Source: Pyropia yezoensis
Lineage: Eukaryota; Rhodophyta; Bangiophyceae; Bangiales; Bangiaceae
DNA: 64,000 nucleotides
NCBI GenBank assembly: GCA_009829735.1
Contig: CM020619.1
Location: 1,122,590-1,186,589, forward strand
Reading direction: 5' to 3'
The translations under genes were made by a program, and so were the position numbers. Shown piece by piece: positions 1 to 64,000 of this stretch. The stretch's first letter is position 1; every line of letters begins with the position of its first letter. A model generated the notes under the pieces. That model was not told the DNA's origin. It saw only the letters and a list, made by a program, of their open reading frames with translations, and searched no databases.

Positions 1-370
1 GCTTGCTTTTTGAGTGTTGGCCCGGTTAGCGGCCGGTGCCTTGCTGGCACTTGGCCCGCTGGGGGCGCCCTCTGGGGGCCTCGCTCAGGGCCCCTGGAGA
101 GGCCAGGGGGGGAGGTTCTTGAGGGGTGCTCCGGGGTTCTCCCCGGGGCCATCTTGTAAAGTCAACAGTACTTTGGGTTCCTACTCCCTCGGGCTTTTGT
201 CCTGTTTACCTTAGCCTCGTATCGTGGCGGGCGAGTGGACCAGCAAGGGCTCTTACCTGCTCCTTCCTGGACTCCGGACTGTGGTCTCTGTGTGTGTGAT
301 TGTGGTTTCTGGTTACGGGAATCTAGGTCCCATTACGCTACAGACGCCGACGACGCACGAGTCGCTGCTC
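1..370. other. Upstream stretch, no gene recognised
   Basis: GC-rich sequence leading into the protease-like reading frame. That frame is open upstream of its first ATG at 371, but codons before 371 contain no ATG. No repeat, tRNA or transposon end was seen. Confidence 0.4.
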
Positions 371-1512
371 ATGTATAGTTCCATCGACACAAGCGACATG
401 GTCACGGTGGCAGTGGTCCTCGAGGAAGGCTCGGACACCGCAGCGTGTGCGAGCGCGTCCGTGGCGGCGGGGATTGAGCCCAAGCCGGGGATGTGCCCCC
501 TCCTGGACGTGTCTTTGACGGGATCTGCTGTGGCGGGTCAGTCGCCCGCGGCGGCGGCGGCGGCCGTCGCTGCCGCCGCCGCTACTGCCCCCGCCAATGG
601 AGCCCGCCTCGGGCCGACGCGCCCCTGGGCCGGCACTACCGGCGCCGCGGAAGACACTCCCCGCGCTCCCCGCATTGTCGGCGGTCGCCCTGTGAAGTTG
701 ACGCCGGAGCGGTCCATGCTGATGGCCATCCTCCACAAAGAAGGCTATGTGGAATGCACCGGAACCTTCTTCTCCGCCTACCGGGCGGCAGTCACTGCCG
801 CCCACTGCAAGGTCGCGGTCGGCGCCAAGGTGCTCATGGTGCCGCCAGGGACGGGCCCGCCGGGGGTGACCCTCACCGTCGATAGGTCGATCACCCACCC
901 CAGCTACAACCCTAAACCACAGGCGGCCCCCTATGACGTGTCGGTGCTGAAGTTTGCGGCCGACGCGGCGTGGAAGTAAGCGATCGCCGCCGCCATGGAT
1001 CCGTGGCCGCTGGTGGCCCTCAACGACAATCCGGCGGTGCCCGCGGCGGGATCGGCGGCGCGGGCGTCGGGCTTTGGCCTTCTCGTTGACGGGGGGCCGT
1101 CGTCCAACGGGGCGCTGTTTGTGGATGAGCCGGTCCTGACGCCTGCTGCGTGCGCGTCGTGGCAAAAGGCCGAAACCTGCCGCCGGGGCAGGCTTACGGG
1201 CCCCTCGACGGCCCCGCCTATCTGTGCTCCATGGTCCCGGATGGGGACTGCAGCACGTGCCAGGGCGACAGCGGAGGGCCGTTGTTCCAGATTTCTTTGG
1301 GCGCTCCCGGCGGAGATGTAGAGCCCACGCACGTGCTCGTGAGCGTCACTAGCTTTGGGTTTGGCTGCGGCAAGCCAAACTCGGCCTCTGTGTTCGTCCG
1401 CGTGTCTGAGGTGGCCCCGTGGCTGATGGCGCAGCTGACGCCCACGGGGGGGCGGACGCCGTCGACGGTGGCGGCGCGTCGGCTGCCCAAGCCCGCAGCG
1501 GCGGCCGCGTGA
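371..1512 (+). pseudogene. Trypsin-family (S1) serine protease, broken by a stop and a frameshift
   Basis: The product resembles a secreted chymotrypsin-fold serine protease. The zymogen-type cleavage site RIVGG is followed by TAAHC (catalytic His codon 803-805), YDVSVLKF (Asp codon 935-937) and CQGDSGGPLF (Ser codon 1270-1272). His and Asp share one frame. An in-frame TAA at 977-979 interrupts it, yet the same frame continues with trypsin-like sequence (GFG block, then TPAACA) to about 1165, where homology moves to another frame for GDSGGP. Asp-to-Ser spacing is about 110 codons, normal for S1 without an intron, so splicing out the stop would make the domain too short. The first ATG is 371; an Ala-rich spacer precedes RIVGG. 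The C-terminus ends in a short basic/Ala tail. It is either a recent pseudogene or carries two assembly errors. A GTAAGC donor-like string overlaps the stop, which keeps an unusual intron possible. Confidence 0.75.
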
Positions 1513-2089
1513 GTGGTACCACGGGGAATCTCGACGAGAAGCGACGCTACCGCCTCATCTGAACAGGAGGGCTTGCTGGATCGTGCCCTGGGCGGTCCGC
1601 TCTTGTTTTGTACCCTTCGGTAACTGCCGGCAACTGAAAATGGAAATCGATGTACACTGTCACTTCCATTGTTTGGCCGCCTTGACTTGGAAGGGGGGGG
1701 GGAGCGGTGGGGAGCACGCGCTGACGGGGTCAGGGGGGGAGGGCGTGAATGGGCAGCGAGAGGACTGGAACCCTCTGCGGGTACATGCGCGCTGGTCAGG
1801 CCCCGCCGCCCGCAGGTGCGCCACCGCCGCCTGCCGCTCCACCATCCTTCAGAGACATATTTTGGCCCAGGAGGGATTCCCGCCCCCCTTCCCCCCCCGC
1901 CCCCTGCTCACAAACGACCCCCCCCACTCCCGCCCCCCGCAACACGTACCCGCCGGAACCTTTCGGCGCTGCACCCACCACCGCACGCAGGCGATGCTCC
2001 ACCTCCCCTCCCGCCCCCCCCCCCTAACGGCCGTACGGGCACCCAACTTTCCACCACTCCACCCCACCGCGACTGGCTGCCACCGCTCG
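1513..2089. other. Intergenic, C-rich; no gene recognised
   Basis: Long C and G homopolymer tracts (notably 1880-2040) generate overlapping open frames on both strands, none with recognisable protein features. It ends at the outer edge of the family A LTR at 2090. Confidence 0.5.
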
Positions 2090-2557
2090 TGTGGCTATAA
2101 CCGCTCGCGCACCGAGCACCCGAGTTGGGGAGGTCCACAAGGGCTGCCTCCCGTGTCGGGGGAAACGGAAGAAGTGCAAGTCGCACACACGCTGTCTCTG
2201 TTGTGGGGCAATCCCCCCACTAACAAACAAGAAGGTGGTGTGTGGGCCAACAGTTTCTTGGTCGAGACGGGGAAGCGAGGCCAAGCCCCGCTGTCCCTCC
2301 CCTTATCCGCCCAGGGTCCTCTCAGAATCTCGCCACTCAGAATCTCCCACCCCAGCACCTGCCCACCGGGCCACACGCAAATCAAGACGAGAAAATGCAG
2401 AAAACCCTCAAATCCATGTTGGATTTACTATCAAGCAAAGTATCTCTGACTTAAGGAAATTCGGGATCAAATGCAAAGGGAGGAACGGGTCAGACCAGTT
2501 GTCCCCCGTCCCAGTATGGCGCGCTCTGCCCCCCTGCGTGGGGCCAGTTCTGCCACA
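2090..2557 (-). repeat. LTR of Ty3/gypsy family A (3' LTR of element A-1a)
   Basis: A 468-bp repeat bounded by TGTGGC...GCCACA, matching 32474-32942, 60850-61318 and 44281-44749 (each 469 bp). In the element's sense (minus) direction it is the 3' LTR. A purine tract (GAGGAGAGGGGAG read on minus, 2558-2570) abuts its inner edge, as expected for the polypurine tract that primes plus-strand DNA. Confidence 0.9.
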
Positions 2558-2604
2558 CTCCCCTCTCCTCAGTTCCGACCGACCCGGTCGGCCCTGAGAA
2601 GGGG

Positions 2605-2611
2605 TATAAAA
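2605..2611 (+). promoter_or_regulatory. TATA box on the antisense-ORF strand
   Basis: TATAAAA in the context GGGGTATAAAAGCACG lies 48 bp inside the 3' LTR boundary and about 320 bp upstream of the antisense ORF start at 2925. It points toward that ORF and away from gag-pol. This is a sequence match only; transcription is inferred. Confidence 0.5.
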
Positions 2612-2924
2612 GCACGTGTTGCACTCGCCGGGGGCGCGACTCGCTGTCCCCCGGTACGTCACCTCAACGTGGAGGCAGTCACTTCGACCGTCCTTCTCCT
2701 CAAGCTCGCCCACTTGGTAGCTTGCACACACCTTACCACCACCTTCCCCAACCACTCACCTCACCGCGGGCCACCCCACGCTGGGGAGGCCCCCGGTATA
2801 CCCACGATCCAAGTCCCCCTCAGCTCGAGGTGGGCCTCAGACAGTTGCGGCCTAGTTGCCTCTCCCTAACTTGGGGAGAGGCATGGTGTACTCCGGGGTG
2901 TAGTCTGACTCCCTGGACGAGCGC

Positions 2925-4826
2925 ATGGAAGACACGCCTCGCGTTGTAGCACCCGTCGGGACTTCCGGCGGGAGCTCCACGGTTGCCCCGGGGGATGGGA
3001 TGCCTGCGCCACCCGACACTGAGTTGGCGGCTGGCTCTCCCCCGGATTTAGGCCCCGTCACTCCACGGGAGGCCTTGAGGAGGTGGTTCTACCCACCGTG
3101 GCCCCTGTACGAGGAGGGCTTGACGATCATCCGGTGCGGCCGACTTGGCCCAGCGATGGATCGCGTCTGGGGGCGCCTACGGGAGAAGTTCCCCCGTAGG
3201 GTAGGATTCCCTCCCGACTTCAAGACGGACAAGTTTTCCTTCCTTGACGACGAACAGGTCGAAGACGTGCAGCGGGTCAAGAACTTGTTGACCCGCGGGG
3301 GTACCACCGAGGGCCCCGGCGACGTGCCGACCTTCACGTGGGACGTGGTGGCAACTTGCCCCCCGTTCCTCAGTACCTCCGATCTGCACGTCCATCACTT
3401 CGACGTGCGGATGGAGAAGAGCATCTGACGAGGTCCCTACTTGGTGACCTCGGCTCAGCTTGAGTTTGCGCAACAAGCGCCGGCGAACAAGGAATTACTC
3501 CACCCCAAGAAGCCCGAGTGGTGGCCTCAAGTTGAGGTCCCCTATGAGTTCCCCGCGCTACTACCGCTGTTGGTTGACAACTTTGGCTGCGTCTTGATGA
3601 CGGCTAGCCCGGACCACATAGTGTTTGCCATGTTAGCAACACTCTGGCTCCTCGAGGTCAAGTCGACCTTGGCGGCCTGCGTCCAGAGGCGTCGGATCTT
3701 CTGGCGCCTCCCACCCCATCTGATCCAAGGGTCGGAGCAGCTCCCCCCTCGGCAAGTTGCTGAGGGGTGCTCGTCGGGTCAACTCACTCTACTCGAGGAG
3801 ATTGTGAAGCTCCACAAGCTCATCGAGTGGGAGAGCATCGAGCACAAGTTGCACCAACCTTCCCGTGGGCCCAGAGACGACGGCTTACTTCGCCAGTTCG
3901 TCTGGGTCGGCCATGAACTTCACGACGGCCGCGTGGATCTCAAGGAGGAATTGGGCATCGGGTACTACCCGTATGCCCCAGGAGTGGAGCGCCACACTGC
4001 GCCGCCACCAGAGAAGAACCTCGTGGTTGCAGTCGCCGACCCTGAAGAGCTTTGGGCGCAAGGTGCCGCGGCGGTCTCAACTCGAGGTCGCGGCTACCCT
4101 CGGGCTCCGCCAAGTCGGCGAGCCCATCCTCTTCCTCCTGTTCCGGTCCAGCCGCACGGGGACATCCCGATCGGCATTGCGGTTGAGTTACCCACGCCTG
4201 TGTCCCCCAAATTGGAGGCTACTCTACTTTCGGTCTACCCCAAGTTGGTGTTGCCGTCCGCGCCATTGACATCTGAGATGCTTATTACCACGTTGGTGCG
4301 CACCATTTCGTGGATGGCCGCGTCGGCAGCGACTTTCCAGACATCGGAGCCCCCTCAACTTGAGGAGCGCGTTTGCACTGTCGTCTCGACTGCAAGTTGC
4401 GAGTCGGTTGCGGAGTTTATGACGGCCGAGTTTGCTCGCATCGGCCCCATCATGCCCTCGTCTGCCCCAATTGGGCGCGGCAAGCGTCGGGCGAGCCGTG
4501 CCTACTCTCCTTCTCGTCGTCGTCGCCGCCACCCGCGGCGCTCTCCCCTCGTGTCGGATTACGAGTTGTCGTACTCCAAGTCGGAGTCATCCACCCCGTC
4601 CAAGACCGAGTCGGTCCGTCGTCTGCGCCGCCAACTTGCGAGCAGGACGAAGCAGGCACGTGGCCGCGCTGGTCGTCGCACTCGTGATCGTGCGACTCAT
4701 GACGACTCCGACCTGGAGGCGCCTACTCCACCGACTAGTGGTGACCGTTACCGGCGTGGGTCTCGCCGCTCGCCTCCGCGTGAGAGCGAGGGTCGTGGTG
4801 GTGGAGATTCTAGCGTGCGTGCCTAG
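2925..4826 (+). pseudogene. Antisense ORF (aORF) of family A element A-1a, one in-frame stop
   Basis: A 633-codon frame from ATG 2925 to the stop at 4824-4826, interrupted only by TGA at 3426-3428. The paralogue at 39100-40740 has sense codons there. It lies opposite to pol, whose stop is 111 bp away, tail to tail. No known domain is recognised. The N-terminal ~75 residues are Pro/Gly-rich. A central block contains LVTSAQLEFAQQ, a PEWWPQVEVP motif and WLLEV. The C-terminal ~130 residues are strongly basic with Arg-Ser-rich stretches and many Ser/Glu, compatible with nuclear or nucleic-acid binding (inference). Homologous ORFs occur at the same element position in families B and C. The Arg-rich tail could suggest a Gag-like or RNA-binding role; function is unknown. 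Confidence 0.8.
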
Positions 4827-4937
4827 TTGGCAGCTGCCCTTGTTGTGAGAGTGAGAGCGTTAGGGCTGTAGTTAAGAGCCCCTTTGCGTACCACTTCGAC
4901 TTGAAGCACTTTCTGGGCCTGACCACTTGGTCTTCCC

Positions 4938-5485
4938 TCAAGTTGAGGGAGGGCAATCAGGGTCGATGCCACTCCGGGCGCAGTAAGCCCGGACCTTCTC
5001 AGCGGAAAGGTCTTCCACATACTCCCATGTATCATCCTTGGCGCGGTGGCCAAACCAGCGCACCCTCAACAGGGGGCGGATAGTATCCTCATCCCACCCG
5101 CAGTCGACGAACTGATCGAACACGTACTCCTGCGGACCCTGGTTGGCCGCAGGCAGGTACGGCAGACGCCACGCCTTGAGCGCACGCGCCCAAGTCGGGT
5201 CGCCTGGAGGAGGTGGTCCAACTTTCACCACGTCCTGTCCGTTTACGGTACGGATCCCATCGTCACTTTCGATGGTGAACCGTCGCCCATCCGCACGAAG
5301 GACTTGGTATGGTCCCTTCGTCTGGAACACCAGCTGACCCCCAGTTGGGGCATGCGAATGTGCTAGCACCCAGTCACCCTGCTTGGGGGCGTGCTTAGCG
5401 TTACGTACCTTCTTGTCGGAAGAACCCTTGTACCGCTTCTGCGCTGTGTCCATCTCAGCCCTGACTTCCGGGATGAGCTCTTCAA
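4938..5485 (-). pseudogene. Pol C-terminus with chromodomain (A-1a remnant)
   Basis: This is the tail of a Ty3/gypsy polyprotein: the integrase C-terminal region (RAEMDTAQKRYK, GDWVLAHSH, GPYQVLR) followed by a chromodomain-like segment (LRVRWFGHRAKDDTWEYVEDL). It aligns with the last ~200 residues of the intact pol at 35005-39054. In chromoviruses such domains direct integration to marked chromatin. The upstream protease, RT, RNase H and integrase core are lost at 5485/5486. Confidence 0.9.
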
Positions 5486-6058
5486 TGTAGCATCCCTGGC
5501 CCTGACTTGGCGCCGACCCGGGATGGCGACCACGGGGCACCAGGTACCAGGACACGCCCGCCGTGTGGGAATGGCTGGCGGCCGTGGCCCGTGCCCGGCA
5601 CTGGAATGCGGGGGACTACGCTACCCACACGTGAGAGAGGGACTTCTGATGGGTTTTTGCATATTTGTGAGGGACTTGATTTGAGAGAATTTGAGTGTGA
5701 GATTAGTAAGGGGGAATAGAATTAGTAGTGATAGTGGCCCCCGACCTGACGAGGTTAGACTCGGGTCGGGGCCACTCGGGAGTAAGAGGGGGGCTACCTG
5801 GCCAACGTGCCGAGGCCCCCCCAGATGCACGTTAAGAGGGACAGCGAGGCGGTCTTGGCCCGCGCTCTCAGGGAAAAAGACAACTGCGCTTTTGCTTTCC
5901 TCTTCCCCGTGTGCACTACCGCGCGTGTCTGTTGGCTCTGCCAGCAGGCACGTGAGGCAACAGGCATAACACTCTCGTAGCTCCCCTTTCTGTGTTACCT
6001 GTCCATTTCCCCCGAGGGATACTGGCACGTGTCTGAGAGGATCGAGTTTTATACCACA
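5486..6058 (-). repeat. LTR of Ty3/gypsy family B
   Basis: A 573-bp repeat bounded by TGTAGC...ATACCACA, matching 51115-51684 and, inverted, 62470-63041. The left flank (TTCAA) is pol sequence of A-1a and the right flank (GGCAC) is unrelated, so no target duplication remains. This is a recombination junction or a truncated insertion rather than a clean solo LTR. Confidence 0.85.
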
Positions 6059-6276
6059 GGCACAGAGAGGCAGAAAGCGAGAGCGAGGGGGTACACCAAC
6101 AGGGAAGGGGGGGTACAGCAAAAATCAGACGATGCACAACGGGAGGGGGGGACGACGACCAACGGTGGGGGGAGCGAGGACAACGGGGGGGGGGCAACAA
6201 CGACGGCGGAAGCGACGGCGACGACGAGTACTGCTGGAGGACAATACGTAAGCAACGCTGTCCACGGGGGGAGCGA
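6059..6276. repeat. Purine-rich/GACGGC low-complexity DNA, left flank of element C-1
   Basis: GGGGGG/CGACGACG-type low-complexity sequence. It ends with AGCGA, the target duplicated around element C-1, and it resembles the minisatellite on the other side (16567-17000). The two were one array before the insertion. Confidence 0.7.
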
Positions 6277-6966
6277 TGTAGTGGCTTTACGTACCTTAGG
6301 CGCCTAGCACCCAGAACACACAGAGAAGCAACCCACCAAGAACGCGGGGAGACCGGAGAGATACTGAACCGTCGACCGCCTGGCTTATTTGCGCGGGGAT
6401 CCGCGACCAGGACGACAGTGTTCAAGCACACGCAAGTCTGTTTTTTTCGAAGGGGAAAGCAACGCGCACCCCCACGCACACTCTTGCCGTCTCTCACCCG
6501 CACCCAGCAACCCTCCATACCGGGCCACGTGCGGGCCAATCAAAACCCTCCAACATGTCCGGAGGGCCCCCTCCCCCACGGATCATCCCTGCCAGCGGGG
6601 CAGGAACCTCCAAGACACGGGGGAGAAGAGCCTCGCCGGACATCAGTGCCAACACTCAAGATCTCACCAATCTCTCAATCACGCAAAATACTCAAGCTCA
6701 ATCCAAACCCCAAGTGCATCCCATCCCGGATTATTTAGCAAAGGCCAATTCCGGTCAGGGGAATATCCCATACACTGGGAATCCCAATACGGGCCCCAGA
6801 ACCAATGGCGACCCGGTCCCATCTCAATAGGAGGGGACCAATTGGAAGCCAGTAAAATCCCGAAGAGCCAAGTCGGCCCCATCGTCCACACTAGGAAGGT
6901 GGGCGCAGGGGTACCACGCGATCTCTACGAGGTCCCCCCACGTGGAGGGCCCAATGGGTCCCTACA
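6277..6966 (-). repeat. 3' LTR of element C-1 (690 bp, full length)
   Basis: Bounded by TGTAGTGG...GGTCCCTACA on the plus strand. The adjacent internal bases 6967-6980 read GGAGGTGTGGGAAG on minus, a plausible polypurine tract. Confidence 0.9.
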
Positions 6967-7596
6967 CTTCCCACACCTCCAGGGGGTTGCGACCCGCGAC
7001 CCAGACACCGGGGCAACCTGCCCGATGCCCGACGGGCGGCGCCGGCAGTGCCACTTGGCAGCACGCCGTCCTCACCACCGAGAGTACCCATCCCTGTGGG
7101 GGGTGGATGACACAGGGTCAGCACGGCCCCATGGTGTTCCCCCTTGGGAAGACAGTCATGGCCGCCCCCGTCGAACGACAGGGGGGGAGACGTAGGGACA
7201 CCCCCCTCAAAACCACCACCCGAGGGGAGGGGGTCGCAGCAAGGATATGGCCCGTCGCTTCCCACAGCCCTGCCCGCAGAGGGTGGGGACGTGAGGGGAC
7301 TCGCTCTCCTTGCGCGGCCGGTAGCGAGGGGTTTGGGGGCCTCCTCTGCAACCTCCTCAGCCCTGTGTTTGGGGGCCGAGGGGTAGAAGAGGGCCGTCTG
7401 CCCACCCGCAAGGGGTGGATCGGAGCGGGGGGTAGTGGAGACGGGTGGTCGCCGCAAGGACGGCCACCGTCTCCTTCCCCCCTCGTCTCCTCCTCGCTAC
7501 CACCGGCACACGCGCGTCCCCCTCTCCCTCACCCTAAGGGTAGGGGTGACACCCATACACATTCCCCCCCTCGTCTCCTTCGGAGAGTGGTCAGAC
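6967..7596. other. Internal region between 3' LTR and antisense ORF of C-1
   Basis: About 630 bp of retrotransposon internal DNA upstream of the antisense ORF start. No convincing TATA box or ORF was identified; overlapping open frames here are G/C-rich shadows. Confidence 0.5.
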
Positions 7597-9400
7597 ATGA
7601 ATACCCCGTCGGGACAACCGGGCAACACGGCCACCATGGGTGACGATAGCGAGGGCTCGTCCCCGCCTACTCCTTCCTCCCCGTGTGGCCCTTCTGCCAC
7701 GCGGATGCCACCCGCCGCCCCAGGCGACGTCCTGATGGACGACGCCGGAAGTGGCCAGGGTGATGCCGGTCCGGCTTCGCCGGCCGAGGTACCTGCCCCG
7801 CCGTTGGCGGACTCAGAGGGGCCTGGCCCCTTCCGTGAAATTATCTCCTTCCACAAGGAGTAGCCCTATCCCCACCCACATCTCGGCGTGGTCACCGACC
7901 GGTGGGTTCAGGTGGATCCACGCCGCATGGCGGGGGTGTGGACAACATTTCGCCATCTCTACCCAGACCTCTACGAGGTCCCGATTGGGACGCCGACGGA
8001 GTGCCTCTTGCTCAGCTTTGTGGACGATTGGAAGCTCGCTCGGCAGCTGGACGACGCATGCTCACGCCGCCCGTTACCACCGGGAACATTGCAGGTCTTC
8101 GACTTGGCGTATTATCCGGGTCCGCTGCCGGTCATTGGGCGACGCCCTCGCGGTTCCTTCCTTCGCCAAGCGTTGGCGGAGCATCGGCACCGTCGGCGCG
8201 ACGGCATCTTTGCCTGCGCAGAGTAACGAAAGGTCGAGTGCTTCATCCACGGAGAGCGCCTCAAGTTGTACCCGGTCATTCCCTCTTGGTGGAGCGACTA
8301 CGAGGTTCCACGCGGCATGGCCGCGCGTATCGGCAACTTAGTTGCCGTACGGGGGAGTCGGCTGATGGCCGACGGCCCAGACTCGGCGGCCAGAGCAGCT
8401 CTGAACGCCTGCTGGCTGGTCGAGGTATCCGACGTCCTGCTTTCCTCGGGGTTGTATTACGGACATGCTTGGCTTGTCCCGATCCCCCTTCTGCATGCTC
8501 TCCAGGAGAGCCCCATTGACGCGTTGTGTCAGGGTATCCCTCAATCCGCGGCATACCTCTGAACGCTTCTCCTACTCATCGAGAAGGTCCATCAAAAGGC
8601 TTTGCCCTCCTTCTTGGGTCTTCCTATGTGAGCTCGTGCGCTGGTACGGTGCGCGAGGTCTTTGACCACCGAGGGAGTTCTCTTCTTAGAAGAAGGGCTG
8701 GGTCACGAGGAGCTACCCTACCCTCCGGGGCTAATGGCCGCCACGCGGGTGCCCATTCCGGAGCCTCGCGTGGAGGAAGAGGGGCCTTGTCTCCCCGAGT
8801 TTTCCAGGAGCGGTATGGCCCGTCTATGCAGCCGACCTCTCCGAGGGGGAGCCATGTTCAAGGCGCGTCATCTTCTGGGCGATCCTTCGGAACGCTCCTT
8901 TCGGGGGAACTATCCCCCCGGCGAGGAGGTTCGGTCGCCTAGCGGACGGCGGGCAACGGTCCCTGAGCCACTGGCTCCCTTCCGTTGGAATGGTCCGCCT
9001 TTGGCGATGCCTCGACCTAACCCGAGCACTACCATAGCGGCGCTGGGGCGGGTCTTTGATCCACCCCCCTCATCCCTTAGGGATGCAGTCGAAGACTCTC
9101 TCGCTAAGGGGCTGTGCCGGGCGTACACGAGCCTGGCGAAGGACATTGCGGCGATTGTCACCACACGTCGGGACTGGCGGGATATTCCCCTGGTGGCGTT
9201 GCCACTGCTATCTCAGTCGGCACTTTCCGACCGCCTGGACCGAGAACTCGGGAGAGCTAACATGGATACCATGGTGCAGATCCCGACTTTGTCCCTTCGA
9301 GGCGCGGCCGAAGCCGCGTACGGTGGTGGAGGACATGGCCCTCGATACCATGATGGGTCCCAGCCCTATGGGCACCAGGGTTACTTATGCATTGTAGGAC
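7597..9400 (+). pseudogene. Antisense ORF (aORF) of family C element C-1, four stops
   Basis: One reading frame runs from ATG 7597 to about 9400 without a frameshift, broken only by TAG 7861, TAA 8224, TGA 8560 and TGA 8629. Blocks shared with the family A aORF include VW..FR..YP, FVDDW versus FLDDE, YPVIPSWWSDYEVP versus PKKPEWWPQVEVP, and ACWLVEV versus TLWLLEV. A later block, GLCRAYTSLAKDIA followed by a second half ending in PLVALPLLS, recurs in the relic at 52501-52878. It is transcribed against pol, whose stop is at 9468. The exact 3' end is uncertain because the frame stays open into the sequence opposite the chromodomain. No known domain is recognised. Confidence 0.75.
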
Positions 9401-9467
9401 GCCTCATAGAGACGTCTCTCGTAGTAGTATGTTCTTTTTACACGTTTCCCCTGAGAAGAATAGCTTG

Positions 9468-12400
9468 TTATCCATCTTCTTCTATCCCCCCTAGTGGGAA
9501 CAGTCGGGACCCTAGGGCCCGCCCCCCGATGGGGAGCTTGTGCTTCCGGGCATACTTCAGCAGAGGCGCTCGTGGTACCCCCTTCTTGGGGTGCCAAGTA
9601 TCCCCTTCGGCTCCGTGGCCAAACCAACGGACTCGGAAGTCCAAGTCGGGTTTCCCGTGGTCTTCTTTCACCCATTGGTGGCCGACGATCTGCTCAAACA
9701 CATCCTTCTCCGAGATTTCCTCAGGGCATTCATTGAATGCGTCACGGGCTTCCCGCGCTCGTTTCCACACCGTGTCCCCTGCCTCAGGCGGGGGAGCGCA
9801 TGTGACATTGTCACTACTCTGAGTCTGTTCTCCCGTAGGGGCTTCAATAAGAAACCGTTGACCGTCAGTGCGTAGCTGTGAGGAACCACCCACACTTGGG
9901 CAGCCCTCAACGTACTCGTAATGGTGTCAGCGACCCGTGCCAGCCAATAGGGCGACAAGGTGCGGGGAAGAGGATGGAGGTGGTGACGGTGGTGGGTCTG
10001 GGGAAGAGGACGGCGCGACGTCGGTGGTGATCGAGAGGGTTCAAAGGGTGAAGGTCGTCTTTGGTCTGTGTCTGTGGTTCCCTTCCGGTCTCCCCCGGTG
10101 GCGCCGACACTCACGCACTATATACTCGCGTCGGGGCACCCGAGGTGCCCCAAAGCTTGCGTTTCCCCGTCGCTCCACCGGTAGGCACAAAACGGCCCAA
10201 AAACAAAGCATGGCTCTCAGAACAAAGCATGGGCGGGCGTGCGCACTAAAGGAGTGCAGCCCCAGTTTGCCCCAAACGAAGGGGTCCGGCGTGCGGCGCC
10301 TAGGGCGCCGCCCCAGCTGGCTCCAGACGCCAGTCGGCCCGAAGGTCCGAGAGGCGTGTAAGCACGATTCGATCGAGTCGGCCGAATCGGCCAGCCGGCT
10401 AGCCAGTCACATCGCTGCAATGCTGCAGCGAGGACATTTTAACGGACTCGCCAGCTGTGGCAGATGTGGCTCGTCATGGGTGCTGACGGTGGCGCCTATC
10501 GACAGGCCATGATGGGCTGTCGTTGGCTGCTGTCGTGCGGCCGGCAGACACCGTGAGACAGCGGCTGACTCATCTTGCGTCTGGAAGGTACACCGCGTCA
10601 TGCCCCACAATACAAGGAGTTGATCCATGTTGCCAGGAGTTGATTCGGCAGGATTTGTAAGGAGAGGTCCCAGATATTATCCCTTAAGTATTAGGCATGG
10701 GATTAGGGGGGAAATCCTTACAGTAGCACCATGTACGGTCCCTTCGTCTTGGACGACATTTTGGTTCGCCCCTTAGCATAGGATTTCACACAAACCCAAT
10801 CCCCTTGAGATATAGCCTCGTTGTCTTCTCGAACACCCGCGTCATAGACACGCTTGTAGGCCAGTTGGGCCTTACCCAAATTCTTCCTAACCCTTGGGAT
10901 TAGGTTGCGCAGCTCTTTCACGTATTGAACCGCCGCCGAATCGGCGTCAGGTTCCTCCGTGTCCACGGAGCGTACCTTAAACAAACGTTCAATATTCGAG
11001 GCCTCCAATCGCCGAGGGCTTACGAAGGTCAGTGGGGCAACCCCAGTACTCGAATGTACCTGCATATATTATGTGCAGTCGTCAGTAGGTACACATAGCG
11101 ATCCCATTCCCGTGGGTGCTCGGACGAGTACGTCCGTAGCTGTCGCTTAATCGTCCTGTTATACCGCTCCACTTGACCATTGGTCTGTGGGTGACATGGG
11201 GTCGTGAAGTTTGTGGCGATCCCTAGGAGCCCCATGACTCCTTGGAAGTACACGGCAGCGAACTGAGGTCCGTTGTCCGTGAGCGTAGAATCCGGGATGC
11301 GGTAGGCAGCCACCCAATAGTCAATGAAAGACGAAGCTACCCCAAGGGCAATGGAGTCCGACAGTGGGACGGCTCTCACCAACTTGGTGAAGCGATCACA
11401 CACACACCAGGAGAATAGTGTGACCATTCCCCGTCTTCGGGAGCGGGCCCCACAAGTTCACAGCCGCAGCTTGGAATGGCTCCCGCGCGAGGAACAGCTT
11501 CATAGCAGACGTATGCCTCTTGTCCGATATGCGATTCCTAGTGCATCCTGGGCAGTGATAAACATACCTGTATACGTCCGCCACTAGAGCGGGCCAGTAC
11601 AAGTACTGCCACATCGTACGATACATCTTCCGAGACCCCGGGTGACCCGCCGTAGGCGCGTCATGGTACATTTTCAGTATACGCTTTCGAAGCGACTCTG
11701 GAACGACCCATTGGTTGTTCCCCCTGAGGAGGGAATGGCGACACAGTACACCATCGTCATCTTCGAAGAAGAAGGCATTGCGTTGCCAACGGGCATCCTT
11801 CGGAGAGACCATAGACCCCTCCATGCGACGCTGCTTGCAGAACTCATCCGAATCCTGGGCCTCAATGAGATCTCGGAGCGTACCAAGGCCCTTAGGGCTC
11901 CGGTCCGTAAGGGCCTTTGCTGACCTCGTCACCGCTAGAACGGGGATTTGATCATTCAGAGTTCTCTCATCCAAGGCATCCGTAGGAAGGCGCGATAGGG
12001 CACCAGCCACCTTGTGGTCCTTACCCGGCTTGTGCTTAATCTGGTACGAAAACTCCGCCAAGCGGAGTCTCCAGCCCGTAAGGCGTCGATTGGGGCTACT
12101 TCTCGTCATCACCGAAGTGAGGGCGGAGTGGTCACAACGTGCCAGAAATTCGGTCCCTTCCAAGAAGGAACGCAGGTAGGTCACAGACCATACGACCCCT
12201 AGGGCCTCAATTCCTGTGGCACAATAGTTCCGTTCCGCTAGGCATAAACCGCGACTAAAGTACCCAACGGGGAGATACTCCCCATCCTCTTGCTGCTGCA
12301 GCAAGGTGCAACCCAGCTGCTCATAGCTGGCGTCCACCTCGACAATGAAATGGGCTCCCTCCCGAGGGATGGCCAAAATGGGAGGCTTTAGAAAATAGTT

Positions 12401-14300
12401 GCGGAGCTCCTCGAACGCCGCTTGAGTCTCCTCTGTAGGACGAGGCGGTTCCTTGGCCAGATGTGTACTAGTCAGCATGTTCAGCGGCCGAGCGATACGG
12501 GCGAAATTGGGGACAAACCTTCGGTATGCCCCGCACATGCCCAAAAAACTCTTCAGCTGCGTCTGCGTACGCGGATAATGCAGCCCCTTCAGGGCCTTGG
12601 TGTTCTTCTCATTCACGGCGACCTGCCCTGGGCGGATGACGTGTCCCAGATATTCGACCTCCCTCTGAAAGAGATGGCACTTGGACGCCTTCCGCGACAC
12701 GCCGTTCTCCTTGAGAAGGCTCAATATGTGCTCCAGGTGGTGCAGATGCTCCTCGTCCGAGCGAGAGAAGACGATAACATCGTCAGGATATACGAGGCAC
12801 GTCTGCCACTTCACGACGGCCAGGATAATATCCATGGCCCGTTGAAAAGTCGCTGGAGCGTGGCAGAGCCCAAAGGGCAACCGCGTACATTGCCACGTGC
12901 CTTTATGGCACAAGAAGGCAGTAAGGTGCCTATCCTTCGGGGCAATGGGAATTTGCCAATATCCGACGTCATAGTCTAGGGTGCGAAGCACCCTGGCCTC
13001 CCTTAGGGAGTCCAAACATTCATCCATCCTTGGGATGGGATACGCATCCTTCACCGTAACCAGGTTCAGCCGCCGGTATTCAATACCAAACCGGGGCGTG
13101 CCGTCCGGTTTAGGCATAATCACAAACGGACTAGCCCACTCGCCTTCGGCGGGTTCTATTACTTTCAGCTTCTTCATCCGTTCCACCTGCTCCCCTTCCA
13201 GCTGGCGGTTCTTGGGCCCCTCCTTGTAGGGATGTTGCCGTACCGGGGTTACCCCGGGTTTTAGGCGTATACTGTGTACGATATTCTTGATAAGCCCGAG
13301 GGTACCATCCCATAGGGACTAGTACCTCTCCACCAGCTCCAAGAGCCGGCGGCGTAGGGCGTCAGGAACCTCTCCGAGGTCCACTTCAGAGTGGGCATTT
13401 TCCATCCGGCCCGTAGGGCCTTCACTCAACTTCTGCATCTCCTCTGGGGAGACGTTCAACACCGGTCCTTCGTAGGCCGAGATAGAAGCCACCACCGCCC
13501 CAAAGGGGAGGCGGACCATGCGTGGGGTACGATTCGTAACTTGTACGGTGTATGGGGCATCACAGTTAAGCTCCGCGGGGCCGATAGCCACGTGAACACC
13601 GTACTTGTAGGCGAGACGGGGCTGGCCGTAAATAATCCCGTGGCCCTGGAACTACCCTCTCCCCTTCACATGGGAGATAACCCCAGGCTTCAGCTTCAGC
13701 TTGTGACACAAGCTGAGCTTAACGGTCTTGACCTTAGGACAAGCGCACACGGGGCTCCACCTAGTGGGGCCCGGTTTCACGCCCTCCATATCCCGAAGGA
13801 TGGGGACGACCATCCCTGTCTTGAGGGTGACCGTCTGGTCCTCACAGGAGATGATTTTCACTTCGGTATCTCCGAAGGAGTTACCTAATATGACGGGTAC
13901 CGCCACATTATCGATTACCCCAAAGCAGACGTAGGAAACTTGGTCTCCCACTTGTACGCCTAAGCGCACAGTTCCTCGAATGGGAAGCCACCCTCTTTTC
14001 AAGTCGAAGTACAGTATATTCTCCAGCTCCCCTAGGGGCTGGAGCCTCAATCCCTTAGGAAGCAATGAGCTTCGAATCAGAACAGGCCCGCTTCTGGTGT
14101 CCAAGGCAGCATGTAACGCATGTTCTAACCCTCCAGTAGCAAACAGTTGTACGGCCAGCTGATAGCTGGATCATGGCATGAACGCGCAAAAGACGTTTTC
14201 CCGTTTCACCCCCTTAGGGAGTGCCAATAATGCAGGCTTATTCGTTCGGGGACGGCGCAATATCCTCTTCGGTCCCCCCCCATCATTGGACGCAAGGGGG
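9468..14300 (-). pseudogene. Pol of element C-1: PR-RT-RNaseH-IN-chromodomain, degenerate
   Basis: In minus-strand order there is an aspartic protease whose active site reads DTRSG instead of DTGSG (codon 14095-14093), reverse transcriptase with YPDD (12790-12779) where the family has YLDD, RNase H (EVDASYEQLG onward), an integrase zinc region (H...C-PGC) and core (DNGPQF...QTNGQVERYN), then a chromodomain-like tail (FRVRWFGHGAEGDTW). In-frame stops lie at 14173-14171 (TGA), 13654-13652 (TAG) and 13321-13319 (TAG). Frameshifts occur near 11400 and 11050. An 848-bp DNA insertion (9876-10723) splits the region just before the chromodomain. Organisation otherwise matches the intact pol at 35005-39054. 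Confidence 0.92.
9876..10723. mobile_element. 848-bp non-autonomous DNA transposon with TAG target duplication
   Basis: TAG flanks both sides (9873-9875 and 10724-10726). The ends read CTGTGAGGA and, from the other side, CTGTAAGGA, a short imperfect terminal inverted repeat (8 of 9). Deleting the insert with one TAG makes the interrupted pol frame continuous with the same residues as the intact family A pol at that point, which fixes both boundaries to the base. No ORF of interest lies inside. A 3-bp duplication suits PIF/Harbinger or CACTA-type transposition; the usual PIF target is TWA, so the class is unsure. Confidence 0.85.
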
Positions 14301-14322
14301 GAAGCCCTAGGGGAACAGCCCT

Positions 14323-16043
14323 TCAGGCGTTTCCCGAAGATGATAACTCAGATGAGCTCCCCTTAGGGGAACTCGCTCGCTCTTCCTTCCCCGTCGGGGA
14401 GGGCACGACAGCAGCGACCGCCCCACTCGCACGAGCAGCGGCTCTAGCCGCTCTGCGCTCGGTGCGTGCCTCGGTCATCCAGTTCCGAGTCTCTTCAGGG
14501 AGGTGAGGGCAATCTGCCATCCAGTGTGAAGCACTATTGCAGATATGGCAGGGGAAGGGCTCTCATTTCCCGTCCGTCCCCCGTGACCCCCCAGAGGGTC
14601 GTGACTCCCTGTAGGAAGAACCAGACGCCTCCCCCACCTCCAGATGGGACGACGTAACGGCTGCCAGAGCGCGACGCGCCAAACGACGGGCGTGGCGCTT
14701 TGCGTCTTCCTTAGCGTTTAGCTCTGCGGTGGCGGCCTGAATCCGCCGTCGGAATCCCCTGCCCGTTGGGTGTATTGCACCACCAGCTCGATAGGAGCAT
14801 GGGAGAGGTCAGCTACGTAGTTCCGCACTTTGTGCCGAATCTCCCACCATGTGCCTTGCATAAAGCGGGCTCGGACCTGGCCCGAGGTTTGTATATAACC
14901 ACCTTTAGGGTGGAGCTCCATGAGACGGCGGTGAACCCCCGTCTCCGTCTCATCCTCCCCTTGGGAGGTGCCATTAAAAATGGCCTCCTGTTCATCCAGG
15001 AGATGCTCATCTGCGTACGCGCGCAGAAGCCAGTTCACAAGTTCCAAATAGGAAGTTACTTCCCCGGTGCGCCGGCCGTCATCGACGGACGGACGAATCC
15101 GATATAGGTTCCTCTTCAAGGGATCCTTTGTAAATTCCGGGAGGAGGAGCAAAGCTCGCCCCTCTGAGAGGCCGTTATCATTAGCCGCCTTCACGAAGCG
15201 GTTGAGGAATTCGAAGACTCCCAGAGGAGGGTCTCCCCCCAATTCACAATGGCGACCAAATGTGTTGGTCAGGTTTTTCCGCTTCTCACCCAGGCCTTTG
15301 GCCTCGGTTCCCGATGCTCGGTTGTCCTTGTTCTTGAGAGCATATGTCTCACAATCCAGAAGACTCGCATAGTGGTCGTCAGCCGGAATAATCTTGGGGG
15401 GAATCTCCCGTAGGGGGACTCTCCCCGGTACTGTCTGAGCGGAAGCCGCTCGGACTACAGGTCGCGGGCGCCGACGGCGCTCGGGAGGCGAAGCCTCCCC
15501 TCCGGAATAATCCGAAGTCGACTCATTTGACGAGATAAGATGCCGGCCACGCTGGCGCTCCCGCTTTTGCACACTTCGCTCCACAGAACTCAACCGTTGG
15601 TTGAGTGGAGTCAGGAGGCCGCTAAGGGCATCCGCCATTGCTTTCTTCCATTCCTCCGTAGGAGTATCCGATCCGGGGGCTACAAACGCTCGAGGTGTCT
15701 CCTTAGGAGACGATGCCCCCGTCAGGCGAACAGGAGGGGTGGGCGTTCCCTCAGAACCCATCCCCGCCGCGGGATGGACCCCAGGGCGGTCGCCGAGGCC
15801 GGTTGAATTTCCCCCCTCGCGTCCCGTCCGCGGCGGGAAGAAACGTTCGCCCGATGGGCCTTCCGAACCGATTTCCAGCGAGGTCAGACGGGTGGTCACT
15901 CTACGGGTGGCCAGGTCGTCCACTCCAGCCCCGAGGGCGTGAGTCGGAAGAGCAGCTCTCGTCGCGCTCTCCCTCGTCACGGACGAACCGCCCTCCAAGA
16001 CTCCCGTCTCCCTTCGAGGGGGATTCTGCTCGTCATCAGACAT
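14323..16043 (-). pseudogene. Gag of element C-1 with CCHC zinc knuckle, degenerate
   Basis: It starts at ATG 16043 on minus. An N-terminal low-complexity Pro/Ser/Gly/Arg region is followed by a capsid-like block (FEFLNRFVKAANDN-L-SEG, SYLELVNWLL) shared with the family A and D gags. A frameshift near 14740 and a TGA near 14565 separate this from a canonical CX2CX4HX4C knuckle (14550-14509). The knuckle binds genomic RNA in functional elements. The element is dead, so this is a relic. Confidence 0.88.
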
Positions 16044-16139
16044 CACAACAACCGCGTTCCCTTAGGGAAGACAGAGTACAACCACAGAAGGAGTACGAAG
16101 AAGGGGTAGACCCCTTTGGCCAGAAGGAACCTGGTCCCC

Positions 16140-16157
16140 TCCCCCGCTGACCCACCA
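16140..16157 (-). other. Primer-binding site of element C-1
   Basis: Three bases inside the 5' LTR, minus-strand TGGTGGGTCAGCGGGGGA begins with TGG, as required to pair with a tRNA CCA end. Family A has the closely similar TGGTGGAGCAGCAGGGGA in the same place. The tRNA was not identified. Confidence 0.6.
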
Positions 16158-16159
16158 AA

Positions 16160-16566
16160 TGTAGTGGTTTTACGTACCTTAGGCGCCTAGCACCCAGAAC
16201 ACAGAGCGAAACAACCCACCAAGAAAGCGGGAAGACCGGAGAGGTACTGAACCGCCGACCGCCTGGCTTGTTCACGCGGGGATCCGCGACCAGGACGACA
16301 ATCCAAACCCCAAGTGTATCCCATCCCGGATTATTGACCAAAGGCCAATTCCGGTCAGGGGAATATCCCATACACTAGGAATCCCAATATGGGACCCAGA
16401 ACCAATGGCGACCCGGTCCCATCTCAATAGGAGGGGACCAATCGGAAGCCAGTAAAATCCCGAAGAGCCAAGGCGGCCCCATCGTTTACACTAGGAAGGT
16501 GGGCGCAGGGATACCACGCGATCTCTACGAGGTCCCCCCACGTGGAGGGCCCATAGGGTCCCTACA
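16160..16566 (-). repeat. 5' LTR of element C-1 (407 bp, internally deleted)
   Basis: It has the same termini as 6277-6966. It lacks about 283 bp between GGACGACA and ATCCAAACCC, which is present in the 3' LTR and in the copy at 57505-60160. Just outside is AGCGA, the target duplication. Confidence 0.9.
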
Positions 16567-16985
16567 AGCGACAACGGTGCCGGCAGGGGCGACGACGGCA
16601 ACGGGGGGGGCGACAACGGCGAGGGAGGCGAAAACGGCGCGGGCGGCGAGGACGACGGGGGCGGCGAGGACGGCGGGGGAGGCGTCGACGGCGGGGGAAG
16701 CGACGACGACGGGGGTGACGACGACGGGGGCGGCGAGGACGGCGGGGGAGGCGTCGACGGCGGGGGCGGCGACGACGACGGGGGGGGGCGACGACGACGG
16801 GGGGGGGCGACGACGACGGAGGGGGGCGACGACGACGGGGGCGGCGACGACGACGGGGGCGGCGACTACGACGGGGGCGGCGACGACGACGGGGGCGGCG
16901 ACGACGACGGGGGGGGGCGACGACGACGGGGGGGGGCGACGACGACGGGGGGGGACGACGATGGCCGGGTGCGTGGCGGATGACG
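16567..16985 (+). repeat. GACGACGGGGGCGGC-type minisatellite
   Basis: Tandem units of about 15-18 bp built from GACGACGACGGGGGCGGC variants run to about 16965. Any ORF here encodes only Ala/Thr/Gly/Asp repeats and is a by-product. This is the pre-insertion target array of element C-1. Confidence 0.85.
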
Positions 16986-18144
16986 CAGCTAAATACAGCA
17001 GGCGGGGGGTTGCTTTTTATTGGGGGCTATGACCGAATCCTTCCACCAAACTTCGCACCCATGTCCCGCATCCTTACGCCTCGGAACAGATGAAAGTGAA
17101 TTGCTCGATTGGTTGTGCTCGGGTCATGCTGTAATGGTGCACGAAACATGTTACGATGCACGTTGCGCATCTCAACCTGCATGAGCTTACCCCCTTCGTG
17201 CTGATCCCCACTCATGCCGTCGCCGCTCGCCGCCCGCCGCCGCTCGTCACACGACTCGCCGCTGCCTCGGCCGCACTCGGTCCCCCGACCAACCCCCCCC
17301 CCCCCCGCCCCCGCACTCCTCCCCACCCCCGCATCGGCAGCGGCTGCCGCGCTGCTGCCGCCCCCGCGGATGGATGGCCGGCGGCGCCCGGCGCACGCGC
17401 CGTAGGGCGTGCCGGTGCGCTGGGGGGGGGGTGGGGGGCGGGAGCGGATCGCTGCCTCGTTGGCCGCCACCGCCGCGGCGCCATGGCACATGGACGGCGC
17501 CGCCCGTTTTTCCGGGCGCGCCCACACCCCGTCCCCCACCCCCCACCACCCCCCCTCTCGCCCGCGCTACGCGTGTGTCGCCGTGTTTTCTGCCTGACAC
17601 CGCTACCGCGGCGGGGACGGCGGCGGTGGCGACGCGCGCGGTGGCCGTTTGCGCCGGACGGGGGGGGGGGTGGGGATGGGACGCCTCACCGCCCGCCGCC
17701 CCACCCCCCAGCGGCCCTCCCCGGCCGCCCCACCCCGCGAGTGCCTGCCCACCCCCGGTGGGGTGGCCGCCAGGCGTGGCTGGCCGCCGCTGGCCGCCGC
17801 CGCCGTCAGCGGCCGCCGTCAGCGACGGCGGGCGGCGGGCGGTGGTGGCGACGGCGTCAGCCGCAGCCGGGGGCGGGCGCCGCGCCAGGCAACCCCCCCC
17901 CCCGGCCCCTCTCTTAACGCCCCCCAGCCCCCGTGGTGCGTACGCGGCGACCTTCATCCCTCTGTATGGATTGGCCCGCTTCCTCCTCCCCACCACTCCG
18001 TGAACGGTCGGTCTCCCCCCCTGGCGGACGCCGCCACCTCGCCCCACTCTTTTTTTTATGCCCACCGCCTCTCCACGCGCGCCCAGCAGGTGCCGCCGCA
18101 CGGCCCGTCACCTTCCCCTCCCCCCCCCCGACCTCACGGTCGGT
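16986..18144. other. Extremely C/G-rich intergenic region upstream of the Cys-rich gene
   Basis: Poly-C and poly-G runs (for example 17287-17302 and 17660-17672) keep several frames open on both strands. Their translations are Pro/Ala/Arg or Gly/Ala low complexity without domains. It probably includes the promoter of the gene starting at 18145; no TATA box stands out. Confidence 0.5.
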
Positions 18145-19965
18145 ATGGCCCGCCGGCAACGGGCGGTGGTGGCTTTTCTGGTCGGGGCGGTCGCCGCCGG
18201 GGCGAGTCTATGCGACGGCGCGTGCGCGTCGGCTACCCCGGCGTCTTCTCCACCGCCACAGGGGGCGTACGCCACGCGGGCCGCTACGCGGACCACTGTG
18301 CCTGCCATTACGCGCACGGCTGCGCCTGTTGTCAAGCTGACGGCTACGCCCGCCGCCGTACCGACGGCCACGCCCCCTGCCGCCGCACCGACGGCCGCGC
18401 CTGTCGCTGCGCCGACGGCCACGTCATCAGCCACGCCGACGGCGGCGGCATCGGCGGCACCGGTGGCCACCCCGCCCAGCGGGGCGTGCCCCCCCGGGCC
18501 GACGCCCCTCCCTCACCTGGGCACCACCGCCCCCCCCCCCGGTGCCCGCTGGGGCGCCTGCCGCGGCGCCGACTTCCCCGCCGACTACCCGCCGTGCAAC
18601 CGGGGCCTCGAGTGCCACTCCCGCCGGCGGTCGCCGGCGCCGCCCCGGTGTGTGGCCCTCACCAACGGCCCGTGTGGGCGGCTGGGGGAGGTGTGCGACA
18701 GCTTCAGCGGCAACACCCGTTTTGTCTACCCGCTCGTCTGTGCCGACGACAGTGGCGGCGCGCAGTGTGACGTGTCGGGGGTGTGCCCGTCGGGGGCGGG
18801 CACGTGCACCGCCATCCGGGTGGGCGACCGCTGCAACACGAGCGACGGCCGGGAGGCATGTGGGGACTCGGCGCTGGACTTGGAGTGCGTGCCGCGGCCG
18901 GCGGGGGCGCCCCCGCCGGCGGGCGTTGCGTGGGCAGCGTCGACCCCGTTGGTCGGGCCCGACGGCGCGCCCGCGGCGGACGGGGTGTGCGCGCTGACCA
19001 TGGCGGTGGGCAGCGCGTGCACGCCGCAGCGGCCCGTCTACATGTTTGGCGGCTGCGAGCGCTTCCCGGGGCAGTCGGACGTACGGCTCGGCTGCGTGCG
19101 TGGCCGGTGCGTGCCGCGGGCGGCGGACTTTGGCCCCGCCCCACGCCGAGGGGACGAGTGTGACGCCCACGGGGGGGCGTGCGCAGACGGCACCACCTGC
19201 TGGGCGCCGCCGCCGCTGTGGGGCTCCACTGCGCTGGGCTTGTGTGCGGACCTTGCCGGCGCGGCGGGGGACGCCTGCGACGGCGCGGTCGGGGACGGGT
19301 CGCCCGCGCCCAGCTCGCGGCTGTGTGACACTGCCAAGGGCCTCGTGTGTCGGTCGGGCCGGTGCGTGGTGGCCACCACCCCCGCGGGGGCGGCGTGCGA
19401 TGCAGAGGTGGGGTGCGCCGGCGGGCCCACCGCCCTCACCTGCGCCTACCCACCGTCCGAGCCGGTGCTGGTGGAGAGGAACCCGGCGCGCCTGTGCCTG
19501 CGGGTTGTCCCCCCAGGGGGCGGCTGTAATGGCACCCGCGTCGCCTGTGGGGGCGGCACCACCTGCTCCCCGGGGGGCACCTGTGAGGCCTCCGGCGGGG
19601 GCGCCGCCGCGTGTGGCGACGGGGAGCCCCCCTGCCGGCCGGGCCTCACGTGTGGCCCGGCGGGGCGGTGCGGGCCGCCGCCGGGGCGGCCCGTCGACGG
19701 CCGCCCCTGCGCCTTAGACGCGCACTGTGCGGCAGCTGGCGGCAGCGGTGGAACCGTCGGGGAGGCCTACTTTTGCCACCCCGCCCCCCGGGACAGGGGC
19801 CTCCCCGGCTGGGTGCGGTGGAACGGCGAGGCGTGCGCTGTGCGGCGGGGGGAGGGGGAGGCGTGTGGGCGGGCGGGTGTCACAGACTACTGTGCCACCC
19901 CGGGGAACTACTGCGTGGGGGACCCGGCGGGGGAGGGGGGCAAGGCGTGCCGCCGTATCGACTGA
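18145..19965 (+). CDS. Secreted cysteine-rich repeat protein
   Basis: A 606-residue single-exon ORF. The ATG at 18145 is chosen over an in-frame one at 18058 because it begins a good signal peptide (basic MARRQR, then a hydrophobic stretch to ASLCDG). A Thr/Pro/Ala-rich linker of about 80 residues follows, probably O-glycosylated. Then about 450 residues carry dozens of Cys in loosely repeated modules of the form G-x-x-C-x(5-8)-C...G-L-x-C-x-x-G-x-C (for example GLVCRSGRCV, GLTCGPAGRC). Such arrays form disulphide-bonded extracellular proteins. No catalytic motif was found and no membrane anchor is seen at the C-terminus (KACRRID). A cell-wall or extracellular-matrix role is inference. Codon use is as GC-rich as its neighbours. 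Confidence 0.8.
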   Translation: MARRQRAVVAFLVGAVAAGASLCDGACASATPASSPPPQGAYATRAATRTTVPAITRTAAPVVKLTATPAAVPTATPPAAAPTAAPVAAPTATSSATPTAAASAAPVATPPSGACPPGPTPLPHLGTTAPPPGARWGACRGADFPADYPPCNRGLECHSRRRSPAPPRCVALTNGPCGRLGEVCDSFSGNTRFVYPLVCADDSGGAQCDVSGVCPSGAGTCTAIRVGDRCNTSDGREACGDSALDLECVPRPAGAPPPAGVAWAASTPLVGPDGAPAADGVCALTMAVGSACTPQRPVYMFGGCERFPGQSDVRLGCVRGRCVPRAADFGPAPRRGDECDAHGGACADGTTCWAPPPLWGSTALGLCADLAGAAGDACDGAVGDGSPAPSSRLCDTAKGLVCRSGRCVVATTPAGAACDAEVGCAGGPTALTCAYPPSEPVLVERNPARLCLRVVPPGGGCNGTRVACGGGTTCSPGGTCEASGGGAAACGDGEPPCRPGLTCGPAGRCGPPPGRPVDGRPCALDAHCAAAGGSGGTVGEAYFCHPAPRDRGLPGWVRWNGEACAVRRGEGEACGRAGVTDYCATPGNYCVGDPAGEGGKACRRID

Positions 19966-20211
19966 TCTCGTGCGGGGAGTGGCTTTCCAGGCAGGGGGGA
20001 CGAGGCGCAAGGGTGCAGCGCCGGGGGATGGATGTGGGGGGGGGGGGTGGGCGGGTACTGTGCATACATTTTCTGTGCTTCTCCTCGCTGGGAGCGACAT
20101 CCATCGTGGTGAGGAGGAAGGGTTGAGGAAAGATGCAGTGACACGGAGGATTGGCATTGTCTTGGAAAAGGAATGCCGAAACGGCCTCATGGATTCACCG
20201 AGTGGCGAGGG

Positions 20212-20850
20212 ATGATAGTACAGTACAGGGTGCTGGTCCAAGTGGGCGCGACCGAGGGAGCCCGCGTTGAGGTAGAGGTGTACAAGGACGCCAACGGACG
20301 GGCTTGGACTCGCCGAGATGCGGGGTAGCTGCTGGAACAGACGGCTCCGGCCCAGTCCGAGCCGCGGGGAACGCCGTCTACAGAAGGGTGGGAGCGGGAG
20401 TTCGGGCCGCTCAAGCAGCTGCTCGAGGGGCGCCCGTGCCTGTGTGTCAAGTTTTGCAAGTACCAGGTGAACCCCATGCTGCTGGCACAGTGGTCGCCAG
20501 GACAAAGAAGCTTTCGGCATGGGGCTGCTGTTTGAGACGACCCACACGCAAAACTCAAGCGTACCGCGCCCTATCGCTTTGGCAACACCCCTTGCGTCTG
20601 CGGCCACCGACGCGTCGCTGTTGTCGTAGACGCCAGTCACGCCTCCGCCTCCCGGCTGGCGGCAATGCCCTGCTGGAACTGCCATGTCCAGCGCGGATGC
20701 CCGCGCCCTCGAGGGCCCCTTGTCGGGTGCGGCGGCAGCGGGGAGAGCGCTGCCGCAGGCTTCTTTCTGCGCCCTGCGACCGCATGGGGCTGTTGGGTGC
20801 CCTCCGGGGACTGCATGCCCACCTCCGCGGTCGTGGGCTTATTAAACTGA
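20212..20850 (+). pseudogene. Decayed gene of unknown function, two in-frame stops
   Basis: A single frame from ATG 20212 to the stop at 20848-20850 reads as ordinary protein sequence (for example YRVLVQVGATEGARVEVEVY, then EFGPLKQLLEGRPCLCVKF, later a CPC/CWNC cysteine pair). It is cut by TAG 20326 and TGA 20533. Both stops are one C-to-T change from Gln or Arg codons. No family is recognised. It lies between the Cys-rich gene and the 3' end of the GRDP-like gene. An alternative is chance openness in GC-rich DNA, but the composition is less biased than the surrounding shadow frames. Confidence 0.35.
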
Positions 20851-20935
20851 ATCAACTGGCACACCCGCGACTCGAGGGCAAGAGTAAAGTACACTTGACA
20901 ACATCCGATACTCTTGAACAGCCCTAAAGAGCCGC

Positions 20936-23917
20936 TCAGCCGCACCCGCCGCACCCGCCACACCCGCCACACCCTCCACATCCGCCACAACCACCGCACC
21001 CACCCGCAGCGGCCATGTCTGTCTGCGCTGATGCCGCCCGGCGACCGGCCGCTGGCAGCACATCCGCTGCGCTCCCCGCGTACGCGGCGTTGCCGTGGAG
21101 GCCCACGAGCACCGCCGCAATACTTGGCGGGCCGCCCCCGGCCCCGAGGGCGCCGCCGCGCAGCAGTGGCACGACGAGCGGCCGCTGCCGCAGCGGCAAA
21201 AACGACCATGGCGAGTGCGACGGCCCGCTCGCAGCGGCCGTCACCGCCGCCGCCGCCGCCGCCACCGCTGCGTCTGGCGGGCGATACCACCACTCGCCGC
21301 CGCCGCCGCCGCTGCCGCCGCCACCGCTGACAGGGACACGCCCCTCCGCCGCCGCCCCGTAAGCGTCGGCCGCCGCCGACGCTGCCACGGCACGCTCCGA
21401 CGCGGCGGCGCCCGTGATGAGCAGCGCAGCGAGCACCGGGTCGCGGGCCACCACCGTCGGCGGCGGCTCCGCCGCCCGGAGCTCCCCACCCGCCGCGCGC
21501 AGCGCGGAGAACCAGCCCTGCTGCACCGTCCACAGCGGATAGCAGGTGGGCGGCACGCCCGACGGTGGGCCCAGCCCCTCTGGCAGCGGCTGGTAGCGCG
21601 GCTGCAGCCGCACTAGCAGCGCCGCGGCGGCCAGCCCAAAGGCCGTGACGAACGGCAGCGCCTCGGCGGGCGCCCCAGTGATGCCGCCAGTGGCAAGGTC
21701 CACGACGGGCAGCGGCGATCGCGGCGGTGGCGGCAGCCGACGCTGCCATCGCAGGCGACTGCCGCCGCGGGGCCGCACCGCCGCGGCCGCCCACGGCGCG
21801 TCTGGAAAGAGGGCGGCGAGAGGCACGACCACCGCAGGCGGAAGGGGCACGCCCGCCGCAGCAGCGGCGGCCGCCAACCCCCCGCCGGCCACTCTAGTTG
21901 CACGCGCCACGACGGAGACAGCACGCGGGCAGCGGCGGCCGCCGCCTGCGTACAACGGAATGACCCGCAAGGCGAGGGTGCCAGGCTGCCCGCGGCGGCC
22001 ACGGATGCCGGGCACGCCGCGCACCGCGGGCTGGCCGGGCGCCGCGGGCCGGCCTGGGCGTCCTGGTACACCCCGCCTGGGGGATACGTGGCCAACCCAG
22101 CGACCGATCAGCACGGCAACGTCTTCGCCCGAGGCGCGAAGGAGAAAGGCGTGCTCGCCACGTCCCATCCACCGGCGGGGGAGCTCATCGCGGAGCCAAT
22201 GCGCTGTCGCGAGCGGCCGCGGTAGGCGGCTGGCGCTGGGGTTGGCGTCGCCACTGCCGCTCCCGCTCCCGCTGCTTCCGCCGAGGCCGCCGACGTCCGT
22301 CCCCACCGGGACACCCGCCAGCCCTGCGGGTGAGAACACCTCAATAAACGCGTCCCAGGTGGCAATCGTTTCCGATCCACGCCGGAACGTCAGCAGCGAC
22401 ACGACCGTGTGGCCCACCAGAAGCGGCATCACAAGACCACCGCCGCGCTCCTCTTCCTCTTCCAGCGGCTGTGCGCCGCGTTCGGCGCTCACCCGCTCGC
22501 CGGGCAACACGTGGGACCACCGCTCAAACGCAGACGCCGCCCCGTCAGACCGCGACACCTCCCGGCACAACGCCCGGCCGTGGAGGAAGGCAGCTTGATG
22601 CCACGCCGGCGCCTGCAAGGGGGACACGGCCCCCATGCACGGCGACGACGCCTGCAGCGCCACTAGCCGGTAGGGCCCGTATCCACAAGCGCCGCCGCTC
22701 CCGTCGCTGCCGCTGCTGCTGACACCACTGGGTAACTGCTCAGCCGCCTGCACCAGCGCCGTCAGGTCCGAAGCGAGGGCGGGCGCCAGCCGCCGCTCCA
22801 CCGACGACCGGTTTCCCCGCCAGCTCGTCCCCGGCACCGTGAGCGGCACGCCCACGCCGTACGCGGCCTCCCACGAGCTGCGGGTGGCGTTCCAGGCGGC
22901 CTCGAGGGCAGAGCCTTGGGCGCGCCCATTGAGCCCGTCATTGTGGGGGATGACGGCGGCGACGGCGGCGGTGTCACTGCCCGTGGCACCGTACGTGGTC
23001 CCCGCAGCGCGCAACAGCCGGGCCGTGTCGTCCCGGTACGCCGCTGGGTGCGCCATGTGCGCGTGCCACGCAAGATCGATGTCGTAGGTGGGCACCAGTG
23101 GCGTCGTCGGGTGAGCGGCCTTGAGCGGCAGAAAGTGGCGAGTGTACCGCGCAATGGCGGCGGCAATGAAGCGGCGGCTGCGGTACTGGGGTAGCACCCC
23201 AACCTGATAGAAAAAGTGCTGTTGCCGTGCCGCGGCGGCAACCAGGTCGTACGACACACGGTACGGACGGGGCGAGGACAGGCCGCCCGCTCCGCCGCTA
23301 TCCCCGCCCCTGCCCCCACCACCGCTGCTGTCATCGACGCGGCCACCGCTGCTGCCGCCGCCGCTGCTGCCGATGCCACCACCGTCACCCAGCCCGTCAC
23401 CGACACCTCGTTGCCGCCCGTGCTGCTGACCTGGCTGCCATACCTCCGCCCCCTCCTCCACCTCTTCGGCCGCCGTCCACGCCAACGACGGCGGTAGGAC
23501 CGGGTCGTACGGCTCGTCTGGGGCGGCGGCGGCCCACGCGGCGCGTCCCGCTGCGGCCGCACGGGCTTCGGCCACCCGCCCCCGCAGGCGGTGGGCCCAC
23601 CACCCTCCCCCCCACCCCCCCCACGCCGCTACGTCGGCCGCGTATGCAACGGGCGACAGCAGGTGCACCAGCCACACCCAGCCAACGTCTAGCGGGGGGG
23701 CGATCCGTCGGGCGGCGGTGGGGGACAGGCCCGCAAGAAGGGGCAGCCAGATGCGCTCGTACCGGTCGACGGCGGCTTCCAGAGTGGGGCGGTGCACGTA
23801 GAGGCACGGGTGCGCGTGTACCCGGCGTAGCAGCTCGAGGAGGCGGGGGATGGCCCGCCGAAGGGGTACCGACACCACCGCCGCCCCACCCGAGGGCCTG
23901 GGGGACAAGAGGGACAT
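20936..23917 (-). CDS. Glycine-rich domain-containing protein (GRDP/DUF1399-like)
   Basis: A 993-residue ORF from ATG 23917. Two copies of the signature of plant GRDP proteins are visible: PPLDVGWVWLVHLLSPVAY at about residues 74-92 and VPTYDIDLAWHAHMAHPAAY at about 275-294, each after a helical segment with YxR(Y/F). A Gly/Ser-rich low-complexity linker (about 160-215) separates them. The middle carries further unrecognised sequence (collagen-like GRRGQPG stretch near 650), and the C-terminus ends in alternating Cys-Gly-Gly repeats (about the last 25 residues). Plant GRDPs are linked to stress and growth responses; the molecular activity is unknown. It is longer than typical plant homologues (about 690-800 residues). 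It appears intronless. Confidence 0.78.
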   Translation of the reverse strand: MSLLSPRPSGGAAVVSVPLRRAIPRLLELLRRVHAHPCLYVHRPTLEAAVDRYERIWLPLLAGLSPTAARRIAPPLDVGWVWLVHLLSPVAYAADVAAWGGWGGGWWAHRLRGRVAEARAAAAGRAAWAAAAPDEPYDPVLPPSLAWTAAEEVEEGAEVWQPGQQHGRQRGVGDGLGDGGGIGSSGGGSSGGRVDDSSGGGGRGGDSGGAGGLSSPRPYRVSYDLVAAAARQQHFFYQVGVLPQYRSRRFIAAAIARYTRHFLPLKAAHPTTPLVPTYDIDLAWHAHMAHPAAYRDDTARLLRAAGTTYGATGSDTAAVAAVIPHNDGLNGRAQGSALEAAWNATRSSWEAAYGVGVPLTVPGTSWRGNRSSVERRLAPALASDLTALVQAAEQLPSGVSSSGSDGSGGACGYGPYRLVALQASSPCMGAVSPLQAPAWHQAAFLHGRALCREVSRSDGAASAFERWSHVLPGERVSAERGAQPLEEEEERGGGLVMPLLVGHTVVSLLTFRRGSETIATWDAFIEVFSPAGLAGVPVGTDVGGLGGSSGSGSGSGDANPSASRLPRPLATAHWLRDELPRRWMGRGEHAFLLRASGEDVAVLIGRWVGHVSPRRGVPGRPGRPAAPGQPAVRGVPGIRGRRGQPGTLALRVIPLYAGGGRRCPRAVSVVARATRVAGGGLAAAAAAAGVPLPPAVVVPLAALFPDAPWAAAAVRPRGGSRLRWQRRLPPPPRSPLPVVDLATGGITGAPAEALPFVTAFGLAAAALLVRLQPRYQPLPEGLGPPSGVPPTCYPLWTVQQGWFSALRAAGGELRAAEPPPTVVARDPVLAALLITGAAASERAVAASAAADAYGAAAEGRVPVSGGGGSGGGGGEWWYRPPDAAVAAAAAAVTAAASGPSHSPWSFLPLRQRPLVVPLLRGGALGAGGGPPSIAAVLVGLHGNAAYAGSAADVLPAAGRRAASAQTDMAAAGGCGGCGGCGGCGGCGGCGGCG

Positions 23918-25139
23918 GCCGCCCGGCGGTACCCCTCAGCGTGGGAGACAGTGGGCCCCAGGGGGGACGGGGGGGGAGCGTCGGGTGATGGGATTTGAAG
24001 CGAAGGAGCGAGGGGAGGGGCACGGGGGGAACAGCCAGCCGGCCGGGGGGGCGGGGGGGGGGGATGAGGCAGGAGAGTGGTGACAGAAAGAAGAAAGGAC
24101 GCGGCTTGGACAGCCGCGGATGGGGGAACACGCAGCGGGGGTTTGGCCCGCAACGCGGCACGCGGAGTCGCCCCCACCAGCGCGAGGCGAGGGGCGGGTG
24201 GCGCAGCAAAGGGGTGCCGCGCATCGAGAGCCGGGGGGGGCGGCGGGCAGGTCAGGACGTAACGACGGGGCGGTCATCGTGCTACCGATGGGCCGCAGCA
24301 GGCTGGGTAGCTGTGACGGAGTCGCAGGGCGCGGGCTGTCGTTAGCCCCACAACGGAATGCGCGCCCACAGCCTCCGCTATGGATACACCTCCCACCGAA
24401 CACGCAGCTCCACAGCCATGACCTCGTCACGGCAGCTGCCAGAGCACCGGGCCGCTTAGAGTGTTTCCAACAACGTCACGACGATCTCGATACCATCTCT
24501 CATACATTTTCGCAGCTTTCAATTGAGCGCACACGTGGCTTCCAAACGTCTCTCGGCCAATGAGAGCCCAGCGGGGGCTTGTGGGCCGCCGCTGGGGTCC
24601 GGTCGCGTCCCAAATCGGCCAGATTCGGGCCTCCGTTTCGGGTTTAGACGCGAATGGAGTTGATGGAGTTGTTTCAAGTCGTGCGAGCCACGTTTCCGCA
24701 GAAGATCGTCACGACGATGTCGGAAACGATCTCCCCCCCCCTACTTCGTTGCAGAGATCGTCGTGACGATCTCGTTTCGGGTTATGGGAGCGTTTATTGC
24801 CGTTTTTAACGCTAGAACGGGGCCCTGCGTGAAAGATTCGCGACCCTCTCGAAAGTGTCTGGACGCAATCTGGAAGTCTGCAGGATTGGATGATTGGGCA
24901 TATGGCGCGTGGTCGTGTGGATCCGCAGCGGTCCGTTGGGCACGAGTCCTGGTGGTCGCCCCCCCCCCCTCTCGGATCCCCCACACCGCACCCACGTATT
25001 CTACGCATCGACGTGGTCCGTTCAAATCATACGCACGCCGCCGGACGCCACTCCGGCGAGCGTACCCCCCACACCCCCGGCAAAATAACAAAAAATACAA
25101 CATTTCGTGCAGGGCCCCGCCCCCGGCGCGGGCCCGCGC
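23918..25139. other. Intergenic, possible bidirectional promoter region; inverted repeat inside
   Basis: No gene is recognised. The minus-strand GRDP start and the plus-strand transposase diverge from here. A perfect 16-bp inverted repeat (24703-24718 and 24756-24771, AGATCGTCACGACGAT and its complement) lies in less GC-rich DNA, and a partial third copy is near 24475. Confidence 0.5.
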
Positions 25140-25420
25140 TGGCGGAGTGGGGGCCGCCCCCCCCCCACAACAGGCTCCCACGGGGGGGGGGCTGGGTGGG
25201 GAGGGGCGTGCACACCCCCCGCAGCACGTTTGGCACGGGGGGGGGGGCTTCCAGCGGTGGAATGGGGGGGGGGGCGTCGCGGGGAGGGGCGTGCACCCCC
25301 CCCGGAGCACGTTCCTGCGGAGGGGGGGGCCTCCCGCGGTGGATTGGGGGGGGAGGCGCGTGCACCCCCCCCGGGGGACGCTGCTGCGGGGAGGGGGGCA
25401 TCCAGGGGTGGATCTGGGGG
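25140..25420 (+). repeat. G-rich minisatellite, ~70-bp units
   Basis: Three to four imperfect units, each with a long G run, a GCGTGCAC-C7 segment and an (A/G)GCACGTT or similar segment. The clustered runs of 7-11 G could form quadruplexes. Overlapping open frames are repeat by-products. Confidence 0.7.
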
Positions 25421-25473
25421 GGCTTCGCGGGCCGCGTGGGACGGCTCACGTCGTACCAGCGACGTGATTACCA

Positions 25474-25700
25474 CTGTCGTGACGCTCATCGCCGTCACCA
25501 CCGTCGTCACCGCCGTCGTCGGTCTGTTCGTGGGCGACGGCCCACCACCGTCGTGACGCTCATCGCCGTCACCACCGTCGTCACCACCGTCGTCACCGCC
25601 GTCGTCGGTCTGTTTGTGGGCCGCGTGCGACGGCCCACCACGCATCGGCAGGCCCACCACCGTCGCCACCTCCGCCACCGTCGCCACCTCCACCACTGTC
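25474..25700 (+). repeat. CGTCACCACCGTCGTC tandem/direct repeats
   Basis: The string GTCGTGACGCTCATCGCC and the ~70 bp after it occur twice (from about 25475 and 25551), followed by (CACCGTCGC)-type triplet repeats up to the transposase 5' region. Confidence 0.75.
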
Positions 25701-25764
25701 GTCTCCGCCGCCACCGTGTGTGTGCTGGGGGTTGGGAGGTGTGGTGGGGCTGCAGTTTTGGAAG

Positions 25765-27501
25765 ATGGCTGCCCCCGCGCCTTTTGATCGAGAGGCATGG
25801 GAGGTGTCCGATGGATCGGCGGACGAGGTCCACGCAGCTGTTCTAGCTGCGCGGCTCTCTCTAACGCGACGCAGACACTACATCGCTCTGTCGGGTGCGG
25901 TTGCCCGACGCCGCCGGCGTCGCGGCGGCTCGGTGCCTGGGCGTCGAGCCAACCGGTTGCGTGGATTTGAGCGCGGCTACCGAAGCATCGAGGCTGACTA
26001 CTTTGGGGAGGACGTGAACCCACCTGTGTACGGCGAGACTGATTTTGAGACTCGGTTCCGCGTGCCTCGCAATGTGTCTATGGCGGTCTACGACGACGTG
26101 AAGGACCTGCCGTATTGGAAGCGCACCATCAACGCCAGTGGGCGGCCACAGGCGCATTCCCGGCAGAAGGTGGTGGCCGCCTTTCGTGTGCTGGCGTACG
26201 GTGAGGCCGCTGATCGGCCTGACGAGTATGTCCGACTGTCCAAGTCCACAACGGCGGTGGCGACGCAAATGCTTGTCGACCACATCGTCGACAACTACGA
26301 GGAGTTTTTCCTGCGCCCCCCAAACATGGACGAGCTGGCCCATATTCTTGACCGCAACGCGCAACGTGGGATGCCTGGGTGCATGGGGGGCATCGACTGC
26401 TCGCATTGGGGTTGGCGCATGTGCCCCAAGGCTTTGGCGGGCCAGTACCAGGACTACAAGAAGCGGCGCTCCGTGGTAATGGAGACAGTCTGCGATGAGG
26501 ACCTGTACATCTGGCACTTCTTCGTGGGGCCACCGGGCAGCCAGAACGACCTGAATGTGTGGGGCCAATCACCGCTCTGCATGGACATTACGAACGGTCT
26601 ATGGCCCCCTGACAATTTTGAGTACACACTGAATGGCCGCACGCGTCGCTTGCTGTACTATTTAGCCGACGGTGTGTATCCCAAGTTCCCCATTTTTGCC
26701 CGACCCTTTCCACGCGCCACCTCCAACACCCTGAAGAAGTGCACTTACAACCGGCTGCAAGAGGCGCTTCGCAAGGACGTTGAGCGTCTGTATGGCGTAA
26801 TGACCGCGCGCTTTCACATCCTTCTCCACCCGGCCAAGTATCACTCTGTTGACCGTATCATCCGCACCGCCAAGGCTGTCGCTATTTTGCACAACATGAC
26901 TGTCATCAACCGCCGCGACGGGTACATCTCCCGCCTCCGCATGGGAGATTTATACGGCCAGGCCGGCGCAGCGGCCTCTGTCATGATGGCGGCTGCGCAG
27001 GCTGAAGCAGAGGCCGCAGAGGCCGGAGAGGCCGCGGGGAGTGACTCCTTGTCGGCCTTCTCGTGGTCCTCTTCGTCGTCTTCGTCGTCGTCTTCGTCCG
27101 GTACCGCTGGTAGTGGCAGCAGTGTCGGTGCGGGTGGTGGTGCGGGCGCTGTGGGTGACGGCACGGCGGCCGCAGCGGGCGTATCTAAACGCGCGGGAGG
27201 TATTGCCGCCGGTGGGGGTGGTGCATCGGCCGCGGGGGGTGCAGCCTGTCCACCTGATGGAACTGGAGGTGGTGCTGGTACTGCAGGGGCGGGGACCGGG
27301 GCCGGAGGCGGGAACGGCGCGCAGGGTAATGGCCGTGTCGCCCCGACTTGGCGGACTGACGATATCAGGCGCCAGTCTGCTCTGACCAGTCCGATTGAGC
27401 ACGAGCGACTACGCGCTGACCTGATGGCACACGTGTGGGAGAACAAGGCGGAGGCTCTGGCGCCGTTTCTGCACCGCCGTCATGCGTTGGTGTACATGTA
27501 G
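25765..27501 (+). CDS. PIF/Harbinger-type DDE transposase
   Basis: A 578-residue ORF from ATG 25765 (upstream in-frame codons lack ATG). DDE_Tnp_4 features: GGIDCSHWGWRMCP with Asp211, GPPGSQNDLNVWG with Asp262, YYLADGVYPKFPIFARPF, and KDVERLYGVMTARFHIL with Glu340, the expected acidic triad. The N-terminal part (DFETRFRVPRNV...) matches the helical region of plant and algal Harbinger transposases. The last ~180 residues are Ser/Gly/Ala low complexity, an unusual extension. No stop or frameshift is seen, so it could be active or domesticated. Its partner Myb-like gene is convergent at 28749-30934. Terminal inverted repeats of the whole element were not found. Confidence 0.92.
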   Translation: MAAPAPFDREAWEVSDGSADEVHAAVLAARLSLTRRRHYIALSGAVARRRRRRGGSVPGRRANRLRGFERGYRSIEADYFGEDVNPPVYGETDFETRFRVPRNVSMAVYDDVKDLPYWKRTINASGRPQAHSRQKVVAAFRVLAYGEAADRPDEYVRLSKSTTAVATQMLVDHIVDNYEEFFLRPPNMDELAHILDRNAQRGMPGCMGGIDCSHWGWRMCPKALAGQYQDYKKRRSVVMETVCDEDLYIWHFFVGPPGSQNDLNVWGQSPLCMDITNGLWPPDNFEYTLNGRTRRLLYYLADGVYPKFPIFARPFPRATSNTLKKCTYNRLQEALRKDVERLYGVMTARFHILLHPAKYHSVDRIIRTAKAVAILHNMTVINRRDGYISRLRMGDLYGQAGAAASVMMAAAQAEAEAAEAGEAAGSDSLSAFSWSSSSSSSSSSSGTAGSGSSVGAGGGAGAVGDGTAAAAGVSKRAGGIAAGGGGASAAGGAACPPDGTGGGAGTAGAGTGAGGGNGAQGNGRVAPTWRTDDIRRQSALTSPIEHERLRADLMAHVWENKAEALAPFLHRRHALVYM

Positions 27502-27619
27502 GTGGGTGGGCGGCTGCCTTAAAGGTTTTTTTTTCCCCTCGGGGTTTTTTTTTTCCTCACCTGTGAGCCGGTCTAGCGTGGAAAAATGGCCGTTGGCGTG
27601 GCAAAAACGCAAGGGGCGG

Positions 27620-28420
27620 GACGCCTTGGCGGTGGGGGGGTGGCAGCGACGCAGCGGCCGACTTGTCGGCCGCCTGTGCGCCTGGCTGCTGCCACCGGTG
27701 TGGCACGAATGTGGGGGGGGGGGATGCCTTGGCGGTGGGAGGGTGACAGCGACACAGCGGCCGACTTGTCGGCCGCCTGTGCGCCTGCATGCTGCCACCG
27801 ACGTGGCAAGGAAGTGGGGGGGGGGACGCCTTTGCGGTGGGGGGTGGCAGCGACGCAGCAGCTGACTTGTCGGCCGCCTATGCGCCTTGCTGCTGCCACC
27901 GACGTGGCAAGGAAGTGGGGGGGGGGATGCCTTGGCGGGGGGGGGTGGCAGCGACGCAGCGGCCGACTTGTCGGCCACCTGTGCGCCTGGCTGCTGCCAC
28001 CGGTGTGGCACGAATGTGGGGGGGGGGGATGCCTTGGCGGTGGGAGGGTGACAGCGACACAGCGGCCGACTTGTCGGCCGCCTGTGCGCCTGCATGCTGC
28101 CACCGACGTGGCAAGGAAGTGGGGGGGGGGGACGCCTTTGCGGTGGGGGGTGGCAGCGACGCAGCAGCTGACTTGTCGGCCGCCTATGCGCCTTGCTGCT
28201 GCCACCGACGTGGCAAGGAAGTGGGGGGGGGGATGCCTTGGCGGGGGGGGTGGCAGCGACGCCGCGGCCGACTTGTCGGCCACCTGTGCGCCTGGCTGCT
28301 GCCACCGGTGTGGCACGAATGTGGGGGGGGGGGATGCATTGGCGGTGGGGGGGTGACAGCGACACAGCGGCCGACTTGTCGGCCGCCTGTGGGCCTGGCT
28401 GCTGGCGCGAGCGTGGCGGG
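27620..28420 (+). repeat. Satellite: eight ~102-bp units with palindromic core
   Basis: Units start near 27641, 27744, 27845, 27946, 28049, 28151, 28251 and 28354 (spacing 100-103 bp). Each has a G run, then TG(G/A)CAGCGAC, then usually GCGGCCGACTTGTCGGCCGC (a 9-bp perfect stem with a TT loop), then a CTGCCACCG-TGGCA segment. Three unit types recur in order, giving a ~305-bp higher-order repeat. It sits between the convergent transposase and Myb-like genes. Long open frames on both strands are repeat artefacts. Confidence 0.9.
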
Positions 28421-28748
28421 GGAGTGGAGGAGGCGAGGACGCAGCTGAGCGAAGTTCAGGACAGCCAGAGATTAGGAAAGACAAAACGGCAGGTGGAGCA
28501 TTTACCACGCCAACCAAGCCCTCAAGGCACACCCCACGCGTGGTGACACACAGGCCCCACTTAATGGCGCCAACAAAAAGCAGACAGACGGCGCCAACAT
28601 AAAGCAGACCAACGACAAGTGGCGTAGAATCAAGCACGCAAAGGAAAAAAACATTTGTCAGGCAACCGTGGGTACGTGCACACGAACAACAGACACAGCA
28701 GATGCAAGCCAAAACGAGCAGTGCCACAAAAAAAAACACAAGAACACA

Positions 28749-30934
28749 TCACATGTACAAGTCATCGTCGTCCTCCTCATCCTCCAACTCCTTCACCGAC
28801 CTAATGAGCGGGTCAAACTCGTCCTCATCACCGTCCACGTTGTCGTACTCCCCCACATCGTCGTCCTGCTCAGAATCTGCCACAGAAGGCTCGGGGGACG
28901 GTGTAGTGGAACGATAAACGGGCATGCGCTTCGGCCCTTTGCCCTTCTGACTGACAAAGCGTCCGGCAGCGGCGGCAAACTGCAGCTGCTTGGTGATCTG
29001 CGCCCGTCGGCCGACGGATAGAAGGGCGGCCGCAGAGCGGCCACCCGCGGAGCGGCCACCCGCAGGGGCCACCACGTCCCGCAGAGGTGGGGCGGGCGTC
29101 ACCGGTGTCGCTGCCGTTGACACCCCAGTCGCCCTGCGCGGACCGGTGCCGCGCTGCTCCGGAGTCCCTGAGGACCCCTCCGTGGGCACATCCGCCAATG
29201 GAGGCCACTCCATCGGTACAGGTGCCAGCAGCGGGGACGGCGGTGGCTGCAGCGGAGGCCATTCCATAGGCACAGATGCCCGAGGTGGGGACGGCGGTGG
29301 CTGCTGGCTCTCCCAGGACGCCGGAGAGTTTGGCAAAGTGGGCGGAAGAGGTCCAGCGGGGGGGGCTGCAGGGGCGGCCGTGGCCCCGGCGGCCGCTGAT
29401 GAGCGGCCGTCCGAGGGCCGTGAGCCCGCACCAGCCGCGACAGCGCCGGAGGCCGCGGCTTCGCCAGCAGCCGCGGCCCCCGGCTCGTCATCTGTCGCGG
29501 TCATGGCGGCGGCCGCCCCACCCCCCGCCCCCCCCGCCACCGGGCCCCCCGCCCCCCCCACCGCCGCTCCGCCGTCCCCCGCGACTGTTGGAGCCGCGGC
29601 CGCTGAAGCGGCCGCCTCCCCTCCCGTCCCTCCACCAGCATCTGCGGCACCCTCGCCGCTGCTGGACGCCCCCGCAGGTGCCGGTGCGTTGGCGGCCATG
29701 TGCTGTGCGATGAGCGCATCGGCGCGCCGGGCTAAAAACGCGCGGAAGCGCGGCACGTCCCGAATGCCGGGGGCCGACAGTGCCGCAATCAGGTTCCTGT
29801 CCGCAGTGGCCCCCGCGATGACCTTCAGCGCTGCAGTGTTGGCGCTACTCTCCTTCGCCATGGCAGCGTCGCGCGCGCGCGCGGCCATCTGCTCCAAAGT
29901 AGACTGGGTGCCCAGGGGGCGGTCAACGAAAGTGCCAGGGCGCCGACGCTTGCCACGGGCCAGAGGCGTCGAGTCGCCATCTGCGTCCTGGGACTCCGTT
30001 CCGTCGGCGGCGGTGGCCCCCTCAGCAGAAGCGGCTGCCGACCCACTGGCCGATCCCCCAACAGAGGAAGGGGCCGCCCCGGCCGCACCCGCGGCCGACC
30101 TCGCGGCCGCGGCGGCGGGGCGCTCGGAGCGCCGCGCCGCCATCGCGGCCGAAGCCGCGGCGCCGCTGTACTTGTCTGACTCGCGCAAAACACGCCACGC
30201 CAGTAGCCAGTGGATTGCCCTGGACTCCAACGACTTGAGGGCCGGGTTGGGGACGTACTTCCCGGCCCTCATTGCCTCGTAGATGTCGCGCCTCTCAAAC
30301 TTGGCCATCATGGCCAGCTCCATGTCCTGCTCGGAGGGGTTCCCAGTCAGGTTCTTGCTCTCCACGTAGACGCGGGCGCACACCAGGCGCATGACCCTCT
30401 CCGACAGCTTCTGGTAGTACCGCTGGACGCCCGTAGACTCGCGAATGACGCGCAGATGAGGGCCGCGCCCCACCCCCCCGTGAGCGGCCCTCATGCGGGC
30501 CATGCGCCGCTGGAAGTTGGCCGTCACTACCGCAAAGAACTCCTTCCCCTTCTGGTCCGTCCCCACCACAGCGTCCTCCGACTCCTCGAGCCATGCCTTG
30601 CTCAGCTGTACGCGCTCGACGTCGGAGTAGGGGATCCCATGGGTGTGGACGCGAGCTCCCAATCCAGGTCCGCCATCGCCCGCAGCCGTTCCGCCTCCGC
30701 GGCTTCCGCGGCCGCTCTCGTCGCGGCCACGACCGCGGCCTCGAGACCCCCCCGGACCAACGGCGGGGCCAGCACTGCCGGCCCCGCCCCCCCCGCCGGC
30801 ACCACCTCCCCCGACGGCGGCCCCGGCGGCGGCGACGCCGGCGGCGACACGGGCGGCGACACCGGCGGCGACACCAGCGGCGCCGGCTGCTGCGGCTCCT
30901 CGGCCCCTCTGGGGGTGGGGGCCGCCAACGCCAC
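28749..30934 (-). CDS. Myb/SANT-like partner protein of PIF/Harbinger, N-terminus frameshifted
   Basis: The main frame (28749-30662) has a trihelix/SANT-like domain (PYSDVERVQLSKAWLEESEDAVVGTDQKGKEFF begins it), as in the second ORF of plant PIF/Harbinger elements, which helps the transposase bind DNA and enter the nucleus. Then come an Ala/Gly/Pro-rich middle and an acidic C-terminus ending EDEEDDDDLYM. This frame has no ATG upstream of the domain. An ATG-initiated frame (30934-30602) with a Pro/Ala-rich N-terminus overlaps it one base out of phase and passes out of homology at the CCCATGGGATCCCC stretch near 30640. A one-base deletion, an assembly error or a short intron would explain this. 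Confidence 0.75.
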
Positions 30935-30964
30935 GACGGGCGCCTCCTCCCTGTGGAATAACGA

Positions 30965-31140
30965 AAAAGTAGATATCGGAGAGTCGGAATCGAACCCGGG
31001 CCCTTGAGAAGTAAGCGGAATGGCGCGCTCAAACCACTAGGCAACCGGGTGAAATCCCTGACATCTCGAGCCAGATTTGGGGTTTTGGCCCCATCTCATT
31101 ACGAGTACCTACCTTTTAGGTAAGCCGATCGGTGATTATG
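30965..31140 (-). repeat. tRNA-derived sequence 1 with A/B-box-like motifs
   Basis: On minus, GGTTGCCTAGTGG resembles a tRNA A box and GGTTCGATTCC is a perfect B box 47 bp downstream. A leader (CCCCAAATCTGG...GATGTCAGGGATTTCACCC) is shared with the copy at 32281-32410. A proper cloverleaf (T-stem, acceptor) does not form, so this is called a tRNA-related repeat rather than a tRNA gene. Confidence 0.45.
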
Positions 31141-32313
31141 TATTATGCTACACTCCCGATCGTCGCCGTGCACGGGCCCCGGCCGCTGCGGCTGCGGCCT
31201 CTTCGTCCTCGTCCCCGTCGCCGTCGGTGACTGCATCGTCGTCCCAGGTAGAGCTGGGGCGGCCGCCTGTTGGTGGTGGCCGACCGCCTCTGGCGCGGGC
31301 GCGGCCACCGCGGGATGGCCGGTCGTAGTTGCCTGCGTGACGTCGGCGGCCGCGCCCGGTGGCGGCCCCACTGCCGGTGGACGTTGCCCCGCTGTCGGGG
31401 CTGCCGGCGCCAGGGTCCCCGCCAGCACCGCCGGCACTGCCGGCACCGCCGGCGTGCCCCCCTCCTCTCGACTGTCCTCCAAAGAAGGGGGAAGAGGACA
31501 TGGCGGACCCGTAGCGGGTGTTGCTGCTGCTGCTGCTGCTGCCGGTGACCCCGGCAGCAATGGGCGATCTTGCGCTGGCCAACTGCTCGAGGATGGCCGC
31601 AGTGGTGGGCCGGTGCCGCTCGGCCCACCCAGGAAAGTCCCTCGCACGCCGCCTCGCGGGGAGCCCTCCACCGGGCCCGCAGCAGCTCCTCGAGCGCTTG
31701 CCTCGAGAAGCCTCTCCGACGGCGCCAATGGCAACGATCTCTGCTGGCCGCTCCCCAGCGCGAAAGACGACAGCTGGTTGCTGCCCAGGGCCGCCTCCCC
31801 CGCTATCTGGGCAGTCGGCGGCCCCTGCCCAACGCCAATCGACGGCGGCCCTTGGACCCGCGGAGTCGTCCGCCCCCCTAGCTGGGTGCTGGGCCACCCG
31901 CTCGGTGCAGCCTGGTTGCTGCCAGCCAGGGGCGGCCGGTGATCCCTTCGAGGGCTGCTCGGCCGCCCTTGCTGCTGCTGCTGCTGCTGGTTGTCCGGCC
32001 GGTTCGGCTCCGCCTGGCCGCCGCCAAAGAGCGGCGGCCCCTCCCAATAGCGGGGACTGGCCGGCCGCCCCTGCTGGTGGGTGTCCGGCCGGCTCGGCCC
32101 CGCCTGGCCGCCGCCAAAGAGCGGCGGCCCCTCCCAATAGCTGGGACTGGCCGGCCGCCCCTGCTGGTGGGTGTCCGGCCGGCTCGGCCCCGCCTGGCCG
32201 CCGCCAAAGAGCGGCGGCCCCTCCCAAAAGCGGACACTGGTCGGTGTAGCAGAAGTCACCTTGAAATCGCCGGAAAAATCGATGTTGGATGCCCGGAATC
32301 GAACCCACGCCAT
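31099..32313 (-). CDS. Uncertain Pro/Gly/Gln-rich ORF with 30-residue repeats
   Basis: A 404-codon minus-strand frame whose only convenient ATG (32313) lies inside a tRNA-like sequence. The first third consists of almost three 90-bp repeats (period exact at 32011, 32101, 32191) reading WEGPPLFGGGQAGPSRPD and so on. The remainder is Pro/Ala/Gly-rich and disordered. No domain was seen. All frames of this GC-rich repeat are open, so coding is doubtful; this frame has the least extreme composition. Confidence 0.25.
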   Translation of the reverse strand: MAWVRFRASNIDFSGDFKVTSATPTSVRFWEGPPLFGGGQAGPSRPDTHQQGRPASPSYWEGPPLFGGGQAGPSRPDTHQQGRPASPRYWEGPPLFGGGQAEPNRPDNQQQQQQQGRPSSPRRDHRPPLAGSNQAAPSGWPSTQLGGRTTPRVQGPPSIGVGQGPPTAQIAGEAALGSNQLSSFALGSGQQRSLPLAPSERLLEASARGAAAGPVEGSPRGGVRGTFLGGPSGTGPPLRPSSSSWPAQDRPLLPGSPAAAAAAATPATGPPCPLPPSLEDSREEGGTPAVPAVPAVLAGTLAPAAPTAGQRPPAVGPPPGAAADVTQATTTGHPAVAAPAPEAVGHHQQAAAPALPGTTMQSPTATGTRTKRPQPQRPGPVHGDDRECSIIHNHRSAYLKGRYS

Positions 32314-32410
32314 GGAACATATGTTAACCAGGCGTTGTGGACCACTGCGCCACGGGTTGAATCCTTGACATCTTGGGCCAGATATGGGGTTTTCAGCCCA
32401 AGTCCTTACA
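32281..32410 (-). repeat. tRNA-derived sequence 2 with consensus A and B boxes
   Basis: On minus, TGGCGCAGTGG (A box) and GGTTCGATTCC (B box) match Pol III internal promoters. GGCG...CGCC gives a perfect D-stem, but T-stem and acceptor pairing fail. The shared leader (CCCCATATCTGGCCCAAGATG) shows that this and 30965-31140 come from one repeat family carrying different tRNA-like bodies. Confidence 0.45.
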
Positions 32411-32473
32411 GCACCGATCGCTGGGTCCGTTATACGTGGCAGTCGCGATACTGCCACAGTCGGTCGTCCCGGC

Positions 32474-32942
32474 TGTGGCAGTATTGACCCCCAGGTAGGG
32501 GGGCAACACGTGCCATGCAAGGGGCGGCAGGCCACTAGCCTGATCCGTTCCTCCCCCGGCATTTGGGTCCATATTCCCTAAGTTTGGGATAGTTAGCTTA
32601 GTAGTAAATCCAACTTGGATTTGAGGGTTTTCTGCATTTATCGTCTTGAATTTTCGTGTGGCCCAGTGGGCAGGTGCTGGGGTGGGAGATTCTGAGTGGC
32701 GAGATTCTGTGTGGACCCTGGGGGGATAAGGGGAGGGACGGCGGGGCTTGGCCCTGCGTCCCCGTCCCGACCAAGAAACTGTTGGACCACACACCATCCT
32801 CTTGTTTGTCCGTGGGGGGTTTGCCCCACAACAGGGACAGAGTGTGTGCGACTTGCACTTCTTCCGGTTCCCCCGACACGGGAGGCAGCCCTAGCACACC
32901 GCCCCAACTTGGGTGCCGTGTGTGCTAGTGGTTTTTGCCACA
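32474..32942 (+). repeat. 5' LTR of family A element A-1b
   Basis: 469 bp, TGTGGCAGTATTGACC...GTTTTTGCCACA, with 7-bp terminal inverted repeats TGTGGCA/TGCCACA. It is followed after two bases by a primer-binding-site-like TGGTGGAGCAGCAGGGGA (32945-32962). Confidence 0.92.
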
Positions 32943-33061
32943 TTTGGTGGAGCAGCAGGGGACAGAGGTAAACTCTACCTCCAGGTGCACCCGGGTGTAG
33001 GGGGCCCTCTGTCTCAGAGGAACGGTGGTCTTGGACCGTGTCATACGGATCGTCAGCCAAC

Positions 33062-35008
33062 ATGGCTAGCTCGGACCCCCCGTCGTCCGGGGAGTACACG
33101 GGTGACGCACGTACTTCAGTGCCTTTGAATACTGGTGAGACACAGGTGGGTTTACCTGGGGTCGCAGAGGGACTGGAGGTCCCTCAAGCCAGCAGGACTG
33201 GAAGTACGGGCGGGCAACAGGCCACCCCGACTCAGTCGGGAGTTCACTCGGGTGACACTTCTGATGTGGGTGGGCCGAAGTCTGGCCACCGTGTGGTATA
33301 CTCAACGGGAATGTCCCAAGGGGTGAGGACTGTCACCGCGGGTTCCACTCGGGCTGGAGCCAACTTTGGCTTGGAGTCGTCGCCAACTAGGCTTTCGGAG
33401 GACGGTGGACCTCCGTTGGTCGGCGATGGGCTCGCGCCCATGCCCCCGGTTGAGACCCCTGAGGAACGTGGTTACCCCTCAGGTGGACTCCCGGAGGCGG
33501 ACCGAGACTCAACTGGAGTCGACAATCCACTCCTCGCGGAAACTGTCCGTCGGGAGGCGACCAATGTGTTGCGGCAGACTTTGCCGGACCTGGTGGTCAC
33601 GATGACGAATACTATTCTGAATCAGATTGTGGCGAGTTTGCCAGATGGCCTTAATGTCCAAACCGGATTGGGGCTTTCGAGCCCGCAGGCGCAGGGGGAA
33701 TCCCCCCTTACGCCTATCTCTGGTCGCCCCGAACTGGGGGCGACACCTGTGACTCCCAACGAGGGAGCCACACCATACTCGGTGGGGCGTACGCCCTTCA
33801 CGGGGGAGTTCCCCCCGGAAACGCCGGCGGCTACACCAAGCGCGCCGCGCCGGACTACAGGCACTGAGAGTGAACTTACCCCAGTGCCACAGCGGCTGTT
33901 CCCTCAACGTGAGGTGCCGCCCAAGATCCAGGTAGCCAACCCGGTCTACCAGAGGATCTTTGACTGTGAGACCTACGCCCTCCACAACAAGTCGGTGGCG
34001 TATGGTCCTGACCAGGCCCGAGCCATGGGCCGTGCCAAGAAGAATGCACTTCATTCTTTTGGGCACAAAGCGGAGTGGGACGGAGCTCCCCCCCTCCGTG
34101 TCTTTGAGTTCCTACGTCGTTTCACAAAAGCCTGTGACGACAATGCCATAAGTGAAGGCATGGCTTTTTACATGCTACAGGAGTTTACGAAGGGCGACCT
34201 ACGGACAGAACTTATGTCCGTCATGCCCAGCTCCTCAAGTGGAGGCGCTGGGGAGGTGACGTCCTATTTGGAGCTCGTCAACTGGTTGTTGAGAGCCATG
34301 GTTGATGAGGCAGCGTTGGCTTCTCAAGTCGAGGAGTTTACGCAAGCCCATCAGGAAGAGGCGGAGGACGAGTTGTCCTTTGCGGAGCGAGTCCGTAAGC
34401 TCAACAATCTTTGTGGGTTTCTTCATCCACAAGCGGTGGTGAAGAGTCGGTTTGTGGAGGGACTCCATTGGTCAGTCCGGATGGAGACCCGGGAGCATAA
34501 CACTGCCCGGGCGACCCTGGCCGAGTTGGCCAGGTTCGCCTATCGCAGAGGCGAGGCCTACCGCAAGTTGCGGGAGGAACAACGCCAGGAGCGTCAGGCC
34601 GAGTTGGCCAAGGAACGGGAGGAGGCGCGCCAGGCCAGAGAGTTGAGAGAGGCACGCCGAATCCGCAAGGAGAGGGTGGTAGCTGCCGTGGGAACTTCCC
34701 AGGGTATCCCTTCGTCATCCCCAGTCGGGAAGACCCCTCCCGGAACGGACCATCGGTGTTGGAACTGCAACTCCGATGGTCACTGGGCATATGATTGCCC
34801 CAAGTTGAGTAAACGCATCCAACAACTTGTTAGGAATGCGAGTAAAAAGTCGGCTACGAACGAAGTACGTTCACGCCGCGAGGGTGGGTCTCGACCGGTC
34901 GTTGCGGTCGCCACACCCTCGGCGGAGGAGGCGGACACGTCGTCCTCGGACTCGTCGTCTTCCTCCCCGCCCTCAGATTCGGACGCCAAGTCGGCGGGAA
35001 ACGAATGA
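33062..35008 (+). CDS. gag: Gag polyprotein of element A-1b
   Basis: 648 residues from ATG 33062, 120 bp past the LTR. The N-terminal ~280 residues are low complexity (Thr/Gly/Pro/Ser). A capsid-like domain follows (FEFLRRFTKACDDNAISEG, SYLELVNWLLRAM), then a long charged helix (EEQRQERQAELAKEREEARQ region) that is likely a coiled coil, a CX2CX4HX4C zinc knuckle (34757-34798) and a Ser/Asp-rich C-terminus. Gag packages the RNA into virus-like particles. Its stop TGA overlaps the pol ATG as ATGA. The copy at 61438-62469 is nearly identical until it is truncated. Confidence 0.93.
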   Translation: MASSDPPSSGEYTGDARTSVPLNTGETQVGLPGVAEGLEVPQASRTGSTGGQQATPTQSGVHSGDTSDVGGPKSGHRVVYSTGMSQGVRTVTAGSTRAGANFGLESSPTRLSEDGGPPLVGDGLAPMPPVETPEERGYPSGGLPEADRDSTGVDNPLLAETVRREATNVLRQTLPDLVVTMTNTILNQIVASLPDGLNVQTGLGLSSPQAQGESPLTPISGRPELGATPVTPNEGATPYSVGRTPFTGEFPPETPAATPSAPRRTTGTESELTPVPQRLFPQREVPPKIQVANPVYQRIFDCETYALHNKSVAYGPDQARAMGRAKKNALHSFGHKAEWDGAPPLRVFEFLRRFTKACDDNAISEGMAFYMLQEFTKGDLRTELMSVMPSSSSGGAGEVTSYLELVNWLLRAMVDEAALASQVEEFTQAHQEEAEDELSFAERVRKLNNLCGFLHPQAVVKSRFVEGLHWSVRMETREHNTARATLAELARFAYRRGEAYRKLREEQRQERQAELAKEREEARQARELREARRIRKERVVAAVGTSQGIPSSSPVGKTPPGTDHRCWNCNSDGHWAYDCPKLSKRIQQLVRNASKKSATNEVRSRREGGSRPVVAVATPSAEEADTSSSDSSSSSPPSDSDAKSAGNE

Positions 35009-38000
35009 CCGTTGGGGCTGGTCGTCCGAAGCTCACAACGGCAGCCTCGGCCAAGTGGGCCAGGAGGACGAACCAACCGTGCCGGATACTGCGGCGACCT
35101 AAGGGAGTCCGCCCACCTCGGGTAAGACTCCCCAAGAACGTAAACCCACGTCGGGTCATCGCGGTGCTGACGGGTGAGAACTTCCAGGTGGCTGGACGGG
35201 TGCAACTTGCCCCCGGCCGTGCATGCTGTACCCGTATCGTACTTGATACCGGGTCAGGAGCCTCCTTGATACGCAAGTCGCTATTACCAAAGGAGGTGAA
35301 GCTCCAACGCTGGAGGTCCAAAGCTGACCATATGATTGACATCAATGGTGGGGTACTTCCCATCGTTGGTGCCGTGACCCTACCAACTAGGTTGGGGACC
35401 CATGAGGTCGACGTGACCTATGGCGTAGTTGAGAATATATCGGTACCCCTGCTTCTGGGTACCCCTTATGTTGTTACACAAGTGCCTTTGATTTGTGGCC
35501 CTGAGTACTGGGTCAAGTTGATGAATGGGGAGACTATCCCCATCCTTGGTAAGGGAAAGTCTGTGGCTCCTGTGACAGTCTCACAGTCGAAGCCTGTTTG
35601 TTCGGTGAGGGAAGGGTTTACTGCTACCCTGTGTTTAGCCCGCAAAGTCACGTTGCCCCCCAACTCGGTGGCGCACGTTGATGTTGTAACTGATTTTACG
35701 GGGAACGGGTTGGTGCACCCTCACCCCCGTCTTGCTCGCAAGCACCAAGTGCATGTTGCCCTTGGCACGATGGACTCCAAAGCCGGAGTCCCGTGGAGGA
35801 TCCAGGTGATGAACCTGAGCCCGACGCCCAAGTACTTCAAGTCGGGAGCCAAGTTCGGCTATATCGACCAACACGAGGGACCGGCAGTAGCGGTCACCCT
35901 CAAAGCGGGCGCAAGTAGCGACCCGAAGTCCGGAAAGGAGAAGCATCAAGCCAAGTCGGCCGCCTCTCCTCGACCCCATGTGAACATGGAGGGTGTCCCC
36001 CCCAGGTTGAGGGTTCAAGTTGAACGCCTCTTGGACCAATATCACAAGTTGTGGGATGGTCAATTGGGACTCATGAGAGCCACCCAACACCAGATCGAGT
36101 TGAAGCCCGGTGCACCCCCTATACGCCAACAACCGTATAGGGGAGGACCTCGTTCAAGGGCCCTCGTTAAGGAGCAAGTTGCTCGCATGGAGGCCCTCGA
36201 TGTGATCGAGGCCAGCAACGCCGAGTGGGCGAGTCCGGTGGATATCGTCCCCAAAGTTGATGGGACCCCCCGGTTTTGTATCGACTACCGTAAGCTCAAC
36301 GAGAGCACGGTGAAGGACAGATATCCCCTACCTAGGATGGATAACTGTCTGGACTCTCTGGGGGAGGCAAACGTGTTCTCTACCCTGGACTGTAACGCGG
36401 GGTACTGGCAAATTCCCATTGCCCCGGAGGACAGGCATAAAACTACCTTTACCTGTCACTGTGGTACCTACCAGTGCAAGCGTCTACCGTTTGGTCTGTG
36501 TAACGCGCTGGCAACTTTCCAGCGCGCTATGGACATGATTCTGGCCGGAGTACGGTGGCAGATCTGTCTTGTGTACCTAGACGATATCATTGTGTTCTCC
36601 CGAAGTCCGGAGGACCACATTGGCCATCTTGGCCCGGTGTTCAAGCTACTTGCTGACGCCGGTGTGTCACTGAAGGCGAGTAAGTGCCACCTCTTTACTC
36701 AAGAGGTGGAGTACTTGGGACATGTTGTCTATCCGGGGCGTCTCAGTGTTAACGAGAAGAACTTGAGGGCCATTCGTAAGGCTCAGCACCCCCGGACCCA
36801 GACCCAGATGAGGAGCTTCCTCGGGATGTGTAACGTGTACCGACGTTTCACTAAGGGCTTCGCCAAGGTGGCGAAGCCGTTGAATGAGCTAGTGAGCTCA
36901 ACGCTACCGAAGAACCTGCCTCCCCCAAGTCGGGTGGAGCAGGAATCCTTTGAGACTCTTCGGGACCTTCTGCTGAAGCCCCCCATCTTGGCTATTCCCA
37001 GGTTGGGAGGCCACTACACCCTGGATGTGGACGCTAGCTACGACCAACTTGGTTGTGTGTTGCTTCAGCAGCAGCCGGACAAGGAGTACTTGCCGGTGGG
37101 ATACTTTAGTAAGGGGCTGAACTCGGCCGAGAAGAACTACGGAGTCACCGAGTTGGAAGGACTCGCAGTGGTGTGGGCGGTGACGTCACTTCGTCACTAC
37201 CTGGAGGGTGAGAAGTTCCTCATCCGCTGTGACCACCGCGCGTTGCAGTTCATCTTTAAGACGGACTATACGAACACTCGTCTCAACCGGTGGAGGGTGC
37301 GACTGGCACCCATCAACTTTGACATTGAATACCGACCTGGCAGGCAACATGCCCTTGCCGACGGCCTCTCTCGGGTACCTACCGAGGGGCTGGACACTAA
37401 CCCAGTCGATGAGGACATCCCCATCGTGGGGGTAGTCACGCGCTCGGGTCAGGCGTTGAACCCCGAGGCGCCAGGGAACAAGAAGTACTTGCCCCTGTCC
37501 CTGGACGAGGTGGTGAAGGCCCAGGCCGAGGATCCCTTCTGCAAGTCGCAGAGGGATACACTGGATACAGTGGTAGAGACGCGTTTCTTTCTGGGAGACG
37601 ATGGCCTCCTCATGAGGAGGGGGGTATTCCAGGGGACCGAACAACTTGTCGTCCCCGCATCCCTCAAGGACAGTATCCTTGAGAGGGAGCACAACGCTCC
37701 CACGGGTGGACACCTGGGGTCTAGTAAACTGTACCAGATCCTGAGGACCAGGTACTACTGGCCGTCCATGGTGGTGGACATCTACAGTTGGGTGGCTGCC
37801 TGCACAAGTTGTGCACAGAATCGTCTGATGGAACGGCGGCCTACTACGGCTATGCTATTGTTCCCGGCCAAGGAGCCCTTTGCCGCGTTGGCGATGGACA
37901 TCCTTGGGCCACTGCCAGTGACCGAGGAGGGCAACCAGTACCTCCTGGTCATCTGTGACCGCTTCACGAAACTTACGCGAGCGGTCCCACTGGCAGAATT

Positions 38001-39054
38001 CACGGCCATGTCGGTCGTGTCAGCCTTCCTAGATCACTGGGTTGCCGCCTATGGCATCCCAGATAGTACACTATCGGACAATGGACCGCAATTTGCGTCT
38101 GTACTGTTTCAGGGAGTGCTGGATATGTTGGGGGTTAAGGCAAACTATGCCACCCCCTACCACCCACAAACTAATGGGCAGGTGGAGCGCTTCAACAAAA
38201 CTATTGTTAGGCAGCTGCGCCACTATGTGAGTGAGCACGTGAAGACGTGGGACCAATACATTTCTATCCTTACTACTGCCTACAATTCGCAGGTTCACTC
38301 ATCTACAGGGGAAGTACCCCTCGCTTTTGTGACCCCCCGTCGTGTGCGGTCTATTGCCGTGCGGCGGTCGCTCCCAACTAGGGAGGATGGTGGCAGTACG
38401 CCTACTCCTACTGAGAGTAAGGCGGAGTTCGCCGCTAGGCTTGAAAAACTCATTCCTAAAGTCAGGGCTGAGATGGACAAAGCACAAAAGCGCTACAAGC
38501 GTACCTTTGACAAAAAGGTGCGCAATGCTAAACATGTCCCCGAGCAGGGTGACTGGGTGCTGGTACACTCGCACACCCCAACTGGGGGTAAGCTGGTATT
38601 CCAGACGAAGGGACCGTACCAGGTCCTTCGTACTGATGGGCGGCGCTTCACCATCGAAAGTGACGATGGGGTCCGCACAGTGAACGGACAGGACGTGGTC
38701 AAAGTTGCACCACCGCCTGCAGGCGACCCAGCTTGGGCGCGTGCTTTGGAAGCGTGGCGCCTCCCCTCACTGCCTGCGGCCAAACAGGGCCCGCAGGAGT
38801 ACGTGTTCGATAAGTTCATCGACCACGGATGGGATGAAGACTCTGACCGCCTCATGTTGAGGGTGCGTTGGTTTGGCTACAAAGCCAAGGATGATACGTG
38901 GGAGTATGTGGAGGACCTTCCCGCTGAGAAGGTCCGGGCGTACTGTGCCCGGAATGAGATAGACCCTAACAGCCCTCCCTCAACGTGTGGGAAGGCCGAG
39001 CAACAGTGCCAAGAGAGTGCTTCAAGTCGAAGTGGTACGCAGAGTGGCTTTTAA
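35005..39054 (+). CDS. pol: Pol polyprotein of element A-1b (PR-RT-RNaseH-IN-chromodomain)
   Basis: An intact 1349-residue ORF. Aspartic protease DTGSG at residues 81-85; reverse transcriptase about 395-590 with YLDD at 524-527; RNase H from about 670 (DVDASYDQLG) to 790; integrase zinc region (HNAPTGGH...CTSC) near 900-940; DDE core Asp965, Asp1025 and Glu1061, exactly 35 residues between the last two; chromodomain-like tail near 1275-1330 (LRVRWFGYKAKDDTWEYVEDL). PR-RT-RH-IN order defines Ty3/gypsy; the chromodomain places it with chromoviruses. It is expressed after gag in the -1 frame with an ATGA overlap, so reinitiation or frameshifting is expected. Confidence 0.95.
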   Translation: MTVGAGRPKLTTAASAKWARRTNQPCRILRRPKGVRPPRVRLPKNVNPRRVIAVLTGENFQVAGRVQLAPGRACCTRIVLDTGSGASLIRKSLLPKEVKLQRWRSKADHMIDINGGVLPIVGAVTLPTRLGTHEVDVTYGVVENISVPLLLGTPYVVTQVPLICGPEYWVKLMNGETIPILGKGKSVAPVTVSQSKPVCSVREGFTATLCLARKVTLPPNSVAHVDVVTDFTGNGLVHPHPRLARKHQVHVALGTMDSKAGVPWRIQVMNLSPTPKYFKSGAKFGYIDQHEGPAVAVTLKAGASSDPKSGKEKHQAKSAASPRPHVNMEGVPPRLRVQVERLLDQYHKLWDGQLGLMRATQHQIELKPGAPPIRQQPYRGGPRSRALVKEQVARMEALDVIEASNAEWASPVDIVPKVDGTPRFCIDYRKLNESTVKDRYPLPRMDNCLDSLGEANVFSTLDCNAGYWQIPIAPEDRHKTTFTCHCGTYQCKRLPFGLCNALATFQRAMDMILAGVRWQICLVYLDDIIVFSRSPEDHIGHLGPVFKLLADAGVSLKASKCHLFTQEVEYLGHVVYPGRLSVNEKNLRAIRKAQHPRTQTQMRSFLGMCNVYRRFTKGFAKVAKPLNELVSSTLPKNLPPPSRVEQESFETLRDLLLKPPILAIPRLGGHYTLDVDASYDQLGCVLLQQQPDKEYLPVGYFSKGLNSAEKNYGVTELEGLAVVWAVTSLRHYLEGEKFLIRCDHRALQFIFKTDYTNTRLNRWRVRLAPINFDIEYRPGRQHALADGLSRVPTEGLDTNPVDEDIPIVGVVTRSGQALNPEAPGNKKYLPLSLDEVVKAQAEDPFCKSQRDTLDTVVETRFFLGDDGLLMRRGVFQGTEQLVVPASLKDSILEREHNAPTGGHLGSSKLYQILRTRYYWPSMVVDIYSWVAACTSCAQNRLMERRPTTAMLLFPAKEPFAALAMDILGPLPVTEEGNQYLLVICDRFTKLTRAVPLAEFTAMSVVSAFLDHWVAAYGIPDSTLSDNGPQFASVLFQGVLDMLGVKANYATPYHPQTNGQVERFNKTIVRQLRHYVSEHVKTWDQYISILTTAYNSQVHSSTGEVPLAFVTPRRVRSIAVRRSLPTREDGGSTPTPTESKAEFAARLEKLIPKVRAEMDKAQKRYKRTFDKKVRNAKHVPEQGDWVLVHSHTPTGGKLVFQTKGPYQVLRTDGRRFTIESDDGVRTVNGQDVVKVAPPPAGDPAWARALEAWRLPSLPAAKQGPQEYVFDKFIDHGWDEDSDRLMLRVRWFGYKAKDDTWEYVEDLPAEKVRAYCARNEIDPNSPPSTCGKAEQQCQESASSRSGTQSGF

Positions 39055-39099
39055 CTACAGCCCTAACCCTCCCACTCTCACAACAAAGGCAGCTACCAA

Positions 39100-40740
39100 C
39101 TAGGCACGCATGCTAGACTCTCCGACTCCAAGGCCCTCGCCATCACGTGGAGGCGAGCGGCGAGACCCACGCCGATAACGGTCTCCACTTGTTGGATGGG
39201 GCGGCGGCTCCAAGTCGGAACCGTCGCGCCCCTCACGGTCGCGCAAGTGGCGCCGACCGTGGCCACTCTTCTGCCTGGTCTTGCGCGCAAGTTTGCGACG
39301 CAGACGCTGGACAGACTCCGTCTCCGACGGGGTAGAGGACTCCGAAACGGAGTAAGACAACTCGTCTTCCGATACGGAAGGAGAGCGCCGCGAGTGTCGG
39401 CGACGACGGCGAGGAGGCGAGTATGCCCGGCTCGCGCGACGTTTGCCACGCCCAAGTGGGGCTGGCTGGGGCATAATAGCCCCAATGCGAGCCAACTCGG
39501 CTGTCATAAACTCCACCACCGACTCGCAACTCGCGGTCGCCACTGCAGTACGAACGCGCTCCTCAAGTTGAGGAGTCTCGGAACTCTGTAGTGTTGCGGT
39601 CGACGCGGCCAACCAGGAAATGGTGCGCACCAACGTGGTGATCATCATCTCTGAGGTTAGAGGCGTGGGCGGCAACACCAACTTGGTGTATACCGTCAGG
39701 AGGGTGGCCCCCAAGTTGGGGGACACCGGGGTGGAAGACTCCACGGCCACGCTGATCGGGATGTTCCCGTGAGGTTGGAAAGGAACAGGAGGAAGCGGAG
39801 GGGCCCGCCGAGGTGGCGGTACCCGGGTGTAACTGCGACCCCGACTTGGGGCCCCCGCAGTGGGTTGAGTCATATGGTCATCATAGGACGGCACGGCCAT
39901 AACTATGGGCTTGTCCGGGGGTGGCGCAGTGTGGCGATCCACCCCCGGGGCATACGGGTAGTCCCCGATGCCCAACCCCTCTCGTAGGACCACACGGCCG
40001 TCGTGAAGTTCACGAGCGACCCACACGAACTGGCGAAGTGCGCCATCGTCCTTGGGCCCACGAGTGGGGCGGCGCAACTTGTGCTCAATGCTCTCCCACT
40101 CGATAAACTTATGGAGCCGGAGCATCTCCCCAAGTAGAGTGAGTTGTCCTGATGAGCACACCTCAGCAACTAGCTGAGGGGTGAGCTGTTCCAAACCTTG
40201 GAGGAGCCGGAGGGGGAGATGCCAGAGCATCCCCCGCCGCTGAACACAGGACACCCAGGTCGACATGACCTCGAGGAGCCACTGGGTGGCCAACATGGCC
40301 CACACCAGGTGATCAGGGGCAGCCGTCAACATGACGGAGCCGAAGTGGTCAAGCAACCGTGGCAACAACGCCGGGAACCCGTAGGGGACCTCAACTTGAG
40401 GCCACCACTCGGGCTTCTTCGGATAGTACCGCTCCTTACTGGCAGCAGACTGTTGAGCAAACTCAAGTTGAGCCGAGGTCACCAAGTAGGGACCTCGCCG
40501 GAAGTCTTTCTCCATCCGCACATCAAAGTGATGAGTGTGCGGATCGGCCTCGTGGAGGTACGGTGGGCGAGTTGCCACAGCGTCCAACGTGAAGGTCGGC
40601 AAGTCGCCGGGACCCGGGATAGTTCCCCCGCGGTCCACCATGGCCTTGGCACGCTGAACGTCCTCAAGCTCCTCATCGTCCAGGAAGGCAAACTGGTCCG
40701 TCCTGAAGCCGGCAGGGAACCCGACCCTACGGGATTGGAG
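39100..40740 (-). CDS. Antisense ORF (aORF) of element A-1b, 5'-truncated but stop-free
   Basis: The frame is open on minus from the junction at 40740 to the stop at 39100-39102, 546 codons with no interruption. Its stop is 45 bp from the pol stop, tail to tail. It aligns throughout with the aORF at 2925-4826: RRVGFPAGF, FLDDEELEDVQRAK, GPGDLPTF, LVTSAQLEFAQQ, PEWWPQVEVPYGFPALL, WLLEV, IEWESIEHKLRRP, and the Arg/Ser-rich basic C-terminus. About 65 N-terminal residues and the natural start were lost when element D replaced the upstream part. The function is unknown; conservation of the frame in both copies argues that it is translated. Confidence 0.82.
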   Translation of the reverse strand, partial: LQSRRVGFPAGFRTDQFAFLDDEELEDVQRAKAMVDRGGTIPGPGDLPTFTLDAVATRPPYLHEADPHTHHFDVRMEKDFRRGPYLVTSAQLEFAQQSAASKERYYPKKPEWWPQVEVPYGFPALLPRLLDHFGSVMLTAAPDHLVWAMLATQWLLEVMSTWVSCVQRRGMLWHLPLRLLQGLEQLTPQLVAEVCSSGQLTLLGEMLRLHKFIEWESIEHKLRRPTRGPKDDGALRQFVWVARELHDGRVVLREGLGIGDYPYAPGVDRHTAPPPDKPIVMAVPSYDDHMTQPTAGAPSRGRSYTRVPPPRRAPPLPPVPFQPHGNIPISVAVESSTPVSPNLGATLLTVYTKLVLPPTPLTSEMMITTLVRTISWLAASTATLQSSETPQLEERVRTAVATASCESVVEFMTAELARIGAIMPQPAPLGRGKRRASRAYSPPRRRRRHSRRSPSVSEDELSYSVSESSTPSETESVQRLRRKLARKTRQKSGHGRRHLRDREGRDGSDLEPPPHPTSGDRYRRGSRRSPPRDGEGLGVGESSMRA

Positions 40741-42181
40741 TGTTTGAGAAGAGACATTTGGGAGCAGCGGTTGGGTTGTTCCTGTTCCGTCCTCTTCTGT
40801 GGTTTGGGAATTATTTGCACTCGTTCACGGGAATCCCAATCCTGGCTCTCAAACCCCTCTCTTGTGGTCTCACCATCTGTGGACACGCAGGCAAATGGAC
40901 TGTGGCTGTCAAGAGACCAACATGGCTACCCTCCCTGGCTCGACGGTGCCCGAAGGGGTAGACCCTGCGTCCTTTGACGCATCCCTGGCCACCGCAGGGG
41001 ACGGTGTCCAACCCGGCGTTTTCCCAGCGGGTGAAGCAGACCCGGGCGCGACTCCCGGAGGCGGGCTGGAGCTCACAGGCGGCTAAGTACCTCCTGCTCC
41101 AGGTCCTTCGGCTGTCCCTCCTGTGGGAACCACCGCGGGGTCAACGGCGTTTGAGTCAGCCCGAAGCGGACGACGCCCTCCTGTCGGTTCTTCTCCTGAA
41201 CTTCCAGGTATACTCCCTGGTGTGCTTGCTCCTGGACCTACAGACGGCAGCTGGGAATATACTCCCCTTCCTGTGGGCGCTACCAGTACGGGAGGCACGG
41301 CTGTGACAGACTCCATGGGGCCCCTTGAGGTCTCGATTCCTGGGAGTAGTCAAGCTTTTCCTCCTCTAATGTCCTATGGGGCAAGAAGTTCCGAAACCTG
41401 CAACCGGAGCAGCCGGAGGCGGCGGCGTCGCCGTCGTCGCTCTAGCACCAGTGAAACCAGTTCCTCCAGCTCCGAGGAGATATACGACGGGGACCCCACC
41501 CCTGGTCCCCCTCGGCGTAGGCTAGTGAGGTTTGACTTCCCTGGTCACCAAGTGGGGGACGCTTCCCTGATCAAGGTCACGTACTGGGGCAACTACCGGT
41601 TGGAGAATCAAGACCAAGGCTACACCTGGAAGATGTCCAAGAAGATTGCATCCCTCAACCGGCGCATGAAGCCGAGCTTCGGGGGACATCCTAAGCTTTC
41701 TGTGAAGAAAACGGCGCCTATCTTTGGCTTCCTGCGCCGGTTTGTCAAGGCATGTAACGACAATGACGTGTCAGAAGGCAAGGCCCTCTACCTTCTGGTT
41801 AACTTCATGACAGGGAAAGCCTAACAGCGGCTCGCTCAAGTTCTTCTGGACTCAGCCGGACACATCGTTGGAAGCACCGTTGGTAGTTACCCGGAGGAGA
41901 TCAACTGGCTCCTGTCCCAATATGCTGACGCGGATTCCCTGCGCAAGGCGGTGGGCAAGTTGAACCGGCCAACCACGGAGCGACAGGACACTTTGGAGGC
42001 CTTTCCCCGTTGTGTCCGGGAGATGAGCGAGGCTTGTGGCAACGTCTATCCTGAGGACAGGTTCAAAATGATCTTCTCGAAAGGGCTCCCTAAATATCTC
42101 CAGGTTGATGCTGAGAACTACAACCAGGAACATCAAGAGCATACCTACCAGCAGCTGACGCCCTCACCCCTCCTCCCCCCC
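40741..42181 (+). mobile_element. Fragment of a fourth Ty3/gypsy lineage (D): LTR-like start plus gag
   Basis: It begins TGTTTGAGAAGAG directly at the broken end of A-1b. An inverted counterpart TCTCAAAC occurs at about 40850, so a short LTR of ~110-150 bp is possible but its end is uncertain. A gag-like frame follows from ATG 40922. There is no pol. The right side meets a family C-like LTR relic at 42182. Confidence 0.6.
40922..42181 (+). pseudogene. Gag of lineage D, two in-frame stops
   Basis: One frame from ATG 40922 is broken by TAA at 41084 and TAA at 41822 without frameshift. Capsid-like blocks FGFLRRFVKACNDNDVSEG and SYPEEINWLLSQYADAD match the family A and C gags. An Arg cluster and a Ser/Glu stretch (41410-41490) lie upstream. 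It ends before any zinc knuckle, at the junction near 42181. Both stops are single C-to-T changes from CAA. Confidence 0.82.
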
Positions 42182-42655
42182 TGTGGTGGTTATCTGGGCG
42201 TAAGCCCACACCAACGGGGTACCTTATCCTCCTGAAGAAGATGGTGGGGAACCCGGGGTATAAACCCTGGAGTCAGAACCGCCGGAACGTAGAGCTCCAC
42301 GCGAAGGTGGAAGCGTCCGAGACGGGGAACACGAGGGTAACGCAAGGTTGATTTTTTGTGAGGGGGAAGCAACGGGCACAGCCCCACGCGCAGATAGCCC
42401 TCTTTGGCCCGCCGGTCCAGGGCCCGCTGTGGGACCCCGGAGTGCGGGCTAAGACTCCCTACACTAAACACCCAATCAAAACACTCAGAACCCTCCAACA
42501 CATCTCTCCATGCAAAACACGCTCAGTGGAGGGATCTCACTAAATCTCGGCAAGATTGGGGCGGAAGTAGCCCGCCCTAGGTAACTTCCCTTCACTGGCC
42601 AGAAGGCCAATTCCAATCGGGCGGGCGTAATCGCTCTACCCGATATTATCTTATC
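42182..42655 (+). repeat. Diverged family C-like LTR relic
   Basis: It starts TGTGGTGG next to the gag D junction and keeps patches of the family C LTR in order: a T-run then GGGGAAGCAACG-GCAC, CCAATCAAAAC-CTC...CCTCCAACA, and AAGGCCAATTCC. The right end is unclear. No target duplication was found. Confidence 0.55.
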
Positions 42656-42793
42656 TCCCCCCCCCATTCATGGGGGGATCCAGCGAGGATGACGTGGCGT
42701 GCCCCTCCCGAGGGAGGAGCGACCCCCTCCTGCCCCCGATTTGGTCAGGGGCAGCGGTCGCCACGATCCGCCTCCCCCTGGAGGGGGATGCCC

Positions 42794-43486
42794 CTAGTCC
42801 GAGGGGTGCGGTAAACCCCCACACCCCCCCACCCCCGCCGCCCCCCCCCCCCCACAACAGCCACCCAAACACCCACCCCAGCACAAACGGCATGGCGATG
42901 GCTCGCCCCACCCCCCCCCCTCCGCGTACCACGCGGCGCCCACCAGGCCCGCAGCGCCGGTGCCGCTAGCCCAGGGGCCCACCCCCCGCCGCCGCCCCGC
43001 CAGGTCCAGGAGGGTGGCTTGCACCAGCACCCCCCCCGCCGATGCGGCCGCCACCGCCGCGAGCGACACCCCCGGCGCGGCGAGGCGAGACGCAACGACG
43101 CCCGCGGCGACCACGAGGGTAAGCACAACCGCCGCCAGGCGGGCGGGGTAGGCGATGGGCGCGCCCGGCGGGTCCGCCACCGAGGGGAGGGCCGCCTTGT
43201 TCGCCAGGCAGGAAAGAACGGCGGCGGCGAGAAGGGTGCCCGCTCGCGCAGGGAGGAGGTCCTCGACGGTAGACAGGAAGATGATGTAGGGGGCATTGTT
43301 GGCGAGGCCGGCGAAAAACCACGCCGCCAGCGCTGCGGCCGACAGAGGGGCGGGGGGGGGGACTGACCCACCCCGGCTTGGAGGGGACCTAAACTGGGAG
43401 AGTGGGGGGGTGACAGCCCCCCCGCCACCGCCGCCGCCACCGCCACCGCCATCCCCCCACGCCGCCGCGTCCGCCCACGTTTGCAC
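42794..43486 (-). pseudogene. Battenin/CLN3-like membrane protein, truncated
   Basis: From ATG 43486 on minus, after a Gly/Pro-rich leader, AAWFFAGLANNAPYIIFLST matches the first transmembrane segment of CLN3 (battenin). Later come LANKAALP, a hydrophobic helix AAVVLTLVVAAGVVA, and VGPWASGTGAAGLVGAAWY, which matches the hallmark W-S-S-G-T-G-G-A-G-L-x-G-A of the family. CLN3 is a lysosomal/vacuolar multi-span protein. After AAWYAE the frame leaves homology at a 10-base homopolymer (42911-42920); the neighbouring frame continues with a transmembrane-like AIAMPFVLGWVFGWLLW. The C-terminal half of the family (about 200 residues) is absent, and the region then runs into a retrotransposon relic. 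Confidence 0.7.
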
Positions 43487-44280
43487 CCGGGGGCAGCGCT
43501 CGTCAATGGCGAGTTCGTGAACACTCTGCCGTCAGAGTGGGAGCAGAAACATGGGAAAGAAGGAGAGAGGTGGAGCGCGGGGGGGGGAGGGGGGGAGAAA
43601 TAGTGCACGGGGGCAAACACGGCGGGTGAGCAGAGGGAGCAAGCCCGCGGCAGTCAGTCGCAGATCCCTCCTGGCCACGCGCCAGCCGCGCCGCGGACTC
43701 CACCCCCCCCTCTCGCGCCACGGGGTCCCGCTCCCCCCCCCCCCCCCCCCCACTTCTATCCCCCAAGGCGTCTCCTCGCCGCCCCCCCACCCCCCCCCCT
43801 CGCCCCCACCCCCCTTTGACCGTACCCTGCCCGCTCCCTTTCTCTCTGTGACCGGTGGGGGTCGATCGGACAGCAACGGTCGCTGTCTCCTCACAGCCGA
43901 TGATAGCAGACCGTGTAGCCGCGTTACTGGGCTTCGATAAACGACGCGCTTCACAATAAAGCTGGTTTACTCAGAGAAGACTTTGACACTCTCGGACCCT
44001 CGGCAAGCGCCTGCGGCGGTGCCAGGCCCACCTAAACCTCCCAGCCCGCGCTCTCGCTCCGACTCCCCTCGTCCCGCGACGGCTGTACGGCTTGCCTGCT
44101 TACAGACACTCCAAAAAAGGGTTGGGTGAACGTCCCGCCATTCCAAGATACCGGCTGGCTCCGGTTCGACATTCGCCAGCCCAGCCGGCAACTCAGCGGC
44201 CAGGAGGAATCCACGCCCTTCGCGCCCAGCCACGCCACCAGATACTCTCGCCTCACTCCCTACTGCAAGTAGACGGTCGC
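43487..44280. other. Intergenic, poly-C rich; no gene recognised
   Basis: Upstream of the CLN3-like gene. It has a long C run (43734-43752) and open frames of low complexity only. It ends at the solo LTR. Confidence 0.5.
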
Positions 44281-44749
44281 TGTGGCAAAAACCGCTCTTG
44301 CACCCAGCACCCAAGTTGGGCTGGTGCACAAGGGCTGCCTCCCATGTCGGGGGAACCGGAAGAAGTGCAAGTCGCACACACGCTGTCTCTGTTGTGGGGC
44401 AATCCTCCCACTAGTAAACAAGAAGATGGTGTGTGGGCCAACAGTTTCTTGGTCGGGACGGAGAAGCGAGGCCAAGCCCCGCTGTCCCTCCCCTTATCCC
44501 CCCAGGGTCCTCTCAGAATCTCGCCACTCCGAATCTCCCACCCCAGACCCTGCTCACCGGGCCACACGAAAATTCAAGACGATGAAATGCAGAAAACCCT
44601 CAAATCCATGTTGAATGTACTATCAAGCAAAGTATCCCTGACTTAGGGAATTTCGGGATCAAGTGCAAAGGGAGAAAGGGGTCAGACCAGTTGTCCCCCG
44701 TCCCAGTATTGCGCGCTCTGCCCCTCTGCGTGGGGCCAGTTCTGCCACA
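44281..44749 (-). repeat. Solo LTR of family A with 5-bp target duplication
   Basis: 469 bp, TGTGGCAAAAACC...CTGCCACA. Flanks are GTCGC (44276-44280) and GTTGC (44750-44754), a 5-bp target duplication with one transition. No internal sequence remains, so it arose by LTR-LTR recombination. Confidence 0.9.
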
Positions 44750-47024
44750 GTTGCCCCTCCCCCCATCGCCACCTCGCAAGATGTGGTAGCCTTGCACCAT
44801 TTCTCACACTCTCGCCCCTCCGTCCCACACCCCAGGCGTTACGAAGACTCGGGGGCGCAGGCACCACCTACCCACACGAAGGTGGTCGACTTGTGGGACA
44901 GCGGCGCCTCGCGACTGCGCGTCGTGTCGCGGTCGGAGGTGCGTTGGCCGCGGCGCGACTTGTCCGCCGTTGGATGCTGCGGCGAGCAGGCCGTGCCAAA
45001 CACAGTCGCGAGACGAAGAAGGTCTGAGCAACAGGCACGTCACGCTACGCTTGCTTCTATTGGTCAATGACGCAAATACAATCAAGTCTTTTGGGGGGTA
45101 GTCTGTAAGGGCCGTCCTGGACGCACTTCTGGTATTGTGCGTCTCGCAAAATGTGGAAGTGCACGGGTCGTGCAGTGTGAGTTTGATTGGTCCAGGGGCC
45201 GATATTTGACATGATGACGACGCGAGCACGTCCACTTTTTACGGGACGCACTATTGCAGTTCCACGAATTTCGTCTCATGGAGACAAGAGCAACAGTTTG
45301 ACAACAAGGCCATGAGCCAACCGCGTGCTGGGAGCTCGCAGCGGACCAATAGCGTGCTTGGGGCTTGCCTTTTGATCAGGCGATGATTGGCTGCAGTCGC
45401 GGCGGATCTGGTACCGAACGCTGGTTGGTCAGATAGCTGTTGTTTTCTCTCACGATCTCGGCGGATTTCCCTCTATCTCGGCCCGATCCACTCAAGAGCA
45501 CTGGGAGAGGTCGCAGCTGGTCCTTGGGATGCCTGTTTCATCTACGATGTGGGGAGAAATCTCGAGAAAGTCTCAGATCGCACTGTTTCCACACAAACGC
45601 GGAGCACTCCTTGGCCAGTAGTGCGCCATCTGAGGCATGCGATTGGGCTGTTGTGAATCTGTTAGTGTTATTATCGCCATGAGACAAAATTCGGGGTACT
45701 TCAATATATGAAATTGAGTTGCGAAGAACTTGTGTTCCCCCCCAAAGCGCGTATCTTTCTAGAAAACGAATGAACCGGCCCTTTTGGAAACGGAGAGGAC
45801 GTACGAGCTCCTGAGAAGCTACGGAGCTTGTTCATGTTTTTTTTTCAAGGAGTGCGTATTAGAAGCTGCTCTCGTAAGAGAGTTGCGAAAAACTGGTGTC
45901 AGACGCACAAAGCGTTGTTGGCTTTTTCCTCTGGACGCCCCATCTCTCTTGAAGCTGGACTTTGGGCTCTTGCAGGAGCAAAAATATCTGAAGTTGCCTT
46001 AGACTTCAAAATTGTCCTCGCTGGGCAGTTAAGGCGAATGTGTTTCTGCAACACCTGATGCAGTACGCTACTTTCACGCACGACTTATAGGGCACATTTG
46101 GTCGTGACAAATCGATTTTAATCCTCTCGTTCTTCGCGACGACGACGTCCCATCAATGTGCCCGCCACTGGGCCCAGGATGAAGTGACGCGGGGGAAACA
46201 CGCCAAGGAGGGGGGATCAAAACAAAATTCCGCCGCCCAGGCGGCGATAGCGTGGTCGCGGTGGTGCACACGCTCTCCCCTTCATGATCGTCCACATGCC
46301 GCAAGTTGGCCCAGGGTGTGCCGTAGAGAGGTATGTCTGCTGCTTTCCCCGGTCCCGTTTTTTTCTTTTTGGTGACTGCTGTCGTCCCCGTCGTTGTCTC
46401 TACCCAATGATATAGACCTACTTTCATGCGAGCGCACAGGCCGCGCGCTCGCGCGCGGGGCTTGGGGAGGTGGGTGTTGGGGTTTCTCTCCACCCTGCTT
46501 TTTTGTTCATCTGCGTGTTTATAATCTCTTTGTTTTAATTTTTGATGGGCTTCCTGTCGCGCTCTCCCTGTCCTGGTGCGCGTCCCGTCATCTCGGCCGT
46601 GGACCTTTTTGTTGGTTGTTGAGCTTTGGGTCTGACTCGTGGTGGGCTCCCGTCCTTTCCTACCTTCCGTGGCCAATCCCCACTGGGTATGTGGCGGTCA
46701 CCACGCCTGTTTGTCTGTCTTTCTACAGTCCAGGGGCCGGTGCCAGGTCGATCGCAGCTGCTTGTGTTGGTTTTGTGGCCTTGTGGCGACATGTCGTGGA
46801 GCTCTTTTTCGTCTGAGAGGCTTGTAGGATTGATCAGAGATATATTGGACCTTTTGCGTGGGGAACAGCCTCCGAAGCCACCCGCTTGCCACTGAGACAT
46901 GATCCATGGCGGATGCATAGCCACAATGGCCCGCCCAGTCCTGCACCGACGGCTACGCGCTAGCGACATGAGCCCATCCTCCCCAGTACTCTATCTATCC
47001 ACGCTCCGCGTCCGGCTCTGCGGG
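44750..47024. other. Intergenic, less GC-rich; no gene recognised
   Basis: About 2.3 kb of mixed composition with only short unconvincing frames. The 45,000-46,100 part is clearly less GC-rich than the genes, possibly an old DNA-transposon relic, but no terminal repeats were found. 46,380-46,820 keeps plus-strand frames open without recognisable domains. Confidence 0.45.
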
Positions 47025-49202
47025 TTAGTACGGCCGCCCCCGGCCCGCCTTGGCACTCATCGACGCCCACCGGCATGTCAGGTCCTTCTCCAGCAGCGAC
47101 CGCACGTTGAGGTGCAGGCGGAAGCGCCAAATGTGCTGCGGGTCTCCCGGGTCGTTGATCTGCTCCTCTGTTGCCACTGGCCGCCGGATGGCCTCGTCCA
47201 TACCCAGCCAGTCTTGGAGGGGCAAAACCGCCCACATAGATGGAGACGCCAAGTGGTCCTCAACCACCGCCCGCACCAGCTCTCCCGTCGCCGTCGCAGG
47301 CGGCGTCTCGCCCTGCCGCCGCATAATTCCAGACCAGTAGCGGCCCTTGGCTGCATCATCCTGCTCCTCCCACCACGCCCGCAGCGTGGATGTGTCGTGG
47401 GAGGAGGTGGTGCACACCGTTGCGTAGGGGTACTCGCCGGGGGTGCCAAACTCAATGTCCCCCTCGGGCATACGCTGGACGCGGAGCCCCATGATGGACG
47501 TCTCATCTAATACGTCGGGCACGCAGGCGGGGATCATGCCGAGGTCCTCCCCGCACACCATCATCTTGGACGCCGCCTGAATGGCGGGCAGCTTGGCCAG
47601 TCCAGACGCGCGCCACAGCGCCTCTTGCTGCACAAAGAAGTAGTTGTGGTAGAGCTGGCGCAGCGACGACTTCCACTCCTCTGAAGGGAGCTCGGCAAAA
47701 GAGGAGGTGCGCTCCAGCCCAAACCGCGGGTGGTACACTCCCTCCTCCTCCACGTCCGCGAGCAGCACCACATTGTTTAGCAGATTGACCAGCTCTTTGC
47801 GAACAGCTTTCACAAAGGCGCCGTCCGCACCCGCCTCCTCGGGGCCAAGGGCGGCCGCCAGCTTCCGCTCCGTGTCGTACTCTGAGCGGAAGCCCAGGCG
47901 GTCGTGGTACAGGTGCACAAAAAAGCGATCCTTGACCTCCCCCCCCCTGCCCCCAAACGCGTCATACAGGAAACCCTCCCGTACGTAGGGGCGGGTGTAG
48001 CGGTCCATGTCCCACAGGCCCAGCGACTCGAGCTCCTGCTTGGTGATCCCAATCACCGGCCGGAAGCGACCGGCCATGCCCGTCAGGAAGGAGTGGGGCA
48101 CCTCCCAGATGCGGAAGAAGCCCAGGATGTGGTCAATGCGGTAGGCGTGGAAGTAATTGGCCATGTGGCCCAGGCGGGAGCGCCACCACCCGTACCCGTC
48201 AGCGGCCATGGCCTTCCAATCATAGGTGGGGAAGAGCCAGTTCTGACCAGCAGTGGAGAAAAAGTCGGGTGGCGCCCCCGCCTGCATGTGCAGGCGGAAC
48301 AGCTCGGGGTGCTGCCACGTATCGGCGCAGTACCGGTTGACGCCAATGGGCAGGTCCCCCTTGAACACCACCGAATGATGCGAAGCGTACGCCGACGCCG
48401 CCTGCAGCTGCCGATGCAGGTGGAACTGGGTGAAGAGTGCCAGGCCGATGTGGTCAAAGTGGAACGTATCCGGCGCCGCCAGCGCGCTCATCTCGTCCGC
48501 CGTCATGGACGACCGGGCGCCCCAGCCGTCGAACTCGCACGACCCGTTCACGTGCATGAGAAAGCGGAAGAGCGCGTACGGCACCGCCCAGCTTTGGTTG
48601 GCGTTGAACCAGTCGATGAAGGCCCGCGACTGGAGCAACTCTTCCTTCTCCAGCGCGTAGATGCGGCGGAGGAATCGCATCTTGACGGCCATCATGTCCA
48701 CGTAGTCAATCTCGGGGAGTGCGTTGAGACGCGCCGACTCGGCCTCATACTCGGCGGCAAGGTCACCCTGCAGGTCCGTCACGGACGGGAGGTGGATGTA
48801 CTGGGGGTGCAGCGCAAAGCTGCTCACCGCCGAGTAGGGGTACGAGTCCCGGTAGTCTCCATACGCCGTTGTGTCATTGACAGGCAGCAATTGGAGCATC
48901 TGCCAGCCCGACGCGACGCAAAGGTCCACCATCGCCTCGAGGTCGACAAACTCGCCGACGCCGCAGCCCGTCGAGCTGCGGAGGCTGAACACCGGCACTG
49001 CCACGCCAGTGCCCTTCCACGGACGGGGGTAGACAAAGGTAGTATCTGACGAGGGGACCACAATAGCCGTATGCCCATCCTGGACGCCCCGCACGGCGGC
49101 CACATCATCGTCCAGCAGCGAAAACTGGCGGCTGTGGCGCACCTCGGACACCACCTCCTCATACGCGCCATCAACGGGCGCGTCCGCGTCTGTGGCCGCG
49201 TC

Positions 49203-49249
<47 letters not shown>

Positions 49250-50132
49250 TGCCGCCGCGGCCGGCCGCCGCCCGGCGGATCAAAAAGTGGTAGGAAAAGT
49301 GCGCCGTCCCCGGCGGGAACGCTACCGTCCCCGTCCAGACGGGCAGGTCCGTGTCGTCAAGGGCCACTGCGGCGGCCACCCCCCCCTCCGCCCCCCCCAA
49401 GGCAGCGTGATCCCCCGCCACGCATACCGTGTCGCCGGCCTCGACGCGCGGCGCAAACACCACAAACCGTACCGCCGGTGCGGCGGCGCCAGCCACCATC
49501 GCCGCCGCAACGGCCGACGCGTCGCGGGCGGCGCGGACGGCGGCAGAGACGCGGGCGGTGGGCTCCCGCCGAAAGACCACGTCGGTAAAGGCAGAGGAGC
49601 AAAAGACGTCCCGGGGGAGGTCCGACGACGACCGAAAAACGGCCTGCGCAAGGATGAGCGGCGCAATGGGCAGCGTTGGCGTCTCAGCGGCGGCGCCGGG
49701 GGTGAGCGCCAGCGCCCGCGGGGCGCCCAGCTCCCACGTGACGGTGCCGCCGTCGCGCTCATCCACCACCGCGTACTTGTACTCGAGGGTGGTGCCGTCG
49801 CCCTCGACCGCGTCGCCCCCCCCCGCGGCACCGGCCGCCACCGCCGCGGCCGCCGCCCGCTCGCCTCCCCCCCCAGGCGTGGCGGCCGCCGGCGGCGACA
49901 GCGACAGCGGCAGCGGAAAGGCCACCGTCGAGCACCACCGCCCCGGGTGCTGGTAGTCGAGCGCCACCGCCTTTGCGGGATCATAGTTGCCCAGCGCCGC
50001 CGCGGGGCCCGACAGGATCACCCGCTGGCCATACGTTGAGTCAAACTGGACGCTGAAGCGCACCGACACGGCCGCCTCCGTCAACGACAGCGACCCAAGG
50101 GCCGCCTCATCGACCACCGCGTCGGCCGCCAT
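47025..50132 (-). CDS. DPE2: Cytosolic 4-alpha-glucanotransferase / disproportionating enzyme 2 (GH77)
   Basis: 1035 residues from ATG 50132; open codons upstream lack ATG. It transfers glucosyl units from maltose to a glycan acceptor, the cytosolic step after starch breakdown. Two N-terminal CBM20 starch-binding modules are visible (VRFSVQFDSTYGQRVILSG onward near residue 22, and VRFVVFAPRVEAGDTVCVAG near 225), with a Gly run of about 15 after the second. The GH77 barrel follows: SLRSSTGCGVGEFVDL, LLPVNDT, YRIDHILGFFRIWEVP with nucleophile Asp667, GEDLG with acid/base Glu862, SSHDTSTLR with Asp913. The ~195-residue gap between Asp667 and Glu862 is the large GH77 insertion typical of DPE2, unlike plastid DPE1. 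No transit peptide is evident from this start. Single exon, no defects. Confidence 0.96.
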
Positions 50133-51114
50133 GGCTTGTTCTCCACCCACACAGCTGGCAAGGAGCAGCTGGGTCTGTGCCGACAAGGGAGCGGGCCAGG
50201 TCAGCGGACAGGGGGCAGGAGAGGCGCCGAGGTCCACAGCGCCTCCGTGTCGGTGGAGGCGGGGGGTGGGCCGCGGCTGTCGGCAGCGCGCTGCCGCTAG
50301 CGGGCGCCTGCGCAGACTGGCGGGAGGTGGGGCCAAAAGTGGCCCCCACTCGGATGAGGCCTGCAGGCAGTCACGACCGCGACCGCCGCGGGAGCTCTGA
50401 TTTCGGGGTGGCTCGATCCGCCCAATCGGTTGGCGCCTTGCCCAGCCTGGCGGGTGCTGGGATCCCCAACCGCCCCGCGCCGCGTGGGTGTGGTGGCCAT
50501 GGCTGTCACGAGTTTAACGTACGCATTTTAATTTTTAATTAAAGCATAGATGAAAGTCTAGATCAATCAAACCCCAGAACCGACCGTTGCATTAATCGTA
50601 CAGCATCTATTGGCAGTAAGTATACCAAACCCTTGTAAGTGAGTACTCTAATGTTGAAATGTAAAGCTGCCGAGTACACACCACTGCCGCTACGATTCGC
50701 AACACCACCATCGCTCACTGCACTGCGCTGGTGGCCGCCCTGGCCACCATCGCCCGGCGGCACCAGGCGACGCGGCGGCCACAACGGCAGCCCTGCGGAC
50801 GCTCGCGACGGTGTTCGCCTCACTCCCACCCGTGGCGGTTCGCGCCATCGCCATGGCCCTGACCTGGGTGCCGGGATAGCCCGGGGTTGCAGTGGCCTGC
50901 TTTGCTGTCGTGGGCGCCATGGGCTGTGCGATCGCATACCGAGACGCGGCGGTACGCCGAGGCGCCGCCTCGTCGACGGCCGTTGTCATGTCAAGGTCAG
51001 CCCCCAACGCGTAAGGTACACCACCACTGGAAGAAAATCCTGCCCCACTCTGTTGACCTCAGTGGTAGACCGTCACGAGTGCTGCCAGCCGACCCGACAT
51101 TCGAAAACGGTACG
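50133..51114. other. DPE2 upstream region; no gene recognised
   Basis: It includes the presumed DPE2 promoter on minus. AT-rich DNA near 50520-50690 separates two GC-rich blocks. A short Ala/Arg-rich frame at 50690-51007 (minus) has no recognisable features. Confidence 0.45.
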
Positions 51115-51684
51115 TGTAGCATCCCTGGCCCCGACTTGGCGCCGACCCGGGACTGCAACAAGAGGGCACCAGGTGCCAGAACACGCCCGCCGTGTGGTGA
51201 TGGTTGGCGGCCGTGGCCCGTGCCCGGCACTGGGATGCGGTGGACGACGCTATCCACACGTGAGAGAGGGATTTCTGATGGGTTTTTGCATACTTGTGAG
51301 GGACTTGAATTGAGAAAATTTTGGTGTGAGATTAGTAAGTGGGAATAGAATTAGTAGTGATGGTGGCCCCCGACCTGACGAGGTTAGACTCGGGTCGGGG
51401 CCACTCGGGGGTATGGGGGGGCTACCTGGCCATCGTGCCGAGGCTCCCCAGATGCACGTTAAGAGGGACAGCGAGGCCCCCTTGGCCCGCGCCCTCAGGA
51501 AAAAGACAACTGCGCGTTTGCTTTCCTCTTCCCCGTGTGCACTACCGTGCGTATCTGTTTGCTCTGCGAGCAGGCACGTGAGGCAACAGGCATACCACTC
51601 TCGTAGTTCCTCTTTCTGTGTTACCTGTCCCGTTCCTCCGAGGGATATTGACACGTGTCTGAGAGAATCGAGTTTTATACCACA
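51115..51684 (-). repeat. Solo LTR of family B with near-perfect target duplication
   Basis: 570 bp, TGTAGCATCCC...TTTATACCACA. Flanks are GTACG (51110-51114) and GTATG (51685-51689), one transition apart. Closely similar to 5486-6058 and, inverted, 62470-63041. Confidence 0.88.
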
Positions 51685-52042
51685 GTATGCCCCTGAAGCT
51701 ATTCTCGTGGCTCGTTGGGAAGGAAGAGGGGTAGAGAACGCGCAAAGAGGCCGTCACTGGCGCTCTAACGTTGTACTGCGACTGCTTGGTTGGCGCCCAA
51801 CCACCCTTGTTCTTGGTGGCGCATTGTAGGAGGCGTACAGTTTCGCATGTATTGAGTTCACGATTAAAAAGGTACAAAAAATGACACATCGGTGATTAGT
51901 TATAAAATGCCTTGAATTAACGCGTGCTTCAATCAAAGGCGACTGAAAAAATGCATGCATTTTGCCAACCATGGTGGTGGCGGCAGTGCATGGCATCGAC
52001 TAAGGGGGGGGAGGGGTCCACTGGCCTGGGTGGACTGCTTCT
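51685..52042. other. Short AT-richer spacer; nothing recognised
   Basis: Between the solo LTR B and the gag fragment. No ORF, tRNA or repeat match was seen. Confidence 0.4.
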
Positions 52043-52483
52043 AGAGAGCTACGAGAAGCTCGCCGGATCCGTAAGGAGAAGGTAGTAGCCGCTGTGGGAA
52101 CTTCTCAGGGCAATTTATCGGGTTCTCAAGTCGGAAAGACGCTCCTGGGAAAAGAGAATCGGTGTTGGAACTGCAACGCTGCCGCTGATGAACACTGGGC
52201 AAACGACTGCCCTATGTTGAGTGAACGCATTCAACAACTTGTCAAGAATGCGAGCAAGAAGACGGCTACGAGCGAAGTACGCTCGCGCCGCGAGGGTGGC
52301 ACGCGGCCGGTCGTGGCTGTGGCCATGCCCTCAGCTGAAGAGGTGGACACGTCGTCCTCGGACTCGTCGTCCTCCACTTTGCCCTCAGACTCCGAAGCCA
52401 AGTCGGCGGGAAGCTAGTGACCGCTGGAGCTGGACGGCCGAAGCTCACAGCGGCAGCCTCGGCCAAGTGGGTCAAGAGGACAC
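52043..52483 (+). pseudogene. gag: Gag C-terminal fragment, family A-like
   Basis: It begins within the charged helix (REARRIRKEKVVAAVGTS) and runs through the zinc knuckle and Ser-rich tail to the stop at 52417, with pol-leader homology to about 52483. The knuckle (52163-52210) is CX2CX6HX4C, two residues longer than the canonical CX2CX4HX4C of A-1b. Directly after it comes a family C-like antisense ORF relic on the opposite strand, so pol is missing between them. Confidence 0.85.
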
Positions 52484-52500
52484 ATGCATCTCGCTGTCTC

Positions 52501-53513
52501 CTAGGGAGCCCGATACTGGCCGTAGCCATAGGCTGGACAGCCACCTCGAGGGTCCGCGGACGGACCACTCCAGTGGGCCGTCTCCGCTGCTTGACGAAGG
52601 GAGACGCTAGGAATAGCAATCTGCATGTCCGCGTTAGTGCGATGAATCGCTCGCACCTCACGGAGCGCCTCCGCCGACAGGAGGGGCAAAGCCACTCCAG
52701 GGATGGCACGCCAACCCCCTCTGGTGGACGTGATGACAGCCAACTCGTTGGCAAGGCTCGTATAGGCCCGGCAGAGGCCCGTCACTAATGAATCCCGCAC
52801 CGCCCCCGAAAGACGCGGCAGGGCCCCAAAACCACGCTCCAAGGCCACCTCCGTTGTCCCCGCAACGGGACGCGGCATGGCGAGGGGATCATCCTCCTAA
52901 TGGAAGTCGGCCACGGTCTGCGGCACCAGGGCCGTCCGCCCTTGAGGCATCTGAACCATCTGTCAAGGGAAGAGCCATCGCGCTCGGGAAGGAGGTGGGC
53001 GAGCCCGACCTGCGTCGGGCGCTGACGTCGGTCGACCGGGTGCAGCCCCCGATCCGTGAAGCTCCTGGCCAAAGCCAGCGGTAAGCGGCCCCTCCTCCCC
53101 GAGGAGAGGATCCAATGGAAGAACATGTTCGAGCAGGAAAAACCCGCTCACGTCAGGGAGGTCCTCATGACACATCCCCTCGCGGAATTGAAGAACACCC
53201 TCAGGAGTCATCTCCCGGCTGCAACAGGCCACCCCACGGGCGTGCTTTGCAGAGCCAAGGAGAGAGGGCGTATCCAAGCCATGGACTTGCTCCACCAGGT
53301 TGAGGGTGGCCTCGAAGAGGGCCACCATGCCAGGGTTGTCAGGGCACAACGCCGACGGCGTCACAGCGCCGAATGGCCTCCAACAGAGGCAGAGAGATGA
53401 GCCAAAGGTGGCCCTGGTAGCGGACGGCCCTGGCCAAAGTGGAGGCCGTAGCTACCTTCTAACAAATGTAGAAGCTGGCCATCACCGCCGAATCGGTGGG
53501 GCCCTTGACCATC
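52501..53513 (-). pseudogene. aORF relic, 3' half (family C-like)
   Basis: Homologous to the second half of the C-1 antisense ORF: MTPEGVLQFREGMCHEDLP versus its TTEGVLFLEEGLGHEELP, and GLCRAYTSLANELA versus GLCRAYTSLAKDIA. In-frame stops lie at 52965-52963 (TGA) and near 52899 (TAG), with a frameshift near 53365. It is continued by the 5' half at 57046-57504 across a 3.5-kb insertion. Confidence 0.78.
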
Positions 53514-54194
53514 GTCGGCGACCGGAACCACTGTATTTAACTGCATGATTTCCTGTATTTCAACGCCTGTTTGAAATGCAGTAGATACAGGCAGATGCTT
53601 GCAACTCAGGCACCGAAAAAGGGCAGCAAGAATGGTGTGGAGCACCATACACCACGTGTATTGCATCCCGCAACACACCTCAATGCAAGCTAGATTGCAG
53701 TGTGAAACACATAGAGTTGAATAGGCCACTACAGTGCGTATCCGGCACAGTCCGGATGACGCCGAATGACGGCCCCTTTTATTCCGGTCCTTGTGGAATC
53801 GCTCATCCGTTTTTGTTCACTTTAGTAGTTACTCAGCACCTTCTCAAAGCATGTGGACACGTACTACAGAGGCGGGCCACCTGGAGCTGCCTGATCAGGT
53901 GAATAGACACAGGCACAGACACACACCAGAGACAGACACAGTCACAGCCACTTGCCGCATCGACGTCAATGCCTCGCTACAGTGTCTGCGCCGCCCCAGA
54001 CACCCGCCGTCCCTGACACAGTGGGCAGACACACCGTTCAACGGATCCCGCCAGACACTCCGCACGCCTGCTGGTGCTCCCACGCACGGCCGCCTGTACT
54101 CGCCGTCACTCGACGCACACGACTACGCCCGCGGCCTCCCGCTCACATGTCCTGCCGTACCACAGCAGACGCATCCACCCGCCGACGCACCCAC

Positions 54195-55260
54195 CTAAAT
54201 CACCATAGCAGCTGCGTCCGGCTCATCCATCCACATGCACCACTCACTGCATACTCTGCGCATACCTGATGGGTACACAGAAAGACCAAGGGGAGGAGGA
54301 AGAGGGCGCCGGGGGGTGTGAAATCGCGTGGAGGAAAGCCGAGAAGCCGGGGGCGGAAGGGAAGGGAAGAGAGGACACCAGCGCGGTAAGGATCACATTG
54401 AGAAGGGACTGCGAAAGGTACGTAGCGGGCAAAAAACTCGTGAATATCAAAAACATGCAGGTAATTGCAAGCCAACGCAACGCACATGCAGGGAAATGCA
54501 AGCCAAAGTAGCGCAGGACATGGAACTGTGCATGTATGGCACCCCCATGAGTATCGTCTTCCTACCGCCACCACCACGGCAACTGCCCCCCTCGCACACG
54601 CCCTCTCGTACCACCGCGCGAGCAGCCCCCCGCGCACACACCCACGTACATCACCAGAGCAGCTCCGTCCAGCCGATCCACCCACATGCACCACTCATGG
54701 CATCCTCCCCACATACCTGAGTGATGGACAAGAAAAGTAAGCGGAAAAGAAAGAGCGTGGGTGCGGGGAAGCGGGAGTGGCGATGGAGGGAAGCGGGGGG
54801 GGTGCGGGGGGTGGAAAGGGAAGGGAGGATGCCAGCTCGACACGAAGAAGATCCAGAAGAACCTGCGAAAGGTGCATAGCGAGTAGAACACTGGTGAATG
54901 TGCAAGATAGTGCAGATAACTGCAAGCCGATGCAACGCAGTCGCAGGGAAATGCAAGCCAATGTAGCGCAGGACATGGAACTGTGCATGTATGGCACCCC
55001 CATGAGTATCGTCTTCCTACCGCCACCACCACGGCAACTGCCACCCTCCCACACGCCCTCTCATACCACCGCGCGAGCAGCCCCCCGCGCACACACCCAC
55101 GTACATCACCAGAGCAGCTCCGTCCAGCCGATCCACCCACATGCACCACTCATGGCATCCTCCCCACATACCTGAGTGGTGGACAAGAAGAGCAAGCGGA
55201 AAAGGAAGAGCGTGGGTGCGGGGAAGCGGGAGAGGAGATGGAGGGAAGCGGGGGGGGCGC
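54195..55260 (+). repeat. 455-bp tandem repeat
   Basis: GCGCAGGACATGGAACTGTG occurs at 54511 and 54966, and the segment around GAGCAGCTCCGTCC near 54655 recurs near 55110, with a diverged earlier copy near 54200, all at a 455-bp period. Open frames over it on both strands are repeat copies of each other. Confidence 0.85.
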
Positions 55261-56284
55261 GAGGGGTGGAGAGGGGGGGGAGTGGGAGGGGGGGCATGGG
55301 TGCGGGGAAGTGGGAGAGGAGATGGAGAGAAGGGGGGTGCGGGGGGTGGAGACGGGGGGGGGTGGGGGGGGAGCAGAAAAGGAATGGGACACGACACGGT
55401 GGGTGAAGGGGCAGTCCGGGAGAGCGCTTGCAGGGGATGGAGCAGAGCGCGAGCGGGGCGTGGAGGGGGGGGTGAGGTGGAGGCAAGGCGGTGGGTGGAG
55501 GGGGCAATGTGTGGCAAGCCCGGTTCGTGCTCCACACGCATCCAATGGCGTGCGGTCTCCACCGCAGCGACGGCAGCCACCAGTTCATTCATTGGGCGCC
55601 AAGTGGTGGTGGCGGATTGCGCTGATTGGTCAAGCAAATAATCTGCATATGGAGCAAGCCCGTGCAAGGATCTGCCCACTCTGTTCAAATTCTGTAAGAG
55701 TTCAACAAAAGATCCTGTACTTGCGCACACGGAAAGTTCAAACACTGACGAATACGCACTTGAAGCATCCCCAATTTCGGAGTGCTCGAGCATTTTAACG
55801 TAAGTCATCAAGAGAACATGCGGAAATGCAACGTTTTCAAAACTTATCATCACATCGACCAACCAGAACGCGATGGTGGCCCTACGCAAACTCACGATAG
55901 TGGTGTCGAATGAGACTTATCTTGAACAATTGAGGTCTACTTACTTTCTCGAGAAGGAATCTGAAGTGAGACCGATTTGGTAGCTTGTCAGTCCTCCATG
56001 CCCCTGCGGGATATTTTTTTACGTTGCAGTAGCTTGCCCGAAAGCGGGGGATCACGCTGTCGAATGAGCCCAGCGTCTTGCTTCCGTCGTCATTCGTCCT
56101 CCCGAACAAGTTCCAAGAGCTGAATTGATGTATTGAGAGCCCTCCTTGGAGGGGGGGTCAACACGAGCAACTGGGAGAGCTGGGGGGGCGCGGGGCGGCG
56201 GGGAGGCAGAGAGATTCCGGAGCCGCGATGGACTAGGATTTGAGGGATCAGATGAGAATTCTGGGAAAGAGGGGTGGGGATTGC

Positions 56285-56572
56285 TCAGGACGTGGCAAGG
56301 AGAGGCGACTCAGTGAAATCTTCAATCATGGACACGCAGACGTACAGGCTCTTGCTCTTCGCTGACTGCACCAAGACCACAGTCCTCTGACTTGGGCCCA
56401 GAAGGCACCGTGCCCCTCCCCAAGGACGATTCTCGGGAGGTGTTTCGCGTGGTGATGTGGGAGGGGTGCGAGCCGGGAACTGGATCATCACTTGTGGGGG
56501 ATCTTGGTGCGATTTAAGACAAGCTGAGTCCAGAATCAGCTCACTGGCGTCGGCAGATGCGCAAATGAGCAT
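56285..56572 (-). other. Unrecognised 95-codon frame inside the 3.5-kb element
   Basis: This frame on minus has balanced composition (for example SELILDSACLKSHQDPPQVM and a following VVLVQSAKSKSLYVCVSMI), unlike the GC-driven shadow frames nearby. No family is recognised. It could be an exon or remnant of the element's own gene. Confidence 0.25.
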
Positions 56573-57045
56573 GTTCAGGAGGGGATGCCAAAAAGTAGCC
56601 TGCGTGAATGGAGGCTCGGGCGAGGCTGTGTGGTCAGTCAGATGTCCTCAAACGTCCAGACTGCGCGATCTGGTCGGGTCGGAAGAATTGGTGGACTCTT
56701 CAGCGATGTATTTTGAATGAAGACGACACTGGCGGCCGGGCGTGTAGGCGTGGAGAACGAAAGGTCGATGTTTCGTCGTCCGTGACTCGACCAGCTTGTC
56801 CGATGCGACTGTCGGAGTCGCGATGGCCAGTGTGTGAGGAGCGCTGATGCGCATGAGGGATCTGTGTTGCAGGGAAATACAAGAAGATGCGGCGATACAC
56901 AAGTCATGACATGTATTGCAGTGGTGCTCTTTTTTCATTCGTGGACGGTCTTCGCGTGATGTTGCAGTACGTTGCAGTGGAAAATTGTGAAATGCAACGC
57001 CATGCAGTGTGTGTGATTGAGTTGCATGTGGTTCCGGTCGCCGAC

Positions 57046-57504
57046 GATGGCGCTCCCTCTTAGGGCGGGCACGTCTCCAGCACGCACGGCCATGCCGCTC
57101 AGAACCTCAAACTCCGCCCACCACTGGGGGATTACGGGGAAGAACGTGATGCAGTCGGAGACGCAGTAAGACTCCACGTCCAGCTGCACGGCCGTGGCGA
57201 TAACGCCATGACGCACACGGAAGCGCCGCTCCACCAAAGCGGGGCGTAGGAAGAATCCAGGTCTTCGACACCCTGTACGGGGGGAGTGCCTGGGTAGTAG
57301 TCCCGGCCTGCTTCGGGGGCCGTCCCCACCGCCAAAGGCGGTTGGTCGAAAATGTCATGCAGCTCCCGGCACAGCTTCCACTCCGCCGCAAAATGGAGGA
57401 AGGGGTAGTCGGTAGCCTCCGCGAACGGGACATGAAAGAGGTCCGGGTAGAACATGCGGAAGGTCCGCCACACCTTGGCCATACACCGCGGTTCGAAAGA
57501 CGCC
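57046..57504 (-). pseudogene. aORF relic, 5' half (family C-like)
   Basis: Starting right at the inner edge of a family C LTR (57505), it encodes VWRTFRMFYPDLFHVP, AEWKLCRELHD, then after one frameshift FFPVIPQWWAEFEV, each aligned with the C-1 antisense ORF. The normal N-terminal part of ~600 bp between LTR and this block is deleted. It stops at the 9-bp target duplication of the 3.5-kb insertion. Confidence 0.8.
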
Positions 57505-57579
57505 TGTAGGGACCCTATGGGCCCTCCACGTTGGGGGTCGTCGTAGAGATCGCGTCGCACCCCTGTGCCCACCTTCCTA

Positions 57580-59538
57580 AAGGTATATCTCACGCAATAA
57601 GATTCTCGTTGAAAAATTCGCTACAGTGGATGGGCGTCCGACTGAGACTCAAAACTTCGCAGAAAAATAGACGTACGCGCTCCGGTGCTGTATAATAAAA
57701 AAAGAGCGACGACGTCTCGGGGTAGCCGGAGTCAGCGTTCGTAGCGATCTCGAGGGGCGCTTCGCTCCACGTCTCTCCCCACTTCGCGACACATGTGATC
57801 CGAGTGAGAACGACGAAGTGGGGGCTACTTTATTCCGGCGAACTTCCCATAAACGCTGTCGAGTCTGACGTCCTGGGTGGGCGGACGCCCGTAGTGATTG
57901 CGCGGGGTGACTGACTGCGGGTGTCGCGTTGGGTGGCGTCCGTTCTGCCTCGGTGGCGCGCGTTTCCCCCCCCCCATCACGTGCCCACCCTGCTGCGACG
58001 CCCCCCGTGGGGGCAGCCGGATGGGCCCTCCGTCGCGCCCTCCCCCCCGCCCGCCACCCCCCGCCGCTGCCCTGCGCTCCCTCCTCTTCCTGGCCACTCT
58101 GTACGCAGGCGCGTGGCTGCCGCCGCTTGCGCTGCTTGGCGGCCTGCGCCATGCCGCGCTGCTGCCCAGCACGCCCGGGGCGCCCCCCCCCCCCCCCCCC
58201 CCCCCCGTTGGCGGTCTGGCGACCTTTGTGCACGTCAAGGACGTGCACTCGTCCGCCGCCGACGGCTGGGCGTCGGGTTGTGCCGGCGACGACACCCGCT
58301 GTGAGCGGCCGGTGTGGGACGACGTGGTGGCCGTGCGAGACGTTCCCTCCTGGTCGGCGGTGGCTGAGTCGGCCGTGGACGTTGCGCGCGCGCGCGCCCG
58401 CCGCCTTGTGTCAACCGCGGCGGCGGTGGTGACGGCCGTGGTGGGCACCTCGGACAAGGTGACCGTCTTCTCCGTCCTGGTGCCGGCCGACTGGTCCGCC
58501 CTGAAGCGCAAGGCGCGCGAGTACCTGGCGCGCGCCGACGTCATCTTCCCCCCCACGAGTGGATCGAGGACTGCGAATAGATCGCCTCGCGCAAACGCGC
58601 TAGCTCCTCGGCTGGCACCCGCCGCGTAGACCGACGGGTCTCCGTGGCACCCTCCCCGGGCAGGGCCGCTCGGTGAACGTCGTTGCACACGCGACTCACA
58701 GGAGCGGTGCTCAGCCCCGTGGCAAGAGCGGTACGCTCAGCCGGCCGGTCGCGCAGCTCCGCACGTCGGTTGCGCATCTCCCGCTGGAAAAACGCTTGCA
58801 CACTGAGCACCACGGCGGCAGTTCCAGCGTGGATGCTGCGCAGTGCCCGAGCCCTCTTACCCCCTCCCGGTGCGGCGATCGCGCGACCACGCGGCATCCT
58901 CACAGGTTGCCGCACAGGCTTCGGTCACGCGAGGGCGTTCCGCGACCACGCTGGCACACCCGTCAGGCGGAAGCGCCGGTCAGTGACGTGGAGCAGATCT
59001 GTGGCAGCCGAGGGACGGTTTGGGCGGGCAACAGAACCGCCTGACGGTCGACCAGAAATCTTCAAAAAAAAAAAAAGGCGCGCGACTGGTTGGAAATGTA
59101 GCTCCCCATCGATCTTCTGCACTTTTTGTCCGCCTGATCTGGGGCGAGATAAATGCCGCACGGACTGACGCTTCACTGCCTGAAGTGCCGAACTGGGCAT
59201 GGTTCCCGAGCAACATTGACGCGGCAACTTCGACACGAGCTTCGTAGCCCATATTGCGCCCTTTCGACATCGTAAGAACTTGGTTTTTGCAGAACATCGA
59301 GATTTTATTGCACACTGAGTCCGGAATGACGACGAAAGCGATACCCTCATGTTCTTTCTCGACGTACGGCTGAAGTAAGTTGGAAGCGTACGTGGGCCGA
59401 ACATACATTAAAGAAAACGCCCGCGAGTTCCTCTTTCGAATGGTGTGCCAAACGGGTCTGTGCGGGGGGCACAAGTTCATCAGTACTGCCGTCAAAGGTG
59501 GGACGTTCCCATCGATCTTAATGCGTGAGATCCACCTT
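57580..59538 (-). mobile_element. TA-flanked ~1.96-kb TIR element (Tc1/mariner-like), possibly carrying captured DNA
   Basis: TA lies on each side (57578-57579 and 59539-59540). The terminal inverted repeat AAGGTATATCTCACGCAATAAGAT matches the other end at 21 of 24 positions. The insertion point is fixed by the uninterrupted LTR C copies. On minus, 58915-58541 encodes a helix-turn-helix-like segment (PAERTALATGLSTAPVSRV), as at the N-terminus of Tc1/IS630-type transposases. The catalytic domain is not visible; a GC-rich segment with a plus-strand ORF sits where it should be. A 13-base A run lies near 59067. Confidence 0.68.
58021..58629 (+). CDS. Unknown membrane-anchored ORF inside the TA-flanked element
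   Basis: 202 codons from ATG 58021 (the frame is open from 57898 with no earlier ATG except one at the frame's edge). Pro-rich N-terminus, one hydrophobic segment (LRSLLFLATLYAGAWLPPLA), a poly-Pro run from a C18 tract, then a soluble part (FVHVKDVHSSAADGWASGC; later VTVFSVLVPADWSALKRKA). The last ~25 residues look like unrelated sequence entered at about 58556. It resembles a host gene 5' fragment captured by the transposon; no family is recognised. Confidence 0.35.
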   Translation: MGPPSRPPPRPPPPAAALRSLLFLATLYAGAWLPPLALLGGLRHAALLPSTPGAPPPPPPPPVGGLATFVHVKDVHSSAADGWASGCAGDDTRCERPVWDDVVAVRDVPSWSAVAESAVDVARARARRLVSTAAAVVTAVVGTSDKVTVFSVLVPADWSALKRKAREYLARADVIFPPTSGSRTANRSPRANALAPRLAPAA

Positions 59539-60160
59539 TAGTGAGGAGGGCAGGGCCGATTTGGCCCCTTGGGATTTTACTGGCTTCCGATTGGTCCCCT
59601 CCTGTGGAGATGGGACCGGGTCGCCATTGGTTCTGGAGCCCATGTTGGGATTTCTAGTGTATGGGAATTTCCCCTGACCGGAACTGGCCATTGGTCAATA
59701 TTCCGGGATGGGATGCACTTGGGGTTTGGATTTTGATTGTGTATTTTTCGTGATTGTGAGATTGGGGAGATCGTGAGTGATGGCACTGATGTCCGGCGGG
59801 GCTCTTCTTCCCCGTATCTTGGAGGTTCCTGCCCCGCTGGCAGGGATGATCCGTGGGGGAGGGGGCCCTCCGGACATGTTGGAGGGTTTTGGTTGGCCCG
59901 CACGTGGCCCGGTGTGGAGGGTTGCTAGGTGCGGGTGAGAGAGGGTAAGAGTGTGCGTGGGGGTGCGCGTTGCTTCCCCCTTCGAAAAAAAAAAAACAGA
60001 CTTGCGTGTGCTTGAACTCTGTCGTCCTGGTCGCGGATCCCGGAGTGAACTAGCCAGGCGGTCGGCGGTTCGGTATCTCTCCTGTCTCCCCGCGTTCTTG
60101 GTGGGTCGTTTCTCTGTGTGTTCTGGGTGCTACGCGCCTAAGGTACGTAAAACCACTACA

Positions 60161-60849
60161 ACGCCCACCGCGTGGTTGCTAAGCACGGCCAAGGGTGAGA
60201 ATAAGGACACTCCTGGTTCAGGAGCGGCACGACCACACCGAGGGGTCTGGGGCCACGCTCGTGGGAGGGAGGTGAGTCCACCACCGGCACGGCGGCTGCG
60301 GAGATTGAGCCAGCGCCCGAAGGCGCCGCGCAAGCAGCCGAAAAAGACTTCGCCGCCTCCAAATGGACTTTTGGGGCCGCCAAACCTGTATCGCCCTCCA
60401 CGGGGGCGTCCAACATCTAGGCGTCGGCCACAGACGCTCAGGGGGAGCCTATGCTGCCACTCCAAGTAGGGGCAGGAGAAAGAAGTGATGGGGGGGCCCA
60501 AAGCCCGACGCACGGGTGTCAGGGAAGAATTGTGGGACGGTGGTGGTGGTGGCTGTGCCACGCCCTAACGGAGGAAAGTTTGACCACAGAAAAGGGGGAG
60601 GACGTGTTGCTGGAGTAGGAGGAAGAAGGGGTGTCGCGGAGGTAGAAGGGGCTGTGCTGGGGAAAACTGCCGTGAGGCCAGGCATCCCCAGGAACTGCCC
60701 CTATATCCGTCGAGGAGGGTTTTGTGCCCTCCGCCTGGCCTTCCCGTGAGAGGAAGGCAAGATGCGGGGTGGCCCATGCCCCCCTTTCCTGGGTCGCCCC
60801 ACTGCTGCACCCCCTCACTCGAGCCCTCCATCGGCACGGGAGGGGCAGG
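60161..60849. other. Spacer between LTR C copy and element A-1c; no gene recognised
   Basis: GC-rich with open frames on both strands (Pro/Arg-rich translations) and no domains. It may be remnant retrotransposon internal DNA, but no homology to the other copies was found. Confidence 0.4.
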
Positions 60850-61318
60850 TGTGGCAGTATTGACCCCGAGGTAGGGGGGCAACACGTGCCATGCAAGGGG
60901 CGGCAGGCCACTAGCCTGATCCGTTCCTCCCCCTGCATTTGGGTCCGTATTCCCTAAGTTTAGGATAGTTAGCTTAGTAGTAAATCCAACTTGGATTTGA
61001 GGGTTTTCTGCATTTATCGTCTTGAATTTTCGTGTGGCCCGGTGGGCAGGTGCTGGGGTGGGAGATTCTGAATGGCGAGATTCTGAGGGGACCCTGGGGG
61101 GATAAGGGGAGGGACAGCGGGGCTTGGTCCTGCGTCCCCGTCCCGACCAAGAAACTGTTGGACCACACACCATCTTCTTGCTTGTCAGTGGGGGGTTTGC
61201 CCCACAACAGGGACAGAGTGTGTGCGACTTGCACTTCTTCCGGTTCCCCCGACACGGGAGGCAGCCCTTGTACACCGCCCTAACTTGGGTGTCGCGTGTG
61301 TAAGTGGTTTTTGCCACA
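60850..61318 (+). repeat. 5' LTR of family A element A-1c
   Basis: 469 bp, near-identical to 32474-32942, and followed by the same primer-binding-site-like TGGTGGAGCAGCAGGGGA. Confidence 0.92.
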
Positions 61319-61437
61319 TTTGGTGGAGCAGCAGGGGACAGAGGTAAACTTTACCTCCGGGTGCACCCGGGTGTAGGGGGCCCTCTGTCTCAGAGGAACG
61401 GTGGTCTTGGACCGTGTCATACGGATCGTTAGCCAAC

Positions 61438-62469
61438 ATGGCCAGCTCGGATCCCCCGTCGTCCGGGGAGTACACGGGTGACGCACGTACTTCAGTGCCT
61501 TTGAATACTGGTGAGACACAGGTGGGTTGACCTGGGGTCGCAGAGGGACTAGAGGTCCCTCAAGCCAGCAGGACTGGAAGTGCGGGCGGGCAACAGGCCA
61601 CCCCGACTCAGTCGGGAGTTCGCTCGGGTGACACTTCTGATGTGGGTGGGCCGAAGTCTGGCCACCGTGTGGTACACTCAACGGGAACGTCCCAAGGGGT
61701 GAGGACTGTCCCCGCGGGTTCCACTCGGGCTGGAGCCAACTTTGGCTTGGAGCCGTCGCCAACTAGGCTTTCGGAGGACGGCGGACCTCCGTTGGTCGGC
61801 GATGGGCTCGCGCCTATGCCCCCGGTTGAGACCCCTGAGGAACGTGGTTACCCCTCAGGTGGACTCCCGGAGGCGGACCGAGACTCAACTGGAGTCGACA
61901 ATCCACTCCTCGCGGAAACTGTCCGTCGGGAGGCGACCAATGTGTTGCGGCAGACTTTGCCGGACCTGGTGGTCACGATGACGAATACTATTCTGAATCA
62001 GATTGTGGCGAGTTTGCCAGATGGCCTTAATGACCAGACCGGATTGGGGCTTTCGAGCTCGCAGGCGCAGGGGGAGTCCCTCCTTACGCCTATCTCAGGT
62101 CGCCCCGAACAGGGGGCGACACCTGTGACTCCCAACGAGGGAGCCACACCATACTCGGTAGGGCGTACGCCCTACACGGGGGAGCTTCCCCCGGAAACGC
62201 CGGCGGCTACACCAAGCGCGCCGCGCCAGACCATGGGCACTGAGGGTCAACTTACCCCAGTGCCACAGCGGCTGTTCCCTCAACGTGAGGTGCCGCCCAA
62301 GATCCAGGTAGCCAACCCGGTCTACCAGAGGATCTTGGACTGTGAGACCTACGCCCTTCACAACAAGTCGGTGGCGTATGGTGCTGTCCAGACCCGAGCC
62401 ATGGGCCGTGCCAAGAAGAATGCACTTCACTCTTTTGGGCACAAAGCGGAGTGGGATGGAACTCCCCCC
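61438..62469 (+). pseudogene. gag: Gag of element A-1c, one stop, truncated by a family B insertion
   Basis: It starts at ATG 61438 with the same N-terminus as gag at 33062 and stays nearly identical. TGA at 61528-61530 replaces a Leu codon (TTA to TGA). Homology ends inside the capsid-like region at 62469, where a family B LTR begins. Pol is absent from the window. Confidence 0.9.
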
Positions 62470-63041
62470 TGTGGTATAAAACTCGATCCTCTCAGACACG
62501 TGTCAATATCCCTCGGGGGAAAGGGACAGGTAACGCAGAAAGGGGAACTACGAGAATGGTATGCCTGTTGCCTCACGTGCCTGCTCGCAGAGCAAACAGA
62601 TACGCACGGTAGTGCACACGGGGAAGAGGAAAGCAAACGCGCAGTTGTCTTTTTCCCTGAGGGCGCGGGCCGAGGGCGCCTCGCTGTCCCTCTTAACGTG
62701 CATCTGGGGGAACCCCGGCACGTTGGCCCGGTAGCCCCCCCATAACCCCGAGTGGCCCCGACCCGAGTCTAACCTCGTCAGGTCGGGGGCCACTATCACT
62801 ACTAATTCTATTCCCACTCACTAATCTCACACTCAAATTCTCTCAAATCAAGTCCCTCACAAATATGCAAAAACACATCAGAAATCCCTCTCTCGCGTGT
62901 GGATAGCGTAGTCCACCGCATCCCAGTGCCGGGCACGGGCCACGGCCGCCAACCATCGCCACACGGCGGGCGTGTTCTGGCACCTGGTGCCCTCTGGTTG
63001 CAGTCCCGGGTCGGCGCCAAGTCGGGGCCAGGGATGCTACA
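62470..63041 (-). repeat. LTR of family B (3' LTR of element B-1)
   Basis: 572 bp, TGTGGTATAAAAC...GGGATGCTACA, inverted relative to 5486-6058 and 51115-51684. TATAAAA at 62475-62481 reads toward the aORF at 63228. The inner flank on minus is GGGAGGGAGCTA, a plausible polypurine tract, marking it as the 3' LTR of a minus-strand element. Confidence 0.88.
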
Positions 63042-63227
63042 TAGCTCCCTCCCTAGTCCGGCACGTCCTCGGGCCGAACCAGGTGCCACCGTGCACAGCC
63101 TCGAGCACGTCCACACCGGTGCCGGGGTCGAGCGTCTTCACCCCGGTCACAATCACTTGCCCCGATTCTGCCCCCCCCCCCTCCGCTCCTTCACCTTGGC
63201 CCTCTCGTTCCCCGGAGTCTGGACGGT

Positions 63228-64000
63228 ATGTCCAGTTCCGAGATCCAAGCTGGGCCCGTGGTTCCGGCGGCGAGTGTTGCGGAGGAGAACTCGGGTCGTC
63301 GTGCCCCTCTCCTGCCTCCGGTTCCTCGGATGTCGGTGCCGGCGCCGGTCGCCACGGCGGGGACGGATCGAGTTCCCCCGGCTTCCGCGATGCACCCGGT
63401 CGAGGCCCCCCCGGAGGGTCTCCCGGAGATGCTTCTTGGGCAGGACCCTCTGGCGGCCCGGCGTTACTCCACGGTGGTCGGCAACGCCGGCGCGGCCCAG
63501 TGCCAGCAGGATTGCATGGACCTCTGGCGCAAGGAACTCCAGCGCGGGGTCTTGATCGAGATGGACAAGGCACGTCTTCATACGGCGGACCAGATGCGCC
63601 TGGCACAAGACCGCTCCCAGAGCTTCTCGGGTTCCTCTTGGGTTGCTCGTCTGGAGGATCTCCCCTTCGCACTGGTACTGGATCTACCCTTGACCGAACG
63701 TCGCGTGTCCGCGTCCGTTCTCCGGTGGCCGGAGGAGGAAGGGTACGTCTACCGGGCGCTCAAGGTCTGGGACGAGGCGCTCAAGGGGTCGGGAAGCTTG
63801 AACTGCGACCCCCGTCCAAGCATGGTCGCTCTGGAGCCGCCTTTCTTGACCCGGAAATACTCCAAGTTGTCGCCGGCACGGGAGCAGGGTGAGCGACGCG
63901 GGCGTCAGCGTGACTTCCTTGTGAGCTGCAACCACCAGGAGTTCTGGAAGCTGGACAAGGCTAACCGGGCGGCATACTACCCCAAGGTCATCCCGCAGCA
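63228..64000 (+). CDS. Antisense ORF (aORF) of family B element, open to the window end
   Basis: The frame is open from ATG 63228 for 257 codons to the last base with no stop. After a Pro/Ala-rich N-terminus (~65 residues) comes a helical, charged region (MDLWRKELQRGVLIEMDKAR), then blocks that align with the family A aORF: ALEPPFLTRKY versus ATCPPFLSTSD, RQRDFLVSCNHQEFW versus RRGPYLVTSAQLEFA, and YYPKVIPQQ versus YYPKKPEWW. Position next to the 3' LTR and orientation opposite to the element also match. The function is unknown. This is the third family with this ORF, and here the reading frame has no defect within the window. Confidence 0.72.
   Translation, partial: MSSSEIQAGPVVPAASVAEENSGRRAPLLPPVPRMSVPAPVATAGTDRVPPASAMHPVEAPPEGLPEMLLGQDPLAARRYSTVVGNAGAAQCQQDCMDLWRKELQRGVLIEMDKARLHTADQMRLAQDRSQSFSGSSWVARLEDLPFALVLDLPLTERRVSASVLRWPEEEGYVYRALKVWDEALKGSGSLNCDPRPSMVALEPPFLTRKYSKLSPAREQGERRGRQRDFLVSCNHQEFWKLDKANRAAYYPKVIPQ

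What the first reader, a model, noticed from the sequence alone, without database searches (positions are those of the whole stretch)
2925..4826. Conserved antisense gene in three Ty3/gypsy families (system-level finding; first instance here)
Families A (2925-4826, 39100-40740), B (63228-64000) and C (7597-9400, plus a relic at 52501-57504) all carry a large ORF between the end of pol and the 3' LTR, on the strand opposite gag-pol. The proteins are homologous though diverged: the YxPK/YP..P.WW...E-V block, ACWLVEV/TLWLLEV, PPFL and FLV...EF blocks occur in order. Frames stay open or carry only point stops without frameshift over hundreds of codons. Antisense ORFs are known in some plant Tat/Grande-type elements and in some retroviruses, but I know of no described protein family matching these motifs. 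A conserved antisense protein in chromodomain elements of an alga could regulate or accompany transposition.
Basis: partly seen in the sequence, partly recalled or inferred. Interest (0 to 1): 0.93.

Follow-up and report, generated by a model that had tools for sequence, protein, structure and literature searches.

The report
Selected antisense gene in algal retrotransposons
Three related families of jumping genes in the nori seaweed genome carry an extra gene written on the opposite strand to their other genes; natural selection has kept its protein intact, it matches no protein family we could search, and what it does is not yet known.

Summary
Families A, B and C of one Ty3/gypsy lineage with a chromodomain-like pol end carry, between the pol stop and the 3' LTR, a gene on the strand opposite gag-pol (647, 708 and about 600 aa). 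Contig sizes match Pyropia (Neopyropia) yezoensis. The gene is under purifying selection: omega 0.23 (A vs A'), 0.19 (within B), 0.18 (C1 vs C2); pol in comparable pairs 0.22 and 0.12. The signal persists in young copies in parts that my protein queries did not rank on. A-C homology is firm, A-B significant, B-C rests on A. No Pfam match, TRP28 of plant Retand included; database searches returned one near-identical protein each. New: 62 copies of a derivative of A lack RT, RNase H and the integrase core; the 40 scored in full each retain the whole antisense gene. Best reading: an accessory protein that helps these elements multiply, placed like the antisense ORFs of plant Grande/Retand and fungal Boty but from a separate, unnamed protein family. 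Expression and biochemical role are untested; both structure models were too poor to use.

The parts
2883..4826 (+). Antisense gene of the A' copy (A-1a), homologous over all 647 residues; in-frame stops at 2901 and 3426, no net frameshift
   Evidence: tblastn; frame segments
2084..2565 (-). 3' LTR of the A-1a element, upstream of the antisense gene on the antisense strand
   Evidence: self-BLAST; LTR comparison
4878..5486 (-). C-terminal end of A-1a pol, tail to tail with the antisense gene; element interrupted at 5485 by a B-type LTR
39100..40733 (-). Antisense gene of the A-1b copy, C-terminal 543 of 647 residues, no stop; N-terminus lost at 40733
34846..39054 (+). A-1b pol: RT, RNase H, integrase, weak chromodomain match
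   Evidence: Pfam
32972..35008 (+). A-1b gag with CCHC zinc knuckle
   Evidence: Pfam
32474..32942 (+). 5' LTR of A-1b (469 bp)
63228..64000 (+). Antisense gene of family B, first 257 residues; complete in L031 (708 aa)
62468..63042 (-). 3' LTR of the B element, 185 nt before the B antisense start codon
7597..9363 (+). Antisense gene of family C, four in-frame stops and a compensated frameshift
9534..14272 (-). Broken pol of the C element
   Evidence: tblastn with A pol
14721..16061 (-). gag region of the C element (41.7% identity to A gag over 228 aa)
52576..53512 (-). C-terminal part of a C-like antisense relic
57037..57497 (-). N-terminal part of the same kind of relic

Best explanation
It is a protein-coding accessory gene that one lineage of red-algal Ty3/gypsy elements has carried, in the same antisense place between pol and the 3' LTR, since before families A, B and C split. 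Shown: position, strand, homology A-C and A-B, selection on the amino-acid sequence, and retention of the gene in a derivative that has lost RT, RNase H and the integrase core. Inferred: a separate antisense mRNA starts in the 3' LTR or the 183-338 nt leader before the start codon and is translated into a 65-80 kDa protein that helps the element multiply. My guess at the role is a nucleic-acid- or chromatin-associated factor acting on element expression, silencing or the pre-integration complex; only family A has a clear arginine/serine-rich basic tail. Because the derivative keeps the gene, the protein may work preferentially for the copy that encodes it.
For: Omega in the antisense frame 0.23, 0.19, 0.18 against pol 0.22 and 0.12; the other five frames carry 9-24 stops per sequence in the A pair. 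Outside the ranked query: A N-terminus, 28 of 29 copies, shared changes 20 synonymous, 3 nonsynonymous and 1 stop; B C-terminus, 12 copies, 40 synonymous and 13 nonsynonymous. A-C and A-B homology above 60 of 60 column shuffles each. Fixed geometry: 39 of 84 scored A antisense copies have an A-type RT on the other strand at 2855-2857 nt, none on the same strand within 8 kb (both lists capped). Derivative: 62 copies, 40 of 40 scored keep the whole antisense gene, 38 of 40 with no net length change. Basic tail and no strong membrane segment.
Against: No transcript or protein evidence. Singletons in young A copies are near neutral and 3 of 28 have a stop in the N-terminus. B and C lack the strong basic tail. 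TATA-like sites on the antisense strand are at different places in A' and B and absent in the A copy scanned. In the derivative the contrast with the pol remnant is modest (p 0.048 for the unranked part), the remnant itself is still below neutral, and the last 265 pol codons do not differ between derivative and full copies when singletons are included (27/20 vs 50/40, p 0.86). No fixed antisense difference separates derivative from full copies, so recombination between them could also keep the gene intact.
Confidence: 0.6

Rival explanations
1. The antisense RNA, not the protein, matters: it pairs with gag-pol RNA and regulates it, and the open frame is a by-product of a GC-rich genome.
For: Antisense transcription with dsRNA effects is proposed for plant elements (PMC7264820, parts 1-2 read). 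Sense readthrough to the 3' LTR would overlap the antisense gene.
Against: Codon-level selection in several independent comparisons and frame length beyond 2000 resamplings.
Confidence: 0.05
2. A trans-acting anti-silencing or host-directed factor (for instance of the kind of VANC proteins of plant VANDAL transposons, recalled, not searched).
For: Accessory genes outside gag-pol in mobile elements often face host silencing (recalled); fast divergence of the antisense protein (A-C about 27-30%, A-B about 23%) compared with pol (47%, 40%).
Against: A purely trans-acting factor need not be kept by the derivative, yet 40 of 40 scored copies keep the gene.
Confidence: 0.2
3. A captured host gene carried as cargo.
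For: Gene capture by LTR elements is known (PMC7264820).
Against: No host-like Pfam domain; present in three diverged families at the same place; no host homologue was found, but the genome searches list only best-scoring element copies, so this is weak.
Confidence: 0.08
4. An envelope-like or particle structural protein.
For: Same genomic place as env in retroviruses, but on the other strand.
Against: Highest 19-residue mean hydropathy 1.23-1.57 in four proteins; no Pfam or PDB match.
Confidence: 0.03

Closest known systems
Antisense ORF with TRP28 (PF04195) of plant Retand elements
   Different: No PF04195 match in the proteins or in the genome. Retand is a non-chromovirus lineage with a pol-3'LTR region of 2.9-6.6 kb; here pol ends in a chromodomain-like segment and the region is about 2.4 kb in family A. 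Six published conserved TRP28 positions are not matched consistently (A 3, A' 5, B 4, C 3 and 3 of 6).
gene23 of maize Grande and antisense ORFs of rice RIRE2, bean PvRetro13 and fungal Boty
   Same: Antisense accessory ORF between pol and 3' LTR; for Grande transcribed from its own promoter and nuclear (PMC7264820, parts 1-2).
   Different: Their sequences could not be compared here; expression and location of the algal protein unknown.
HBZ/APH-2 antisense proteins of human T-cell leukaemia viruses
   Same: Regulatory protein from an antisense transcript at the 3' end (named in PMC11963269 and PMC7264820).
   Different: Analogy of arrangement only; no sequence comparison made.

Membership tests
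Antisense accessory ORFs between pol and 3' LTR (aORF-3R, as described in PMC7264820) | ORF on the strand opposite gag-pol, between pol and the 3' LTR | tested here: met
Antisense accessory ORFs between pol and 3' LTR (aORF-3R, as described in PMC7264820) | Conservation similar to other element-encoded proteins | tested here: met
   Omega 0.23/0.18 antisense against 0.22/0.12 pol; different copies were used for the A pol and A antisense pairs
Antisense accessory ORFs between pol and 3' LTR (aORF-3R, as described in PMC7264820) | Antisense transcription | not testable with these tools
   No RNA data
Retand TRP28 antisense proteins | PF04195 domain | tested here: not met
Retand TRP28 antisense proteins | Non-chromovirus pol | tested here: inconclusive
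   Chromo match 18.7 bits, below the 25.1-bit cut-off; no RT tree with reference lineages was built
Ty3/gypsy LTR retrotransposon | LTRs, gag with zinc knuckle, pol with RT, RNase H and integrase | tested here: met
Ty3/gypsy LTR retrotransposon | Domain order RT, RNase H, integrase in pol | tested here: met
   Pfam coordinates
Envelope-like ORF | Transmembrane segment | tested here: not met
   Hydropathy scan only

The most novel reading that the evidence does not exclude
The antisense protein is a mobility factor that works mainly for the copy encoding it. A derivative that borrows capsid, reverse transcriptase and integrase from full elements therefore still has to carry its own antisense gene, and selection acts on that gene inside the derivative. 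That would be an antisense-encoded, self-preferring component of LTR retrotransposition, in a lineage far from plants.
Probability: 0.25. Interest if true: 0.82.

Novelty: new variant of a known kind. Interest (0 to 1): 0.62.

Why it matters
Antisense genes at the 3' end of LTR retrotransposons are known from flowering plants and a fungus, and their function is an open question. A red-algal lineage with three diverged families, many young copies and a pol-less derivative that keeps the gene gives an independent case with strong selection evidence, and suggests how to ask whether such proteins act in cis or in trans. If the protein is unrelated to TRP28, elements have gained such genes more than once; if related, the gene is very old.

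Tried and rejected
Chance open frame in GC-rich DNA: rejected. Constraint from a sense-strand frame: rejected, the other frames hold stops. Membership in TRP28: no match; A' matched 5 of 6 published positions (3 of 2000 shuffles), but A matched at most 3, B 4, C 3 and 3, so I treat it as chance among five tests. Structure: AlphaFold models of 576 aa (mean pLDDT 31.4) and 296 aa (42.5) are unusable; no fold search was run. PDB by sequence: best E 0.021. Relatives in viral contigs and plasmids: none. Relatives in other red algae: not searchable here; the protein database returned one protein per search (about 8000 candidates scored each). First young-copy estimate (pN/pS 0.073) is biased low because loci were ranked by similarity to the last 513 residues; I rely instead. 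Control of B-C: not significant against a host decoy. Promoter scan with bacterial consensus is not informative for an alga.

Papers: searches gave no description of an antisense ORF in red-algal LTR elements in the listings shown; most subscription papers are not held. Read: PMC7264820 (parts 1 and 2 of 3). Passages only: PMC11963269, PMC6317226, PMC12477816, PMC10974842, PMC7423979 (whose main text has no 'antisense' and no 'gypsy').

Full report
Setting. The window lies in G000, 107.5 Mb in 11 contigs; the three largest contigs, 43,592,136, 34,331,705 and 29,385,039 bases, match the three scaffolds of Pyropia yezoensis, 43.6, 34.3 and 29.4 Mbp (PMC7423979, passages). That paper says LTR retrotransposons predominate among repeats.

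Anatomy. In young A copies the LTR (469 bp) is followed on the antisense strand by a 338-nt leader, the antisense start codon, 647 codons, and after 117 nt (both stops included) the end of pol on the other strand (L002, L003). In B the leader is 183 nt (L033) and the integrase end with a chromodomain-like segment lies on the other strand, 40% identical to A pol over 278 aa (L074). In C the two frames end 149 nt apart (L055). The window holds two A copies, the start of a B copy, one C copy and a C-like relic. Pol of A has RT, RNase H and integrase above Pfam cut-offs and a chromodomain match below cut-off.

Copies. Genome searches score only the best candidates. For A, 84 of 3433 candidates were scored, 83 of 84 without a stop in the matched 513 residues; for B, 148 of 707, 145 of 148 without; C copies are decayed. 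Of 84 A antisense copies, 39 have an A-type RT on the opposite strand at 2855-2857 nt and none on the same strand within 8 kb (RT list itself capped at 150 of 4084).

Homology. A vs C: hhalign probability 97.8, E 9e-13, score 102.7 against a maximum of 29.1 in 60 column shuffles; BLASTP E 4e-20. A vs B: probability 49.8, E 1.7e-4, score 41.7 against 27.4; BLASTP E 2e-8. B vs C: probability 2.5, score 27.2 against 22.3 in 60 shuffles, but one of 18 comparisons with unrelated window proteins reached 27.5, so B-C depends on A.

Selection between families. Nei-Gojobori omega in the antisense frame: A L002 vs A' L071 0.234 (Fisher p 3e-36), B L033 vs L072 0.187 (3e-16), C2 L057 vs C1 L058 0.179 (4e-56), C2 L069 vs C1 L058 0.170, C2 L055 vs C1 L052 0.116; pol: A 0.222, C 0.115. 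Decayed pairs within a subfamily are higher: A' pair 0.65, C1 pair 0.58 (p 0.12) and C2 pair 0.27. L071 was picked because it had no stop, a mild bias. In the A pair the other frames carry 9-24 stops per sequence.

Selection in young copies. Loci L002-L030 were ranked by similarity to the last 513 residues, so nonsynonymous changes there are under-represented (19 intact copies: shared 63 synonymous and 7 nonsynonymous, singletons 40 and 41). The 134 N-terminal codons were not in the query: in 28 of 29 copies (L011 dropped) shared changes are 20 synonymous, 3 nonsynonymous and 1 stop, singletons 15 and 30; three copies carry a stop. Shared against singleton: p 0.0001. For B the query covered residues 1-257; in the rest, 12 copies with 448 codons have 40 synonymous and 13 nonsynonymous sites (pN/pS 0.12) and 6 copies with 451 codons 19 and 9 (0.18); two of 20 copies are truncated. 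So selection acted on the lineage that spread, and single copies decay after insertion, as for pol (12 of 19 copies with open pol end: shared 21 and 1, singletons 41 and 40).

The derivative. Six of the 29 loci L002-L030 share one in-frame deletion in pol from the equivalent of window 36175 to 38184, removing RT, RNase H and the integrase zinc and catalytic domains; in five of six a second joint fuses the gag N-part to pol downstream of the protease, the sixth differs upstream (domain places). A protein query across the pol joint finds 62 copies with the whole joint (bits 216-236, next 155); 45 of 62 keep a 377-codon frame without stop. A 3.47-kb DNA query from just before pol to the antisense gene's upstream frame gave 40 scored copies, each full length at 96-100%, 40 of 40 in the list of 62, 38 of 40 without net length change. 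Stops in the antisense gene are known only for the copies that the capped antisense lists contain: 15 of 62, none with a stop in the matched stretch. In the six fetched copies the unranked antisense N-terminus has 19 synonymous and 5 nonsynonymous sites, the pol remnant 34 and 29 (p 0.048; with the ranked part 64 and 15, p 0.0009). Shared changes in the last 265 pol codons are 10 and 7 in the derivative against 25 and 1 in 17 of 21 full copies (four without open frame dropped; p 0.004), but with singletons the difference vanishes (27/20 vs 50/40, p 0.86), and the remnant is still below neutral. No fixed antisense difference separates derivative and full copies. So the gene is retained; that selection acts within the derivative itself is suggested, not shown.

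Identity of the protein. No Pfam match at E up to 10, none for PF04195 in the genome, no convincing PDB sequence. Database searches returned one protein each: P0001, 97% to A, and P0002, 97% to B. Sensitivity is limited to relatives sharing short exact words. Family A has a basic arginine/serine-rich tail, B a short RRRR, C neither; no strong membrane segment. Structure models are unusable.

Interpretation. The place, strand, selection and retention fit an accessory protein of the element. What it works like: the antisense ORFs of Grande, RIRE2, Retand and Boty (PMC7264820, PMC11963269). Whether it is a member of the TRP28 family: tested feature PF04195 not met, so I do not file it there; a very remote relationship is not excluded. 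The role (nucleic-acid or chromatin-associated factor) is inference from the tail of one family and from analogy.

Noticed in passing
L009, L018, L019, L024, L026, L027 (0-4539); 62 places: A non-autonomous derivative of family A without RT, RNase H and integrase core, in 62 copies, retaining the antisense gene in the 40 copies scored in full.
   Followed up: partly
5485-6060 and 62468-63042: B-type LTRs inserted into A-type elements; the A-type LTR and gag at 60840-62469 are cut by the B insertion.
   Followed up: partly
L015, L028, L030: Three young A copies carry a stop in the first 134 antisense codons, and a stop is shared between copies, so a truncated form may have spread.
   Followed up: no
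L073 (after an RT with a 1186-aa open frame): Another chromodomain-bearing Ty3 family lacks an antisense homologue after pol in the one copy looked at.
   Followed up: partly
60165-60344: Short C-like antisense N-terminal fragment on the minus strand (41.7% over 60 aa, E 2e-5).
   Followed up: no
41498-42124: A third, diverged gag-like stretch (29% to A gag over 209 aa).
   Followed up: no
27613-28435 and 31974-32243: Arrays of direct repeats of about 100 and 90 nt inside overlapping long frames.
   Followed up: no
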